The notes beneath the pieces were generated by a model. The model was not told where the DNA came from, did no database searches, and saw only the letters and a program-made list of their open reading frames with translations. Positions 1 through 48,235 of a stretch of 48,235 nucleotides of DNA are shown piece after piece (positions within the stretch are counted from its first letter, which is position 1; every line of letters starts with the position of its first letter). The translations under genes were made by a program, and so were the position numbers. The DNA is taken from contig JAGXFV010000013.1 in assembly GCA_024637095.1 (NCBI GenBank), positions 1 to 48,235 of the forward strand, written 5' to 3'. This DNA comes from Actinomycetes bacterium. GTDB lineage: Bacteria > Actinomycetota > Thermoleophilia > RBG-16-64-13.

Positions 1-838
1 CCTGCCGCGCCTGCTCCAATTTGCGCCGCGCCTCGTCGGCGGCTTCAGCTAGTTGCAGGCGGCGGCGCGCTTCTTCTGCTCGACGCTCGACCGCCTCGAG
101 ATCCCTCTGCGCGGACTCGTGTAGTCGGGCGGCCCGCTCGAGTAAGGCCGCTAGGTGGGAGTCGTCTTCGGCCCCCGCGGCCGAGATCACCGCCCCGCGC
201 TCGGCCTGCAGCCGATTCCAGTCCTCCTTGACCTTCTTGGCGCGCTCGGCCAGACGTTGTTCGAGCGCCGAAAACTCCTCGGTGCGGAAGAGTTGGCGGA
301 GGATGTCCTCGCGCTCGTCGGAGCCCGCGGCCAGCAGATCCCGGAACCGGCCCTGCGGCAGCATGACCACCTGACGGAACTGATCCGACGAGAATCCCAG
401 CAGGGATCGGACCAGGGAGTCGACATCTCGTGATTTGGAGCCGAGCAGCTTGCCTTCCTCGCCGTCGTCGACCCCGGTTCGCTCCCAGAGGACGCACTCC
501 GCGGCACGCTGGACCATCCCCAAGCCCCTGAGCGCCGCGGTCTCCTGGCCGGGACGCCGGCGCAACCGGTACTCCCGCTCACCCAAAGCGAAGTCGAAGA
601 TCACCTCGGTCGCCAATCCAGGCGAGGCCGACTCGCACCGCATCTGCCGCCCGGAGCGCTCACCGCCACTGGTGTCCCCATAAAGGGCAAAGACCATGGC
701 GTCCAGGACCGTGGTCTTGCCGGCCCCGGTCTCGCCGTGGATGAGGAACACCCGATTGGGGCCGAGTTCCCCGAAATCTATGTGCTCGACCTCGCGATAG
801 GGCCCGAAAGCCGTCATCGACAGGCGGACGGGCCTCAC
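1..838 (-). CDS. sbcC: SbcC-like exonuclease ATPase subunit (partial, N-terminal part)
   Basis: This is the N-terminal 279 codons of an SMC/Rad50-like ATPase; the gene runs off the left edge of the window. It begins at a GTG (838-836) whose bases overlap the TGA of sbcD in a GTGA arrangement. The N-terminus shows the ABC-ATPase start typical of SbcC, MRPVRLSMTAFGPYREVEHI, then the Walker A motif GETGAGKT at about residues 35-42 and LLGFSSDQFRQVVMLPQGRF, the Q-loop region. From about residue 190 onward it becomes a Glu/Arg/Ala-rich coiled coil. SbcC with SbcD forms the Mre11-Rad50-type nuclease that trims hairpins and protein-blocked DNA ends in the cytoplasm. Family assignment is firm; the C-terminal ATPase half is outside the window. 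Confidence 0.93.
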   Translation of the reverse strand, partial: MRPVRLSMTAFGPYREVEHIDFGELGPNRVFLIHGETGAGKTTVLDAMVFALYGDTSGGERSGRQMRCESASPGLATEVIFDFALGEREYRLRRRPGQETAALRGLGMVQRAAECVLWERTGVDDGEEGKLLGSKSRDVDSLVRSLLGFSSDQFRQVVMLPQGRFRDLLAAGSDEREDILRQLFRTEEFSALEQRLAERAKKVKEDWNRLQAERGAVISAAGAEDDSHLAALLERAARLHESAQRDLEAVERRAEEARRRLQLAEAADEARRKLEQARQ

Positions 839-1995
839 CGGACCACCTCGCGGCGAAGCCGCTCCACCTCGTCGATTGCAGCGGCAACCTCTTTCTCCTG
901 GGGTTCGCTCAACCGTTCGCCCGTGACCTCTTCGAAGAACGCCCGGAAGAGTTCCTCCGTAGACTGCGCTTCCAGTCCGCCGACGCCAACCTGGCCCTCG
1001 AGCACCAACCGTTCGGTCTGCAGGCGCCGAAGGGAGAGCAGATGCGGAAAGACCTTGCGAAGCTTCTCCATCGGATCGAGAACGGGATCCTCGTCGGTGA
1101 GTACCACCTCGACGTAAGCATCCCCGTCCTCCAAAGTAAGAGGCGAAGCCAGCAGCTCGGCCAGCGAGCCCTGCACGCGCCGCAGATTGCGCCGCGGCGC
1201 CAGGCAATGCTCTCGCACGTTGAGGGTCCCATCTCGGCCAAGATCGACCACCGAAACGGATTTGTTGTGCTCCGCCTCTTCAAAGGAGTACTTGAGCAGC
1301 GAGCCCGCGTAGCGCACCCGGTCTCCGCCCACGCTCTGCGGCCGGTGGAGGTGGCCCAGCGCAACGTAGTCAAAGCCGGCAAAGAGGCCGGCGGGGACCA
1401 CCCCCGATCCGCCGACCGACAGTGCCCTCTCCGACTCGCTCTCGGCGCCGCCGGCAACGAAGGCGTGAGCGAGCACCACCTGTCGCGCGCCCTCGTCGAG
1501 CCGCTGACGGACCAGTTCCAGTTGCGCGGCCACGACTGCCTCGTGCGAGTGGAGATCGTCGCGCCGCAACTCGGCTCGGCCCGTCTCGGGGTCCGTGTAG
1601 GCAAGAGGCCAAAACTCCACATCCACGCCATCCCGGCCGGTGATCTGAGCCGGATTAGGTTGGCCACCGACCTGCCCCACCACGTGGACGCCCGCGCGTC
1701 TGGCCAGGCCGCTGAAATACTGCAGCCGGGCGGGGCTGTCGTGGTTGCCGGCGATCATCACCACGGGAACCTCGAGCTCGAGCGCCACCCTCGCGACGAC
1801 ATCATCCAGCAACTCCACAGCCTCCGTGGGGGGAACCGCGCGGTCGAACACATCTCCGGCGACTATCAGAGCGTCCGCCTGCAGTTCGGCAATCAGCTCA
1901 ATCAAACCGTCTAAGATGAAACGCTGGTCCGCGGTCAGGTGAAGGTTGTGAAAAAGGCGGCCCAAGTGCCAGTCCGCCGTGTGGATCAAGCGCAA
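835..1995 (-). CDS. sbcD: SbcD-like metallophosphoesterase nuclease subunit
   Basis: This 386-residue protein is the Mn-dependent nuclease subunit of the SbcCD complex. The calcineurin-type phosphoesterase motifs are in order: DWHLG near residue 8, GDVFDRAVPP near 47, GNHDSPAR near 83 and LGHLHRPQ near 213. The C-terminal cap region ends in a charged helix. Length is close to that of E. coli SbcD (about 400 residues). Its stop overlaps the sbcC start by 4 bp, so the two are translationally coupled, as is usual for this pair. The ATG is preceded on its strand by GAGGGAGCTACG, which supplies a ribosome-binding site. Confidence 0.95.
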   Translation of the reverse strand: MRLIHTADWHLGRLFHNLHLTADQRFILDGLIELIAELQADALIVAGDVFDRAVPPTEAVELLDDVVARVALELEVPVVMIAGNHDSPARLQYFSGLARRAGVHVVGQVGGQPNPAQITGRDGVDVEFWPLAYTDPETGRAELRRDDLHSHEAVVAAQLELVRQRLDEGARQVVLAHAFVAGGAESESERALSVGGSGVVPAGLFAGFDYVALGHLHRPQSVGGDRVRYAGSLLKYSFEEAEHNKSVSVVDLGRDGTLNVREHCLAPRRNLRRVQGSLAELLASPLTLEDGDAYVEVVLTDEDPVLDPMEKLRKVFPHLLSLRRLQTERLVLEGQVGVGGLEAQSTEELFRAFFEEVTGERLSEPQEKEVAAAIDEVERLRREVVR

Positions 1996-2110
1996 ACGTA
2001 GCTCCCTCGAGTGCTGTTGACGAAGTGGGTCCGCTCCGGGAATGCCTGCATAATAGCGAGTCTACAGAACGCGGCGGACAGAGAGCGTCAATCGGGAAAG
2101 ATGCTGGGTG

Positions 2111-2953
2111 ATGGAAGCTATCAGGCTGATCGATCCTCATGTGCACGGGCAGGCCTCGGGCTGCTCCAGCATAGCCGACGATGCCCTGCTCGAGTGGTTC
2201 CTCGACCGGCCGCATCAGGCGGTGGTCGTGTCCGACCATGCTTCGTGGGACTTCTACCAGGCCGACTGGGCAAAGGATTTCGCCGGGCGCACCCTCTATG
2301 CCACGGAGATCACCATGGAGGGTACGCCTTTCGATTTTCTCCTGCATACCTGGGTCGAAGGGCTATTCGAGGAGTACCGTGAGGAGCTACTCGGCCGCGG
2401 GAGGCGGCGCGTTCCTCCCCTGGCGGTGCTCGAGGACTCCCGGGTGCTCGTCACCTTTGCCCACCCGCCGCTCGATACTCCGGCTAGGCGCGTGCGGTGG
2501 CCAGGATGGTTCGGCCGAATGCGGATCGACTTCCTGGAGTTCAATGCGGTCCGTCTCCGCGCCCTGCTGGGACGGCTGGCGGTCTCCCGTGAACCGGAAG
2601 AACTGCGCAAGGCCGTGCAGACGGTAAACGGGCGCATGCTTGAGCTGCGCGGGCATCTGGCTCCCGAGGCCAAGTTCAGCACCGGCTCCGACGCACACGT
2701 GGTTCAAGCGCTGGGAGCCGCCGGACTGGCTCTCGAGACTCCCGCCCCGGATGGGGAGACGGCCTGGCGGGAACTGCAGGCGGGCCGCTACCGGGGATGG
2801 CTCGATCTCCGCAGACTGGGCAATTACGCGATCGATCCGGTGAGCGGCCTTCAGCCTAAGCCCAGCGCAGCTCCGACGGCGTCGACCTCACCCCCTGCCC
2901 TTGGGGTCGTTTCGATTAGACCTTCCGCGGGGGAGCGGTTGGATGATGACTGA
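2111..2953 (+). CDS. PHP-domain metal-dependent phosphoesterase-like protein
   Basis: A 280-residue protein of the PHP (polymerase and histidinol phosphatase) type. Visible metal-ligand motifs are DPHVHG at the N-terminus, VSDH near residue 40, TFAHPP near 118 and STGSDAHV near 195. These fit the trinuclear metal site of PHP enzymes such as histidinol phosphatase or nucleoside 3',5'-bisphosphate phosphatases; the actual substrate cannot be read from sequence. An ATG at 2111 (or GTG at 2108) follows GGGAAAG. The last 50 codons are Pro/Ala/Ser-rich and look like a disordered tail that runs into the ribosome-binding region of nhaA; the two genes overlap by 11 bp. It is divergent from sbcD. Confidence 0.75.
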   Translation: MEAIRLIDPHVHGQASGCSSIADDALLEWFLDRPHQAVVVSDHASWDFYQADWAKDFAGRTLYATEITMEGTPFDFLLHTWVEGLFEEYREELLGRGRRRVPPLAVLEDSRVLVTFAHPPLDTPARRVRWPGWFGRMRIDFLEFNAVRLRALLGRLAVSREPEELRKAVQTVNGRMLELRGHLAPEAKFSTGSDAHVVQALGAAGLALETPAPDGETAWRELQAGRYRGWLDLRRLGNYAIDPVSGLQPKPSAAPTASTSPPALGVVSIRPSAGERLDDD

Positions 2954-4160
2954 ATCAGGAGACAAGGCCAAACAAACGCTGCTTCGCCCATTTAAGAGCT
3001 TCGCCCAGGCAGAGGCCTCGGGAGGGCTGCTGTTGCTCGCGGCCACGTTTGTCGCCTTGGTCTGGGCCAACTCCCCCGGAGCCGACAGCTACGACAGCCT
3101 CTGGGAGGCGCGGGCCAGCGTGAGGCTGGCCGGCCGCGCTCTCTCCTTTGACCTTCACCACTGGATCAACGACGGCCTGATGGTGATCTTCTTCTTCGTG
3201 GTGGGGCTTGAAATCAAGCGGGAAGTCCTCGTGGGGGAGCTATCAACCAGAGGGCAGTCGGTGCTGCCTGCGGCGGCGGCCCTCGGGGGTATGCTCGTTC
3301 CAGCCCTGGTCTTCGTGGCCTTCAATCTGGGGGGCGAGGGGCTGCGGGGTTGGGGGATCCCGATGGCCACGGACATCGCCTTCGCGCTGGGCATCCTCGC
3401 CCTGCTGGGAAACCGGATATCCACCGGGCTAAAGGTATTCCTGACGGCCCTTGCCATCGTCGACGATTTGGGGGCCGTGCTGGTTATCGCCCTCTTCTAC
3501 GGCGAAGGGCTGGCCCCACTCTACTTGGGCGGCAGTGCCCTCACAATCGCAGTACTCGCCGCTCTGAACATCCTCAACGTACGCAGCCTCGTGCCTTACA
3601 TCGTCATTGGATTCGTCCTCTGGCTGGACATCCTGGCGTCGGGCATCCACGCCACGGTTGCGGGGGTTCTGCTGGCGATGACCATTCCTTCCCGCGGAGG
3701 CTCTCGCTCGCCACTGCTACGCTTCGAGCACGCTCTCACTCCCTGGGTGTCCTACGCCATAATGCCGCTCTTCGCTCTGGCCAACGCCGGTGTGGCCATC
3801 GACCCGGAACTGCTCTCCGGGCTGCTCGAGCCGGTGGGGCTGGGCATCGTGTTGGGCCTCGTGGTGGGAAAACAGGCGGGAATAATGGTCTTCATCTGGG
3901 CGGCCCATCGACTCGGCTGGGCAGAGTTCGGCAGCGCGATCACCTGGCGTGGGCTCTACGGCATAGCCTGGCTGGCAGGCGTTGGGTTCACGATGTCCCT
4001 CTTCATCGCCAATCTTGCCTTCGCCGGCAGCGAACTCCTGCCGCTGGCTAAACTGGCGATTCTGGTAGCCTCGACGATCTCCGGTATTGGCGGCTTGTTG
4101 GTCCTGCTTTTTCTCCACAAGGCGCCGAGGAGAACGCGAGGGGCGCAACTCGACGCTTAG
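2943..4160 (+). CDS. nhaA: NhaA-type Na+/H+ antiporter
   Basis: This integral membrane antiporter exports Na+ (or Li+) in exchange for H+ and supports pH and sodium homeostasis. From the ATG at 2943 it has 405 residues and about twelve hydrophobic segments. Key acidic residues match those of E. coli NhaA: TDIAFALG holds D144 (E. coli D133), and ALAIVDDLGAVLVIA holds the D174-D175 pair (E. coli D163-D164). Other family signatures are VVGLEIKREVLVGELS and WLAGVGFTMSLFIANLAF. An upstream TTG at 2901 would add 14 residues, but GGGGGAG sits 8 nt before the ATG at 2943, so I chose that start. It overlaps the PHP gene by 11 bp. Confidence 0.95.
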   Translation: MMTESGDKAKQTLLRPFKSFAQAEASGGLLLLAATFVALVWANSPGADSYDSLWEARASVRLAGRALSFDLHHWINDGLMVIFFFVVGLEIKREVLVGELSTRGQSVLPAAAALGGMLVPALVFVAFNLGGEGLRGWGIPMATDIAFALGILALLGNRISTGLKVFLTALAIVDDLGAVLVIALFYGEGLAPLYLGGSALTIAVLAALNILNVRSLVPYIVIGFVLWLDILASGIHATVAGVLLAMTIPSRGGSRSPLLRFEHALTPWVSYAIMPLFALANAGVAIDPELLSGLLEPVGLGIVLGLVVGKQAGIMVFIWAAHRLGWAEFGSAITWRGLYGIAWLAGVGFTMSLFIANLAFAGSELLPLAKLAILVASTISGIGGLLVLLFLHKAPRRTRGAQLDA

Positions 4161-4193
4161 CCGCAGATCGGCGGGCGCGTCCCGCTCTAGCCG

Positions 4194-4982
4194 TCAGCTT
4201 CCCTGACGGATGAGCAGCTGCTCGGAGGCCCCAAAGACTCGTCCCCGGACCAGGATCATGCTGGCAAGAGCGGTGAGCCCGCCGGCGGCGAAGATCATGG
4301 CGATGACCACGAACTGGTAGACCGCGGCATAGACGGGATCCGCACCGGAGAGGATCATCCCCGCCATGATGCCGGGAATCCAGACGATTCCCAGCGAGCG
4401 CAGAGTATTCAGATGGGGAATCAGGCTGGCGGTGACGGCCGAACGCACGTAGGGGGTGACTGTCTCGGCGGGGGCGGCGCCCAGCGCGAGCCCTGCCTCG
4501 ATCTGGGCGGCGTGGGTTTCCACATCGGCACGGAACCGTTCAAGCGCCAGCGCACAGGTGTTCATACTGGAGGCGATGATCATGCTGCCCACCGGGATGA
4601 GAGCGGTTACCTGAGTCTCTATCACCCCGAGTAGCGTCATCGGCAGGATCACCAGGCCCGAGCCGAAGGCGATCCCATACAACGACACGGCGAAGACTCC
4701 CGGGATTCCATTGACCCGGCGGCGGGCGATCGCCGCCGCGGCGGCCACCATGCCCATGAGGACGAATCCCGTAATCCAAACCGGCGCCTGCAACAAGAGC
4801 AAGAAGATGGAACCCACGGCCACGATCTGCACGAGCCCCCGCAGGAGTGCCCCGGTCAGGTCGCGCTCTAGATGCACCTGCTCGCGCCGGGCGAGGAGGA
4901 TGACCAACAGGGCCAAGGCAAGAGCCACGGCCGCCTGGGCAGCACCCAAGAGCAGCTCGTTATCGAACAGCCGGGTGAGCAC
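4194..4982 (-). CDS. fetB: FetB-like (UPF0014) ABC transporter permease
   Basis: A 262-residue polytopic membrane protein with about seven hydrophobic segments. Family features include RGLVQIVAVGSIFLLL early on, IPVGSMIIASSMNTCALALE in the middle and IVWIPGIMAGMILSGADP near residue 203. These are typical of the YbbM/FetB family, whose E. coli member works with FetA in iron export and peroxide resistance. The start overlaps the end of the upstream ATPase gene by 23 bp, so the two are one transcription unit. It converges on nhaA with a 33-bp gap. The family is clear; the metal substrate is inferred from the E. coli pair only. Confidence 0.85.
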   Translation of the reverse strand: MLTRLFDNELLLGAAQAAVALALALLVILLARREQVHLERDLTGALLRGLVQIVAVGSIFLLLLQAPVWITGFVLMGMVAAAAAIARRRVNGIPGVFAVSLYGIAFGSGLVILPMTLLGVIETQVTALIPVGSMIIASSMNTCALALERFRADVETHAAQIEAGLALGAAPAETVTPYVRSAVTASLIPHLNTLRSLGIVWIPGIMAGMILSGADPVYAAVYQFVVIAMIFAAGGLTALASMILVRGRVFGASEQLLIRQGS

Positions 4983-5664
4983 CGAGCACTCCCTCGATGG
5001 GTCCCTTTTCCGCCACCCGCCCTTGCCGCAAAAGCAAGGCGTGGTCCGCTGTGCGTCGAGCCTGCGCCACGTCGTGGGTCACGATGAGGCAGGTGAGCTC
5101 GTTCTCCCGGATGATCGAGCGGATCAGAGCCTCCACGTCCTCGCGTGAGGTCTCATCCAGAGCGGACGTAGGCTCATCCAGGAGCAGGATTTCCGGCTCG
5201 TTGGCGAGCGTGCGGGCGAGACCCACGCGCTGGGCTTCTCCACCGGAGAGGTTGGCGACGTTGCGGTGTCGGAAACCGGACAAACCCACTCCCGCCAGCA
5301 GTTTTTCGACCCGTTCTGTTGACAGCTCCACACCGCGGTGGCGGGGGCCGAAACGCACATTTTCTGCGACTGTGCCGGGAAAGAGGGCTGCATGCTGGGC
5401 CACCAGGCCGACCCGCCTCCGCAGCTCCCTTGGAGGCAACTCCCGGTAATCGACTCCATCGAGGTAAACCGTCCCGGCTGAGGGCTCGTCCAGCCGCACC
5501 AGGAGCCGAAGGAGACTGGACTTCCCGGCCCCGCTCGGTCCCACAATCGCCCAAACCTCCCCTCGCCGAACGGCAAAGCTGACCCCGTCCAGCAACTTGG
5601 CTCCCATGACGGTCCTGCTCAGTGCCTCCACCCTCAAGGCGGTGGTGTCGCTATCCGAGTTCAT
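4960..5664 (-). CDS. fetA: FetA-like ABC transporter ATP-binding protein
   Basis: A 234-residue ABC ATPase, the cytoplasmic partner of the UPF0014 permease that overlaps its 3' end. Walker A is GPSGAGKS at residues 42-49, the signature is LSGGEAQRVGLA and Walker B is ILLLDEPTSALD, with the H-loop in VTHDVAQ. Length fits the compact FetA/YbbL group. The ATG at 5664 has only a weak upstream AGGATT. With FetB it should form an exporter linked to iron or thiol homeostasis; that role is inferred from the family. Confidence 0.88.
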   Translation of the reverse strand: MNSDSDTTALRVEALSRTVMGAKLLDGVSFAVRRGEVWAIVGPSGAGKSSLLRLLVRLDEPSAGTVYLDGVDYRELPPRELRRRVGLVAQHAALFPGTVAENVRFGPRHRGVELSTERVEKLLAGVGLSGFRHRNVANLSGGEAQRVGLARTLANEPEILLLDEPTSALDETSREDVEALIRSIIRENELTCLIVTHDVAQARRTADHALLLRQGRVAEKGPIEGVLGAHPAVR

Positions 5665-5745
5665 ACCCGAATCCTAGCCCACGTCGAGGCTGAACGGCTT
5701 GCCCCCGCCCGCACCGGGCGGCTCGTGGGCGTCTCGCGGGCGCCG

Positions 5746-5823
5746 GCCGAGCGTCCCGTGGCCGTCCGGCGGGCTCCGGCCGAGCGTCCCGTGGGCGTCC
5801 CGGCGGAAACCAGCCGAGCGTCC
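5746..5823. repeat. Three spaced copies of an 11-bp direct repeat
   Basis: GCCGAGCGTCC occurs at 5746-5756, 5779-5789 and 5813-5823, with intervals of 33 and 34 bp. The sequence between copies is also related (CGTGGGCGTC and CGTGGCCGTC). The block fills the gap between the minus-strand gene that ends at 5851 and the ATPase start at 5664. No terminator with a T-run was found here. Its role is unknown; it may be decayed repetitive coding sequence or a site-rich leader. Confidence 0.5.
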
Positions 5824-5850
5824 GGCTCTCCCACCGGAGACCGGCCCCGC

Positions 5851-6948
5851 TCAACGCACCTGGAACAGCTCGGGCTGCGTGACCAGGATCGCGGGCCGGC
5901 CTTCCCACTCCTGAATGGTTTGCTCATCGAGTTCTGTCTGGAAGCTGTTGCGGAATCCGGCATCGAAACGGCGCACGTTGCCCGTCACCTCAACCACAAC
6001 CCCCACCTCGACCTGGTCCACCAGTTGTGGTGGGGCGACGACGAGCAGCTTTTCCTCTAGCGGCACCCCATCCTGGGCTCCCTCGGCCGCCAGTGCGAAG
6101 GTCCGCTCCCCCACAGGGTCGACCACCGTGCCCACCAGAGTCGCGTCTGCGCCGATGAAGTCCTGAGCCCCGGAGACGATATCGTTCACTGTCGCGCTTC
6201 GCGGCTCCATCGTAGTCGTGGTCTCGGGCTCGGCCGCCGGCGCCGCGGTGGTGGTCGTCTCCGCTACGGTGGTGCTGGTGGTGGTGCTGGAAGCGACAGA
6301 GCTCGATGTCGTCGAGTCCCCAATCCGTTCTCTAACGTCACCGTAGATCTCGGTCGCGACCAAAACGGGTTCGTCTTCGTACGCCTCGAAATCACCGGCG
6401 TCGAATGAGGTTCCCAGTTCCTGACCGAGATCGACCAGATCGAACAGACGGACCTCACCGGTTAGCTCTAGCGTTTCCCCTGGAAACACGAGGAGCTCTC
6501 CGGCTTCCCCATCCGCGTCCAAGAGCGAGTCGGAGCCGATCACTAGGAGTTCTGCTTCGCTGTCGAATTCCGCCGGTGAGATGGTGAACGCGCGGTTGTC
6601 GACCACCTCCTGGACCCGCCCCGTCAGCGACACCGTTTCTCCCAGGTACTCCCCGGGATTGTCCACGATGTCGTCCACGGTCATCCCCGATTCGGCCGGC
6701 TGCAGCTCTTCCTCGCCGGTCAGCAGCCAGATAATCAAGCCGACCGCAACGACAAGGGCCAGGACGATGGCTATCCACATCCATACGTTTCTGCCCCCAC
6801 CGGAGTTTCCCCCCGGCTCCCGACCCTCCGGACCGTAGCCCGGTTCGTACGGCGGCGTACCGGGAGGACGTCCCCCCGGAGGCGCCGAGCGGTCGCCTCT
6901 CTGCACAGGTCTCCCGGTTGGGTCTTGCGTAGGGTCAGGTGTGCTCAT
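5851..6948 (-). CDS. Membrane-anchored protein with two repeated extracytoplasmic domains
   Basis: A 365-residue protein I cannot name. The first 53 residues are Pro/Gly-rich and probably cytoplasmic. One transmembrane helix follows at about 55-77 (WMWIAIVLALVVAVGLIIW). Then come two similar domains, about 88-205 and 250-365, joined by a Ser/Thr linker with runs such as TTTSTTVAETTTT. Each domain starts with a TVxDIV motif, followed by a G-x-x-x-x-L-x-G-x-V pattern (GETVSLTGRVQEV; GADATLVGTVVDP), then an F-x-(I/L) strand and a second V-x-(V/L)-x-G-x-V strand. That beta-rich layout resembles an OB-fold such as bacterial DUF4131/tOB-like domains, but this is only inference. The start ATG is preceded by a plain GAAAGATG context. 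Confidence 0.7.
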   Translation of the reverse strand: MSTPDPTQDPTGRPVQRGDRSAPPGGRPPGTPPYEPGYGPEGREPGGNSGGGRNVWMWIAIVLALVVAVGLIIWLLTGEEELQPAESGMTVDDIVDNPGEYLGETVSLTGRVQEVVDNRAFTISPAEFDSEAELLVIGSDSLLDADGEAGELLVFPGETLELTGEVRLFDLVDLGQELGTSFDAGDFEAYEDEPVLVATEIYGDVRERIGDSTTSSSVASSTTTSTTVAETTTTAAPAAEPETTTTMEPRSATVNDIVSGAQDFIGADATLVGTVVDPVGERTFALAAEGAQDGVPLEEKLLVVAPPQLVDQVEVGVVVEVTGNVRRFDAGFRNSFQTELDEQTIQEWEGRPAILVTQPELFQVR

Positions 6949-7306
6949 CTTTCCGTATTCCCCCTGTCATGTTCGGAACTGTTTGTTTGTCTTACGCTAC
7001 CTTCGAGCCCAGTGTGGCCAAACGGGGCCGCAGGACGCGCATCTTCTCTTTTGACAGCAGATGAAAGGGGTAAGAAAAGCCTCGAGTTACTCACTACGCG
7101 ATTTCTTACACAACCTGGCGCTAACTTGGATTAGGAAGGCGGGAGGGGGGTACCCGCCTCCCTGCGAAGGTGAGTTTCTCTTCAAGATGGGACGGCTTCA
7201 GGGGATCGCCACCCCTGGTCAACCGTGCCCGAAGTGGGACCGGCTCTTCGCCACGGCGAATTCCGTCGCGATGATCCAGCGTAGTCCAGGACCAGGGGAG
7301 GGATGG
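6949..7306. other. Divergent intergenic region with two hairpins, upstream of the nuo cluster
   Basis: The 358 bp between the divergent starts probably hold promoters for both directions. Two hairpins on the plus strand are visible: AGGCGGG (7137-7143) pairs with CCCGCCT (7153-7159), and CAGGGG (7199-7204) pairs with CCCCTG (7212-7217). They could form part of a structured leader for the nuo transcript. I compared the region by eye with cobalamin, TPP, c-di-GMP and c-di-AMP riboswitch signatures and recognised none. An open frame beginning at 7061 continues through this region but lacks coding character before about 7300. Confidence 0.4.
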
Positions 7307-7575
7307 ATGGACGACGAGCGGAGCGAAAGGGATCCGGCCCGCCCGCAAAGCGCCTATCCGGATAAGCGGCAGGAACCCGAGGCGCGATACCACCCCGAGG
7401 GGGAGCGAGATTCGGAACTGCGGGCCACCTACGGAGCAGGCCCCGAAGTCGTAACCGGTATCCAGACCGGATCTACCTCGAGGCGGGCCACCTGAGCCGA
7501 AACGTGGAGAAGACGGCGGACGCCGCCCAGATGGCCGAAGAGACAGAGGAAACCCCGACCGGGCGCGCGCCGTGA
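7307..7575 (+). CDS. Small charged protein upstream of nuoA, reading frame apparently shifted
   Basis: An ATG at 7307 preceded by AGGGGAGGG opens a frame rich in Glu, Arg and Pro (starting MDDERSERDPARPQ) that ends at TGA 7495. Third-position G/C is strong up to about 7465. From about 7468 the strong G/C third-position pattern moves to another frame, which reads RIYLEAGHLSRNVEKTADAA and ends at TGA 7573-7575, overlapping the nuoA GTG by GTGA. Joining the two frames needs a single -1 step and would give a soluble protein of about 89 residues. Explanations are a one-base assembly error, a genuine frameshift mutation or recoding. No family was recognised. Its position implies co-transcription with nuoA. 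Confidence 0.4.
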
Positions 7576-7889
7576 TTCCCAGCGCCTACGCCGTCGTAGG
7601 GCTGCTCTCGCTGATCGCCACGGCCGCAGCCCTGCTTCTTGCCGCCGTCTACCATCCGCCGGTGGAGGTCGAGCTGCGGGATTCGGCCTGGGCCCAATAT
7701 CGCTTCGGTTTTCCCGTCTACGCCCTGATCTTCCTGTCCTTCGACATGGAGATGATCTTCATGTATCCCTGGGCGGTCGTATTCGCGAACCTGGGCCTCG
7801 AGGCCTTCCTCGACATGCTCGTCTTCATCGCGATCCTGAGCGCGGGCATCACCTATGCCTGGAAGATGGGAGGACTGGAGTGGGAGTAG
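7572..7889 (+). CDS. nuoA: NuoA-like complex I subunit (divergent)
   Basis: A 105-residue protein with three transmembrane helices. The central and C-terminal part is typical of NuoA/ND3: FDMEMIFMYPWAVVF near residue 57 and ITYAWKMGGLEWE at the end. NuoA sits where the membrane arm meets the quinone module. Normally the loop after the first helix carries a YE(C/S)G motif that lies over the quinone site. Here that loop is short and reads PPVEVELRDSAWAQYRF, without the motif. The GTG start overlaps the preceding frame by GTGA. It begins a run of seven membrane-arm genes, and nuoH follows after 16 bp. Confidence 0.85.
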   Translation: MIPSAYAVVGLLSLIATAAALLLAAVYHPPVEVELRDSAWAQYRFGFPVYALIFLSFDMEMIFMYPWAVVFANLGLEAFLDMLVFIAILSAGITYAWKMGGLEWE

Positions 7890-7905
7890 CCAGGGCGGCC
7901 TTCGC

Positions 7906-8823
7906 ATGACCGGCGGCGAAATTCTCCTGCGAAGCGTCGGCGTCCTCGTGGCACTCGTGCTCGGCGCGACCCTAACCTGGAGATTGGAGCCCCGCGTGCT
8001 CGAGTCGGCAGGGGTCACCGAGTTGGGGCCCGCTGCCGGCACCCATCCCCAGGGCCCGATCGGCCTCGCGCCCAACCCCGACGTCTGGCTCTATCCTGCC
8101 GGCCCCATCGTGGCCGTGTTGGGCGTGCTCTTCGGCGCCGTGGTCATTCCGCTGGGCCCCGACCTCGTGGGGCAGGACCTGGGTATCGGCGTCTTTTACT
8201 TCATTGTGGTCATCGACTTCGTAGTTTTGGGGCTCAGCCTGGGCGGCTGGGGTGCAAACGTCCGCAACGCGGCAGAGGTCTACTACCGGGCGGTGGCGCA
8301 GCTGGTTTCCTACGTCGTCCCGCTGGGCCTGGCCTACATCGGGGCCATCATGATGGCGGGCTCACTCTCGACGATCGCCATCGCCCAAGCGCAGGAGGGG
8401 CTTTGGTTCGTGGTGCTGCAGCCTCTGGGCTTTGCCCTCTACCTAGTCACGGGAGCAATGCAGGCCTATCGACCACCGTTTGTCGAGCCCTTCTCCCGCC
8501 ACATCGAACACGGTGTCTACGGCTCCTCCGCGGGGTGGCAGGCGCTGCTCTGGCGCCTCTCCATGTCCGGGGTGCTCCTGCTCGTGGCCGCGATGGGGTC
8601 GGTCCTCTACCTGGGTGGCTGGAACGGGCCGCTGTTGCCCGATCCCTTGTGGATGATCCTCAAGACTCTAGCCCTGATGGTCCTCATGCTTTGGCTGGGC
8701 GCCCGCTTTCGGCCTCTGTCGACGGCCGAGATGTTGGCCCTCTCCTGGAAGGTGCTCACGCCGGTAGGCCTCGCCAACGTGCTGCTGGTCGGCGGCCTGA
8801 TCCTGCTCGGCGCGGGGCCGTGA
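7906..8823 (+). CDS. nuoH: NuoH-like complex I subunit (divergent quinone-site region)
   Basis: A 305-residue polytopic protein, slightly shorter than usual NuoH (about 325-340). Family features in the core and C-terminus are GGWGANVRNAAEVYYRAVAQ near 113-132, VVLQPLGFALYLV near 169 and MILKTLALMVLMLWLGARFR followed by LSWKVLTPVGLANVLL. The loop after helix 1 (residues 28-64) lacks the expected GPNRVGP and ADxxKLxxKE motifs that shape the quinone chamber. The loop at 186-210 reads AYRPPFVEPFSRHIEHG in place of the usual NRAPFDLPEAESELVAGY. The start is the ATG at 7906; a longer in-frame start would intrude into nuoA. Assignment is sound, but function in quinone binding is doubtful. Confidence 0.82.
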   Translation: MTGGEILLRSVGVLVALVLGATLTWRLEPRVLESAGVTELGPAAGTHPQGPIGLAPNPDVWLYPAGPIVAVLGVLFGAVVIPLGPDLVGQDLGIGVFYFIVVIDFVVLGLSLGGWGANVRNAAEVYYRAVAQLVSYVVPLGLAYIGAIMMAGSLSTIAIAQAQEGLWFVVLQPLGFALYLVTGAMQAYRPPFVEPFSRHIEHGVYGSSAGWQALLWRLSMSGVLLLVAAMGSVLYLGGWNGPLLPDPLWMILKTLALMVLMLWLGARFRPLSTAEMLALSWKVLTPVGLANVLLVGGLILLGAGP

Positions 8824-8836
8824 GGGGGGTGGTCAA

Positions 8837-9646
8837 ATGAGTCTCGGAGAAATGGCTGAATGGTTCGCCTTCCTGGTGCTCGCTCTGATCTCCCTGGCCG
8901 GGGCCCTGGGAATGGCCACCACCATGAGCATGTTCCGCAGCGGCATCTTCCTGATGGCCTCGTTCATCGGCGTCGCGGGACTCTTCATCCTGCTCTCCGC
9001 CGATCTGCTCGGCCTGCTGCAGATCATGATGTACATCGGCGGAATGCTGGTAATGATCCTTTTCATGGTGCTCTTCTCCATGGACCCGGGCGGGGCGATG
9101 ATGGCCGACATGAAGATGTCGCTGGTCGAACGCTTCTTCAGTCTAGGGCTCTCCTCCGGCAAGAAAGACGATGGCGGCGGGGACATGGAGCACGGCGGCC
9201 ATGACGGCGGAGGCATGGAGCACGGCGGGGACGGCGGGGACGGCGGAGGCATGGAGCACGGCGGGGACGGCGGGGACGGCGGAGGCATGGACATGTCAAT
9301 GACCACCCCGGTCAAAGGCTGGGCCGCCCTCCTCGGACTGGCAAACGGAGCCTTGCTCACCGGGCTACTCCTGCTTCGCCCTGCCTGGCCCGAATCAACC
9401 GAGCAGCCAAATCCGGATTCGGCGGAACAGATCGGCAATCTGCTGATGGGCAAATACATGATGGCTTTCGAGGGTGCCGGTCTGCTCATCCTGATCGGGA
9501 TCTTCGGCGCCGTACTCATCGGGCGGACCTCGCGCTACCCCGACGATCGCTCGCGGACGGCTTATGTGACTGTGGACGCTCCTCCCCCCGAAGTCGAAGA
9601 ATCGGCCGGCGATGTGGTCGCCAGAGATTCCAAGGAGGGGGACTGA
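8837..9646 (+). CDS. nuoJ: NuoJ-like complex I subunit with Gly/Asp/Met/His-rich insertion
   Basis: A 269-residue protein, longer than the usual 165-210. The N-terminal half is canonical: FLMASFIGVAGLFILLSADL and LQIMMYIGGMLVMILFMVLF, the helix that carries the pi-bulge and flexes during coupling in complex I. Residues 112-155 then form an insertion of repeated GGGMEHGGDGGD units, with MDMSM at its end. Two more hydrophobic segments (about 161-182 and 206-228) and a polar acidic tail follow. Met/His/Asp-rich loops of this kind are seen in copper or other metal-handling proteins; metal binding here is inference. The ATG at 8837 follows GGGGGGTGG, 13 bp after nuoH. Confidence 0.88.
   Translation: MSLGEMAEWFAFLVLALISLAGALGMATTMSMFRSGIFLMASFIGVAGLFILLSADLLGLLQIMMYIGGMLVMILFMVLFSMDPGGAMMADMKMSLVERFFSLGLSSGKKDDGGGDMEHGGHDGGGMEHGGDGGDGGGMEHGGDGGDGGGMDMSMTTPVKGWAALLGLANGALLTGLLLLRPAWPESTEQPNPDSAEQIGNLLMGKYMMAFEGAGLLILIGIFGAVLIGRTSRYPDDRSRTAYVTVDAPPPEVEESAGDVVARDSKEGD
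9209..9280 (+). repeat. Perfect 36-bp tandem repeat inside nuoJ
   Basis: Two identical 36-bp copies lie at 9209-9244 and 9245-9280, and a partial third copy starts at 9281 and diverges after about 10 bases. An incomplete related copy precedes them (around 9185-9208). Each unit encodes 12 residues rich in Gly and Asp with one Met-Glu-His. Because the unit is a multiple of three, copy-number changes would lengthen or shorten the loop without breaking nuoJ. Confidence 0.9.
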
Positions 9647-9647
9647 A

Positions 9648-9959
9648 GTGGCCGTACCGCTGACCGCCTACCTCGTGGTGGCGGCCCTCCTGTTCGCCAT
9701 CGGGGTCTACGCCGTCATCGCTCAACGCTCCGCGGTCATGATCCTGATGGGAATCGAGGTGCTGCTCAACGCGATCGGCCTCAACCTCATCGCCTTCTGG
9801 CGCTTCGTGAACCCGGGCGACTACTCCGCCCAGATCTTCGCCATCATCATCATCACAGTCGGAGCCGTTGAGATGGGAATCGGCCTCGCCATCATGCTGC
9901 TGCTCTACCGCAACCGGAGTTCGGTACAGGTGGATGATTATGCGGAGCTGCGGGGATGA
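9648..9959 (+). CDS. nuoK: NuoK-like complex I subunit
   Basis: A 103-residue, three-helix membrane protein of normal family length. It keeps the two membrane-embedded glutamates that carry protons in NuoK/ND4L: LMGIEVLLNAIGLNLIAFW and TVGAVEMGIGLAIMLLLYRN. The C-terminus SVQVDDYAELRG is also typical. The start is the GTG at 9648, placed 7 nt after AAGGAGGGGG; a longer frame from 9612 would overlap nuoJ and lacks a ribosome-binding site. Its stop overlaps the nuoL ATG by ATGA. Confidence 0.95.
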   Translation: MAVPLTAYLVVAALLFAIGVYAVIAQRSAVMILMGIEVLLNAIGLNLIAFWRFVNPGDYSAQIFAIIIITVGAVEMGIGLAIMLLLYRNRSSVQVDDYAELRG

Positions 9960-11941
9960 CCGCCGGCATCCAGAGCGCGCTGCTCCTGATGGTGCCCATC
10001 CTCCCCCTTGCGACGGCGGGCGGCTTGGCTCTGGCGGGGTTGTTTGCGCGGAGCGGCGATGGCAGGCTGAGGCGCTGGCCGGGTTGGGTCGCGCTCGCGT
10101 CCTCGGCGTTCTCGCTCGGCATCCTGCTCCTATTGTGGGGCCGGGAAATCGAAGTCTCCGGGGAATGGTTGGGCGTTTCCGGCCTTGCCGTCACCGTCGC
10201 CCTGGAGTCTACCGAGCTAACCTACTTCCTCGCCGTGCTCGTCGCCTCGATCTCCACACTCGTGATCCTCTACTCCATCAAATACATGGAAACCGAAGCC
10301 GGCGTCATCCGCTTCTTTGCCGAACTGGCTCTGTTCGTTGGCGCCATGCTCGCACTGGTTCTGGCCGGCTCCTGGATCGTGCTCTTTTCCGCCTGGGAGT
10401 TCGTGGGCTTGGCTTCGTTCCTGCTCATCGGTTTCTGGTATCGCGAGGCGGCGTCGCGCAGGGCGGCACAACGCGCCTTTCTCATGACGCGGGTCGCCGA
10501 CATGGGCTTGTTGCTCGCCTGGCTGCACGTGACCATGCGCCTGCACACGTCGCGGATCGACGCCTTCCTCGGTTCCCTGGGGACGCCCGCCTTCACCGAG
10601 GCAGAGCTGCTCATCCTGGCCCTGCTTTTCCTGCTGGCCGTTGTGGGTAAGAGCGCTCAACTCCCCCTCACCGCTTGGCTCCCCGCGGCCATGGCCGGGC
10701 CCACGCCCGTCTCGGCCTTGATCCACTCGGCCACGATGGTTGCCGCGGGAGTCTTTCTGCTGCTGCGGCTCTTCCCGCTGTACGAGGCCTCACCGTGGGC
10801 GCTCACGCTCGTCCTCTGGCTGGGACTAGCCGGTGCCGTGGTTGCCGCAATCGTCGCCACCGGCCAGAACGATCTCAAGAGACTGCTGGCCTGGTCCACT
10901 ATCTCTCAGTTGGGTGAGATGGTCTTCGCCATTGGCCTCGGCGCCCCGCTGGCGGGCGCCTACCACCTGGCCACCCACTCCGTCTTCAAGTCGACCCTGT
11001 TTCTCACGGCGGGAGCGGTAGATCACGGTGCGGGGACCCGCGACCTCAGTCAGCTCGGCGGGCTTCGCCGTTCCATGCCCCTGACCGCCGCCGTCTTCGG
11101 ACTGGCGGCGCTGGCCCTGGCCGGCGTGCCGCCGCTCTCGGGCTTCTGGAGCGAGGATCTGATCGTCGCCGCGGCGGCCGCCAAGCATCCCGCGCTGGGG
11201 CTCGTCTCCGTGGGCCTGGTCCTCCTGGCCGGCCTATACATCGGCCGTGCGGGCGTCGCCACCTTCCTCGGAACCAGGCGAAGCCCGCCCCCCCAGGAAG
11301 GTGCCGGCCCCAAGGACCCCGGGGGGAGCATGATGCTTGCCATGTTACTGGGAGGCGCCGCTGCGGCCCTGACGGGCCTGCTACTACATCCCGCCGTGGA
11401 GGGACTATTGCCTTTTGCCAAAGAGTCCGGTGCCGGAGCTGCCTGGCGCATAGCCGCCGGGATAGCCGGACTCGTCGGTTTGTTGGCGGCCTGGTTGCTG
11501 GTCCGCTCCAAGGGCACGGCCTCTCTCTTCGAACCGCTGCCCCGTCTCCTGGAGCGTGCCTTGGAAGCCGTGCCCGAGTTGGGCATGCGCACTGCCGAGG
11601 CCTCGTCTTTTCCCCTCCCGCGCTTTGAAGCCGCGCTGGACGGCGGAGCTCAGGCGGCGCGTGGATTGGTCCTCGCACTCACCGGGGGCGCCCAGAGAAG
11701 CGAGGCGTTTCTCGATGGCGTGGCTCTGGCCGGCGTCCGCGCCGTCGAAGGGGTCACCGAATTGACCGAGAGAACGGAATCCCGCGTCTTCGGGCGGGGC
11801 GGCGACCGCGCCGCCGAACTCCTCTCCCTGGCGGGAGCCCGTCTCCGGCCCGCCCAGACCGGGCGAGTCTACCTGTACACCCTCGGCTTGTTCCTCTGGA
11901 CCTTTGGTACAGCCGTGGTAAGCCTGCTCTTCTGGAGGTGA
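9956..11941 (+). CDS. nuoL: NuoL-like complex I antiporter subunit
   Basis: A 661-residue, roughly sixteen-helix protein, the distal Mrp-type antiporter subunit of complex I. The conserved charged residues are present: SAWEFVGLASFLLIGFWY holds the glutamate, VGKSAQLPLTAWLPAAMAGP the lysine and VSALIHSATMVAAGVFLL the histidine. KSTLFLTAGAVDHG and a C-terminal helix ending LFLWTFGTAVVSLLFW follow, with a long amphipathic stretch before it as in the lateral helix of NuoL. Start ATG overlaps nuoK and the stop overlaps the nuoM GTG, so translation is coupled through the operon. Confidence 0.95.
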   Translation: MTAGIQSALLLMVPILPLATAGGLALAGLFARSGDGRLRRWPGWVALASSAFSLGILLLLWGREIEVSGEWLGVSGLAVTVALESTELTYFLAVLVASISTLVILYSIKYMETEAGVIRFFAELALFVGAMLALVLAGSWIVLFSAWEFVGLASFLLIGFWYREAASRRAAQRAFLMTRVADMGLLLAWLHVTMRLHTSRIDAFLGSLGTPAFTEAELLILALLFLLAVVGKSAQLPLTAWLPAAMAGPTPVSALIHSATMVAAGVFLLLRLFPLYEASPWALTLVLWLGLAGAVVAAIVATGQNDLKRLLAWSTISQLGEMVFAIGLGAPLAGAYHLATHSVFKSTLFLTAGAVDHGAGTRDLSQLGGLRRSMPLTAAVFGLAALALAGVPPLSGFWSEDLIVAAAAAKHPALGLVSVGLVLLAGLYIGRAGVATFLGTRRSPPPQEGAGPKDPGGSMMLAMLLGGAAAALTGLLLHPAVEGLLPFAKESGAGAAWRIAAGIAGLVGLLAAWLLVRSKGTASLFEPLPRLLERALEAVPELGMRTAEASSFPLPRFEAALDGGAQAARGLVLALTGGAQRSEAFLDGVALAGVRAVEGVTELTERTESRVFGRGGDRAAELLSLAGARLRPAQTGRVYLYTLGLFLWTFGTAVVSLLFWR

Positions 11942-13416
11942 GCCGGTTGCTCTCTCTCGTCATATTCTTTCCCTTGGCCGCCGGACTCGTATTGCTCGTG
12001 CTGCCCGCCTCACGCCCCCGCCTCGTCCGCTGGGTTGCGCTGCTGGCGGCCGTCACCGAACTCGCGCTCACCCTGGTGCTCTTGGCCGGCTTCAACGCTA
12101 ACGGCGGCCTTCAGTGGGAAACCGACGTCGATTGGATCCCTTCGCTGGGCGCCGGCTACAGCATCGGCGTGACCGGGATCTCCCTGCCCCTGATCATCCT
12201 GACCGCCCTCTTGACCGCGGTCGCGATGGTGTACGTATTGCCGGAGCGGCAGCACACTCGGGGGCACGCCTTTTTGTTCCTGCTGATGACCACCGGTCTC
12301 ATCGGGGTCTTCGCCTCCCGCGACCTGCTGCTCTTTTACGCCTTCTTCGAAGTGGGGCTGGTACCGATGTACTTCATCATCGGGATCTGGGGCCACGAGA
12401 ACCGGCGGTACGCGGCGATAAAGTTCTTCCTCTACACGCGTGCGGGGAGCCTCGCCATGCTCCTCTCCTTCCTCGGCCTCTACTTATCGTCCAGCCCGCG
12501 CACCTTCAGTCTGGACGAGCTTGCGGCGCAGTCCCCCCTCTCCGGTACGGGAGCGGCTCTTGCCCTGCTCGGACTGGTGCTGGGCTTTGGTGTCAAGCTT
12601 CCGATCTTCCCGCTGCACAACTGGCTCCCTGACGCGCACGTGGAAGCCCCGACCGAGGGTAGTGTCCTGCTTGCCGGCGCGCAGTTGAAGATGGGCGCGT
12701 ACGGCTTCATCGTAGTAGTGCCGACGCTGCTGCCTCAGGCAACACGCGAGTACGCCCCCTGGCTGCTGGCAATCGCACTGATCACCTTGGTCTACGGCGC
12801 CCTCGCCGCCCTGGCCCAGTCCGACCTAAAGAGGCTGGTGGCCTACACCAGCGTCAACCACATGGGATACGTCATACTGGGATTGGCGGTCTGGGGCTTG
12901 GCCGACGACGGCGACGTACGCCGGCTGGCTCTCAACGGGGCGGCCGTACAGGCAGTCAGTCACGGTCTACTGACGGGCGGCCTTTTCTTGCTGGTCGGGA
13001 TGCTGCAGGCCCGCGGCCATACGCGCGAGATGAGCCGTTTCTCGGGTCTGCTGCAAGCCGCCCCTCGATACAGCTTTCTGCTAGCGGCGCTGGCATTTGG
13101 CTCGCTTGGCCTGCCGGGCTTCTCCGGTTTCGTAGCGGAGTTCCAGGTGCTGGGAGCCACTGTCAGCGAACAACTCTGGGCCGCCGCGGTCGTGGTGCTC
13201 GGCCTGGTGATCATGACGGCACTCTTCATTCTGGTGCTTGTGCGCATCGTGATGGGCGAGCTTTCCCTGCCGGAGCCGAACTTCCCCGATCTGGATGCTC
13301 GCGAGGCCATTGCGTCCGTGCCCCTCGTCGTGCTCTCCCTGGCGATCGGGGTGCTCCCCTTCCTGCTTCTTCGCTACATCGATCCAGTGAGTCAGCAACT
13401 CTCCACCCTCCCCTAG
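11938..13416 (+). CDS. nuoM: NuoM-like complex I antiporter subunit
   Basis: A 492-residue antiporter-like subunit with about fourteen transmembrane segments. The proton-path residues appear intact: LLFYAFFEVGLVPMYFIIGI carries the glutamate, FGVKLPIFPLHNWLPDAHVE the first lysine and LLAGAQLKMGAYGF the second. AQSDLKRLVAYTSVNHMGY and FVAEFQVLGA are further family signatures. The start is a GTG in a GTGA overlap with the nuoL stop. The nuoN gene follows after 7 bp. Confidence 0.95.
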   Translation: MSRLLSLVIFFPLAAGLVLLVLPASRPRLVRWVALLAAVTELALTLVLLAGFNANGGLQWETDVDWIPSLGAGYSIGVTGISLPLIILTALLTAVAMVYVLPERQHTRGHAFLFLLMTTGLIGVFASRDLLLFYAFFEVGLVPMYFIIGIWGHENRRYAAIKFFLYTRAGSLAMLLSFLGLYLSSSPRTFSLDELAAQSPLSGTGAALALLGLVLGFGVKLPIFPLHNWLPDAHVEAPTEGSVLLAGAQLKMGAYGFIVVVPTLLPQATREYAPWLLAIALITLVYGALAALAQSDLKRLVAYTSVNHMGYVILGLAVWGLADDGDVRRLALNGAAVQAVSHGLLTGGLFLLVGMLQARGHTREMSRFSGLLQAAPRYSFLLAALAFGSLGLPGFSGFVAEFQVLGATVSEQLWAAAVVVLGLVIMTALFILVLVRIVMGELSLPEPNFPDLDAREAIASVPLVVLSLAIGVLPFLLLRYIDPVSQQLSTLP

Positions 13417-13423
13417 CCTCCGA

Positions 13424-14887
13424 ATGCCCTCGGAAACCGCAAGTTGTCTCGACCTTTGGGCCATCTATCCGGAGTTGGTCTTGGCCGGCCTCGGTCTGCT
13501 GCTGGTCCCAGTCGCCGCCTTCACCCACGGCCGAGGGCGCTGGCGCTACCTTCCTGGGGGCCTGGCCTTCACCGGGATCGTAGCCGCCCTCGGTCTTACC
13601 GCCCGTATGCTCGACTGGGAGTCGCAGACGGTATTCTGCAACACCTACGCCCTCGACGGCTTCGCCCACGTCTTCAAGCTGCTGCTGCTTTCCGGCGCCG
13701 GCATCGCCTTACTGGCGATACTCGCCCAGTTCCGGGGACACAACCAACTGGCCCACGCCCCCATGGCCCTGCTCTTCGCCACGCTTGGCGGGATGGGCCT
13801 CAGTTCGGCTCTGGACCTCGGCCTCATCGTTCTCTTCCTCCAGATGCTGAGCCTCCCTTCTTATGTGCTCGTAACCCTGGTCAGGACCGACCGAGCAAGC
13901 AACGAGGCTGTGCTCAAGTACTTCATCTACGCTGCTGCCGCGCTTGCGGTGATGGCTTACGGCCTCACCTTCTTGTACGGCATGACCGGCAGTCTCGAGT
14001 TGGGCAGCATTGGAGCGGCACTGGCAGGAGATGGCGATCAGGTGTGGATCGTTCTGGCGCTCGGCCTGATCCTGATCGGTTACGCCTTCGAGATGACTCT
14101 GGTCCCCTTCCACTTCTGGGCTCCCGACGTCTACTCAGGTGCCCCCGCGGCCGTGAGCGGCTTCGTGTCCGTGGTGCCCAAGATCGCGGGCTTCGCCGGC
14201 TTTCTGCGTTTTGTGCTTTATGCCCTGCCCGACGGGACCGGCGGTTGGCCGATGCTCGTCACGCTGCTCGCCGCCCTGACCATGACAGCGGGAAACCTGG
14301 TCGCTCTCCGACAAACCCACCTCAAGCGCCTACTCGCATACTCGAGCATCGCCCAAGCGGGCTACATCCTGATACCGGTGGCGGTCGCCCACGAGGTGGC
14401 GGGAGCTATGAGCGCGGTGGGCTACTATCTGGCGGCCTACCTCCTGATGAATCTGGCTGCCTTCTCCGTGGCCTCGCTCTGGGAGCGCACCCGGGGGACC
14501 GACCGGCTGGCCTCGCTGGCCGGAATGGGGTTCCGCCAGCCTCTGCCGGCCCTGGTCCTCGCCCTCGCCCTGCTCTCACTCGCGGGGATCCCCCCGCTGG
14601 CCGGCTTCGCGGGCAAGGTCTTTCTGCTCGAGGTGGGTCTCGAAGGCGATCTCACCTGGCTCGTGCTCCTGGCCGCGGCCAACATGGTCCTGGCCCTCTA
14701 CTACTACGTCGGCGTGATCGCAAAGTTGTACCTGGAGCGCCCCGCGCCCAACGAGGAGCCGGCGAAGGCAGGGAGCGGCGTACTCTACGTGGCAACCTTC
14801 GGGATCAGCACGCTTGGCACGCTGATCCTCGGCGTCTTCCCCTCACTGGGATTGCAACTCACCGATCTATTGCGTCGGCTGGTCTGA
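13424..14887 (+). CDS. nuoN: NuoN-like complex I antiporter subunit with altered key residues
   Basis: A 487-residue, roughly fourteen-helix protein. Family features include VPFHFWAPDVYSGAP, ALRQTHLKRLLAYSSIAQAG and LSLAGIPPLAGFAGK. At the place of the conserved glutamate (E133 in E. coli, normally in a LELISLP-like context) it has Gln140 in FLQMLSLPSYVLV. At the place of the conserved lysine (K217 in E. coli, normally FKLSLVPFH) it has Glu223 in AFEMTLVPFHFW. The later lysine (VPKIAG, K253) is kept. It ends the membrane-arm operon; the next gene lies 161 bp downstream. No strong Shine-Dalgarno precedes the ATG, which suggests coupling to nuoM. Confidence 0.92.
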   Translation: MPSETASCLDLWAIYPELVLAGLGLLLVPVAAFTHGRGRWRYLPGGLAFTGIVAALGLTARMLDWESQTVFCNTYALDGFAHVFKLLLLSGAGIALLAILAQFRGHNQLAHAPMALLFATLGGMGLSSALDLGLIVLFLQMLSLPSYVLVTLVRTDRASNEAVLKYFIYAAAALAVMAYGLTFLYGMTGSLELGSIGAALAGDGDQVWIVLALGLILIGYAFEMTLVPFHFWAPDVYSGAPAAVSGFVSVVPKIAGFAGFLRFVLYALPDGTGGWPMLVTLLAALTMTAGNLVALRQTHLKRLLAYSSIAQAGYILIPVAVAHEVAGAMSAVGYYLAAYLLMNLAAFSVASLWERTRGTDRLASLAGMGFRQPLPALVLALALLSLAGIPPLAGFAGKVFLLEVGLEGDLTWLVLLAAANMVLALYYYVGVIAKLYLERPAPNEEPAKAGSGVLYVATFGISTLGTLILGVFPSLGLQLTDLLRRLV

Positions 14888-14985
14888 GCGGACATGCGTG
14901 GCGCAAGACTCCTCGATCGAATAGCGAGACGCGAGTGCCCAACCCGTTTGCCCCAGCCTGCAGAGTTTACCAGACAAGAACGGGG

Positions 14986-15015
14986 CTGATCGTCGGCGCT
15001 CTCGACCGTTACAAT
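14986..15015 (+). promoter_or_regulatory. Candidate promoter for the glcD-glcF pair
   Basis: A TACAAT box (15010-15015) matches the -10 consensus in five of six positions. Eighteen bases upstream is CTGATC (14986-14991), a weak -35. The box lies 34 nt before the glcD ATG. If real, glcDF can be transcribed apart from the nuo operon, although no clear terminator separates them. Confidence 0.35.
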
Positions 15016-15048
15016 GGATTGGCCCCTCAACCCACCGGAGGACTCAGT

Positions 15049-16464
15049 ATGCCGTCAAAACTCTCCGCGCAGGCCATCCAGGATCTCGAGCAGCGCCTCG
15101 GCAAGGAGCAGGTGCTCCATGAGAAGGAGGATCTGTACACCTACGGTTACGACGCAACACCCGAACTGAGCGGCCTTCCCGACGTCGTGGTCTTTCCCCG
15201 GACGGCGGAAGAAGTGGCGTACGTGGTTGAGTTTGCCAATGAGAACGGCTTGCCTCTGTCTCCCCGGGGTAGCGGAACCGGGCTCTCCGGTGGCAGCATC
15301 CCCGCCGAAGGCGGCGTGGTCGCCGTCATGACCCGAATGAACAAGATTCTGGAGATCGACGAGGAGAACCTGACGGCCACCGTGGAGCCCGGCGTCATCA
15401 CCCTCGACCTGGCCGGCGCCGTGGCCGCACGCGGCCTTTTCTATCCGCCGGATCCGGGTTCTCAGAAGGTCTCCACCATCGGAGGCAACGTCGCCGAGAA
15501 CGCCGGGGGTCTGCGCGGGCTCAAGTACGGAGTTACGCGGGATTACGTTATGGCCCTCGAAGCGGTGCTCATGGACGGCAGCCATCTGATGACCGGAGGT
15601 AAGGCGGTCAAGGACGTCGCCGGGTACTCCTTCCGCGACCTGCTGGTGGGCGGCGAAGGCACCTTGGGCATCGTCACCCAGGTCACCGTCAGTCTGATTC
15701 CCCCGCCCAAGGCGAAGAAGACCATGGTGGCCTACTTCAAGGACGTCGCCACCGCCGGTCAGGCCGTTAGCGAGATCGTGGCCGCCAAGATCATCCCGGC
15801 AACTCTGGAGATCCTCGACAACAAGACGATCAACAGTATCGAGGACTACGTCAGCATCGGGCTCCCCCGCGAAATGCAGGGCCTGCTGCTGATCGAGACC
15901 GACGGCCATCCGGCCGAGGTGGAAGAAGAGGCGGCGGAGATCCACAAGGTGCTGGAGCGCGTGGGCGCCGACGTGATCCGGGTCGCCCAGACGGCCGAAG
16001 AGGGCGAGGATCTGACCGCGGCGCGCCGGACCGCTCTCTCCGCGCTGGCCCGGGTCTCGCCGACCACCATCCTGGAGGACTCTACCGTTCCCCGGAGCGA
16101 GCTGGCTTCCACCTTCAACGAGATCGCCCGGCTAACCAAGAAGTACGACCTGACGGTCGGCACCTTCGGGCATGCCGGCGATGGCAACCTCCACCCGACC
16201 GCCCTCACCGACGAACGTAACAGCGAGGAGATCAAGCGGGTGCACGCCTTCTTCTCGGAGCTCTACGACCACGTGCTGGCCGTGGGCGGTACGGTTTCCG
16301 GCGAGCACGGCATCGGCATGGCCAAGATAGGCTACCTGGAGCGGCAGATCGGCTCGGGCGGAATCAAGGTGATGCGCCGAATCAAGCACGCCTTCGATCC
16401 CGAGGGCCGCCTGAATCCCGGAAAGATGTTCACCCCGGAGCTTCAGGAAGAGGTCCGGGCCTAG
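15049..16464 (+). CDS. glcD: GlcD-like FAD-linked oxidase (glycolate or D-lactate dehydrogenase subunit)
   Basis: A 471-residue flavoprotein of the FAD-binding type 4 (VAO/PCMH) family that oxidises 2-hydroxy acids such as glycolate or D-lactate. The FAD domain shows PRGSGTGLSGGSIPAEGG at about residues 82-99, YPPDPGSQKVSTIGGNVAEN at about 129-148 and GGKAVKDVAGYSFRDLLVGG near 184. The C-terminal domain carries TFGHAGDGNLHPT and VSGEHGIGMAK, which hold the usual catalytic histidines, and ends in RLNPGKMF. ATG 15049 follows CCGGAGGACTCAGT. The next gene starts directly after its stop. Electrons should pass to the FeS/CCG partner and then to quinone. No glcE homologue is adjacent. Confidence 0.9.
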   Translation: MPSKLSAQAIQDLEQRLGKEQVLHEKEDLYTYGYDATPELSGLPDVVVFPRTAEEVAYVVEFANENGLPLSPRGSGTGLSGGSIPAEGGVVAVMTRMNKILEIDEENLTATVEPGVITLDLAGAVAARGLFYPPDPGSQKVSTIGGNVAENAGGLRGLKYGVTRDYVMALEAVLMDGSHLMTGGKAVKDVAGYSFRDLLVGGEGTLGIVTQVTVSLIPPPKAKKTMVAYFKDVATAGQAVSEIVAAKIIPATLEILDNKTINSIEDYVSIGLPREMQGLLLIETDGHPAEVEEEAAEIHKVLERVGADVIRVAQTAEEGEDLTAARRTALSALARVSPTTILEDSTVPRSELASTFNEIARLTKKYDLTVGTFGHAGDGNLHPTALTDERNSEEIKRVHAFFSELYDHVLAVGGTVSGEHGIGMAKIGYLERQIGSGGIKVMRRIKHAFDPEGRLNPGKMFTPELQEEVRA

Positions 16465-17871
16465 ATGAGCGAGGAGAAGCAATCGGTGCGCAGCGAACCC
16501 CGGTACACCAAGCGAGACGCCGAGCAGGCCATCCGCAAGGAAGGCGAACGGCTGGGCAACTTCCTGCCCGAGGACGCCCCTTCCTACGAAGATATTCTGC
16601 AGTGCATGCGCTGCGGCTTCTGCCTGCCGCACTGCCCCACCTACGCCCTCACCAACCGGGAGAGGTCCAGCCCCCGCGGACGCGCCCAGCTGGCCAAGGC
16701 CGTGGCTCAAGGTGAGATGGAGCTCTCCGACAACGTCTCTTTCGAGGGGTTCTTCTGCCTGGACTGCCGCGCCTGCACCACCGTGTGCCCCGCCGGGGTC
16801 AAGGTGGGCCCCATCATGGAGCATGTGCGCGCGCAGTCTCGCAACGAGGTCCACCCCCTGCCTCCAGGCTGGAGGCAGTTCCGCGAGTTCCTGCTCGAGT
16901 ACATGCTGCCCAACCACGACCGCCTGGAGAACTCGATGCTGGCCGCTCGCCTCTACCAGAGGCTCGGCGTTCAGTGGATGGTGCGCAATTCGCACCTGCT
17001 CGAGTTGACTCCCGGAGCCTTGGGCGAAACCGCGGAGAAGATGGACGGGATGCTGCCCAAGTTGGAGCCTCCCCTGCGCAACCGGGTGCCCGAACTGGTC
17101 AAAGCCCGGGGAGAGAAGCGGGGCACGGTAGCCTACTTCATTGGCTGCATCATGAACCTGATGTATCCCGAAGTGTCCCGGGCCACCATCAATACCTTGG
17201 CGCAGCAGGGTTTTGACGTGGTGATCCCCAAGAGCGCGAAGTGCTGCGGAGCACCTCACCTCACCGAGGGCGACCGCGAGACAGCCCGAAAGCTGGGCGA
17301 GCACAACGTCGAGACCTTCCTGCGCTGGGACTTGGACGCGATCGTCACCGACTGCGCCGGCTGCGGCGCCGCTCTCAAGGATTACGAAGAGCTGCTCGAA
17401 GGCCGGATGGACGAACGATACCTGCACGAGTTCCGCTCGCGCATCCAGGACGTTTCGGAGTTCCTGGTCGGCGCGGGCATGCGCACCGAAGACCTGAAGC
17501 CGGTCGAGATGACCATCACCTACCACGACCCCTGCCACCTCGCGCACGCCCAGGGGATCGCGAAGGAGCCGCGGCAGCTGATCGAGGCCATCCCCGGCCT
17601 CGAACTGGTCGAGATGTTCGAGTCCAACTGGTGCTGCGGCAGCGGGGCCAACTGGGGACTGCTGCATCCAGAGGAGAGCGAGCAGGTCCTCGACCGCAAG
17701 ATGGCCAACGTGGTTAAGACCGAGGCCGACGCCGTGGTCACGCTCAACCCCGGCTGCCACATGCAGCTGGCCTGGGGCGTGAGGAGATCGGGGCTGGAAC
17801 AAGAGGCCTACCACCTGATGGAACTCGTAGGCCGTTCACTGCCCGAGGAGGCGGTGCCGCCGGCGGGGTAG
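16465..17871 (+). CDS. glcF: GlcF-like iron-sulfur/CCG-domain oxidoreductase subunit
   Basis: A 468-residue protein with two [4Fe-4S] ferredoxin motifs, CMRCGFCLPHCP at about 48-59 and CLDCRACTTVCP at about 98-109. Two cysteine-rich CCG domains follow: CCGAPHLTEGD with DCAGCGAAL, and DPCHLAHAQ with CCGSGANWG. This is the GlcF/LldE/HdrD architecture, in which the CCG domain binds a FeS centre and passes electrons from the flavoprotein to quinone at the membrane. The ATG abuts the TAG of glcD, so the pair is coupled. It is about 40 residues longer than the second copy (23302-24579), mostly at the N-terminus. Confidence 0.92.
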   Translation: MSEEKQSVRSEPRYTKRDAEQAIRKEGERLGNFLPEDAPSYEDILQCMRCGFCLPHCPTYALTNRERSSPRGRAQLAKAVAQGEMELSDNVSFEGFFCLDCRACTTVCPAGVKVGPIMEHVRAQSRNEVHPLPPGWRQFREFLLEYMLPNHDRLENSMLAARLYQRLGVQWMVRNSHLLELTPGALGETAEKMDGMLPKLEPPLRNRVPELVKARGEKRGTVAYFIGCIMNLMYPEVSRATINTLAQQGFDVVIPKSAKCCGAPHLTEGDRETARKLGEHNVETFLRWDLDAIVTDCAGCGAALKDYEELLEGRMDERYLHEFRSRIQDVSEFLVGAGMRTEDLKPVEMTITYHDPCHLAHAQGIAKEPRQLIEAIPGLELVEMFESNWCCGSGANWGLLHPEESEQVLDRKMANVVKTEADAVVTLNPGCHMQLAWGVRRSGLEQEAYHLMELVGRSLPEEAVPPAG

Positions 17872-17884
17872 CGCGCGCCTTCGG

Positions 17885-17915
17885 GATGCGCCGGACCCGG
17901 CAGGTCCGGCGCATC
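17885..17915 (+). terminator. Perfect 13-bp hairpin after glcF
   Basis: GATGCGCCGGACC (17885-17897) pairs perfectly with GGTCCGGCGCATC (17903-17915) across a 5-nt loop. It begins 14 bp after the glcF stop. There is no T-run, so it is either a terminator of non-canonical form or an mRNA 3'-end stabiliser. Confidence 0.5.
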
Positions 17916-17989
17916 GGGGCCACGTTCGGCACTGTTTCGCTTCGGGTACCTACACGGCAGCTGGCCCAGTCCAAAGTTAGGAGGGACCT

Positions 17990-18133
17990 ATGTGGCTCCT
18001 TGTACTCCTGTTGATTCTCGCACTCATCATCGGTGGTGTCGGCCTCTTCGTGGAAGCCTTGCGCTGGCTTCTAATCATCGCCCTCGTCCTGATTCTCATC
18101 AGCATCATCATGGGAGTCCTCAACCGCCGCTGA
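17990..18133 (+). CDS. Very small hydrophobic membrane protein (47 residues)
   Basis: A 47-residue protein, almost all Leu/Ile/Val, with two transmembrane helices split by a short polar turn (GLFVEALRW) and ending in NRR. The ATG is preceded by TTAGGAGGGACCT, an excellent Shine-Dalgarno site. Tiny two-helix proteins of this type are common in actinobacterial genomes and are usually labelled hydrophobic protein; their function is not established. Its last 14 bp overlap the 3' end of the convergent VOC gene. Confidence 0.75.
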   Translation: MWLLVLLLILALIIGGVGLFVEALRWLLIIALVLILISIIMGVLNRR

Positions 18134-18527
18134 CCTCCTGATCGAGCTCATTGGAGAGCTCGATCAGGTTGCCGTCCGGATCCCGCAGGTAGATCGAGAG
18201 CAGCGGGGTCCGGGCGCCCGTCCGGCGAACCGGCCCGACTTCTGCCCCCACACCGAGTTCCGCTAACCCCTCCAGCACTTCATCGACCGGCCGCTCCACC
18301 AGAAAGCAGAGATCCGCCGACCCGGATTGGGGCCGTAGGGCGTGCGGTTCGACTTCAGCTCCGGCCAGATGCAGATTGATCTTGGAATCGCCAAAGCGCA
18401 GGGCGTGCCTGCCTTCACCAAAGCTGACCGCCTCCAAGCCCAAGACCCTCTGGTAAAAGGAGATGCTGCGCTCGAGATTGGCGACGGTTAGGACCAGGTG
18501 GTCCAGCCGGATTATCCCGACACTCAT
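18120..18527 (-). CDS. VOC (glyoxalase/dioxygenase) superfamily protein
   Basis: A 135-residue protein of the vicinal oxygen chelate fold. It begins IIRLDHLVLTVANLERSISF, with the first metal-ligand histidine, followed by FYQRVLGLEAVSFGEGRHAL; the C-terminal half has IYLRDPDGNLIELS, with the last ligand glutamate. The layout is close to bleomycin-resistance and ring-cleavage-like single-domain proteins. The reaction cannot be deduced from sequence. It is 5 bp downstream of the HD-domain gene and probably co-transcribed with it. Confidence 0.85.
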   Translation of the reverse strand: MSVGIIRLDHLVLTVANLERSISFYQRVLGLEAVSFGEGRHALRFGDSKINLHLAGAEVEPHALRPQSGSADLCFLVERPVDEVLEGLAELGVGAEVGPVRRTGARTPLLSIYLRDPDGNLIELSNELDQEVSGG

Positions 18528-18532
18528 CAGAT

Positions 18533-19123
18533 CTACGCCTCGAATTCCAGTTCCTGCCGGATTCTCTCCAGGAAGCTCCTCATGTACGCGATGCGGCCCT
18601 GCCCCAGAGCTTCCGCCTGCTCGGTGTGAAAAGTGCCTTCGACCTTTTCAATTTCTCCCTCCAGGTAGGCAAGCAGGTCCTCCAGGTGGCCGCTGAAGTT
18701 GCCCTCGGCCACCCCCCGCACGATCGACCTAACCAGGCCGATCGCGCCCGACCACTCGAGGGCGTCCGCATCCTTGCCGATCTTGGCTTCCGTCGTGAGC
18801 GGAGGCGGGCCCCCGTAGCGGCTGTGAGACTCGAGAATGTGAAGGGCGGCGCTGCGGCGGTCCTCCGGGTATCCCACCTCGGCCAGGATCTCCTCCGCCC
18901 GTTGACGCCCCTCCAGGTAGTGGCGCTCGCGATCTATCACCGCGCCGATGTCGTGCAAAAGAGCGGCGGTTACCAACCCGCGGACGTCGGCGCCGGCATC
19001 CTTCCCTATCCGGGCCGCCCAGCCAGCGACCCTCATGGAGTGGTCCGGGCTAGCGACAGGCTCTTCGGCTAGATCGTGGCGCACTCTTTCCCAGATCTGC
19101 TGCTCAATTGGGCTCAGCTCCAA
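18533..19123 (-). CDS. HD-domain phosphohydrolase-like protein
   Basis: A 196-residue protein with the HD metal-binding pattern: H28 in SPDHSMRVAGWAARIG, H57-D58 in AALLHDIGAV, H100 in ILESHSRYGG and Asp residues in KIGKDADALEWSGAIGL. This matches small YedJ/HDIG-type phosphohydrolases. The natural substrate is unknown; nucleotides are usual for the family. It precedes the VOC gene on the same strand, and its start faces the AT-rich region that also serves the plus-strand glyoxylate-like cluster. Confidence 0.83.
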   Translation of the reverse strand: MELSPIEQQIWERVRHDLAEEPVASPDHSMRVAGWAARIGKDAGADVRGLVTAALLHDIGAVIDRERHYLEGRQRAEEILAEVGYPEDRRSAALHILESHSRYGGPPPLTTEAKIGKDADALEWSGAIGLVRSIVRGVAEGNFSGHLEDLLAYLEGEIEKVEGTFHTEQAEALGQGRIAYMRSFLERIRQELEFEA

Positions 19124-19492
19124 GATTTCCTCCCTAGTGCCTCCAGGTCATGGACGCCAACCACCCCGTGCGACCCCATAAGCAAAGCATAGCCCGCTCC
19201 GCAGTACAAAGCGGCTTCCGCCACATTTTGTAAACTCCTGTCAAATTATGTCATTCATAGCCCAGTTGAGTACACAATATCTTTTTGATTACACTCCACC
19301 GTCAACATTCACATAGCTATTGGTCGCTAATTTGAGTTTCACCTCGATTAATGCCCTCACCATTATTGTAGATCATTCCCCTTCATGTTAGATATGCATC
19401 ACGCATTAGAGATTAGGCGACGGTGGTAGCGGGTGAGCCTGGTTCATTTGATGGCCGGACTCGCCTCGCCAAACGAAGGAGGAGGATAGACA
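19124..19492. promoter_or_regulatory. AT-rich intergenic region upstream of the FAH-aminotransferase-GntP cluster
   Basis: The stretch from about 19220 to 19420 is clearly AT-richer than its surroundings and contains no credible gene. It should hold divergent promoters for the HD gene and for the plus-strand cluster. One candidate is TTGTAG (19366-19371), then 17 bp, then TAGATA (19389-19394); both boxes match consensus only partly. The element TTGAGTACACAA (around 19265) is a near-palindrome that could be an operator. No regulator gene is adjacent. Confidence 0.4.
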
Positions 19493-20350
19493 TTGCGTTT
19501 AGCACTGCTTGACGGAGACCGGCTGGGTCTGGTTGCGAACGAGAGAGTCATCGACATCTCCGACCTGGTGAGCGCCCCACCCGAGGCGGGTCCGGGAGCG
19601 GCCATGCTCATGCTCCTGGGCAGACTGGACAGCCTCCAGGGCCAAATCGAACAGCGGGCCAAGAGCGGCGAAGCGAGAATGAGCCTAAGTGAGGTCAAGC
19701 TGTCTTCGCCCCTGCCCCGTCCGGGCAAGGTTATCGCCGCGCCCATGAACTACGCAGCCCATCGTGCCGAGCAGAAGGCCTCGGGCTCCGTAGCCGAGCT
19801 GGGAGTCTTCCTCAAGGCCAACTCCTCAGTGATCGGACCGGGGCAATCGATCGTACTACCCTTTACGGACCGCGATGTAGACCAGGAGGGCGAACTCGGA
19901 ATCGTCATCGGGCAGGAGGCCAAGAGGGTTTCCGAGGAAGAGGCCTTCGACTACGTCGCCGGTTACACCTGCGTCATGGACATCACGCTCAAGGGCCAGG
20001 AGCTGCGCTCCACTCGCAAGTCCTTCGACACCTTCACTCCCATCGGGCCCTGGATCACAACCAAAGACGAGGTGCCCAACCCGGACGATCTGCAGCTGCG
20101 TACCTGGGTCAACGGCGAGCTCAAGCAGGACGCCCGCACCAGCATAATGATCTGGGGCGTTGCCAAAATCGTGGCATTTGCCTCTTCGGTGATGACCCTG
20201 TATCCCGGCGATGTGATCGCCACGGGCACGCCGGCCGGCACCTGCACCATCAAGGACGGCGACACCGTCGCCTGCGAGATCGAGAACCTGGGCCGGTTCG
20301 AAGTCGGTGTCACGGCCAAGGATGCGGTTCCCGCGCCCCGCTACGAGTAG
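19493..20350 (+). CDS. Fumarylacetoacetate hydrolase (FAH) family protein
   Basis: A 285-residue FAH-family enzyme; members hydrolyse or decarboxylate 2-keto acids such as fumarylpyruvate or oxaloacetate. Visible motifs are KVIAAPMNYAAH near residue 80, DQEGELGIVIGQEAK with two metal-ligand glutamates, MDITLKGQELRSTRKSFDTF with the metal-ligand Asp and a conserved Lys, and GDVIATGTPAGT near the C-terminus. The start is a TTG at 19493, placed after AAGGAGGAGG. It is the first gene of a cluster with an aminotransferase 49 bp downstream and a GntP permease. Substrate is unknown; context suggests a small 2-oxo acid. Confidence 0.85.
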   Translation: MRLALLDGDRLGLVANERVIDISDLVSAPPEAGPGAAMLMLLGRLDSLQGQIEQRAKSGEARMSLSEVKLSSPLPRPGKVIAAPMNYAAHRAEQKASGSVAELGVFLKANSSVIGPGQSIVLPFTDRDVDQEGELGIVIGQEAKRVSEEEAFDYVAGYTCVMDITLKGQELRSTRKSFDTFTPIGPWITTKDEVPNPDDLQLRTWVNGELKQDARTSIMIWGVAKIVAFASSVMTLYPGDVIATGTPAGTCTIKDGDTVACEIENLGRFEVGVTAKDAVPAPRYE

Positions 20351-20399
20351 TCGACTTGAGCCGCGTCCAAAAGTAAACAGAGAAGGAGCTCAATCTCAG

Positions 20400-21572
20400 A
20401 TGGCAGAAGTACGCTACACCGCCGGTCGTCACTTCCTGCAGATTCCCGGCCCGTCCTCGGTGCCGGATCCAGTGCTGCAGGCAATCGGCCAGGCCACCAT
20501 CGATCACCGCGGCCCTCAGTTCGCCGAGCTCGGCCTCAAAGTCCTCGACCAGGTCAAACAGGTCTTCAAGACCGATAGCCCGGTCATCATCTACCCCTCC
20601 TCGGGCACCGGCGCTTGGGAGGCCTCGCTGGTCAACACCCTCTCCCCCGGAGACAAGGTGCTGATGTTCGAGACCGGCCACTTCGCCACGCTGTGGAAGA
20701 GCATGGCGGAAAAGCTCGGGCTAGAGGTCGACTTCGTGCCCGGCGATTGGCGCCACGGAGCCGACCCCAAAGATGTGGAAGAGAAGCTGACGGCAGACAA
20801 GAACCACGAGATCAAAGCGGTCTGCGTGGTCCACAACGAGACCTCTACGGGCTGCGCCAGCCGCATTGGTGAGATCCGCGAGGCCATTGACCGCGTGGAC
20901 CACCCGGCTCTCTTCATGGTGGATACCATCTCTTCGCTGGGCTCCATCAACTACCGCCACGACGAGTGGAAGGTGGACGTCACCGTCAGCTGTTCGCAAA
21001 AGGGACTGATGCTGCCCCCGGGCCTGGGCTTCAACGCGATCAGCGACAAAGCCCTCGAGGCCCACGAGACCGCCGGCTTTGCCCGCTCGTACTGGGATTG
21101 GGATTCGATCCTGGAGAACAACAAGAAGGGCTTCTGGCACTACACCCCGGCCACCAACCTGCTCTACGGGCTGAGCGTCGCCCTCGACATGCTGCTCGAA
21201 GAAGGCCTCGACAACGTCTTCGCACGCCACGACCGCTTTGGCGAAGCGACACGGAGCGCTGTGGAGGCCTGGGGACTCGAGGTCCTCTGCCAGGAACCCA
21301 AGGAGTACTCGGGCGTGCTGACCGCGGTGCTGATGCCCGAGGGCCACAGCGCGGACGCGCTGCGCAAGGTCATCCTGGAGAAGTACGACATGTCCCTGGG
21401 CACCGGCCTGGGCAAGGTCAAGGACAAGGTCTTTCGCATCGGGCACCTGGGCGGGCTCAATGACCTGACGCTGGCCGGCACCTTGGCCGGAGTCGAGATG
21501 GGTCTGGCCAACGCGGGCGTGCCCTACAAACAAGGTGGAGTCCTTTCCGCCATTGAATATCTGCAGAAGTAG
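20400..21572 (+). CDS. Class V aminotransferase, serine-glyoxylate / alanine-glyoxylate type
   Basis: A 390-residue PLP enzyme close to serine-glyoxylate aminotransferase. It starts with FLQIPGPSSVPDPVLQA, keeps YPSSGTGAWEASLVNTLSPG near 65-84, FMVDTISSLGS with the PLP-contacting Asp, and the Schiff-base lysine in SCSQKGLMLPPGLGF (about K201). RIGHLGGLNDLTLAGTLAG at the C-terminus is also typical. The enzyme would turn glyoxylate into glycine with serine or alanine as donor. The ATG at 20400 follows AGAAGGAG; a longer frame from 20307 would run back into the FAH gene. Its neighbours support a role in glyoxylate or C2 metabolism. Confidence 0.88.
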   Translation: MAEVRYTAGRHFLQIPGPSSVPDPVLQAIGQATIDHRGPQFAELGLKVLDQVKQVFKTDSPVIIYPSSGTGAWEASLVNTLSPGDKVLMFETGHFATLWKSMAEKLGLEVDFVPGDWRHGADPKDVEEKLTADKNHEIKAVCVVHNETSTGCASRIGEIREAIDRVDHPALFMVDTISSLGSINYRHDEWKVDVTVSCSQKGLMLPPGLGFNAISDKALEAHETAGFARSYWDWDSILENNKKGFWHYTPATNLLYGLSVALDMLLEEGLDNVFARHDRFGEATRSAVEAWGLEVLCQEPKEYSGVLTAVLMPEGHSADALRKVILEKYDMSLGTGLGKVKDKVFRIGHLGGLNDLTLAGTLAGVEMGLANAGVPYKQGGVLSAIEYLQK

Positions 21573-21583
21573 AGATGGCGAGA

Positions 21584-21610
21584 GCGACGGCGGCACTATG
21601 CCGCCGTCGC
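21584..21610 (+). terminator. Perfect 12-bp hairpin between aminotransferase and GntP genes
   Basis: GCGACGGCGGCA (21584-21595) pairs with TGCCGCCGTCGC (21599-21610) across a 3-nt loop, beginning 12 bp after the aminotransferase stop. There is no T-run. It may attenuate transcription or protect the upstream mRNA, giving the permease gene a different expression level. Confidence 0.5.
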
Positions 21611-21707
21611 CCAACGCGCCTCAGAAGAGGGGGTGATGCATTTAGAAGTACTAGAGGCGCGGTAGGACCGACGGTTCATCTTCCCGTGAAAGAAAGGGGA
21701 TCTCTAC

Positions 21708-23078
21708 GTGGAAGAACTGATTACTACTAATTCAACTCTAGCGATCTTAGGTTTTGTCGGGGTCATCGCCCTGCTCTTCCTGCTGATCACTGCCTTCAAG
21801 TGGCACGTATTCTTCGCTTTGCTCGTGCCCATCCTGCTTTTCGGAATGCTCCCGACAATCGACCGTGAACTGTTTATCGATGCCTTCAGTTCGGGCTTCG
21901 GGGGCACGGTCGAAGATATCGCCGTAGTCATCGTGCTCGGTTCTATCTTGGGAGAGGCGCTCAAAGAGACCGGGGGCGTGGAACGCATCACGCTTTCCAT
22001 GATCGGTCTGGTGGGCCGTGCGCGCATGCCGCTGGCCCTTACCCTCTCCGGCTTCATCGTCGGTATCGCGATCTTCTCCGATGTAGGCTACGTCATCCTC
22101 AACCCCCTGGTTCACTCCGCGGCCATCAGCTCCGGCGTGAACATGGCGGTTATGGCGACCGGCCTGGTGACCTCCATGCAGCTGACCCACGCGATGGTTC
22201 CGCCTACCCCTGGCCCATTGGCTGCAGTGGCTCTGGTAGAAGCGGATGTGGGCTTGGTCATCCTCTGGGGTTCGGCGGCCACCTTCGTGGCTTCGCTGGC
22301 CGCGTATCTGTATGCCCGCGTGCTCGGCCCCCACATCGAGTCCGAGCCGGATCGTGAGTTCCTGGGCCAGTCCTTCGTGGAACAGGGCCGGGAGGACGAA
22401 CTGCCTTCGACGCTGATGGCCTACCTGCCCATCATCGTTCCGCTGATCCTGATCGCCGGACAAAGCGTGGTCAGCTTCATGGTCGACCAGGGCACCATCA
22501 GTGGTGACAACATCCTCGTGGACATAGCGATCTTCATTGGCTGGCCAGTGGTCGCTCTGTCGATTGGTCTGGTCATCGCCTACATGAACGCCAAGGGCGA
22601 GCAGAAGCAGAAGCGGAAGAGCATCTGGGCAGAAGAGGGACTGCGCACCTCGGCCATGATCATCATCGTTACCGGCCTCGGTGGCTCTCTCAGCCGTATC
22701 CTTCGTACCACCCCGGCGGTGGACGAGATCGCTCAGTTTATCGCCGACGCCGGCGTGCCCAACATCTTCCTGCCTTTCGTCCTAGGTGTGATCGGCAACA
22801 TGATCACCGGTTCGACGACCGTCGGCGTTATCACCGCCGCCTCTATCGCCGCCCCCATGATGGACACCCTGGGCCTCAGCCCGGAAGCCACCATGCTTGC
22901 GGGCGCTTCAGGTTCGGTGATCGTCAAGTACGTCAACTCCAGTTACTTCTGGGTGACGACCACCCTGTCCCGGATGCCCCTCCGTTCAGCTCTCATCATG
23001 TACGGCGGTGGTACCGGAATAGGTGGCGTTGTCGCAATGGCCATGATCTACTTATTCTGGGCCCTGGGCTTCATCTGA
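21708..23078 (+). CDS. GntP-family (gluconate-type) sugar-acid permease
   Basis: A 456-residue membrane protein with about twelve hydrophobic segments. GntP-family traits are GFGGTVEDIAVVIVLGSILG near residue 65, FSDVGYVILNPLVHS near 125, HAMVPPTPGPLAAVALVEAD near 163 and TGSTTVGVITAASIAAPM near 364. Family members import gluconate, D-glycerate, fructuronate or related acids by proton symport. In this neighbourhood a short hydroxy acid such as glycerate or lactate is plausible, but the substrate is not readable. The GTG start follows AAAGGGGA. A strong terminator ends the transcript. Confidence 0.88.
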   Translation: MEELITTNSTLAILGFVGVIALLFLLITAFKWHVFFALLVPILLFGMLPTIDRELFIDAFSSGFGGTVEDIAVVIVLGSILGEALKETGGVERITLSMIGLVGRARMPLALTLSGFIVGIAIFSDVGYVILNPLVHSAAISSGVNMAVMATGLVTSMQLTHAMVPPTPGPLAAVALVEADVGLVILWGSAATFVASLAAYLYARVLGPHIESEPDREFLGQSFVEQGREDELPSTLMAYLPIIVPLILIAGQSVVSFMVDQGTISGDNILVDIAIFIGWPVVALSIGLVIAYMNAKGEQKQKRKSIWAEEGLRTSAMIIIVTGLGGSLSRILRTTPAVDEIAQFIADAGVPNIFLPFVLGVIGNMITGSTTVGVITAASIAAPMMDTLGLSPEATMLAGASGSVIVKYVNSSYFWVTTTLSRMPLRSALIMYGGGTGIGGVVAMAMIYLFWALGFI

Positions 23079-23145
23079 GTCGGGGGCGGCCATTGCCGTA
23101 GCACGGCGTGATGCCGTACGAGACGGCACCATACCTGTTCTTCCG

Positions 23146-23179
23146 AAAAGGGGGCGCTCGCCACGAGCGCCCCCTTTTT
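23146..23179 (+). terminator. Intrinsic terminator after the GntP gene
   Basis: GGGGGCGCTCG (23150-23160) pairs perfectly with CGAGCGCCCCC (23164-23174) over a CCA loop, followed by TTTTT. The flanking AAAA/TTTT extends the stem. It lies 68 bp past the stop codon and closes the plus-strand cluster. Confidence 0.95.
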
Positions 23180-23226
23180 CATCCCTCTATCGCGCTCCCG
23201 CAGAACGGCTATCCGCCAATGAGGCC

Positions 23227-23262
23227 GAAAGAAAGACGGGCCCCTCGAGAAGAGGCCCGTCT
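23227..23262 (-). terminator. Intrinsic terminator of the minus-strand glcD-glcF operon
   Basis: On the minus strand AGACGGGCC pairs with GGCCCGTCT (23234-23242 with 23254-23262), followed by TTCTTTC. It lies 40 bp after the stop of the minus-strand CCG-domain gene, between the two convergent transcripts. Confidence 0.85.
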
Positions 23263-23301
23263 ATGGAGTGACAACTCGAGGCAGCGAACCGAGCGTGCGG
23301 C

Positions 23302-24579
23302 CTATTCCCCGCGATAAGACCGAGCCAGCAGCTGAACCGGATGAACCACCGTCGCTTCGGAGCCTCGCTCGCGTAGCCCGAAGCTCAGTTGCATGGTGCA
23401 GGTGGGGCAACTCGTGGCCACAAGCTCACTCTGGGTGGCTTCGACGTTGTCGATTTTGCGGTCCAGGATCTTGGTGGAGATATCGTGATGCATCACGCTA
23501 AAGCTGCCGGCGGAGCCGCAGCACCGATCGGCCTCGGCCATCTCGCGAAACTCGACGCCGGGGACCGCGCGCAGCACTGCGCGCGGCTGCTCGGTGACCT
23601 TCTGGGCCCGCGACAGGTGGCAGGGATCGTGATAGGTCACGGTGGCCTCGACCTGGTGCTCGCCGGGCTGGATTCCGGTGACTTCGACGAGAAAACGGCT
23701 GACATCGTAAACCGTGTCCGCCAGTTCCTTGGTGCGCGCGTGCTCAGGCGTACCCGCGTCGAACAGGTGCTGGTAGGTCTCGCCCAGCGTGGCCGAGCAG
23801 GAAGCGCAGTCGCTGACCACATAATCGGATCCGGCGTCGCTCAACGCGCGCAGGTTCTCGCGCGCAAGTTCTCGGGCGGTTTCCATGTCGCCGTAGGCCA
23901 AATGAGGCATCCCGCAACACTTGACGTCGTCGACGGTGACCACTTCGCAGCCGTTGCGGCTTAGTACCTCGACCGTGTCCTCGGCCACCTCGGGATAGAG
24001 CAGATTGGTGGCGCAGCCGAGGAAGTAGCTCACCCGGTACTTCTTCTCACCCTGCGCGGGCGTCACTTCGCGCAGGCGCTTTCGCCCCGGCCGGCCCGCG
24101 ACGTCGGGCAAGAGGCGCGCCGCCGCTCTGGCCTTCTCGGGCAGATGCTCGATCAGGTGGGTCTTATCGAGCATCGCGGCGGCTCCACTCTTCTGGTAGA
24201 GCCGCATCAGCGACGAAGCCGAGGCGTGCAGTCCCGGCCGGGTGAGGAACCCCCGCAGAAGAGCCCGCTGCATCAGGGGCTGACCCAGTGCCTCGGCCAG
24301 GTACTCCCGGGCGGCGACAAAGATCTCGTCGCTGATTACCCCGGAAGGACAGTCGACCGCGCAGGTCTTGCAGAGCAGGCAGGTGTAGAGGCGGTCCGCC
24401 AATTCCTCGCTTGGCTCGAGCTCACCGGTCTGCAGCGCTTTGACCAGCGCCAGACGCCCCCGCGGCGAGGCGGATTCACCACGGAGCTCATGAAACACCG
24501 GGCAGCTCGTGCGGCATTTGCCGCAGCGCACGCACTTCTTGAGCTCCTGCGCGAAATCGAGTTGATAGGTGGCCTCCAT
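23302..24579 (-). CDS. GlcF-like iron-sulfur/CCG-domain subunit (second copy)
   Basis: A 425-residue paralogue of the product of 16465-17871. It has two [4Fe-4S] motifs, CVRCGKCRTSCP at 16-27 and CLLCKTCAVDCP near 67, then CCG domains with KCCGMPHLAYGD, DCASCSATL, DPCHLSRAQ and CCGSAGSFSV, and a final CPTCTMQL. It takes electrons from the flavoprotein encoded just upstream (3-bp gap) and should pass them to a membrane carrier. The N-terminus is about 32 residues shorter than in the first copy. Substrate is set by the flavoprotein partner, probably lactate or glycolate. Confidence 0.9.
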   Translation of the reverse strand: MEATYQLDFAQELKKCVRCGKCRTSCPVFHELRGESASPRGRLALVKALQTGELEPSEELADRLYTCLLCKTCAVDCPSGVISDEIFVAAREYLAEALGQPLMQRALLRGFLTRPGLHASASSLMRLYQKSGAAAMLDKTHLIEHLPEKARAAARLLPDVAGRPGRKRLREVTPAQGEKKYRVSYFLGCATNLLYPEVAEDTVEVLSRNGCEVVTVDDVKCCGMPHLAYGDMETARELARENLRALSDAGSDYVVSDCASCSATLGETYQHLFDAGTPEHARTKELADTVYDVSRFLVEVTGIQPGEHQVEATVTYHDPCHLSRAQKVTEQPRAVLRAVPGVEFREMAEADRCCGSAGSFSVMHHDISTKILDRKIDNVEATQSELVATSCPTCTMQLSFGLRERGSEATVVHPVQLLARSYRGE

Positions 24580-24582
24580 TGG

Positions 24583-26013
24583 CTACTCCTCCGCCCAGAT
24601 CTTGCCGGGGTTCATGATTCCCTTGGGGTCCAGACAATCTTTTATCCGCCGCATCACAGTGAGCGCCGCGCCATGCTCTTCCTCCATAAAGGCTGCTCGG
24701 ACGAAGCCCACCCCATGCTCGCCGGTGGTGGCTCCGCCGATCTCCAAGGCCAGCCGGTGAATGTCCTCAGCCACGCGCTGGGCAGCCTCGACCTCCTCAG
24801 GTTTCAGCGGATCGATAATGGGTGCGGTGTGCATGTTGCCGTCGCCGATGTGGCCGTAGATGACCACCATTGTGTCGTGCTCGCGGCCGATCTCCTTGAT
24901 GCGGCGCAGAGCCTCAGGCACTTTGGCCATGGGAAAGCAGACATCTTCGCCGGCGAAGATGCGCGCGGCGTTGGGCTTGGCCCGGGCGGAAGCGGCGCCG
25001 ATGGCCTGCCGGCCCGTCCAGAGCTCTTTCATGCGCTTGGCATCCGTGGCCATCTCCACCGAGCCCGCCCGCCTCTTCGCGATCTCCTCGATCTGCCGGC
25101 CCTCGTCCTCGGTGGCGGCCTTGCTGCCGTTCACCTCAAAGAAGATGGCCGCCTCGACCTCGGGCAGCTTCAGTTGCGGCTTGAACAGGTTGACCGAGCG
25201 GATGGCTCCATCGTCCAAGATCTCAATGCCGGAAGGCAGTATGCCCGCTTTGAAGACCTCGAGCACCGATTGGGCCGCGTCTTCCAGGCGGTCGAAGTAT
25301 GCGACAACGATGGCGCGCGAAGGCGGTTTGGGCCAGACTTTGAGGCGCACCTCGGTGATCACGCCAAGGGTGCCTTCCGAGGCCAGGAAGAGTCCGGTGA
25401 GGTTGAGCCCGGAAACGCTCTTTAGAGCCTTGGACTTGAGCCCCCCGGTGCGGATCACCTGGCCGTCGGGCATGACCACCTCGAGCCCCAGCACGTACTG
25501 GCCGGTGTTTCCGTACTTGACCGCCCGAAGGCCGCTCGCGTTGTTCGCGACCATGCCACCGATGGTGGCCCACTCGGAGCTGCCCGGGTCAGGAGGGAAA
25601 TAGAGGCCGTAGGAGGAGATATGGTTGTTGAGTTCGGCATGAACCACCCCCGGGCGTACCACCACCTGCATGTTGACCTCGTCGACCTCGACGATGTCGT
25701 CCCAGGCGGAAAGATCCATGACTATACCGCCGCGGACGGCCACCGACCCCCCGGTTTGCCCCGAACCTGCCCCGCGCGGGGTGACCGCCACACCGTGCTG
25801 ATCGGCGTAGCGCATGATGCGCGAGACCTCTTCGGTACTTGTGGGCATCACCACCACTTCGGGGGTGAAGTTGTTGATCTGGGACACGAAGGAACTGTCG
25901 TAGGTGTAGGTCTTGAGATCCACATCCTTGTGGAACACCCGCTCCGGCCCGAGGAGCTTCACCATGTCGGTCACGAGGGCAGCGGCCGTGACCGTAGCGG
26001 TACCTGCAGCCAT
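24583..26013 (-). CDS. GlcD-like FAD-linked oxidase (second copy)
   Basis: A 476-residue FAD-binding type 4 oxidase, paralogous to 15049-16464. Motifs include TPRGAGSGQTGGSVAVRGG, YFPPDPGSSEWATIGGMVAN, ASEGTLGVITEV, IYGHIGDGNMHTA and TTGEHGVGF, and it ends GIMNPGKIW. The start at the ATG (26013) is 5 nt after AGGAG; a GTG two codons earlier lies too close to that site. With the adjacent CCG-domain protein it makes a two-subunit D-lactate/glycolate-type dehydrogenase. It converges on the GntP cluster, so a hydroxy-acid uptake and oxidation theme is plausible. Confidence 0.9.
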   Translation of the reverse strand: MAAGTATVTAAALVTDMVKLLGPERVFHKDVDLKTYTYDSSFVSQINNFTPEVVVMPTSTEEVSRIMRYADQHGVAVTPRGAGSGQTGGSVAVRGGIVMDLSAWDDIVEVDEVNMQVVVRPGVVHAELNNHISSYGLYFPPDPGSSEWATIGGMVANNASGLRAVKYGNTGQYVLGLEVVMPDGQVIRTGGLKSKALKSVSGLNLTGLFLASEGTLGVITEVRLKVWPKPPSRAIVVAYFDRLEDAAQSVLEVFKAGILPSGIEILDDGAIRSVNLFKPQLKLPEVEAAIFFEVNGSKAATEDEGRQIEEIAKRRAGSVEMATDAKRMKELWTGRQAIGAASARAKPNAARIFAGEDVCFPMAKVPEALRRIKEIGREHDTMVVIYGHIGDGNMHTAPIIDPLKPEEVEAAQRVAEDIHRLALEIGGATTGEHGVGFVRAAFMEEEHGAALTVMRRIKDCLDPKGIMNPGKIWAEE

Positions 26014-26216
26014 GCTCACTCCTGTTGGGAGACAATAGACTGGTCATCGATGATTATCCGGCGATACCGCGGGACCAGGCTGATCACCGCGCTCGACGAG
26101 CTCAGAAACGCTCGCAAAACGCCGAATATCCGTGCTGGCAAATATACAGTCAGACCCCGAATAAGGCCAGAAGGAGCCTTTAAGGTGGTTCACGGCTCTT
26201 CTCTTCCGGGCCGGGC

Positions 26217-26440
26217 TCAGAAGCTTCCCTCGGCCAGCTCCTTCTGCAGGGCGTTGTCCAAGGAGGGGTCGGCCACCAGCTCTTTTAAGGCAGGTTCTCT
26301 GCTCGAGCTCTTTCAGACTCCGGAGCTCCTGGGTCTTCATGCCTCATTAGAGGCTTTCCAGCGGTAGTAGGTTTGCTCGGAGACTCCGATCTCCTGGCAG
26401 ATCTTGCGAGGCCCGTGCTCTGGACTGATGGCGGCCTCCG
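26217..26440 (-). pseudogene. Decayed IS3-type OrfA transposase remnant
   Basis: Read on the minus strand, the first frame gives ISPEHGPRKICQEIGVSEQT followed by YYRWK, the helix-turn-helix of IS3-family OrfA. A second frame continues MKTQELRSLKELEQ, the leucine-zipper-like segment. A third frame gives LVADPSLDNALQKELAEGSF and a stop, which corresponds to the normal OrfA C-terminus. Two frame changes therefore break the gene. No OrfB, terminal inverted repeats or target duplication were found. The remaining parts of the 514-bp gap 26014-26527 (26014-26216 and 26441-26527) hold no recognisable gene; the first should contain the promoter for the second glcD. Confidence 0.72.
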
Positions 26441-26527
26441 CGCGCCCTCCACCGTCACCCGAGTCGCATCCGGAGGCAGACCGTCAGAATCCCGTGCCCT
26501 GCGTAGATGCTATAAGCAGTGGAGCGC

Positions 26528-27322
26528 CTACTCGAAAGCACCTGCCCTAAACTGCTCGATATAGCCTATTCCGAACTCGTCTAGGCCAAGAAGCGCAGCA
26601 GAAGCATAGTAAGCACCCATTAGGTCTCTGTCTAAAGGGTCAACCAAAAACGCATCCATACCTGCTGACATCAGCTGTACCAGGAATGTCCGGTTCAACA
26701 GCTTTCGGCTAGGTAAACCGAATGAGACGTTGCTCAAACCGGAAACCAAATGAGCGTCGGGATGGGCGCTCCTGATCGCATCGACTGCCCGCAATACTTC
26801 TCGACCTGCTGTTTCGCTTGTTGAAATCGGTTGAACCAGAGGGTCGAGAAAGATGTCATCCAGAGCAACACCAGCCTGACTTAGATCAGTGACAAGTCTA
26901 CCCGCGATCTTCACTCGGTCATCTGCGCTGGCGGGTACACCCCCATCATCCATACAAAGCGCAATTACTTTTGCTCCGTATCTGGTTGCCAGGGGGATTA
27001 TCTCCCGGAACCTTTCCGTTTCGGCCGAAACAGAGTTGATCATCGGGCTCTTCTCGCGGCTCGAAGCCAGGCCCAATTCTAGGACTTCCGGACTCGGGCT
27101 ATCTATACAAAGAGGGACCGATGCCACTTCCTGAACAATCTTGACCAGCCATCGCATGGCCTCCGACTCCTGGCCAATCATGCTTCCGCAGTTGACGTCT
27201 ATGTAATCCGCGCCTGCCTTTTCCTGTTCCTCCGCGAGCTCACGGATGAAAGAATCGTCGCGCGACTCGACTGCCATCCGGACAGCGTCTCTGCTGGTGT
27301 TTATCAATTCGCCGATCAACAT
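26528..27322 (-). CDS. MtgA/MtrH/AcsE-like methyltetrahydrofolate methyltransferase
   Basis: A 264-residue TIM-barrel protein of the pterin-binding (DHPS-like) group. It begins MLIGELINTSRDAVRMAVES and has ADYIDVNCGSMIGQESEAM near residue 38, VPLCIDSPSPEVLELGL near 69, SPMINSVSAE near 92, FLDPLVQPIST near 158 and HLVSGLSNVSFGLP near 192, all typical of methyl-THF:corrinoid methyltransferases. The expected reaction is transfer of a methyl group between a corrinoid protein and tetrahydrofolate. It is the last gene of the minus-strand methyl-transfer cluster, 192 bp downstream of the corrinoid-protein gene. Family is firm, direction in vivo is inferred. Confidence 0.87.
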   Translation of the reverse strand: MLIGELINTSRDAVRMAVESRDDSFIRELAEEQEKAGADYIDVNCGSMIGQESEAMRWLVKIVQEVASVPLCIDSPSPEVLELGLASSREKSPMINSVSAETERFREIIPLATRYGAKVIALCMDDGGVPASADDRVKIAGRLVTDLSQAGVALDDIFLDPLVQPISTSETAGREVLRAVDAIRSAHPDAHLVSGLSNVSFGLPSRKLLNRTFLVQLMSAGMDAFLVDPLDRDLMGAYYASAALLGLDEFGIGYIEQFRAGAFE

Positions 27323-27514
27323 TCTCGTGCGTTCCTCCTCTATTTCCTTCTCGGACGGTCACCCCCAATAGACATCGCACACCTCGGCAGTCGTTCCGAC
27401 TCAGCGTGAACCAAAAACGTGGGGTCGGGCATCTGCAAGTAGTTTCAGTCGCGGGAAGTTGTTGCGAAAAAGTCTCCGGTCGACTGGGCCGGCTGAATGG
27501 TGGGGATGCTCTCG

Positions 27515-28150
27515 CTAACTGCCCGCGAGGACCCGATTGGCCTGGCTGACCGCGGCACTTGCGTCAGGAGCATAGAAGTCCGCTCCTATCCGCTCAGCAA
27601 ACTCCTGAGTAACCGGAGCTCCGCCCACCCCAATCGCAATACTCCCCCTCAACCCTGCTGCCTCGATCGCCCGTATTGTTTCTTCCATGGCCGGCATCGT
27701 GGTGGTCAGTAGGGCGCTAAGGAGCACGATGTCGGGGTTTTGCTCTCTTATCGCATCGACGAATTTGCTTGGCGGCACATTTATGCCTAGGTCAACGACC
27801 TCATAGCCCCCGCCCTCCATTAACATGGCTACCAGATTTTTCCCAATGTCGTGCAGATCTCCCTTGACAGTACCGACAATTGCCTTCCCTTTGGTAACTG
27901 ACTGCTGAGTAGCTAGAAGCGGCTTGATCAGATCCAGACTCGCGTACATGGCCCGCGCCGCGATCATCATCTCAGAAACAAAAATCTCGCCAGCTTGAAA
28001 CTTCTCGCCGACCGTGTCCATCGCTGGTATAAGGCCTTCTTGAAGTATTTCTTGCGGCGGCGTTCCCTGGGCGAGAGCCGCTTCAGTCAATTCTTTCACC
28101 TTTGGGGCATTCCCTTTAGCAACTTGTTCTCTGATTTCCTCGTAAGACAA
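27515..28150 (-). CDS. Corrinoid (cobalamin-binding) methyl-carrier protein
   Basis: A 211-residue corrinoid protein of the MtgC/MtbC type. An N-terminal four-helix cap (about 1-85, with PAMDTVGEKFQAGEIFVSEM) precedes a Rossmann-like B12 domain with GTVKGDLHDIGKNLVAML; H100 in DLHDIG is the lower cobalt ligand. A later SALLTTTMPAMEETIRAI and IGVGGAPVTQEFAERIGAD complete the B12 pocket. I chose the TTG at 28150, 7 nt after GAGGGAGG; a longer frame to 28276 lacks a ribosome-binding site. It should shuttle the methyl group between the URO-D-type enzyme (29556-30695) and the methyl-THF methyltransferase. Confidence 0.93.
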   Translation of the reverse strand: MSYEEIREQVAKGNAPKVKELTEAALAQGTPPQEILQEGLIPAMDTVGEKFQAGEIFVSEMMIAARAMYASLDLIKPLLATQQSVTKGKAIVGTVKGDLHDIGKNLVAMLMEGGGYEVVDLGINVPPSKFVDAIREQNPDIVLLSALLTTTMPAMEETIRAIEAAGLRGSIAIGVGGAPVTQEFAERIGADFYAPDASAAVSQANRVLAGS

Positions 28151-28258
28151 GTTACAGCCTCCCTCGCCGAATGACTTTAAGTCCCTCTGGGACATACACA
28201 ATCCATAACTTGCGCCCTTTAGGACTCCACAGTGAGCGGATCCCAACAGGATCGGGGT

Positions 28259-28291
28259 AAAAGTGGGGCGCCCCACTCATAGGGGCGCCCC
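28259..28291 (-). terminator. Terminator downstream of the tctC-like gene
   Basis: On the minus strand two copies of the self-complementary GGGGCGCCCC (28282-28291 and 28265-28274), separated by TATGAGT, can form a strong hairpin followed by ACTTTTACC. It lies 26 bp after the substrate-binding protein's stop. Transcripts of the corrinoid and methyl-THF genes would then need readthrough or a promoter of their own between 28150 and 28259. Confidence 0.75.
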
Positions 28292-28316
28292 GTCAGACCA
28301 GGATCATCGGGACTGA

Positions 28317-29402
28317 CTATTGGGCCAGGTCTAACTGCTCCATTACGTCGGAGTAGGTCTCCATTTCGCTGTTGAAGAACTCCTGGAATTCATCCGGCCC
28401 AAGCAACTCTGACCGGTATTGAAGCATGTTCTGCTCCTCTACGCTGGTGTAAAGCGGATCTTCAACGGCCTCTTCGATCACATCAAACATGGTGTCTACG
28501 TACTGTTGGTCAGTTCCCTCCTTGAAGGCGAACCCGCGCCAGCGTCCAAGAGTGACGTCAATGTCAAGCTCTAGAGCCGTCGGTACATCTTCCAGTACCG
28601 GGAGTCGCTCTTCGCTGAAGAGCACCAGGGGAGTGACTTCACCCGATTCGATTAGGGCTCTCATCGGTCCATACTCTTCGTACATCAAATCCGTGTGACC
28701 GCCGAGAACCGCAGCTTGTGCTTCAGCACTGGATTCAAAGGGCACTACTTCAAGTTCTGCTTCGGAACGGAGGTTCCACAGGCCCACCAGCACTTCGTCA
28801 AAGCCGGCTGCGCCGGTAACTCCGATAGACAAATCGCCAGGATTCTCCCGTGCGAATTCAATGAGCTGTTCGACAGACTCATATTCGCTGTCGGGACCCA
28901 CGAAGAACAATCCCTGGTCATACTGAACGCGGGCAACGGGAAGGAACTGAGTGGCATCGATCCGGCCCATCGCGTGATTAATGACTTCTTCAGGACCTAT
29001 GGCCATCATCGTGTAACCATCGGTGGGACGGTTGAAAAACTCGGTCGCGGCAGGTACTCCGCCGCCCCCGGTGACCGAAATGCCGACGATGGACTGGTCC
29101 GTTATCTTGGCCATAGGCATCCCGATGGCCCTGATGAAAAGATCGGTACCGCCACCGGGTCCGAATTGGTTGATCACTTCGACGGTCCGGGAAGGATAGT
29201 CCGACTCGGCGGCTTCTCCACCGGCAGCCTCGGTATCCTCCGTAGCGGTGTCCTCCGTAACGGTGTCGTCCGTCGTCGTTTCCACGGTCACATCGGTTTC
29301 GGTTTCTTCGGTGGTCGTTTCATCATCACCGCAGCCGAACAATGCAAAAGCAAAGACCGCTAGCAGCCCAACCAAAAGCAGTGATAGAACTTTCTTACTC
29401 AA
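28317..29402 (-). CDS. TctC-like substrate-binding lipoprotein of a tripartite tricarboxylate transporter
   Basis: A 361-residue lipoprotein. The signal peptide ends in a lipobox at C24 (ALFGC), followed by a 45-residue Thr/Glu/Asp-rich linker. The mature domain is a Bug/TctC type, with PSRTVEVINQFGPGGGTDLF near 71, GGGGVPAATEFFNRPTDGYT near 112 and YEEYGPMRALIESGEVTPLV near 241. It captures a carboxylate outside the cell for the TctA/TctB channel encoded upstream. The start is TTG at 29402, 5 nt after AGGAGG. It is unusual that a methyltransferase gene lies between tctA and tctC; this ties substrate capture to demethylation. Confidence 0.88.
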   Translation of the reverse strand: MSKKVLSLLLVGLLAVFAFALFGCGDDETTTEETETDVTVETTTDDTVTEDTATEDTEAAGGEAAESDYPSRTVEVINQFGPGGGTDLFIRAIGMPMAKITDQSIVGISVTGGGGVPAATEFFNRPTDGYTMMAIGPEEVINHAMGRIDATQFLPVARVQYDQGLFFVGPDSEYESVEQLIEFARENPGDLSIGVTGAAGFDEVLVGLWNLRSEAELEVVPFESSAEAQAAVLGGHTDLMYEEYGPMRALIESGEVTPLVLFSEERLPVLEDVPTALELDIDVTLGRWRGFAFKEGTDQQYVDTMFDVIEEAVEDPLYTSVEEQNMLQYRSELLGPDEFQEFFNSEMETYSDVMEQLDLAQ

Positions 29403-29555
29403 CGCTTCCTCCTGTTCAAGATTCCCACAAGCAACCCGATCCCTGGCACCTCGTTTGCAGCTTACCCCCTCGTGTTTGCACCACTGGTGATATCTGGATC
29501 CGCCTCAATCCGGAGCCCCCCCTACCAGGGCGACCCTCGATAAGCAGCGAGGCGG

Positions 29556-30695
29556 CTAGTATCCACCGTATTCATGGACGGCCTCCACCATTGCGACAAT
29601 ATTCTCGGGGGGGACCTCAGGGCGGATATTATGCACGGCGGCGACCACGTAGCCGCCCCCCTCGCCCAAGTCCTCAATACGTCGCCGGACCTCATCCTTC
29701 ACCTGCTTCGGCCCCTGGAAGGGCAGCACGTCATGGGAGTCAATTCCCCCCCAAAAACTGAGGCGCCCTGCAGCGAGCTTCTTAAGCTCCTTTGTGTCCA
29801 TCCCCTTGGCCGAAACCTGTACTGGATTCAGGATATCAACGCCTACATCAACTAGGTCTTCGATAAACGCGACCACTGAACCGCAGCTATGGTAAAGAAT
29901 CTTGGCATCCGTCCCTGATTTGATTACCTCAAAGAGTTTTTCCTGTCGAGGCTTGAGCAGTTCCCGGTAGACGTCGGGTGACATCATAGGTCCAGTTTGC
30001 ATGCCGAGATCATCAGCCACGTACACTACGTCTACCAGGTCACCAACCTCTTTAAGGATCGCCCGAGTGCGTCCCAAAAACACCTCTAAAACCCGGTCCA
30101 TGATCGCTTCGATTAGGCGAGGATTGAGTAGCAAATCCATCATATACTCGGAGTATCCTCGCAAGAAATAGGACTGGGTGTGGATCTGCATCGCTAAGTT
30201 TGCGATAACTGCCTTGTCACTTCTGCGCAGCTCCAGAGCACGGTCTCTCGCGCTACCTAAAGCCCTTACTTCTTCTGGATCCGGCCAGCTCATTGCTTTG
30301 ACGTCTTCGATAGATACGTCCGGGCCAAAGAGAGGCGAATCTACTATCTCGAAATTATCGACCCCCTCAGGCCTCTCCCAGGTCATCCCCCACTCGTCAC
30401 GTATCCGTTCTCTCTCCTGGAGGGAGGTCTGCCTCGTCCAGGCGTCAGGATCGTTAATGATCAGCATACGGGCGTCTACCCCGAGAGCATCCTGTACCTC
30501 GGGATCGACTTCTGCCACCAGAGAACGACCGCGGGCGATTTTTACCTCGTCATTAGTCTTAATGCCCAGATGCTTCTTGAGCTTGTCGTATCCAACCTTG
30601 TGTATGCTCGTGACCATCGATCCACCGAAGTCCACGGGAACACGGTCGGGCTCACGATGTGATATGGCGGCAAGTACTCGTTCCCTGCTATTCAT
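29556..30695 (-). CDS. Uroporphyrinogen decarboxylase-family (MtaA/CmuA/O-demethylase-like) methyltransferase
   Basis: A 379-residue URO-D superfamily protein that is unlikely to be HemE. It begins NSRERVLAAISHREPDRVPV and has YVADDLGMQTGPMMSPDVYR near 225. H269 and C271 in ILYHSCGSVV form the zinc-binding His-x-Cys of corrinoid methyltransferases. The C-terminus reads AAVHNIRPEVPPENIVAMVE. Relatives include the MtaA/MtbA/CmuA group and acetogen O-demethylase subunits that move a methyl group from substrate to a corrinoid protein. I infer it is the substrate-specific methyltransferase (MT1) of this cluster. The ATG follows TAAGGAGTGGGAACGT. Confidence 0.88.
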   Translation of the reverse strand: MNSRERVLAAISHREPDRVPVDFGGSMVTSIHKVGYDKLKKHLGIKTNDEVKIARGRSLVAEVDPEVQDALGVDARMLIINDPDAWTRQTSLQERERIRDEWGMTWERPEGVDNFEIVDSPLFGPDVSIEDVKAMSWPDPEEVRALGSARDRALELRRSDKAVIANLAMQIHTQSYFLRGYSEYMMDLLLNPRLIEAIMDRVLEVFLGRTRAILKEVGDLVDVVYVADDLGMQTGPMMSPDVYRELLKPRQEKLFEVIKSGTDAKILYHSCGSVVAFIEDLVDVGVDILNPVQVSAKGMDTKELKKLAAGRLSFWGGIDSHDVLPFQGPKQVKDEVRRRIEDLGEGGGYVVAAVHNIRPEVPPENIVAMVEAVHEYGGY

Positions 30696-30728
30696 ACGTT
30701 CCCACTCCTTACAACCGCCTAAAAACGG

Positions 30729-32219
30729 CTAACACGTCTTCCTGTAGGTACGATACTGATAATAGAATCCATATATCAAGGAAAGAGCACTCAGAAGTAG
30801 CAACCCTCCCGCGATTGGCCTGCTAATGATTTCTATCATATCGAAATTGTTCAAAATCATGGCTCGTCTGAGGTTGACTTCCGCTATAGGGCCTAGAACT
30901 AGACCGATAATGAGCGGAGCCAAGGGATAGTCGAGCTTTAGAAGTAGAAAACCTAAGGCCCCAAAGGCTGCCATCACGGCGAGGTCGAAGTAGTTGCTTC
31001 GCAAAGCAAAGACCCCTGTCGTGCAGAGAACGACTATGCTGGGACCGACATAGGCGTAGGGCAATCGTAGGATCTTCGCAAAGTATTTGGCTATGTGGAT
31101 TCCCGCTACGATCATCAGAACGTTGGCAAGCAGCATCCCAATGAAGACGGAATACACAAGCTCCTTGTTCTGGACCAGTAGAAGCGGGCCCGGAACAATG
31201 CCGTGGATCGTGAGCCCCCCAATCATCACGGCAGTGGTCGCGCTCCCGGGAATGCCTAAGGCGAGCAGCGGCACCATCGCACCGCCGACCGCGGCATTAT
31301 TCGCGGCTTCAGGCGCGGCAATTCCTTCTGGGGTCCCGGTACCAAACGCTTCCGGCTTCTTTGACCATCTAACCGCCTCACTGTAGCTAATGAACGCTGC
31401 CGTGGTCGCTCCGACTCCCGGAAGGGTTCCGATCAACGTGCCAATCACTGACGATCTCAGAAGGGTGATTCTCAACGCCCATACTTCTCGCAGCCTGGGA
31501 AGTTTGGTCGAAACCACCCCACCGCCCAACAAGTCTCCGTCAGACGTGCCTCCTACTCGGGCGAGAACTTCAGACAGTGCGAAAAGGCCTATCAGAGCTG
31601 GAATGAAGCTGATACCGGTCAGGAGGGAATCGTTGCCGAAGGTGAAGCGGCCAAAACCAGTCAGGGGATCAATACCAACGGTGGCCAGACCGAGACCCAG
31701 GAATCCAGCGATGAGCGCTTTCCAGATGGACTTGCTGCCAATAGAGGCAATAGCCGTAATTCCAAGAATCGCCAAAGCAAAGTACTCAGAGGGGCCGAAG
31801 GCAAGGGCGAAATCGGCGAGAGGAGGAGCCAGCAGAATCAACGCTATAGTACCGAATATCCCGCCGATGGCCGAGGAACCAAGCGCGAGGCCCAAAGCCA
31901 TGCCTGCCTGCCCCTTCTTGGCCATCGGATATCCGTCCAAACTGGTGCATGAGGCTTCCGGACTCCCCGGGGTGTTGAACAAAATCGCGGAAATAGAGCC
32001 CCCGAATGTGGATCCCACGTATACGGCCCCCAGCATCACAAGCCCTTCAATTGGTTCGAAGACAAACGTGAAAGGAATGAGAAGAGCCACACCGACAACA
32101 CCAGTGAGTCCGGGGGTAGCGCCAAACAGTATGCCCCATATAACTCCCAAAATTAGAAGAATAAAGTTAAAGGGGTTGCTTAGCATATATTCCGAGGCTG
32201 AGACGAAACCCTCAATCAT
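30729..32219 (-). CDS. TctA-like large membrane subunit of a tripartite tricarboxylate transporter
   Basis: A 496-residue membrane protein with about twelve hydrophobic segments. TctA signatures are GVIWGILFGATPGLTGVVGV near 23, YVGSTFGGSISAILFNTPGS near 67, TSLDGYPMAKKGQAGMALGL near 88 and EGIAAPEAANNAAVGGAMVP near 300, with LALGIPGSATTAVMIGGLTI following. It forms the channel of the TTT secondary importer and drives carboxylate uptake with an ion gradient. The ATG follows AGGTGGAGG. It lies between tctB and the URO-D-type gene (33-bp gap) and is co-transcribed with them. Confidence 0.93.
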   Translation of the reverse strand: MIEGFVSASEYMLSNPFNFILLILGVIWGILFGATPGLTGVVGVALLIPFTFVFEPIEGLVMLGAVYVGSTFGGSISAILFNTPGSPEASCTSLDGYPMAKKGQAGMALGLALGSSAIGGIFGTIALILLAPPLADFALAFGPSEYFALAILGITAIASIGSKSIWKALIAGFLGLGLATVGIDPLTGFGRFTFGNDSLLTGISFIPALIGLFALSEVLARVGGTSDGDLLGGGVVSTKLPRLREVWALRITLLRSSVIGTLIGTLPGVGATTAAFISYSEAVRWSKKPEAFGTGTPEGIAAPEAANNAAVGGAMVPLLALGIPGSATTAVMIGGLTIHGIVPGPLLLVQNKELVYSVFIGMLLANVLMIVAGIHIAKYFAKILRLPYAYVGPSIVVLCTTGVFALRSNYFDLAVMAAFGALGFLLLKLDYPLAPLIIGLVLGPIAEVNLRRAMILNNFDMIEIISRPIAGGLLLLSALSLIYGFYYQYRTYRKTC

Positions 32220-32269
32220 GGACTAAGCCTCCACCTAATATATTTCTAAACACATGGCCACGCAATCCA

Positions 32270-32788
32270 CTAGTAGAACCATAGGCTGAAGTCACGAAAT
32301 ATCCCTTCTCCCCGCGGGAGAGGCAAATTAAGAACCCGCGTGAACAACAGCATAAGCCCTGAGGTGAACAACAGTGGAAACAACACGGTCGCAATTTTAT
32401 GTCGGACGCCGAGAAGTGCGGTTGCGAGAAGTAGGAAAATAAAAGTCGCCACGATAAAGCCCAGTAGCTGGAACGCGTACAGATAACTTAGGGTCAACGC
32501 TACCAGTATCACGTTCTTACCCATCAAAAAGCCGGTAACTCCTGGGGACTTAGGACTTCGGGTCCCGCCGGATCTAGTCCCGAGATAGAGGCGTAGTTGG
32601 CGAACTGACGAAACGAGGATCACAGCTGCCACTAAGCCGATCACAACCAAAATGATTTTCGGCCAAAAGTCACTATCCACATCCCCGTATCTCTCGAAGG
32701 GAGGGAAGGAATCGGCGACAAACCAAAGATATATCGCCGCCACCATGACCACGGCAGCGAAGATCGTATTGCCCACTGCCTTAAACAA
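32270..32788 (-). CDS. TctB-like small membrane subunit of a tripartite tricarboxylate transporter
   Basis: A 172-residue protein with four transmembrane helices. The N-terminal helix is followed by DSDFWPKIILVVIGLVAAVI, the usual TctB signature, and a second half has LSYLYAFQLLGFIVATFIFL. A C-terminal positive/amphipathic tail ends in FSLWFY. The start is TTG at 32788, 6 nt after TAGGAGGGG. It is the first gene of the methyl-transfer/TTT operon. Sequence is poorly conserved in this family, but context makes the call secure. Confidence 0.85.
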   Translation of the reverse strand: MFKAVGNTIFAAVVMVAAIYLWFVADSFPPFERYGDVDSDFWPKIILVVIGLVAAVILVSSVRQLRLYLGTRSGGTRSPKSPGVTGFLMGKNVILVALTLSYLYAFQLLGFIVATFIFLLLATALLGVRHKIATVLFPLLFTSGLMLLFTRVLNLPLPRGEGIFRDFSLWFY

Positions 32789-32811
32789 GAATGTCCCCTC
32801 CTAAGTCCCGA

Positions 32812-32979
32812 TCACTTGGCCTCGGCCTGTTGAGCCCACCGTCGCATCCAGTACTCGAGCATCGCTCGTCGGGAAACCCCTTTCACGCGGCTGCCCCTAC
32901 CCCGAACGAGCTTCCGCCCACCCAAGAGTGTTAGCCCAGCAGGGCCCTCCGGAATGCGGTTCTCAATTTCCTTGGGGTT
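32812..32979 (-). CDS. Unassigned short coding fragment upstream of tctB
   Basis: An open stretch on the minus strand between a TAG (32980-32982) and TGA (32812-32814). Its end reads VSRRAMLEYWMRRWAQQAEA plus K, and it contains IPEGPAGLTLLGGRKLVRG. Composition is protein-like (Arg-rich amphipathic helix) and GC-rich third positions appear. No ATG with a ribosome-binding site is visible; a TTG within it would give only about 37 residues. It may be the 3' remnant of a gene truncated when the island formed. I do not recognise the family. Confidence 0.3.
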   Translation of the reverse strand, partial: NPKEIENRIPEGPAGLTLLGGRKLVRGRGSRVKGVSRRAMLEYWMRRWAQQAEAK

Positions 32980-33037
32980 CTATAAGGAAATTTGTCGCAA
33001 TGGACCTATCCACCTAAATTCCCAAAGGGCTCGCCGA

Positions 33038-33089
<52 letters not shown>

Positions 33090-33290
33090 TTCCTAACATG
33101 CCTTTATGAAATTCGCAAGCAATATTGGCTCCACTGCGGGTAGAGCATACTGCCGAGATTATCTGTAGTTCGTGGAAGGAGAGTGCAGCCATCGTCCACG
33201 TATTTGCTTTTAGTCAACCTTGATTGTTTCTCCTAATAGGAATATGGCGATGAAGTTGGGGGGAGACCGGGCGGATTCTGGGGGGATTTA

Positions 33291-34037
33291 ATGGTCAGAC
33301 CAGTAGACACGCCCGTCTTCTCGGTGGTCGTACCCACGCTCGACGAGGCCCCCTGGATCGCTCGAACTCTGGCCCACGCCCGGCGAGAGTACTCGCGGGA
33401 GTTGCTCGAAATCATCGTCTCGGACGGCGGAAGCACCGACGGCACGGTGAGGGAAGTCCCGGCCGGCGTCCACCTGGTTACCGGCGCCCGCGGCCGCGCC
33501 GCCCAGATGAATTTGGGGGTGGCGCACGCCCGGGGGCGGATCCTACTCTTCTGCCACGCCGACACGTTGCTCCCCGAAGGCTGGGTGGAGGCAGTCCAGG
33601 CAGCCCTCACCAGGCCGGGCAGGGTCGGCGGCGGCTTCCAGCCCCGCTTCGAGCCGGCGCGAGGACTCACCCTGCGGCTTCTCAACTGGCCCCGACCCTT
33701 GACGTACCCGGCCCACTGGCTGCTCTTCTATGGAGACCAGGCACTCTTCTGCCGCCGGCCGGCCTTCGAAGAGATAGGCGGCTTCCCCGAACAGCCCATC
33801 ATGGAAGACCTTGAGCTCGCGAGGCGGCTTTCTCGAGTCGGCAAATTGGTTCGCGTCCCGTTGCGGGTGATCACCTCCAGCCGGCGCTACCTCGACCACG
33901 GCCCGCTACGCTTACAACTCGCCGATATCGACTGGGTCACCCGTTATGCCTTCCTCAACGCCTCGGCCGAGGAGATCGCGTCCGCCTATCGCGGAACGGG
34001 CGAACCGTCCGCGCGATCGAGTCGGAGAAGAAGATAA
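33291..34037 (+). CDS. Family 2 glycosyltransferase (TIGR04283-like)
   Basis: A 248-residue GT-A glycosyltransferase. FSVVVPTLDEAPWIARTLAH starts the fold; IIVSDGGSTDGT binds nucleotide-sugar; GRAAQMNLGVAHARGRILLF is followed by CHADTLLPEGW with the DxD-like HAD metal site; and FPEQPIMEDLELARRLSRVG holds the catalytic region. This set matches the TIGR04283 group, often found beside a TIGR04282 partner, which is absent here. The acceptor is unknown. ATG 33291 follows a GGGGGG run. The 293 bp downstream (34038-34330) show no gene or clear element. Confidence 0.85.
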   Translation: MVRPVDTPVFSVVVPTLDEAPWIARTLAHARREYSRELLEIIVSDGGSTDGTVREVPAGVHLVTGARGRAAQMNLGVAHARGRILLFCHADTLLPEGWVEAVQAALTRPGRVGGGFQPRFEPARGLTLRLLNWPRPLTYPAHWLLFYGDQALFCRRPAFEEIGGFPEQPIMEDLELARRLSRVGKLVRVPLRVITSSRRYLDHGPLRLQLADIDWVTRYAFLNASAEEIASAYRGTGEPSARSSRRRR

Positions 34038-34330
34038 GCAGCATCACCGCTGTTGCCGGCCACCCCGCCCATGACCCATTCTCGACCATACGGCCCATCA
34101 ACTCACCGCCGCTCAGCCAATCCATCCTCAACCTACCTCCGCCCAAATAGGAGCGATCATTCGTTCGCTTTGACCTGTTCTGAGCTTAGCCGTAGCACCG
34201 GACAGAAAGACGCATGGAGGTATCTGCCGAGGCGGTCGAGGCCAACTGCGGGCGGCCAAGGCCGACTGCGGGGCCGTCGCGGCCATAGGAGGCCGGGTCC
34301 TCGGTGAGCAGCAGAGCGGCCTGGTTCGGA

Positions 34331-35641
34331 CTACAGGCGACTCATGCGGCTGCGTAGAAGCAGCCAGTCGACTACGGCCAGCACGGCTCCGCCGCCGGCG
34401 AGAACGTACAGCAATCGGGGCTCGAAGAGGGCTCCACGGAACATCACCTCGCGGAGCAACTCGATGGCGTAGGTTGCGGGCAGCAACCAGGAGACCACGC
34501 GGACATACGGTGCCAGAGCGTCCAGAATCACCAGAAACCCGCTGAAGAAGACGCTCGTAAGCAAGAGCAGCATCGAGTATTGGACGGCCTGAGTCTCCGT
34601 GTTCGAGACCAGCGAGATCAGAAAGCCGGCGCTCAAGGAGGCGAACAGCAAGGCCGCCAGTACCAAGGTGTAGTTCAGCCAGCTGCCGAGGATAGGCGCC
34701 CCTAGGCCGTACACCACCGCCACTGTGAGCACGGCCCCGACGGCCCCTCCAAGGATCATGTACGCCACATACTTGCCGAACAGCATCTCGCTCGAGGTCA
34801 TGGGCGAAACTCGGAAGAGCTCGACCGAGCCCTGCCGGCGGTCGCGCACGATCGAGAGTGCGGCGAAAGTGACCGCCATGTGCTGCAGCAGCAAAACGAT
34901 TACCGACGGCACAAAATAGGTCGACAGAGTGAGAGATACCTCGGAAACGTTTCGCACCTCGGTCACAAAAGGCCGGACGATCACTTCGGGCTTTACCAGG
35001 CTGAGCTCGTCGATGCCCCGCTGCATCAGCTCCAACTCGTCGGCGAGTTCGCCGGCCCGCAGGGCTTCGGGGCGGGCAGCCAGTGAGCGCTCCAGGGAGA
35101 GGGCCAGCGCGTGGGCACTCTTCACTTCATCCTCCAGATCGCGCGAACGCTGCTGAGTGTCCTCCGCGATTCGCTCTTGCACCTCGCGGTTGACCTCGTC
35201 CACATAGGCTCTGCCCAGGCGGCCGACAAAACCGGTTTGCACGGGATTGATCTCGCGATGCATGAGGACGAAGGTCGGGTGTTCGTCCGCCCGGACCCGC
35301 TCGTAGGGATCATCGGGTACCTCAACCACCAGGTCGATTTCACCCTGCTCCAACCGGCTGAGGGCTGCGTCCATATCAGCGGTCACACCGCCGAACACCA
35401 CCTGCGGACCCAGAGACTCCGCGAACTCGGAGACCTGGTCCCTGACGGGATTGTCCTGACTCACGACGAAGACCGTCTCCCGAGACCGGGCTTCGTCGCG
35501 ATAACCCAGCCCAAAGAGCAAGAGGATGAGGAAGGGCCCCAGCACGAGCACGAGGAGAAGGCGCGGTTGGCGGACCACCTCGGTGACCTCTTTGCCCACG
35601 AAGGCTCCCGACCGGACAACGCTGCGCCAGGGGTTCATCAT
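34331..35641 (-). CDS. ABC-2 type transporter permease (YhhJ/YbhR-like exporter)
   Basis: A 436-residue membrane protein with one N-terminal helix (about 25-45), a long extracytoplasmic domain of about 200 residues with a coiled-coil part, and five or six C-terminal helices (from about 245). IVRDRRQGSVELFRVSPMTS and the segment ending RLLREVMF-like EVMFRGALF are typical of ABC-2 exporters. I start at the ATG 35641, which overlaps the ATPase stop as ATGA; the longer frame to 35758 lies inside the ATPase gene. With that ATPase it should export a drug, lipid or polysaccharide-like compound. Confidence 0.87.
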   Translation of the reverse strand: MMNPWRSVVRSGAFVGKEVTEVVRQPRLLLVLVLGPFLILLLFGLGYRDEARSRETVFVVSQDNPVRDQVSEFAESLGPQVVFGGVTADMDAALSRLEQGEIDLVVEVPDDPYERVRADEHPTFVLMHREINPVQTGFVGRLGRAYVDEVNREVQERIAEDTQQRSRDLEDEVKSAHALALSLERSLAARPEALRAGELADELELMQRGIDELSLVKPEVIVRPFVTEVRNVSEVSLTLSTYFVPSVIVLLLQHMAVTFAALSIVRDRRQGSVELFRVSPMTSSEMLFGKYVAYMILGGAVGAVLTVAVVYGLGAPILGSWLNYTLVLAALLFASLSAGFLISLVSNTETQAVQYSMLLLLTSVFFSGFLVILDALAPYVRVVSWLLPATYAIELLREVMFRGALFEPRLLYVLAGGGAVLAVVDWLLLRSRMSRL

Positions 35642-36615
35642 GATTCCCCACCCGACCGCTCGCCGTTTGACCGGTTCATGAGTTCCACAAAGACGTCGTC
35701 GAACGGCGGATTGTATTCCTCGGCCGAATCGATCTGCAGTCCGCTCGCCCTCCCCCACTCGAGCACCAGGGGAATCGCGGTGGCGGCGTCATCCACCACC
35801 ATGTGCACGCCGGTCTCCCCCTCGCGTCTGACCCGGCCCGTCACAAAGTCCATGCCGCGCAGTTCCCGAAGCAGACGGGGTTCGACCGCCTCGACCAGGT
35901 TGATGACCACCATCTCTCCCCCAAAAGCCCGTCTTCGCAGGGCGTCCGGGGTATCCAACGCGACCAGACGGCCGTCCTCGGCCATCACGCCCACCAAGTC
36001 GCAGAAAACCGTCTCACCCACGTACTGCGTGGTAATAAACAGAGTGGTGCCCTCCGCTTGCAGTTCCCGGAAGCGATCCCAGAACTTGCGTCGCAGCACC
36101 GGATCGATCCCGGCAGTGGGTTCATCCAGGAACACCAACTCGGGCCTGTGGAGCAGGCTCGCAGCCAGGCTCAGGCGCCGCTGCATGCCCCCGGAGATGT
36201 TCTTGGCCTGTTTGGACCGGTGCTCCTCCAGTTCGACGAACTCGAGAAGCTCGTGGATTCGCCGGCTCCGGCGAAAGCCCATGCCGTACACCGAAGCCGA
36301 GAACTGCAGGTTCTCCCACACGGTCAGATCGGGGTAGAGCACGAAGTCCTGCGGCATATAGCCGATCTGCTCGCGCACCGCACGACCGAACTCGCCCGGC
36401 TCCGCTCCCAGCACGCTGACCGACCCAGAGGTGGCGCGGTAGACCCCGGTGAGCATGCGGATGGTGGTGGTCTTACCCGAGCCGCTTGGCCCGATGTAGC
36501 CAAAGATGGCGCCGCGAGGGATTTCGAAGCTGACGTCGTCGACCGCCGTTTCGCCGTCGAATCGTTTGGTCAGATGCTCGGCCCTTATTACCGGCCCATT
36601 CGCCTGCGCCGCCAA
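35638..36615 (-). CDS. ABC-2 exporter ATP-binding protein
   Basis: A 325-residue ATPase. Walker A is GPSGSGKTTT near residue 42, the Q-loop is YMPQDFVLYPDLT, the signature is ISGGMQRRLSLAASL and Walker B is LVFLDEPTAGIDP, with TTQYVGE in place of the usual H-loop TTH. After about residue 225 a C-terminal domain follows, as in drug/antibiotic exporter ATPases. The start is TTG at 36615 after AAAGGGAAGCGA. The H-loop histidine, which normally contacts the ATP gamma-phosphate, appears as Gln; a similar TTQYLEEA motif occurs in many DrrA-like ATPases, so activity is likely. Confidence 0.9.
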   Translation of the reverse strand: MAAQANGPVIRAEHLTKRFDGETAVDDVSFEIPRGAIFGYIGPSGSGKTTTIRMLTGVYRATSGSVSVLGAEPGEFGRAVREQIGYMPQDFVLYPDLTVWENLQFSASVYGMGFRRSRRIHELLEFVELEEHRSKQAKNISGGMQRRLSLAASLLHRPELVFLDEPTAGIDPVLRRKFWDRFRELQAEGTTLFITTQYVGETVFCDLVGVMAEDGRLVALDTPDALRRRAFGGEMVVINLVEAVEPRLLRELRGMDFVTGRVRREGETGVHMVVDDAATAIPLVLEWGRASGLQIDSAEEYNPPFDDVFVELMNRSNGERSGGES

Positions 36616-37014
36616 TCGCTTCCCTTTCCTCCAACCACTCCCATCTCAGCAGCAGCTTCTATCCCCTGATCCGGGCGCTGTTGTAACCCGCGCCGCAAGC
36701 GCCCCATTCGGCGCTCCAAATGGGCGCCTTTGCGCTTTAGCCGGTACTCAACGAGATGTGTTCCCAAGAAGGATATGGGGAATGCGTTTCATTACGGAAC
36801 TGCTCACCATTCCTCCTAATTGGATTGTCATAAGGCGTTTATGTTATGCTTTCGATCTGAGCAAGTCCGGTGGAGATAAGATATGGGACAGACTTGCAAT
36901 ATGCAGCGCTTTCCGCACAGCTCTGGCTGGCGTGATTCTCCATAGGGGGAATATATCCTCCAGAGCTTTTAATTTTGTGCGCCCTCCACTTCAGAACTCT
37001 ACAGAACCGAGGAT
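36616..37014. promoter_or_regulatory. Intergenic region upstream of the betaine/proline ABC operon
   Basis: The 399 bp between divergent genes hold no credible gene. A GC hairpin with one bulge (GCGCCCCATT at 36699-36708 with AATGGGCGC at 36719-36727) is followed by CTTTGCGCTTT. Further down is an AT-rich stretch (36815-36850) that could hold a promoter. The near-palindrome GGGGGA-ATATA-TCCTCC (36945-36961, one mismatch) lies 54 bp before the proV start and is a candidate operator. The osmotic control implied by the operon's role is inference. Confidence 0.35.
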
Positions 37015-38346
37015 ATGCCGCAGATAGAACTGGAACATGTGTATAAGGTTTTCGGACGCCACGCGGACGAGGCTCTGAAGCTCCTGCAGCAGGGGGTCGG
37101 GCGCGACGAGGTCCAGGAGAAGACCGGTGCCGTAGGCGCCGTCATCGACGCCTCGTTCGGAGTCGAGCAGGGCGAGATCTTCGTAGTGATGGGGCTTTCC
37201 GGCTCAGGCAAATCCACAGTGGTGCGGACCATTAATCGCCTATTCGAGCCCACCGCCGGCACCGTTCGCATCGACGGCGAGAACATCACCCAGATGGATC
37301 CCAAAGAGTTGCGTCGGGTGCGCGCCGAGAAGATCAGCATGGTCTTCCAGCACTTCGCCCTCTTTCCTCACCGGACTGTGCTCGAGAATGCGGCTTGGGG
37401 ACTCGAGGTCCAGAAAGTCGAGAGCGATGAGCAGCGCAGGAGGGCCGAGGAATCCCTGGATCTCGTGGGGCTTGGCGGCTGGGGAGACTCCTATCCGGGA
37501 CAGCTGTCAGGAGGGATGCAGCAACGAGTGGGGCTCGCGCGGGCTCTGGCCACCAATGCCGACATCCTGCTGATGGACGAGGCCTTTAGCGCCCTCGACC
37601 CCCTGATCCGGCGAGAGATGCAGGACCAGCTCGTCGACCTGCAAGAGAGCCTGCACAAGACCATCGTCTTCATCACGCACGACCTGAACGAGGCCATGCG
37701 GCTGGGCGATCGGATAGCCATGATGAAGGATGGACAGATCGTGCAGATCGGCACAGGCGAGCAAATCCTCAGCGATCCGGCCAACGATTACGTCGCCTCC
37801 TTCGTCAGTGACGTCGACCGGGCGCGCTTTCTCACCGCCGAAGCGGTGATGGAAGAGCCCATAGCCGTGGTGCTGAAACGTGAGGGGCCGGCCGCCGCCA
37901 TGCGCGAGATGAGGCAGCGTCAGGTGTCGGGCCTTTTCATTCTGGGCCCCGGACGCAGGCTGATTGGCGCCACCCTGGACGACGAGGTGATCGAGGCCGT
38001 CCGCCGCGGTGATGTCTCCTTGGACAACATCACCCACACCGAGATTCCCGCGGTCGCGCCCGAGACGCCGCTGGCCGAGCTCTTCATGCCCTCGGCCAAG
38101 AGCATCCTGCCGCTACCCGTAGTCAAGGACGGCAGGCTCCTGGGCGTGATACCCCGGGTAACGCTGTTGGCCGCGGTCGCTCGAACAGGGACGGCGTCTC
38201 GGGATCTGAAGGAGATCCAGATCCCGTCGGAAAAACCGGGCGCCGAAGGCCGCGACCCGGACGGCGAGGGCTCCGACCCGGACGTCGAGGGCCCCGGTCA
38301 AGAAGACAACGGGGACGCGAGAGAAGCGGAGATACCTCATGCCTGA
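37015..38346 (+). CDS. proV: Glycine betaine/proline ABC transporter ATPase with CBS domains
   Basis: A 443-residue ATPase of the ProV/OpuAA type. It begins IELEHVYKVFGRHADEALKL, has Walker A GLSGSGKSTVVRTINRLFEP, the Q-loop VFQHFALFPHRTV, signature QLSGGMQQRVGLARAL, Walker B ILLMDEAFSALDP and H-loop ITHDLNEAMRLG. Two CBS modules (about 275-400) follow; in OpuA these sense ionic strength. A 40-residue acidic tail with repeated DPD/DVEGP segments ends the protein and overlaps the proW start by 8 bp. Osmosensing by the tail is inference. Confidence 0.95.
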   Translation: MPQIELEHVYKVFGRHADEALKLLQQGVGRDEVQEKTGAVGAVIDASFGVEQGEIFVVMGLSGSGKSTVVRTINRLFEPTAGTVRIDGENITQMDPKELRRVRAEKISMVFQHFALFPHRTVLENAAWGLEVQKVESDEQRRRAEESLDLVGLGGWGDSYPGQLSGGMQQRVGLARALATNADILLMDEAFSALDPLIRREMQDQLVDLQESLHKTIVFITHDLNEAMRLGDRIAMMKDGQIVQIGTGEQILSDPANDYVASFVSDVDRARFLTAEAVMEEPIAVVLKREGPAAAMREMRQRQVSGLFILGPGRRLIGATLDDEVIEAVRRGDVSLDNITHTEIPAVAPETPLAELFMPSAKSILPLPVVKDGRLLGVIPRVTLLAAVARTGTASRDLKEIQIPSEKPGAEGRDPDGEGSDPDVEGPGQEDNGDAREAEIPHA

Positions 38347-39187
38347 GCTCTACCGCATACCCTTGGGCGAATGGGTCGATCGTTTGGTTGACTGGCTAAC
38401 GGCGAATCTGACCGGTTTCTTCGACATCGTCAGCGACGTGCTGGCCTGGTCAGTCAGTCATCTGGAGGATCTGCTCCTCCTTCCGCCCGCCCTCGTGTTG
38501 ACGACGCTGCTGGCTCTCTTCGCCTGGTGGATCCGCGGACGCGGTTTTGCCGTATTCACTTTCCTGGCCTTCGCCCTGATCGAAAGTATGAACCTCTGGG
38601 AACGATCAATGTCGACGCTTTCCCTGGTTCTCGTGGCAAGCTCTATTGCCGTGGCCGTCGGCCTTCCTGTCGGTATCGCCGCGGCCCGCAACGAGACGGT
38701 CAGCACGACCGTGCGTCCGGTGCTGGACTTCATGCAGACCATGCCGGCATTCGTCTACCTGATCCCCGCAATCTTCTTCTTTGGCATCGGACAGGTCCCG
38801 GGAGTGGTCTCCACCCTGGTATTCTCGATGCCGCCGGCGGTTCGGTTGACCGAACTCGGCATCCGCCAGGTGGACGAAGAGGTGGTGGAGGCGGGTGAAG
38901 CCTTCGGTGCGACCCCCCGCCAGATTCTGACTAAGGTGCAGATCCCGCTGGCGCTCCCCACCATCATGGCCGGAGTGAATCAGGTCATCATGCTGGCCCT
39001 TTCCATGGTGGTCATCGCAGGCATCGTCGGCGCGGGCGGTCTCGGAGGAGCGGTCTTCATCGCGATTACCCGCTTGAATGTCGGACTTGGCTTCGAGGGC
39101 GGCTTGGCGGTAGTGATCCTGGCCATCTTCTTGGATCGAGTGACCTCGGCCCTCAGCGACCGGGCAACGCTCTACAAGCACACGTAA
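38339..39187 (+). CDS. proW: Glycine betaine/proline ABC transporter permease
   Basis: A 282-residue permease with six or seven hydrophobic segments. ProW/OpuAB signatures are VDWLTANLTGFFDIVSDVLA at the start, GIAAARNETVSTTVRPVLDF near 122 and MQTMPAFVYLIPAIFFFGIG. The EAA loop, VDEEVVEAGEAFGATPRQIL, contacts the ATPase. It imports compatible solutes with ProV and the downstream binding lipoprotein. Start ATG at 38339 overlaps proV. Confidence 0.95.
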   Translation: MPELYRIPLGEWVDRLVDWLTANLTGFFDIVSDVLAWSVSHLEDLLLLPPALVLTTLLALFAWWIRGRGFAVFTFLAFALIESMNLWERSMSTLSLVLVASSIAVAVGLPVGIAAARNETVSTTVRPVLDFMQTMPAFVYLIPAIFFFGIGQVPGVVSTLVFSMPPAVRLTELGIRQVDEEVVEAGEAFGATPRQILTKVQIPLALPTIMAGVNQVIMLALSMVVIAGIVGAGGLGGAVFIAITRLNVGLGFEGGLAVVILAIFLDRVTSALSDRATLYKHT

Positions 39188-39204
39188 TAGAACACTCGGC
39201 GTAA

Positions 39205-39262
39205 CGCCCCGGCACAGGGGCGGCGCCAATTGATAGAGGCTTCTTCCGGCCCAAGGGGCCGG
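39205..39262 (+). other. Two hairpins between proW and the substrate-binding gene
   Basis: CGCCCC (39205-39210) pairs with GGGGCG (39217-39222), and CCGGCCC (39246-39252) pairs with GGGCCGG (39256-39262) over a 3-nt loop. They lie in the 102-bp gap before the lipoprotein gene. Such structures often stabilise mRNA ends or tune expression of the binding protein; that role is inferred. Confidence 0.45.
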
Positions 39263-39289
39263 ATGTTATGCAAACAAACAAGGAGGAAC

Positions 39290-40315
39290 ATGAGCGTGAC
39301 AAGTATTCGAAAGATGATGGGCCGGCAGTGGCTGCCCTTCCTCATCCTCACCTTGCTTCTCAGCCTCTCACTGCTGGCTATCGGCTGCGGTGACGACGAG
39401 GACACGACCGATACCACCGAGGCGGCGGATAGCACCGAAGCCACCGACGCTGAGGCGACAGAAGCCACCGACGCTGAGGCGACAGAAACCACCGAAGCCG
39501 ACGCGGAAGCCGCAGCCGGCGAAGGCGGAAGCATTCACATCGGCCTCATCCCCTGGGACGAGGACATCGCCGCCACCTATCTCTGGAAGAGCATCCTGGA
39601 GGATGAAGGCTACACGATCGAAATCACCCAGCTCGACGTGGCCCCGGTCTATTCCGGGATCGCCCAGGGCGACATGGATCTCTTCCTGGATGCTTGGCTA
39701 CCCGCCACCCACGGGGACTACTGGGCAGAGTACGGCGATCAGCTCGAAGACCTGGGAGTCTGGTACGACAACGGCCTGCTGACCCTGGCGGTGCCCGAGT
39801 ACGTCGACGCCCAGACGATTGCGGACCTCGAGGGCCAAGCCGACACCTTCGGCGGACAGATCATCGGGATCGAGCCCGGCTCCGGTCTGATGCGCGTAAC
39901 TCGGGACGAAGCGATGCCCGGTTACGGCCTCGAGGATTACACCCTGGTCGAAGGCAGCACTCCGGCCATGCTGGCGGAACTCGAGAGGGCGACCAACAAC
40001 GAGGAGCCCATCGTCGTTACCCTGTGGCACCCCCACTGGGCCTACGCCGCCTACCCCATCCGTGATCTTGAAGATCCGGAAGGCCTGATGGGCGAGGCCG
40101 AGGAGATGCACGCAGTCGCCCGGGAAGGTTTCTCAGAGGAGTTCCCGCAGGTGGCCGAGTGGCTGGCCAACTTCGAGATGGATGACGATCAACTCGGCAC
40201 GCTCGAGGACCTGATCATCAATCAGTTCGATCAAGGCCAAGAAGACCAGGCCGTGGAGGAGTGGCTGTCCGATTCCGCGAATCAGGAGTTGGTGAACGGC
40301 TGGCTCGGCAATTAG
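39290..40315 (+). CDS. proX: Glycine betaine/choline-binding lipoprotein (OpuAC/ProX-like)
   Basis: A 341-residue lipoprotein. The signal peptide leads to a lipobox cysteine at C33 (LLAIGC), then a 45-residue Asp/Glu/Thr/Ala linker with two copies of EATDAEAT. The mature domain begins SIHIGLIPWDEDIAATYLWK and contains FLDAWLPATHGDYW and VVTLWHPHWAYAAYPI, which supply the Trp/Tyr box that holds trimethylammonium groups. The start is the ATG at 39290, 4 nt after AAGGAGG; the longer frame to 39230 lacks a site. It completes the ProVWX importer. Confidence 0.93.
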   Translation: MSVTSIRKMMGRQWLPFLILTLLLSLSLLAIGCGDDEDTTDTTEAADSTEATDAEATEATDAEATETTEADAEAAAGEGGSIHIGLIPWDEDIAATYLWKSILEDEGYTIEITQLDVAPVYSGIAQGDMDLFLDAWLPATHGDYWAEYGDQLEDLGVWYDNGLLTLAVPEYVDAQTIADLEGQADTFGGQIIGIEPGSGLMRVTRDEAMPGYGLEDYTLVEGSTPAMLAELERATNNEEPIVVTLWHPHWAYAAYPIRDLEDPEGLMGEAEEMHAVAREGFSEEFPQVAEWLANFEMDDDQLGTLEDLIINQFDQGQEDQAVEEWLSDSANQELVNGWLGN

Positions 40316-40368
40316 ACCAGAGCAGCTTGGATAAACGGGCCCCATAACGCCCGTCCAACAGCACCTCC

Positions 40369-40397
40369 AGCCCCCCGCGAAAGCGGGGGGCTTCTTG
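40369..40397 (+). terminator. Intrinsic terminator of the proVWX operon
   Basis: AGCCCCCCGC pairs with GCGGGGGGCT (40369-40378 with 40383-40392) over a GAAA tetraloop, followed by TCTTGTT. It lies 54 bp after the proX stop. Confidence 0.9.
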
Positions 40398-40454
40398 TTG
40401 GGCTATACTTTCGGAGCCTACTGTCTTTTAGCGCACTCTTGGGAGGTGTCTCGA

Positions 40455-41084
40455 ATGCGCAGATCTCCTTGGCCTTGGATAGCTCTCTCGCTCACCGTCG
40501 CCATACTCGCGGGGCTGGCGGCGTTTACCTTCTGGCGCATCGAGACCTGGCCCAGTCGCACCGCGGATCAGGTGGCCGGAGCCTTCCAGGAGGTCTTCGA
40601 CTTCGAGCCGCAGGTCACCGTCGACAACAAGGTCTTCATCCAGCAGTCCTCTCCCATCACCGAACTGGCCGTCCAGCAACGTAGAGTCCAGGTCGAGCGC
40701 GACTGGGAGAACCGCTGGCTGCTCTCCACCAAGCGGCTGCGTGCCGAGGCGGTCTTTCTCGCCAAGGCCGGCTTCGACCTGGAGAGGACGGTTGAGGTCA
40801 GCCTGGATCGCGAGGCGGGAACCCTCGACGTGGTCTTCCCCCAGCCGCAGATACTCTCGCTGGAGCAGGAGGATCTGCAGTTCCTCGATTGGGACAACGG
40901 CCTTTGGAACCGGCTGGGAGCCGAGGATACCGAAGCCGCCATCGCCGATTTGCGCGCACAGGCAGATGAGGAACTCGACGACCGCGGGCTTCTGGCAGAA
41001 ACGCAGACAGAGGTGGACTCAAGACTGATTCCCGCTCTCGAGGAGCGGACCGGACTCTCCGTATCGGTCAGCTTCGCGGGCTGA
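40455..41084 (+). CDS. DUF4230-type membrane-anchored protein
   Basis: A 209-residue protein with one N-terminal transmembrane helix (about 8-26, WIALSLTVAILAGLAAFTFW) and an extracytoplasmic beta-rich domain. Features such as AVFLAKAGFDLERTVEVSLD, VVFPQPQILSLEQEDLQFLD and LIPALEERTGLSVSVSF fit DUF4230, a widespread family with no established function. The ATG at 40455 follows GGGAGGTG. Its 3' end overlaps the convergent HAD gene by 17 bp. Confidence 0.82.
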   Translation: MRRSPWPWIALSLTVAILAGLAAFTFWRIETWPSRTADQVAGAFQEVFDFEPQVTVDNKVFIQQSSPITELAVQQRRVQVERDWENRWLLSTKRLRAEAVFLAKAGFDLERTVEVSLDREAGTLDVVFPQPQILSLEQEDLQFLDWDNGLWNRLGAEDTEAAIADLRAQADEELDDRGLLAETQTEVDSRLIPALEERTGLSVSVSFAG

Positions 41085-41808
41085 TCACCGCCTCTAGCTC
41101 GGCAAAGAGCTGGGCCGTGAGGCCTTTCGGCGTCTCCACGATTCTGGCGGCCAATCCCAAGGAATCCTCATCAGGCGGAAAGTGCGGATTGGGCACGGCG
41201 ACCACGATCAGTCCCGCCCCAACGGCCGCCCTGATCCCGTTGGCCGAATCCTCGATGGCGGCCGAGGCAGCAGGGCTTACCCCCAAGCGCTCGCACGCCA
41301 GCAGGTAGACGTCGGGCGAAGGCTTCCCCTGCTCCACTTCGTCGGAAGAGACGTAGACGGTGAAGCGATCTGCCAAGCCGGCGGCCTCGAGCGCCGCCTG
41401 GATAACGCTCTTCGGGGATGACGAAGCCACCGCGAGAGGATAGAGCTCGGACAGCTCCCGCACCGCCGCCGCAGCCCCGGGCAGCAGCGGCAGCTTCTGC
41501 CGGTAGCGCTCCTGGAGCATCCGCACCACCCCGTCGATCACCTGCTCATTGGAAAGAGGCACGTCGAAGCGTCCGCGGATATGCTCCGCCCACTGCCGGG
41601 AATTGGCTCCCATCACCGCGCGCTGATCCTCTTCCACCCAGCGGCCACCATAGCCGGCAACGAAGTCGCGCCTCACCTCGTGCCATGTTCCCTCCGAGTC
41701 GAGGATGACGCCGTCCATATCGAAGACGAGGCCTTCAAAGCGATCAGGATGTCCCGACGGACCCGGGTCTCTCCCCTCGTCCGAGCGAGGGCGGCGCCTA
41801 GTGGTCAT
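41068..41808 (-). CDS. HAD-superfamily hydrolase (beta-phosphoglucomutase-like)
   Basis: A 246-residue HAD enzyme with motif I LVFDMDGVILDSEGTW near residue 28, motif II VASSSPKSVIQ near 127 and motif III/IV GKPSPDVYLLACERLGVSP with IEDSANGIRAAVGAG. The cap region between motif I and II is the helical type seen in beta-phosphoglucomutase-like phosphatases. The start overlaps a possible small gene on the same strand (41798-41929). The substrate is unknown; sugar phosphates are common for the group. Confidence 0.88.
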   Translation of the reverse strand: MTTRRRPRSDEGRDPGPSGHPDRFEGLVFDMDGVILDSEGTWHEVRRDFVAGYGGRWVEEDQRAVMGANSRQWAEHIRGRFDVPLSNEQVIDGVVRMLQERYRQKLPLLPGAAAAVRELSELYPLAVASSSPKSVIQAALEAAGLADRFTVYVSSDEVEQGKPSPDVYLLACERLGVSPAASAAIEDSANGIRAAVGAGLIVVAVPNPHFPPDEDSLGLAARIVETPKGLTAQLFAELEAVISPRS

Positions 41809-41929
41809 GGCCGCGCGCCTTCTCCCCCTCGGTGGCCTCGCGCACGTCGGTGGCCTCGCGGACGTCGGTGGCCTCGACGTCCAAATGGAGGGTCTTCATC
41901 GGCTCGCCTTTCGTAGACTGTTTGTTCAT
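41798..41929 (-). CDS. Possible small protein with a six-residue repeat, overlapping the HAD gene
   Basis: A 43-residue frame starting MNKQSTKGEPMKTLHLDVEA, with a repeated EATDVR unit (EATDVR, EATDVR, then EATEGE) encoded by 18-bp direct repeats. An inner ATG at 41899 follows AAAGGCGAG and would give 33 residues. The stop overlaps the HAD start by 11 bp, which would allow coupling. It is short, low-complexity and unrecognised, so it may be a translational leader or not a gene at all. The rest of the 41930-42128 gap shows nothing else. Confidence 0.35.
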   Translation of the reverse strand: MNKQSTKGEPMKTLHLDVEATDVREATDVREATEGEKARGHDH

Positions 41930-42128
41930 TGCCACTACCCGACGCGCTTCCCCGAGAACCGATCTCGAGGAGCGGCCCCGGGAGCGGAACACGCCGGCCG
42001 GACCGTCCCCCGCATCGTCTAGACAGGCGCCAAGCCGGGTAACAGGAGCGCAGCGGAGCCTCACATTCGCCGCGGCGCTCAATGCCGCGATTTGGTGGAA
42101 GAACCGCTGATCGTATGGGGGTAGCGAC

Positions 42129-43319
42129 ATGATCGGCACAATCGAACGTATCTTCCAGCAGATCTCCGCGACCATGCCCGAGGAGTCGTTCGCCATTCGC
42201 CTGTGGGACGGCAGCGAAAAACACTACGGTCAGGGAGCGCCCCGATTCACCCTGACATTCGAGGACGAGTCCGGTGTGCTCGATGTGGTCAGACGGGCGC
42301 AACTGGGATTCGGCGAGGCCTACATGCGCGGAGACCTCGACGTGGAAGGCGACTTTCAACTCCTTCTCAGGTTCGCCTTTGAAGAACCGGTGCGGCAGAT
42401 GCATCTGGGAGCCCAAGACAAGCTCCGCCTGCTGGGCAGCCTGCTGCGCAACCGCAAGAACATCGCGGAGCGGGCCCGCAAGAACGTGGCCCACCACTAC
42501 GACCTGGGCAACGACTTCTACGAGCTCTGGCTGGACCGCACCATGACCTACTCCTGCGCCTACTGGGACGAGGGCTGCGAAGAGATAGACCGCGCCCAGG
42601 AGGCCAAATACGAGCACATCTGCCGCAAGCTCGAGCTCGAGCCTGGGGAACGCCTGGTCGACATCGGCTGCGGGTGGGGAGGCATGCTCGAATATGCGGC
42701 CAAGCACCGCGGTATTTCCGGCGTCGGCTACACTCTATCCAAAGGGCAGCACGAGTTCGCCCAGGATCGCTTCAGGCGCGAGGGGCTGGACGACATGGTC
42801 GAGGTCCGCCTGCAGGACTACCGTGAAGCTCAGGGAAAGTTCGACAAGTTCGTATCCATAGGGATGTTCGAGCACGTGGGAAAGGAATGCTTCGACGCCT
42901 TCTTTGCCAAGACCAAAGAGCTCCTGGTCCCCGGTGGCACCGGAGTGCTTCACACCATCGGCCGCGACCGTGAGAACGAGCTCGATCCCTGGGTCAAGAA
43001 ATACATATTCCCCGGAGGTTATCTGCCGTCCCTGGGACAACTTGCTTCGGGCCTGGGGAGCACCGAGCTGTGCATTACCGACGTCGAGAACCTGCGTCTG
43101 CACTATGCCCGCACGCTGGATGAATGGGCCAAACGCTTCGAAGAGCATCGAGAGCGGATCTGCCGGGAATTGGGGGAGCATTTTTACCGTATGTGGCGGC
43201 TCTATCTGCACGGATCGGCAGTGGCCTTCAAATGGGGGGAGATCCGACTCTTCCAGATCACCTTCACCAATGGTCTCCGCCAAGACCTGCCCATGACCCG
43301 GGCCCACCTCTATCACTAG
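42129..43319 (+). CDS. cfa: Cyclopropane-fatty-acyl-phospholipid synthase
   Basis: A 396-residue SAM-dependent methyltransferase. An N-terminal lipid-binding domain (about 1-110) is followed by AHHYDLGNDFYELWLDRTMT near 120, the SAM-binding LVDIGCGWGGMLEYAAKH near 175, GYTLSKGQHEFAQDR and SIGMFEHVG with the catalytic Glu near 245. YIFPGGYLPSL and AVAFKWGEIRLFQITFTNG end the protein. It adds a methylene to unsaturated membrane lipids, or methylates them. The ATG at 42129 follows GGGGGTAGCGAC. Confidence 0.93.
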   Translation: MIGTIERIFQQISATMPEESFAIRLWDGSEKHYGQGAPRFTLTFEDESGVLDVVRRAQLGFGEAYMRGDLDVEGDFQLLLRFAFEEPVRQMHLGAQDKLRLLGSLLRNRKNIAERARKNVAHHYDLGNDFYELWLDRTMTYSCAYWDEGCEEIDRAQEAKYEHICRKLELEPGERLVDIGCGWGGMLEYAAKHRGISGVGYTLSKGQHEFAQDRFRREGLDDMVEVRLQDYREAQGKFDKFVSIGMFEHVGKECFDAFFAKTKELLVPGGTGVLHTIGRDRENELDPWVKKYIFPGGYLPSLGQLASGLGSTELCITDVENLRLHYARTLDEWAKRFEEHRERICRELGEHFYRMWRLYLHGSAVAFKWGEIRLFQITFTNGLRQDLPMTRAHLYH

Positions 43320-43341
43320 GCGTGGCGACTCGGCCAAGGAT

Positions 43342-45555
43342 GTGGACCCGATAGCGGTCCGCCGACACACCAGCGAGCAGGCGGGGAGGCTGACGGCCCT
43401 GCAGGATTTGCAGCGTGACCTGCTGCGAACCCGCAATCCGCAGGAGGCGGCGGAAGCGGTGGTGAATAGGCTCCGCGAGGCGGCCCCCGACCTGCGGGTC
43501 AGCGTCATTCTGCTGGACGCAGTTTCGCGAACCGCGGTGGTCCTGGCCTCATCGCCCCCGGGCAGCGGATCGCTTCCGTCCGGGGCAAGGATCCCTTATC
43601 GCGTATTCTCGCCTCCCTCCGCGCTCTATGAGGGCGACTCCCACTTCGTTGATGACCTGCGAGAGCAGCCGGAACTAAGCCTGGTCGGCAAGGGCCTTGT
43701 CCGTGACGGCATCCGCGCCTTCGCTTCTCTGCCGCTCTCGAGCGGCGACCAGCTGATCGGAATGCTCAACCTGGGACAGGGCTTTCCCGGCTCGCTGCCT
43801 TCGGACGTGCTGCAACTCGCTCAGGACTGCAGTCTCCCTCTGGCACTCGCGCTGCGCGAGGCGGGGAGCGCCGAACGGGCGGATGAAGCGGAAGGCCGGT
43901 ATCAGAGCCTCTTCGAGGACGTACCCGTGGGCCTCTATCGGCTGGACAGGGACTGCCGTCTGGAAGCGGCCAACCTTGCCTTCGGCGCCATCCTAGGTTT
44001 CGACCTGCGGGCCGCATTGGGGACGCTCGACTTCGACGAGCTCTGGGTCGATCGCCTGGCTGCGGAACGAAACAGAGACCAGCTGCGCCGGGTAGGAGTC
44101 GTCCGCGAATTCGAAGGCCTCATGCGTCGTGCCGACGGCCGGGAGATCTGGGTCCAGACCGACGTGCGGGTCCGCCGGGATCCCGACGGCTCGCTCTGCG
44201 GTTACGAGGGTTCCCTGCAAGATGTCTCTCAGCGTCGCCAGGCCCAAGAGCAACTGGTCCACGAAGCCCTTCACGACGCGCTGACCGGCCTGCCCAACCG
44301 CGCCTTCTTCATGGCGCGACTCGAACACGCGGTCCGCTTCTCCCAGCGGCAAGAGGACTACGAATTCGCCGTCCTATTTCTGGACTTTGATCGCTTCAAG
44401 ATAGTCAACGACAGCCTGGGCCACTCGCTGGGCGATCAGTTGCTGATCGAAGGCGGCCAGCGATTGGCCGGCTGCCTGCGAGAGGTGGATACGCTTGCTC
44501 GTTTTGGCGGTGATGAGTTCGTCATACTCCTGGACGGGATCAGTGGGATCCGCGACGCATCCCACATCGCCGAGCGCATCCATTACGCCCTCGCCGCCCC
44601 CTTTTCCCTCGGCGGGCATGAGGTCGTGGCCACGGCGAGCATCGGGATCGCCGTGGGAAGCAAGGGCAACGATCCCCCGCAGGACCTGTTGCGCGACGCG
44701 GACATCGCCATGTACCAGGCCAAGCAGCAGGGTCCGGGCAAACACGTCATCTTCAACGCCGAGATGCATCGTCAGGCTCTCGGCCTGCTGAACCTCGAGT
44801 CCGACCTGCGAAGGGCCGTGGAACGCAACGAGTTCGAGCTCGCCTATCAACCGATAGTCAGTCTGGCCGACGAGCAACTCCGCGGCTTCGAGGCGCTGGT
44901 TCGCTGGCGGCATCCGGAGAAGGGCGTGCTGCTCCCTGCAGATTTTCTGGGGACGGCAGAGGACACCGGACTGATCGTCGTGCTGGGCCGGCTCGTGCTG
45001 CAAGAGGCGTGCCATCAACTGCGTGAGTGGCAGCGGGACTACCCCGGCTGGAAGGAGCTCTCAGTCAGCGTCAACCTCTCCAGCAAGCAGTTCCATCACC
45101 CGGACCTGGTAGATGATGTCTCCCGTTGTCTGGCCGAGAATGATCTGGAGCCGGGCACCCTTCACCTCGAGATCACTGAGAAAGTGATCGTCGAAGATCC
45201 CGCCCGAGCCATAGACACCTTCGAGAGGCTGAAAGCGCTCGGGGTGCACATTCACATCGACGACTTCGGCACCGGCTATTCCTCGCTGAGCATGCTGAGC
45301 CACTTCCCCGTCGACATCTTGAAGACCGACCGCACCTTCATCGACCGCATGGGCTTCGACAAAAGTGATCTGGAGATCGTGCGAGCGGTTTTCAGCCTGG
45401 CGCGGAGTCTGGACATGGAGGTGATCGCCGAGGGCGTGGAGAACGGCGGCCAGCTGACCACCTTGCGGGAAATGGGCTGCCGCTTCGCTCAAGGATTCTT
45501 CTTCGCAAAACCGCTGCTTCCGGCGGGCGTCGCGCAGTTGCTGAGCCGGCCCTAG
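43342..45555 (+). CDS. GAF-PAS-GGDEF-EAL cyclic-di-GMP protein
   Basis: A 737-residue signalling protein with no transmembrane helix. Order: a GAF-like domain (about 20-170), a PAS domain (about 180-300), GGDEF (about 310-475) and EAL (about 485-735). The GGDEF motif (389-393) is intact, with an RxxD inhibitory site five residues before it (REVD). The EAL motif (517-519) is intact, and EITEKVIVEDP, IDDFGTGYSSLSMLSHFP, and VIAEGVENG keep the metal and catalytic residues. Both synthesis and hydrolysis of c-di-GMP are therefore possible. The start is a GTG after CCAAGGAT; it lies 22 bp after cfa. Confidence 0.93.
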   Translation: MDPIAVRRHTSEQAGRLTALQDLQRDLLRTRNPQEAAEAVVNRLREAAPDLRVSVILLDAVSRTAVVLASSPPGSGSLPSGARIPYRVFSPPSALYEGDSHFVDDLREQPELSLVGKGLVRDGIRAFASLPLSSGDQLIGMLNLGQGFPGSLPSDVLQLAQDCSLPLALALREAGSAERADEAEGRYQSLFEDVPVGLYRLDRDCRLEAANLAFGAILGFDLRAALGTLDFDELWVDRLAAERNRDQLRRVGVVREFEGLMRRADGREIWVQTDVRVRRDPDGSLCGYEGSLQDVSQRRQAQEQLVHEALHDALTGLPNRAFFMARLEHAVRFSQRQEDYEFAVLFLDFDRFKIVNDSLGHSLGDQLLIEGGQRLAGCLREVDTLARFGGDEFVILLDGISGIRDASHIAERIHYALAAPFSLGGHEVVATASIGIAVGSKGNDPPQDLLRDADIAMYQAKQQGPGKHVIFNAEMHRQALGLLNLESDLRRAVERNEFELAYQPIVSLADEQLRGFEALVRWRHPEKGVLLPADFLGTAEDTGLIVVLGRLVLQEACHQLREWQRDYPGWKELSVSVNLSSKQFHHPDLVDDVSRCLAENDLEPGTLHLEITEKVIVEDPARAIDTFERLKALGVHIHIDDFGTGYSSLSMLSHFPVDILKTDRTFIDRMGFDKSDLEIVRAVFSLARSLDMEVIAEGVENGGQLTTLREMGCRFAQGFFFAKPLLPAGVAQLLSRP

Positions 45556-45599
45556 CCTGCGGCGGCATCCTCGGCAGCGCCACGCGACTCCCCTCCGAT

Positions 45600-46244
45600 T
45601 CAGCCTCCCATGCTGGTGCCGTAGGTCCCGGTTTTCCCCAGAGTCGAAACTCGAGCGACGTTGCTCTCCCCTCTCTCCGGAGGTGTCTGGGCGCGAGCCT
45701 CTTCCTCCAGACCCAACACTCGTGGCTTGAGCTCACGCACCAAGCTGAGCACACGGCCCACCGCGACCCGGTCATTCTTCTCCATGGCGGTCTTAAGCGT
45801 CGGTGCCGATTCCAACACTCGCCCAAGCAGGCGGAGCCAGCGGGAGTGGATTTCCGGATCGGCGGGGCAGGAGCTGAAGCTCCACTCCCACTGAATGTGT
45901 TCCATCAAGCGGGTAGCCGCCACCGCGTTGACGAAGCCCCGCCGCGACCCGTCGGGCCATTCGCTGAGGCCGGCCTCTAGCCGGTCGACAGCGCTGATTA
46001 GTTCCAAGCACGCCTCAGCGATATCGGCGAGGCTCCGGTTCCGCTCCCGTCGATGCGCCAACTGCGAGCCGGCGTCGAACGACGATAGGCCGAGCGCCGC
46101 GGAACCAGCCGCCTCCGGGCCTTCGCTGAGTCGCCCGGGCCACGACCGCATCACCGATTTTGCTTCGTCTGCCAAAGGTTTCCTTTTGATCACAGAAAGA
46201 CCCACCTCGAAACGGTGCGAGTTGACCGGTTTGATTCTCCCCAC
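45600..46244 (-). CDS. Hypothetical helical protein
   Basis: A 214-residue soluble protein that I do not recognise. It is mostly helical, with an Arg/Glu-rich centre (LAHRRERNRSLADIAEACLE), a segment IQWEWSFSSCPADPEIHSRW near 117, and a Gly/Ser/Thr-rich end STLGKTGTYGTSMGG. The start is a GTG after GAGGGGAGAAG. No signal peptide or membrane helix is visible. It sits between the c-di-GMP gene and the ZIP gene, transcribed toward the former. Confidence 0.6.
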   Translation of the reverse strand: MGRIKPVNSHRFEVGLSVIKRKPLADEAKSVMRSWPGRLSEGPEAAGSAALGLSSFDAGSQLAHRRERNRSLADIAEACLELISAVDRLEAGLSEWPDGSRRGFVNAVAATRLMEHIQWEWSFSSCPADPEIHSRWLRLLGRVLESAPTLKTAMEKNDRVAVGRVLSLVRELKPRVLGLEEEARAQTPPERGESNVARVSTLGKTGTYGTSMGG

Positions 46245-46363
46245 CTTCTCCCCTCAACATACGGAAGCTTTGTAACGGAAAAGTATCAGCCGGAGCGGAC
46301 AGAAGCGCCACAAAGTCAGCCTCTGAGGATTACCGAATTGGGCCGTAGCGGTAGGGTTAGCGC

Positions 46364-47176
46364 ATGGTCGACGCGTTCACTGGGCTGAGTCCCATCGTTC
46401 AAGCCTTCATCGCGGGATTGTTCACCTGGTCGGTGACGGCTCTCGGGGCCGGTCTAGTCTTCCTGTTCGGCTCGGTACGGCGAAAAGTCATGGACAGCAT
46501 GTTGGGCTTCGCGGCCGGCGTCATGATCGCCGCGAGTTTCTGGTCGCTGCTCGCGCCGTCGATCGAACTGGCTGCGGATCAGGGCGTACCGGCCTGGCTA
46601 CCTCCGCTCGTGGGCTTCATTCTTGGAGGGGCGACCCTCCTGGGCATCGACCGAGTGCTGCCCCACCTCCACCTCGGTTTCCCTCGAGCAGAGGCGGAGG
46701 GCATCCGCACGAACTGGGAGAGAAGCGTGCTCCTGGTCATGGCGATCACTCTCCACAACATCCCTGAAGGCCTAGCCATTGGAGTCGCTTTTGGCGCGGT
46801 GGCATCCGACCTTCCCACCGCCAGCCAAGCTGCAGCCGTGGCACTGGCCATCGGCATCGGTATTCAGAACTTTCCCGAAGGAGCCGCGGTATCGATGCCC
46901 CTGCGCCGCGAAGGGATGTCGCGGACTAAGAGCTTCCTATATGGGCAGTTCTCAGCGGTGGTTGAGCCGGTGGCAGCTGTGGCCGGGGCCGCAGCCGTGG
47001 TGTTCGCTCAGCCAATTTTGCCCTATGCCCTGGCCTTTGCCGCCGGGGCCATGATCTTCGTAGTCGTCGAAGAGCTCATTCCCGAGTCCCAGCGGGCCGG
47101 AGGCAGCGACCTGCCGACCGCCGGAGCCATTCTGGGCTTCGCGGTGATGATGGTGCTCGACGTGGGCCTCGGTTAG
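46364..47176 (+). CDS. ZIP-family metal transporter (GufA-like)
   Basis: A 270-residue protein with eight transmembrane helices. The ZIP signature [18 protein letters not shown] near 127 and the partner helix [20 protein letters not shown] near 165 supply metal-binding His, Asn, Glu and Gln residues. [20 protein letters not shown] and [19 protein letters not shown] fit the GufA branch. The start is an ATG preceded by GTAGGGTTAGCGC. It takes up zinc or a related divalent metal; direction is assumed from the family. Confidence 0.92.
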
Positions 47177-47213
47177 AAAAGCCATTCCTCTCGAAAAACG
47201 CAAGGAGCCGAGT

Positions 47214-47936
47214 ATGGCCAAGGACCTTTCCGGAGAACTAAGAGGCTGCCGAACCCTCATCACAGGCGCCACCGGAGGCGTGGGACCCGCCGTCGCCCGG
47301 GTTCTGGCCGAGGCAGGCAGCCAACTCGTCTTGGTTTCCCGCAGCCACGACAAACTCGAGGACCTCGCCGCGTCGCTCGGCCTGCCCGAGACCGACTGCC
47401 TGATCCACGCCTGCGACCTCACCGACTCCAAGCAGGCAAAGGATCTGATGATTGCCATGCTCGGCTGCCCCGGGCCGTTGACCGGCATCGTGAACCTGAT
47501 CGGCCGCTGGGAAGCGGGCAAAGTCACGACCCTCAACGACGAGGCCTGGCACGGGATGCTGGCCACCAACCTGCACGCCGTCTTCTACGTACTGCGCGAG
47601 GTGGTCCCCCACCTGGCCGACGGAGCTGCGATCATAAATGTGGGCGGAGAACTCCCCATCGAGGGCAAGGGCGGACAACTCGCCTACGCGGTGGCCAAGG
47701 GCGGCGTCCTCACGCTGACAAAGAGTCTCGCGCTCGAGCTAAAGCCGCGGAACATACGGGTGAACGCGATCCTCCCCAAGAACATCGACACCCCGGATAA
47801 CCGGGCCCTGCTTCCCGATCACGAGACCACCCACTGGGTGCGACCCGAGGAGGTGGCGGAACTCATCCTCTTCCTGCTGTCGGAGCAGTCAGCTAAGGTG
47901 ACCGGCGCCCTTTTGCCGATTTATGGGATGGAATAG
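47214..47936 (+). CDS. Short-chain dehydrogenase/reductase (SDR) family protein, atypical active site
   Basis: A 240-residue classical-length SDR. The cofactor motif is TGATGGVGPAVARVLAEAG, and the active site has YAVAK (Tyr-x-x-x-Lys). The catalytic Ser, expected about 13 residues before the Tyr, is Gly in NVGGELPIE. LKPRNIRVNAILPKNIDTPD follows as in other SDRs. The ATG follows GCAAGGAGCC, 37 bp after the ZIP gene. Substrate is unknown, and activity may be altered. Confidence 0.85.
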   Translation: MAKDLSGELRGCRTLITGATGGVGPAVARVLAEAGSQLVLVSRSHDKLEDLAASLGLPETDCLIHACDLTDSKQAKDLMIAMLGCPGPLTGIVNLIGRWEAGKVTTLNDEAWHGMLATNLHAVFYVLREVVPHLADGAAIINVGGELPIEGKGGQLAYAVAKGGVLTLTKSLALELKPRNIRVNAILPKNIDTPDNRALLPDHETTHWVRPEEVAELILFLLSEQSAKVTGALLPIYGME

Positions 47937-47976
47937 TGGCGGACGCGCCGAGTGTGGATGGCCCCGGTGCAACAGG

Positions 47977-48005
47977 ATGACGGCGGACTGGGCTGCTGTT
48001 ACAAT
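47977..48005 (+). promoter_or_regulatory. Candidate promoter for the tRNA genes
   Basis: ATGACG (47977-47982) and TACAAT (48000-48005) are separated by 17 bp; they match the -35 and -10 consensus in four and five of six positions. The -10 lies 56 bp before tRNA-Ser. Confidence 0.45.
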
Positions 48006-48061
48006 ATGCGTTCGCGTGCGCGGCCACCTATGGGCGATTCCCTGGGCGGCAGCGGCAGTGC

Positions 48062-48156
48062 GGAGAAGTGGCCGAGTTGGCTGAAGGCGCTCGCCTGCTA
48101 AGCGAGTGTAGGAGTAAAAACTCCTACCGAGGGTTCGAATCCCTCCTTCTCCGCCA
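48062..48156 (+). tRNA. tRNA-Ser (anticodon GCU)
   Basis: The acceptor GGAGAAG pairs with CTTCTCC, followed by discriminator G and an encoded CCA. The anticodon stem reads CTCGC, loop CTGCTAA, GCGAG, giving anticodon GCU for AGC/AGU codons. A long variable arm (GTAGGAG/CTCCTAC) and a GGTTCGAAT T-loop confirm tRNA-Ser. Confidence 0.97.
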
Positions 48157-48157
48157 G

Positions 48158-48231
48158 GCGCCCGTAGCTCAGTTGGATAGAGCGTTGGTCTACGAAACCA
48201 AAGGTCGCAGGTTCGAATCCTGCCGGGCGCG
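48158..48231 (+). tRNA. tRNA-Arg (anticodon ACG)
   Basis: The acceptor GCGCCCG pairs with CGGGCGC. The anticodon stem TTGGT/ACCAA encloses loop CTACGAA, anticodon ACG, which normally becomes ICG by TadA. The D-loop AGCTCAGTTGGATAGAGC and T-loop GGTTCGAATCC are standard. CCA is not encoded. It begins one base after tRNA-Ser. Confidence 0.96.
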
Positions 48232-48235
48232 TTAG

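Follow-up and report, generated by a model that had tools for sequence, protein, structure and literature searches.

Methoxy-aromatics, methylamines, betaines and haloalkanes are well-studied substrates of corrinoid-dependent demethylation. For the anaerobic demethylation of aliphatic methoxy-carboxylates and O-methyl sugar acids, such as methoxyacetate, converted to glycolate by acetogens in older physiological work, or 4-O-methylglucuronate from xylan, we know of no assigned genes, and the characterized N-demethylating methyltransferases are, to our knowledge, of the MttB, MtmB or MtbB types. The aromatic O-demethylases MtvABC, OdmABCD, VdmABCD and MtoABCD combine a methyltransferase I (MTI) of the UroD superfamily with a corrinoid protein and a methyltransferase II (MTII) that passes the methyl group to a folate-type carrier, and need an activase (PMC8630106, PMC13222342). 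The chloromethane system CdmBCA of Acetobacterium dehalogenans likewise joins a UroD-superfamily MTI, a corrinoid protein and an MTII delivering to tetrahydrofolate (THF) (PMC13222342).

Here these systems are compared with six genes of the 48,235-nt actinobacterial stretch analyzed (the window). The three components MTI (UroD superfamily), corrinoid protein and MTII are shared with the aromatic O-demethylases, but the MTI apparently belongs to another subclade with another motif, and the transporter is of the TTT type, whereas the archaeal mto operon has MFS genes alongside. An activase in the cluster, expected of a complete O-demethylase system, is lacking here; as the earlier note had observed, no activase lies next to these genes, and three RACo-type activases are encoded on other contigs of the genome. 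CdmBCA is similar in its UroD-superfamily MTI, corrinoid protein and MTII to THF, but CdmB acts on haloalkanes and its crystal structure contains no zinc, whereas the MTI found here retains an H-x-C...H motif; no transporter is mentioned with CdmBCA in the same paper, while the present genes include a TTT system (PMC13222342). The glycine betaine system MtgB/MtgC/MtgA shares the families of its corrinoid protein and its MTII with the present genes but differs in its MttB-type MTI and BCCT transporters (PMC9768040). Within the PMC subset searched, nothing relevant was found on TTT transporters paired with corrinoid methyl transfer.

The 7.1-kb block containing the six genes is an acquired island, a recent gain by this anaerobic actinobacterium, because a genome of the same genus (G043) is without it, its GC content is low and a transposase remnant lies at one edge (Table 1). 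By blastn, G043 is collinear with the window on both sides (loci L353/L354) and misses precisely this interval. The island has a GC content of 54.5% against 63.9 ± 2.2% in 1-kb flank windows, and GC3 values of 0.56–0.61 against 0.77–0.83; a search for repeats at its boundaries gave no clear target-site duplication. The comparison with G043, new to this follow-up, is the strongest evidence for the six genes as one unit: import and corrinoid methyl transfer, which the earlier note had read as belonging together, are inherited together, and the genes are more than a chance neighborhood because one low-GC island is common to all six. The adjacent GlcF-like and GlcD-like genes were ruled out as cassette members, as they are native in G043, where they show about 90% nucleotide identity and the island is missing. 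An OpuA-type glycine betaine ABC transporter at 37015–40315 is also native (collinear in G043).

Table 1. Features of the island and its edge (positions in the window).
Feature	Position	Strand	Evidence or remark
Acquired island with all six genes	26176..33288		missing from same-genus genome G043
GlcF-like and GlcD-like 2-hydroxy-acid oxidase genes	23302..26019	-	native neighbors; family profiles
Decayed IS3-type transposase OrfA remnant	26200..26450	-	island 3' edge; hand-joined reading against HTH_Tnp_1 PF01527, E 1.5e-6
Corrinoid:THF methyltransferase (MTII), AcsE/MtgA-like	26528..27322	-	NCBIfam PRK07535 325 bits (cut-off 259); Pterin_bind PF00809 96 bits
Corrinoid protein, MtgC/MtbC-like	27515..28150	-	B12-binding PF02310/PF02607, 100/77 bits; DLHDIG motif
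Hairpin, terminator- or attenuator-like	28265..28291	-	perfect 10-bp GC stem, then ACUUUU; between tctC and corrinoid gene
tctC, lipoprotein solute-binding subunit of TTT	28317..29402	-	PF03401 65 bits, E 1.1e-17; lipobox LFGC, GPGGGTD loop
URO-D superfamily methyltransferase, proposed MTI (substrate:corrinoid)	29556..30695	-	PF01208 101 bits; H269-x-C271 and H355
tctA, large membrane subunit of TTT	30729..32219	-	PF01970 506 bits, E 1.2e-151
tctB, small membrane subunit of TTT	32270..32788	-	PF07331 62 bits, E 6.6e-17

Sequence together with Pfam and NCBIfam profiles gave the minus-strand order tctB-tctA-URO-D methyltransferase-tctC-corrinoid protein-methyl-THF methyltransferase, in agreement with the order and coordinates first noted, and each gene scored above the Pfam cut-off for its own family. 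The genes are separated by 50 bp (tctB-tctA), 33 bp (tctA-URO-D), 153 bp (URO-D-tctC), about 166 bp (tctC-corrinoid gene) and 192 bp (corrinoid gene-MTII). The hairpin after tctC was more stable than expected (RNA fold z = -5.0, equal stability in 0/200 shuffles) and was absent from the output of a simple terminator scan. Near the block genes, promoters showed no excess over shuffles, and no cobalamin riboswitch or other RNA family reached the gathering threshold. A single simple transcript is doubtful because of the terminator-like hairpin and the 150–190 bp gaps, which suggest more than one transcript, so that the "one functional unit" proposed earlier holds for inheritance in the island but is doubtful for transcription.

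The URO-D/methylcobamide methyltransferase fold of the proposed MTI was recovered both by PF01208 and by an AlphaFold2 model (pLDDT 92.5), whose best Foldseek match was the methylcobalamin:CoM methyltransferase 4ay7 (E 2.5e-16; VIA-align Z 28.6, rmsd 3.1, 313 aligned). Its score with the MtaA/CmuA model TIGR01463 was 73.5 bits, under the cut-off of 235.4. HemE was ruled out for this protein (27 bits against a cut-off of 303); a separate strong URO-D match on contig C15 (474 bits) is the likely hemE product of the genome. H269, C271 and H355 are unchanged across 36 related sequences and probably form a metal site; the third position is His, versus Cys in MtaA types. We know of no characterized member of this HSCG...HN clade, which spans many phyla and whose neighbors are mostly sugar-type ABC transporters, FGGY kinases, 2-hydroxyacid dehydrogenases and corrinoid proteins. 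The earlier note had named membership of a clade without corrinoid interaction as grounds for giving up its reading; several members in fact adjoin or are fused to corrinoid proteins or domains, and most are without a corrinoid gene nearby.

The corrinoid protein has the cap and B12-binding domains with D-x-H-x-x-G (GDLHDIG) and is nearest to MtgC (glycine betaine) models, yet below their cut-offs. A start at TTG 28150 is more plausible than one at GTG 28276, as homologues begin at about residue 44–47 and GGGAGG lies upstream. MTII has a pterin-binding TIM barrel, with 4o0q as best PDB match (E 1.1e-55). The TTT system is encoded in full, with TctA, TctB and TctC all above cut-off; the best relatives of TctA (53% identical) are in Bacillota, and TctC, a predicted carboxylate-binding protein with a GPGGGTD loop, has among its homologues the TTT binding-protein structures 25hk and 4x9t and terephthalate binding proteins.

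Among the best 80 URO-D loci and about 645 genomes (396 of the same phylum and 249 Bacillota) queried with TctA and with URO-D, no second case of the complete six-gene order turned up; the search proposed in the earlier note yielded its sub-parts instead. The corrinoid-MTII-MTI trio lies beside TRAP carboxylate transporters in Bacillota loci L309 and L215 (Desulfosporosinus). These operons hold the same kind of trio beside a carboxylate transporter, with identities to the island proteins of 65% (corrinoid) and 50% (MTII) in L215 and 42% (MTI) in L309, but the transporter is TRAP rather than TTT, the gene order is different and the L215 URO-D protein belongs to an HSDG subclade. TTT and URO-D genes occur together in L212 (Moorella mulderi), L301, L302, L303 and L304. 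In L212 and L302–L304, tctBAC is directly linked to the URO-D gene as in the island, but the URO-D protein is of an HTDG subclade (26% identity to that of the island), corrinoid and MTII genes are not adjacent, and LarA or uronate genes are, unlike in the island: L303 holds a mannonate dehydratase, and L304 a lactate-racemase-family LarA, an AP_endonuc_2 protein and a 3-hydroxyisobutyrate-dehydrogenase-like protein. In 13 further loci, where close relatives have corrinoid proteins like this one, neither TTT nor a same-clade URO-D gene was found alongside.

Taken as a whole, the island is best read, with a probability of roughly 0.6, as a self-contained cassette that takes up a methoxylated carboxylate, removes its O-methyl group by way of a corrinoid and passes this group to THF; it probably allows growth on an organic acid that carries a methyl group, most likely O-linked. 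The periplasmic lipoprotein TctC would capture the methylated carboxylate for import by TctAB. The URO-D protein, which we infer to act as the O-demethylase, would as MTI activate the bond between the methyl group and a heteroatom, most likely in the methyl ether of a sugar acid or aliphatic hydroxy acid, and Co(I) of the corrinoid protein would take the methyl. MTII would then move it to THF, and CH3-THF would enter the chromosomal Wood-Ljungdahl pathway; Wood-Ljungdahl genes, including ACS and MTHFR, lie on other contigs and are consistent with the direction of flow predicted earlier. The demethylated acid would pass to host metabolism, where the native GlcD/GlcF could serve, and accidentally oxidized corrinoid would be reactivated by an activase encoded elsewhere. 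The earlier note had left the substrate as a methylated, perhaps methoxylated or N-methylated, carboxylate; an O-methylated one appears the most likely, and N-methyl substrates are unlikely, because the N-demethylating MTIs known to us are of other types and members of the clade lie among genes for sugar and hydroxy acids.

The same machinery could instead take up a methoxylated aromatic acid of the vanillate or syringate type via TTT, a reading to which the terephthalate binding proteins among the TctC homologues lend some weight, as do the methoxylated aromatics used by the UroD-superfamily enzymes MtvB, OdmB, VdmB and MtoB (PMC13222342, PMC8630106). It is nevertheless unlikely: no aromatic-degradation genes were found in the island, the clade neighbors are sugar and hydroxy-acid genes, and the island protein stands in the HSCG...HN clade, apart from the FAEG-type URO-D proteins held by the Moorella corrinoid-MTII operons. 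Improbable too is an S-methylated carboxylate of the 3-methylmercaptopropionate/DMSP type, with the URO-D protein as a thioether/sulfonium:corrinoid methyltransferase. The UroD superfamily contains thiol-linked methyltransferases, type 1 mlp clusters have been proposed for methyl-sulfur compounds (PMC10418091), the H-x-C motif resembles the thiolate-binding zinc site of MtaA/MtbA, and one relative (L078) adjoins a homocysteine-methyltransferase-like gene (read by eye); the context of the clade is, however, mostly sugar and hydroxy-acid rather than sulfur metabolism, and the third ligand position is His instead of the Cys of MtaA. That the TTT operon and the methyltransferase trio are two unrelated acquired pieces with no common substrate would fit the hairpin and the lack of the exact order elsewhere, but is made quite improbable by the URO-D gene being set among the TTT genes, with 33 bp between it and tctA, by the single GC and GC3 signature of one island, and by the independent TTT+URO-D and TRAP+trio clusters. 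An N-methylated acid (betaine or methylated amino acid), suggested by the MtgC-like corrinoid protein and the OpuA-type transporter, is very unlikely, as the island has no MttB, MtmB or MtbB type, MttB genes are already present elsewhere in the genome and the OpuA genes are native.

On a wider and more tentative view, the HSCG...HN clade may comprise unrecognized corrinoid demethylases that act on O-methyl sugars and on the O-methyl forms of aliphatic hydroxy and sugar acids and are coupled to interchangeable uptake modules (TTT, TRAP, ABC); the island would then be a horizontally mobile TTT version. A mobile cassette joining uptake and methyl transfer makes a gene assignment for aliphatic O-demethylation directly testable, as do the related Moorella-group operons with uronate genes. 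From genomic context only, we infer the FAEG-type proteins of the Moorella operons to be MtvB-like, and the URO-D proteins of loci L218 and L217 are candidate MtvB proteins.

All six genes of the cassette, and the order in which the earlier note placed them, were recovered on the minus strand, each above its Pfam cut-off. Comparison with G043, a genome of the same genus, defined the block carrying them: G043 was collinear with the window on both flanks, matching positions 26139-26175 and then, within a few bases, position 33289, with 26176-33288 absent. No match was found in G043 to the URO-D protein at 1e-40 or to TctA at 1e-80, and its best relative of the corrinoid protein was just 44% identical. 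The island had a GC content of 54.5%, compared with 63.9 +/- 2.2% for 1-kb windows of the flanks; its GC3 values were 0.56-0.61 vs 0.77-0.83 in neighbouring genes, and an IS3-type OrfA transposase remnant (PF01527, E 1.5e-6, reading joined by hand) was present at its 3' edge. The simplest account is that the six genes were gained together by horizontal transfer, which strengthens the earlier proposal that import and methyl transfer form one unit. Overall, the earlier interpretation was supported in part. The adjoining GlcD/GlcF genes, about 90% identical at the nucleotide level in G043, are native and therefore unusable as evidence for the original purpose of the cassette. Tandem GGTAAC/GGCAAC hexamers occurred just within the 5' edge (33038-33085). 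Elsewhere in the window, Complex-I-like antiporter/NuoH/NuoJ-type genes (6949-15005) of native-like GC were also missing from the otherwise collinear stretch of G043.

Genes of the acquired cassette (window coordinates; Pfam status as found)
Gene	Position	Strand	Pfam	Remark
tctB	32270-32788	-	above cut-off	
tctA	30729-32219	-	above cut-off	
URO-D protein (proposed methyltransferase I, MTI)	29556-30695	-	above cut-off	
tctC	28317-29402	-	above cut-off	
Corrinoid protein	27515-28276	-	above cut-off	start probably TTG 28150
Methyl-THF methyltransferase (MTII)	26528-27322	-	above cut-off	

The first three genes were tightly packed, followed by gaps of 153 bp after the URO-D gene, about 166 bp after tctC and 192 bp after the corrinoid gene. 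Past the 3' end of tctC, a perfect 10-bp GC hairpin (z = -5.0) leads into ACUUUU. Several transcripts, or an attenuator behind a strongly expressed binding protein, are likely. Promoter-like matches were no commoner than in shuffles.

The URO-D protein scored 73.5 bits with the MtaA/CmuA model vs 27 bits with HemE, below both NCBIfam cut-offs; it was rejected as HemE, and the host's hemE is likely a separate gene on contig C15. Its best 80 relatives in GTDB genomes shared 38-48% identity and came from many phyla, and a phylogeny of 144 URO-D proteins placed it in a 61-member clade (support 0.998), with a corrinoid gene nearby in eight members. H269, C271 and H355, invariant in 36 aligned clade members, form a motif that differs from the MtaA type (HICG...C), the HSDG/HTDG type and the FAEG type adjoining Moorella corrinoid and MTII genes. 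In three Chloroflexota loci (L117, L118, L124) URO-D and corrinoid domains were fused in a single reading frame; the L118 and L124 fusion genes adjoined sugar ABC transporter and creatininase-like genes. The AlphaFold2 model (pLDDT 92.5) showed a URO-D fold, with Methanosarcina mazei methylcobalamin:CoM methyltransferase (4ay7) as the best Foldseek match. In VIA-align, 4ay7 (Z 28.6) scored level with true URO-D enzymes (about 29), so fold alone cannot tell the two functions apart; it is corrinoid partners that separate them. Two URO-D-family matches elsewhere in the host (C24:34146-35123 and C48:8333-9163) carried one in-frame stop each (TGA, TAG) and may be pseudogenes, assembly errors or cases of recoding.

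The methyl group would pass from the substrate to THF, with the URO-D protein predicted to perform ether chemistry at a putative metal site. The URO-D type and context point to an ether rather than an N-methyl substrate and, more weakly, rather than a thioether, and clade context suggests an aliphatic rather than an aromatic compound.

The exact six-gene order was not found outside the window among 80 URO-D loci and about 645 genomes searched with TctA and URO-D, but sub-parts recurred. The same kind of trio (URO-D, corrinoid protein, MTII) adjoined a TRAP carboxylate transporter in Bacillota L309, with corrinoid-MTII-URO-D of the window's clade (gaps of 20 and 32 bp) and, further on, corrinoid-URO-D-DctPQM, and in Desulfosporosinus L215, ordered MTII-URO-D-corrinoid-DctP (its corrinoid protein shares 65% and its MTII 50% identity with those of the window). 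Desulfobacteraceae L128 carried DctPQM-URO-D-corrinoid. Tripartite tricarboxylate transporter (TTT) genes accompanied URO-D in Moorella mulderi (L212) and two other Bacillota genomes (L302, L304) as LarA-tctB-tctA-tctC-URO-D, after which an AP_endonuc_2 protein and a 3-hydroxyisobutyrate-dehydrogenase-like protein are encoded. L303 (G496:C2:955000-974900) encoded on one strand tctBAC, URO-D, a fructuronate-reductase-like gene and mannonate dehydratase UxuA, and is a candidate uptake and demethylation locus for 4-O-methylglucuronate. In L301, some 4 kb separates tctCBA from a URO-D gene of the window's clade, and the genes in this gap, read by eye, are sugar-acid genes. The genes directly beside 56 clade members (100 neighbours in all) belonged most often to the families of sugar-type ABC transporter parts, FGGY sugar kinases, B12-binding proteins and 2-hydroxyacid dehydrogenases. 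The host itself has a second transporter and methyltransferase unit on contig C48 (L067), in which Liv-type ABC transporter genes directly precede an HSDG-type URO-D gene and a corrinoid protein 54% identical to the window's. URO-D occurs with TRAP, TTT and Liv-type ABC transporters, so one transporter type can stand in for another; what recurs is import of an oxygenated and often acidic compound together with URO-D methyl transfer. In L254 (G484:C21), TTT genes (TctA 51% identical to the window's) lay ~1 kb from two MttB-family genes on the opposite strand (by eye).

Known comparators include MtvB, OdmB, VdmB, MtoB and CdmB (PMC8630106; PMC13222342) and Mlp proteins (PMC10418091). No joint report of TTT transporters and corrinoid demethylation was found in the PMC subset, where most subscription papers are missing. 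The cassette is a variant of the known three-component kind of corrinoid methyl transfer, with a dedicated TTT importer; the part of real interest is the so far uncharacterised URO-D clade.

As the earlier note saw, no activase adjoins the cassette. Three RACo activases encoded elsewhere in the host genome make corrinoid reactivation possible in trans, and acetyl-CoA synthase, MTHFR and an FTHFS-like gene adjoining a RACo gene (read by eye) provide an outlet for CH3-THF. The host, an actinobacterium, also has MttB genes and a methanol system that includes MtaB. On host contig C2 (L068, about 94000-106700), two MttB-family genes, histidine ammonia-lyase, a corrinoid protein, a HutI-like amidohydrolase, an FTCD-like protein, urocanase and a methyl-THF methyltransferase were clustered, in what looks like hercynine (histidine betaine) demethylation supplying histidine degradation.
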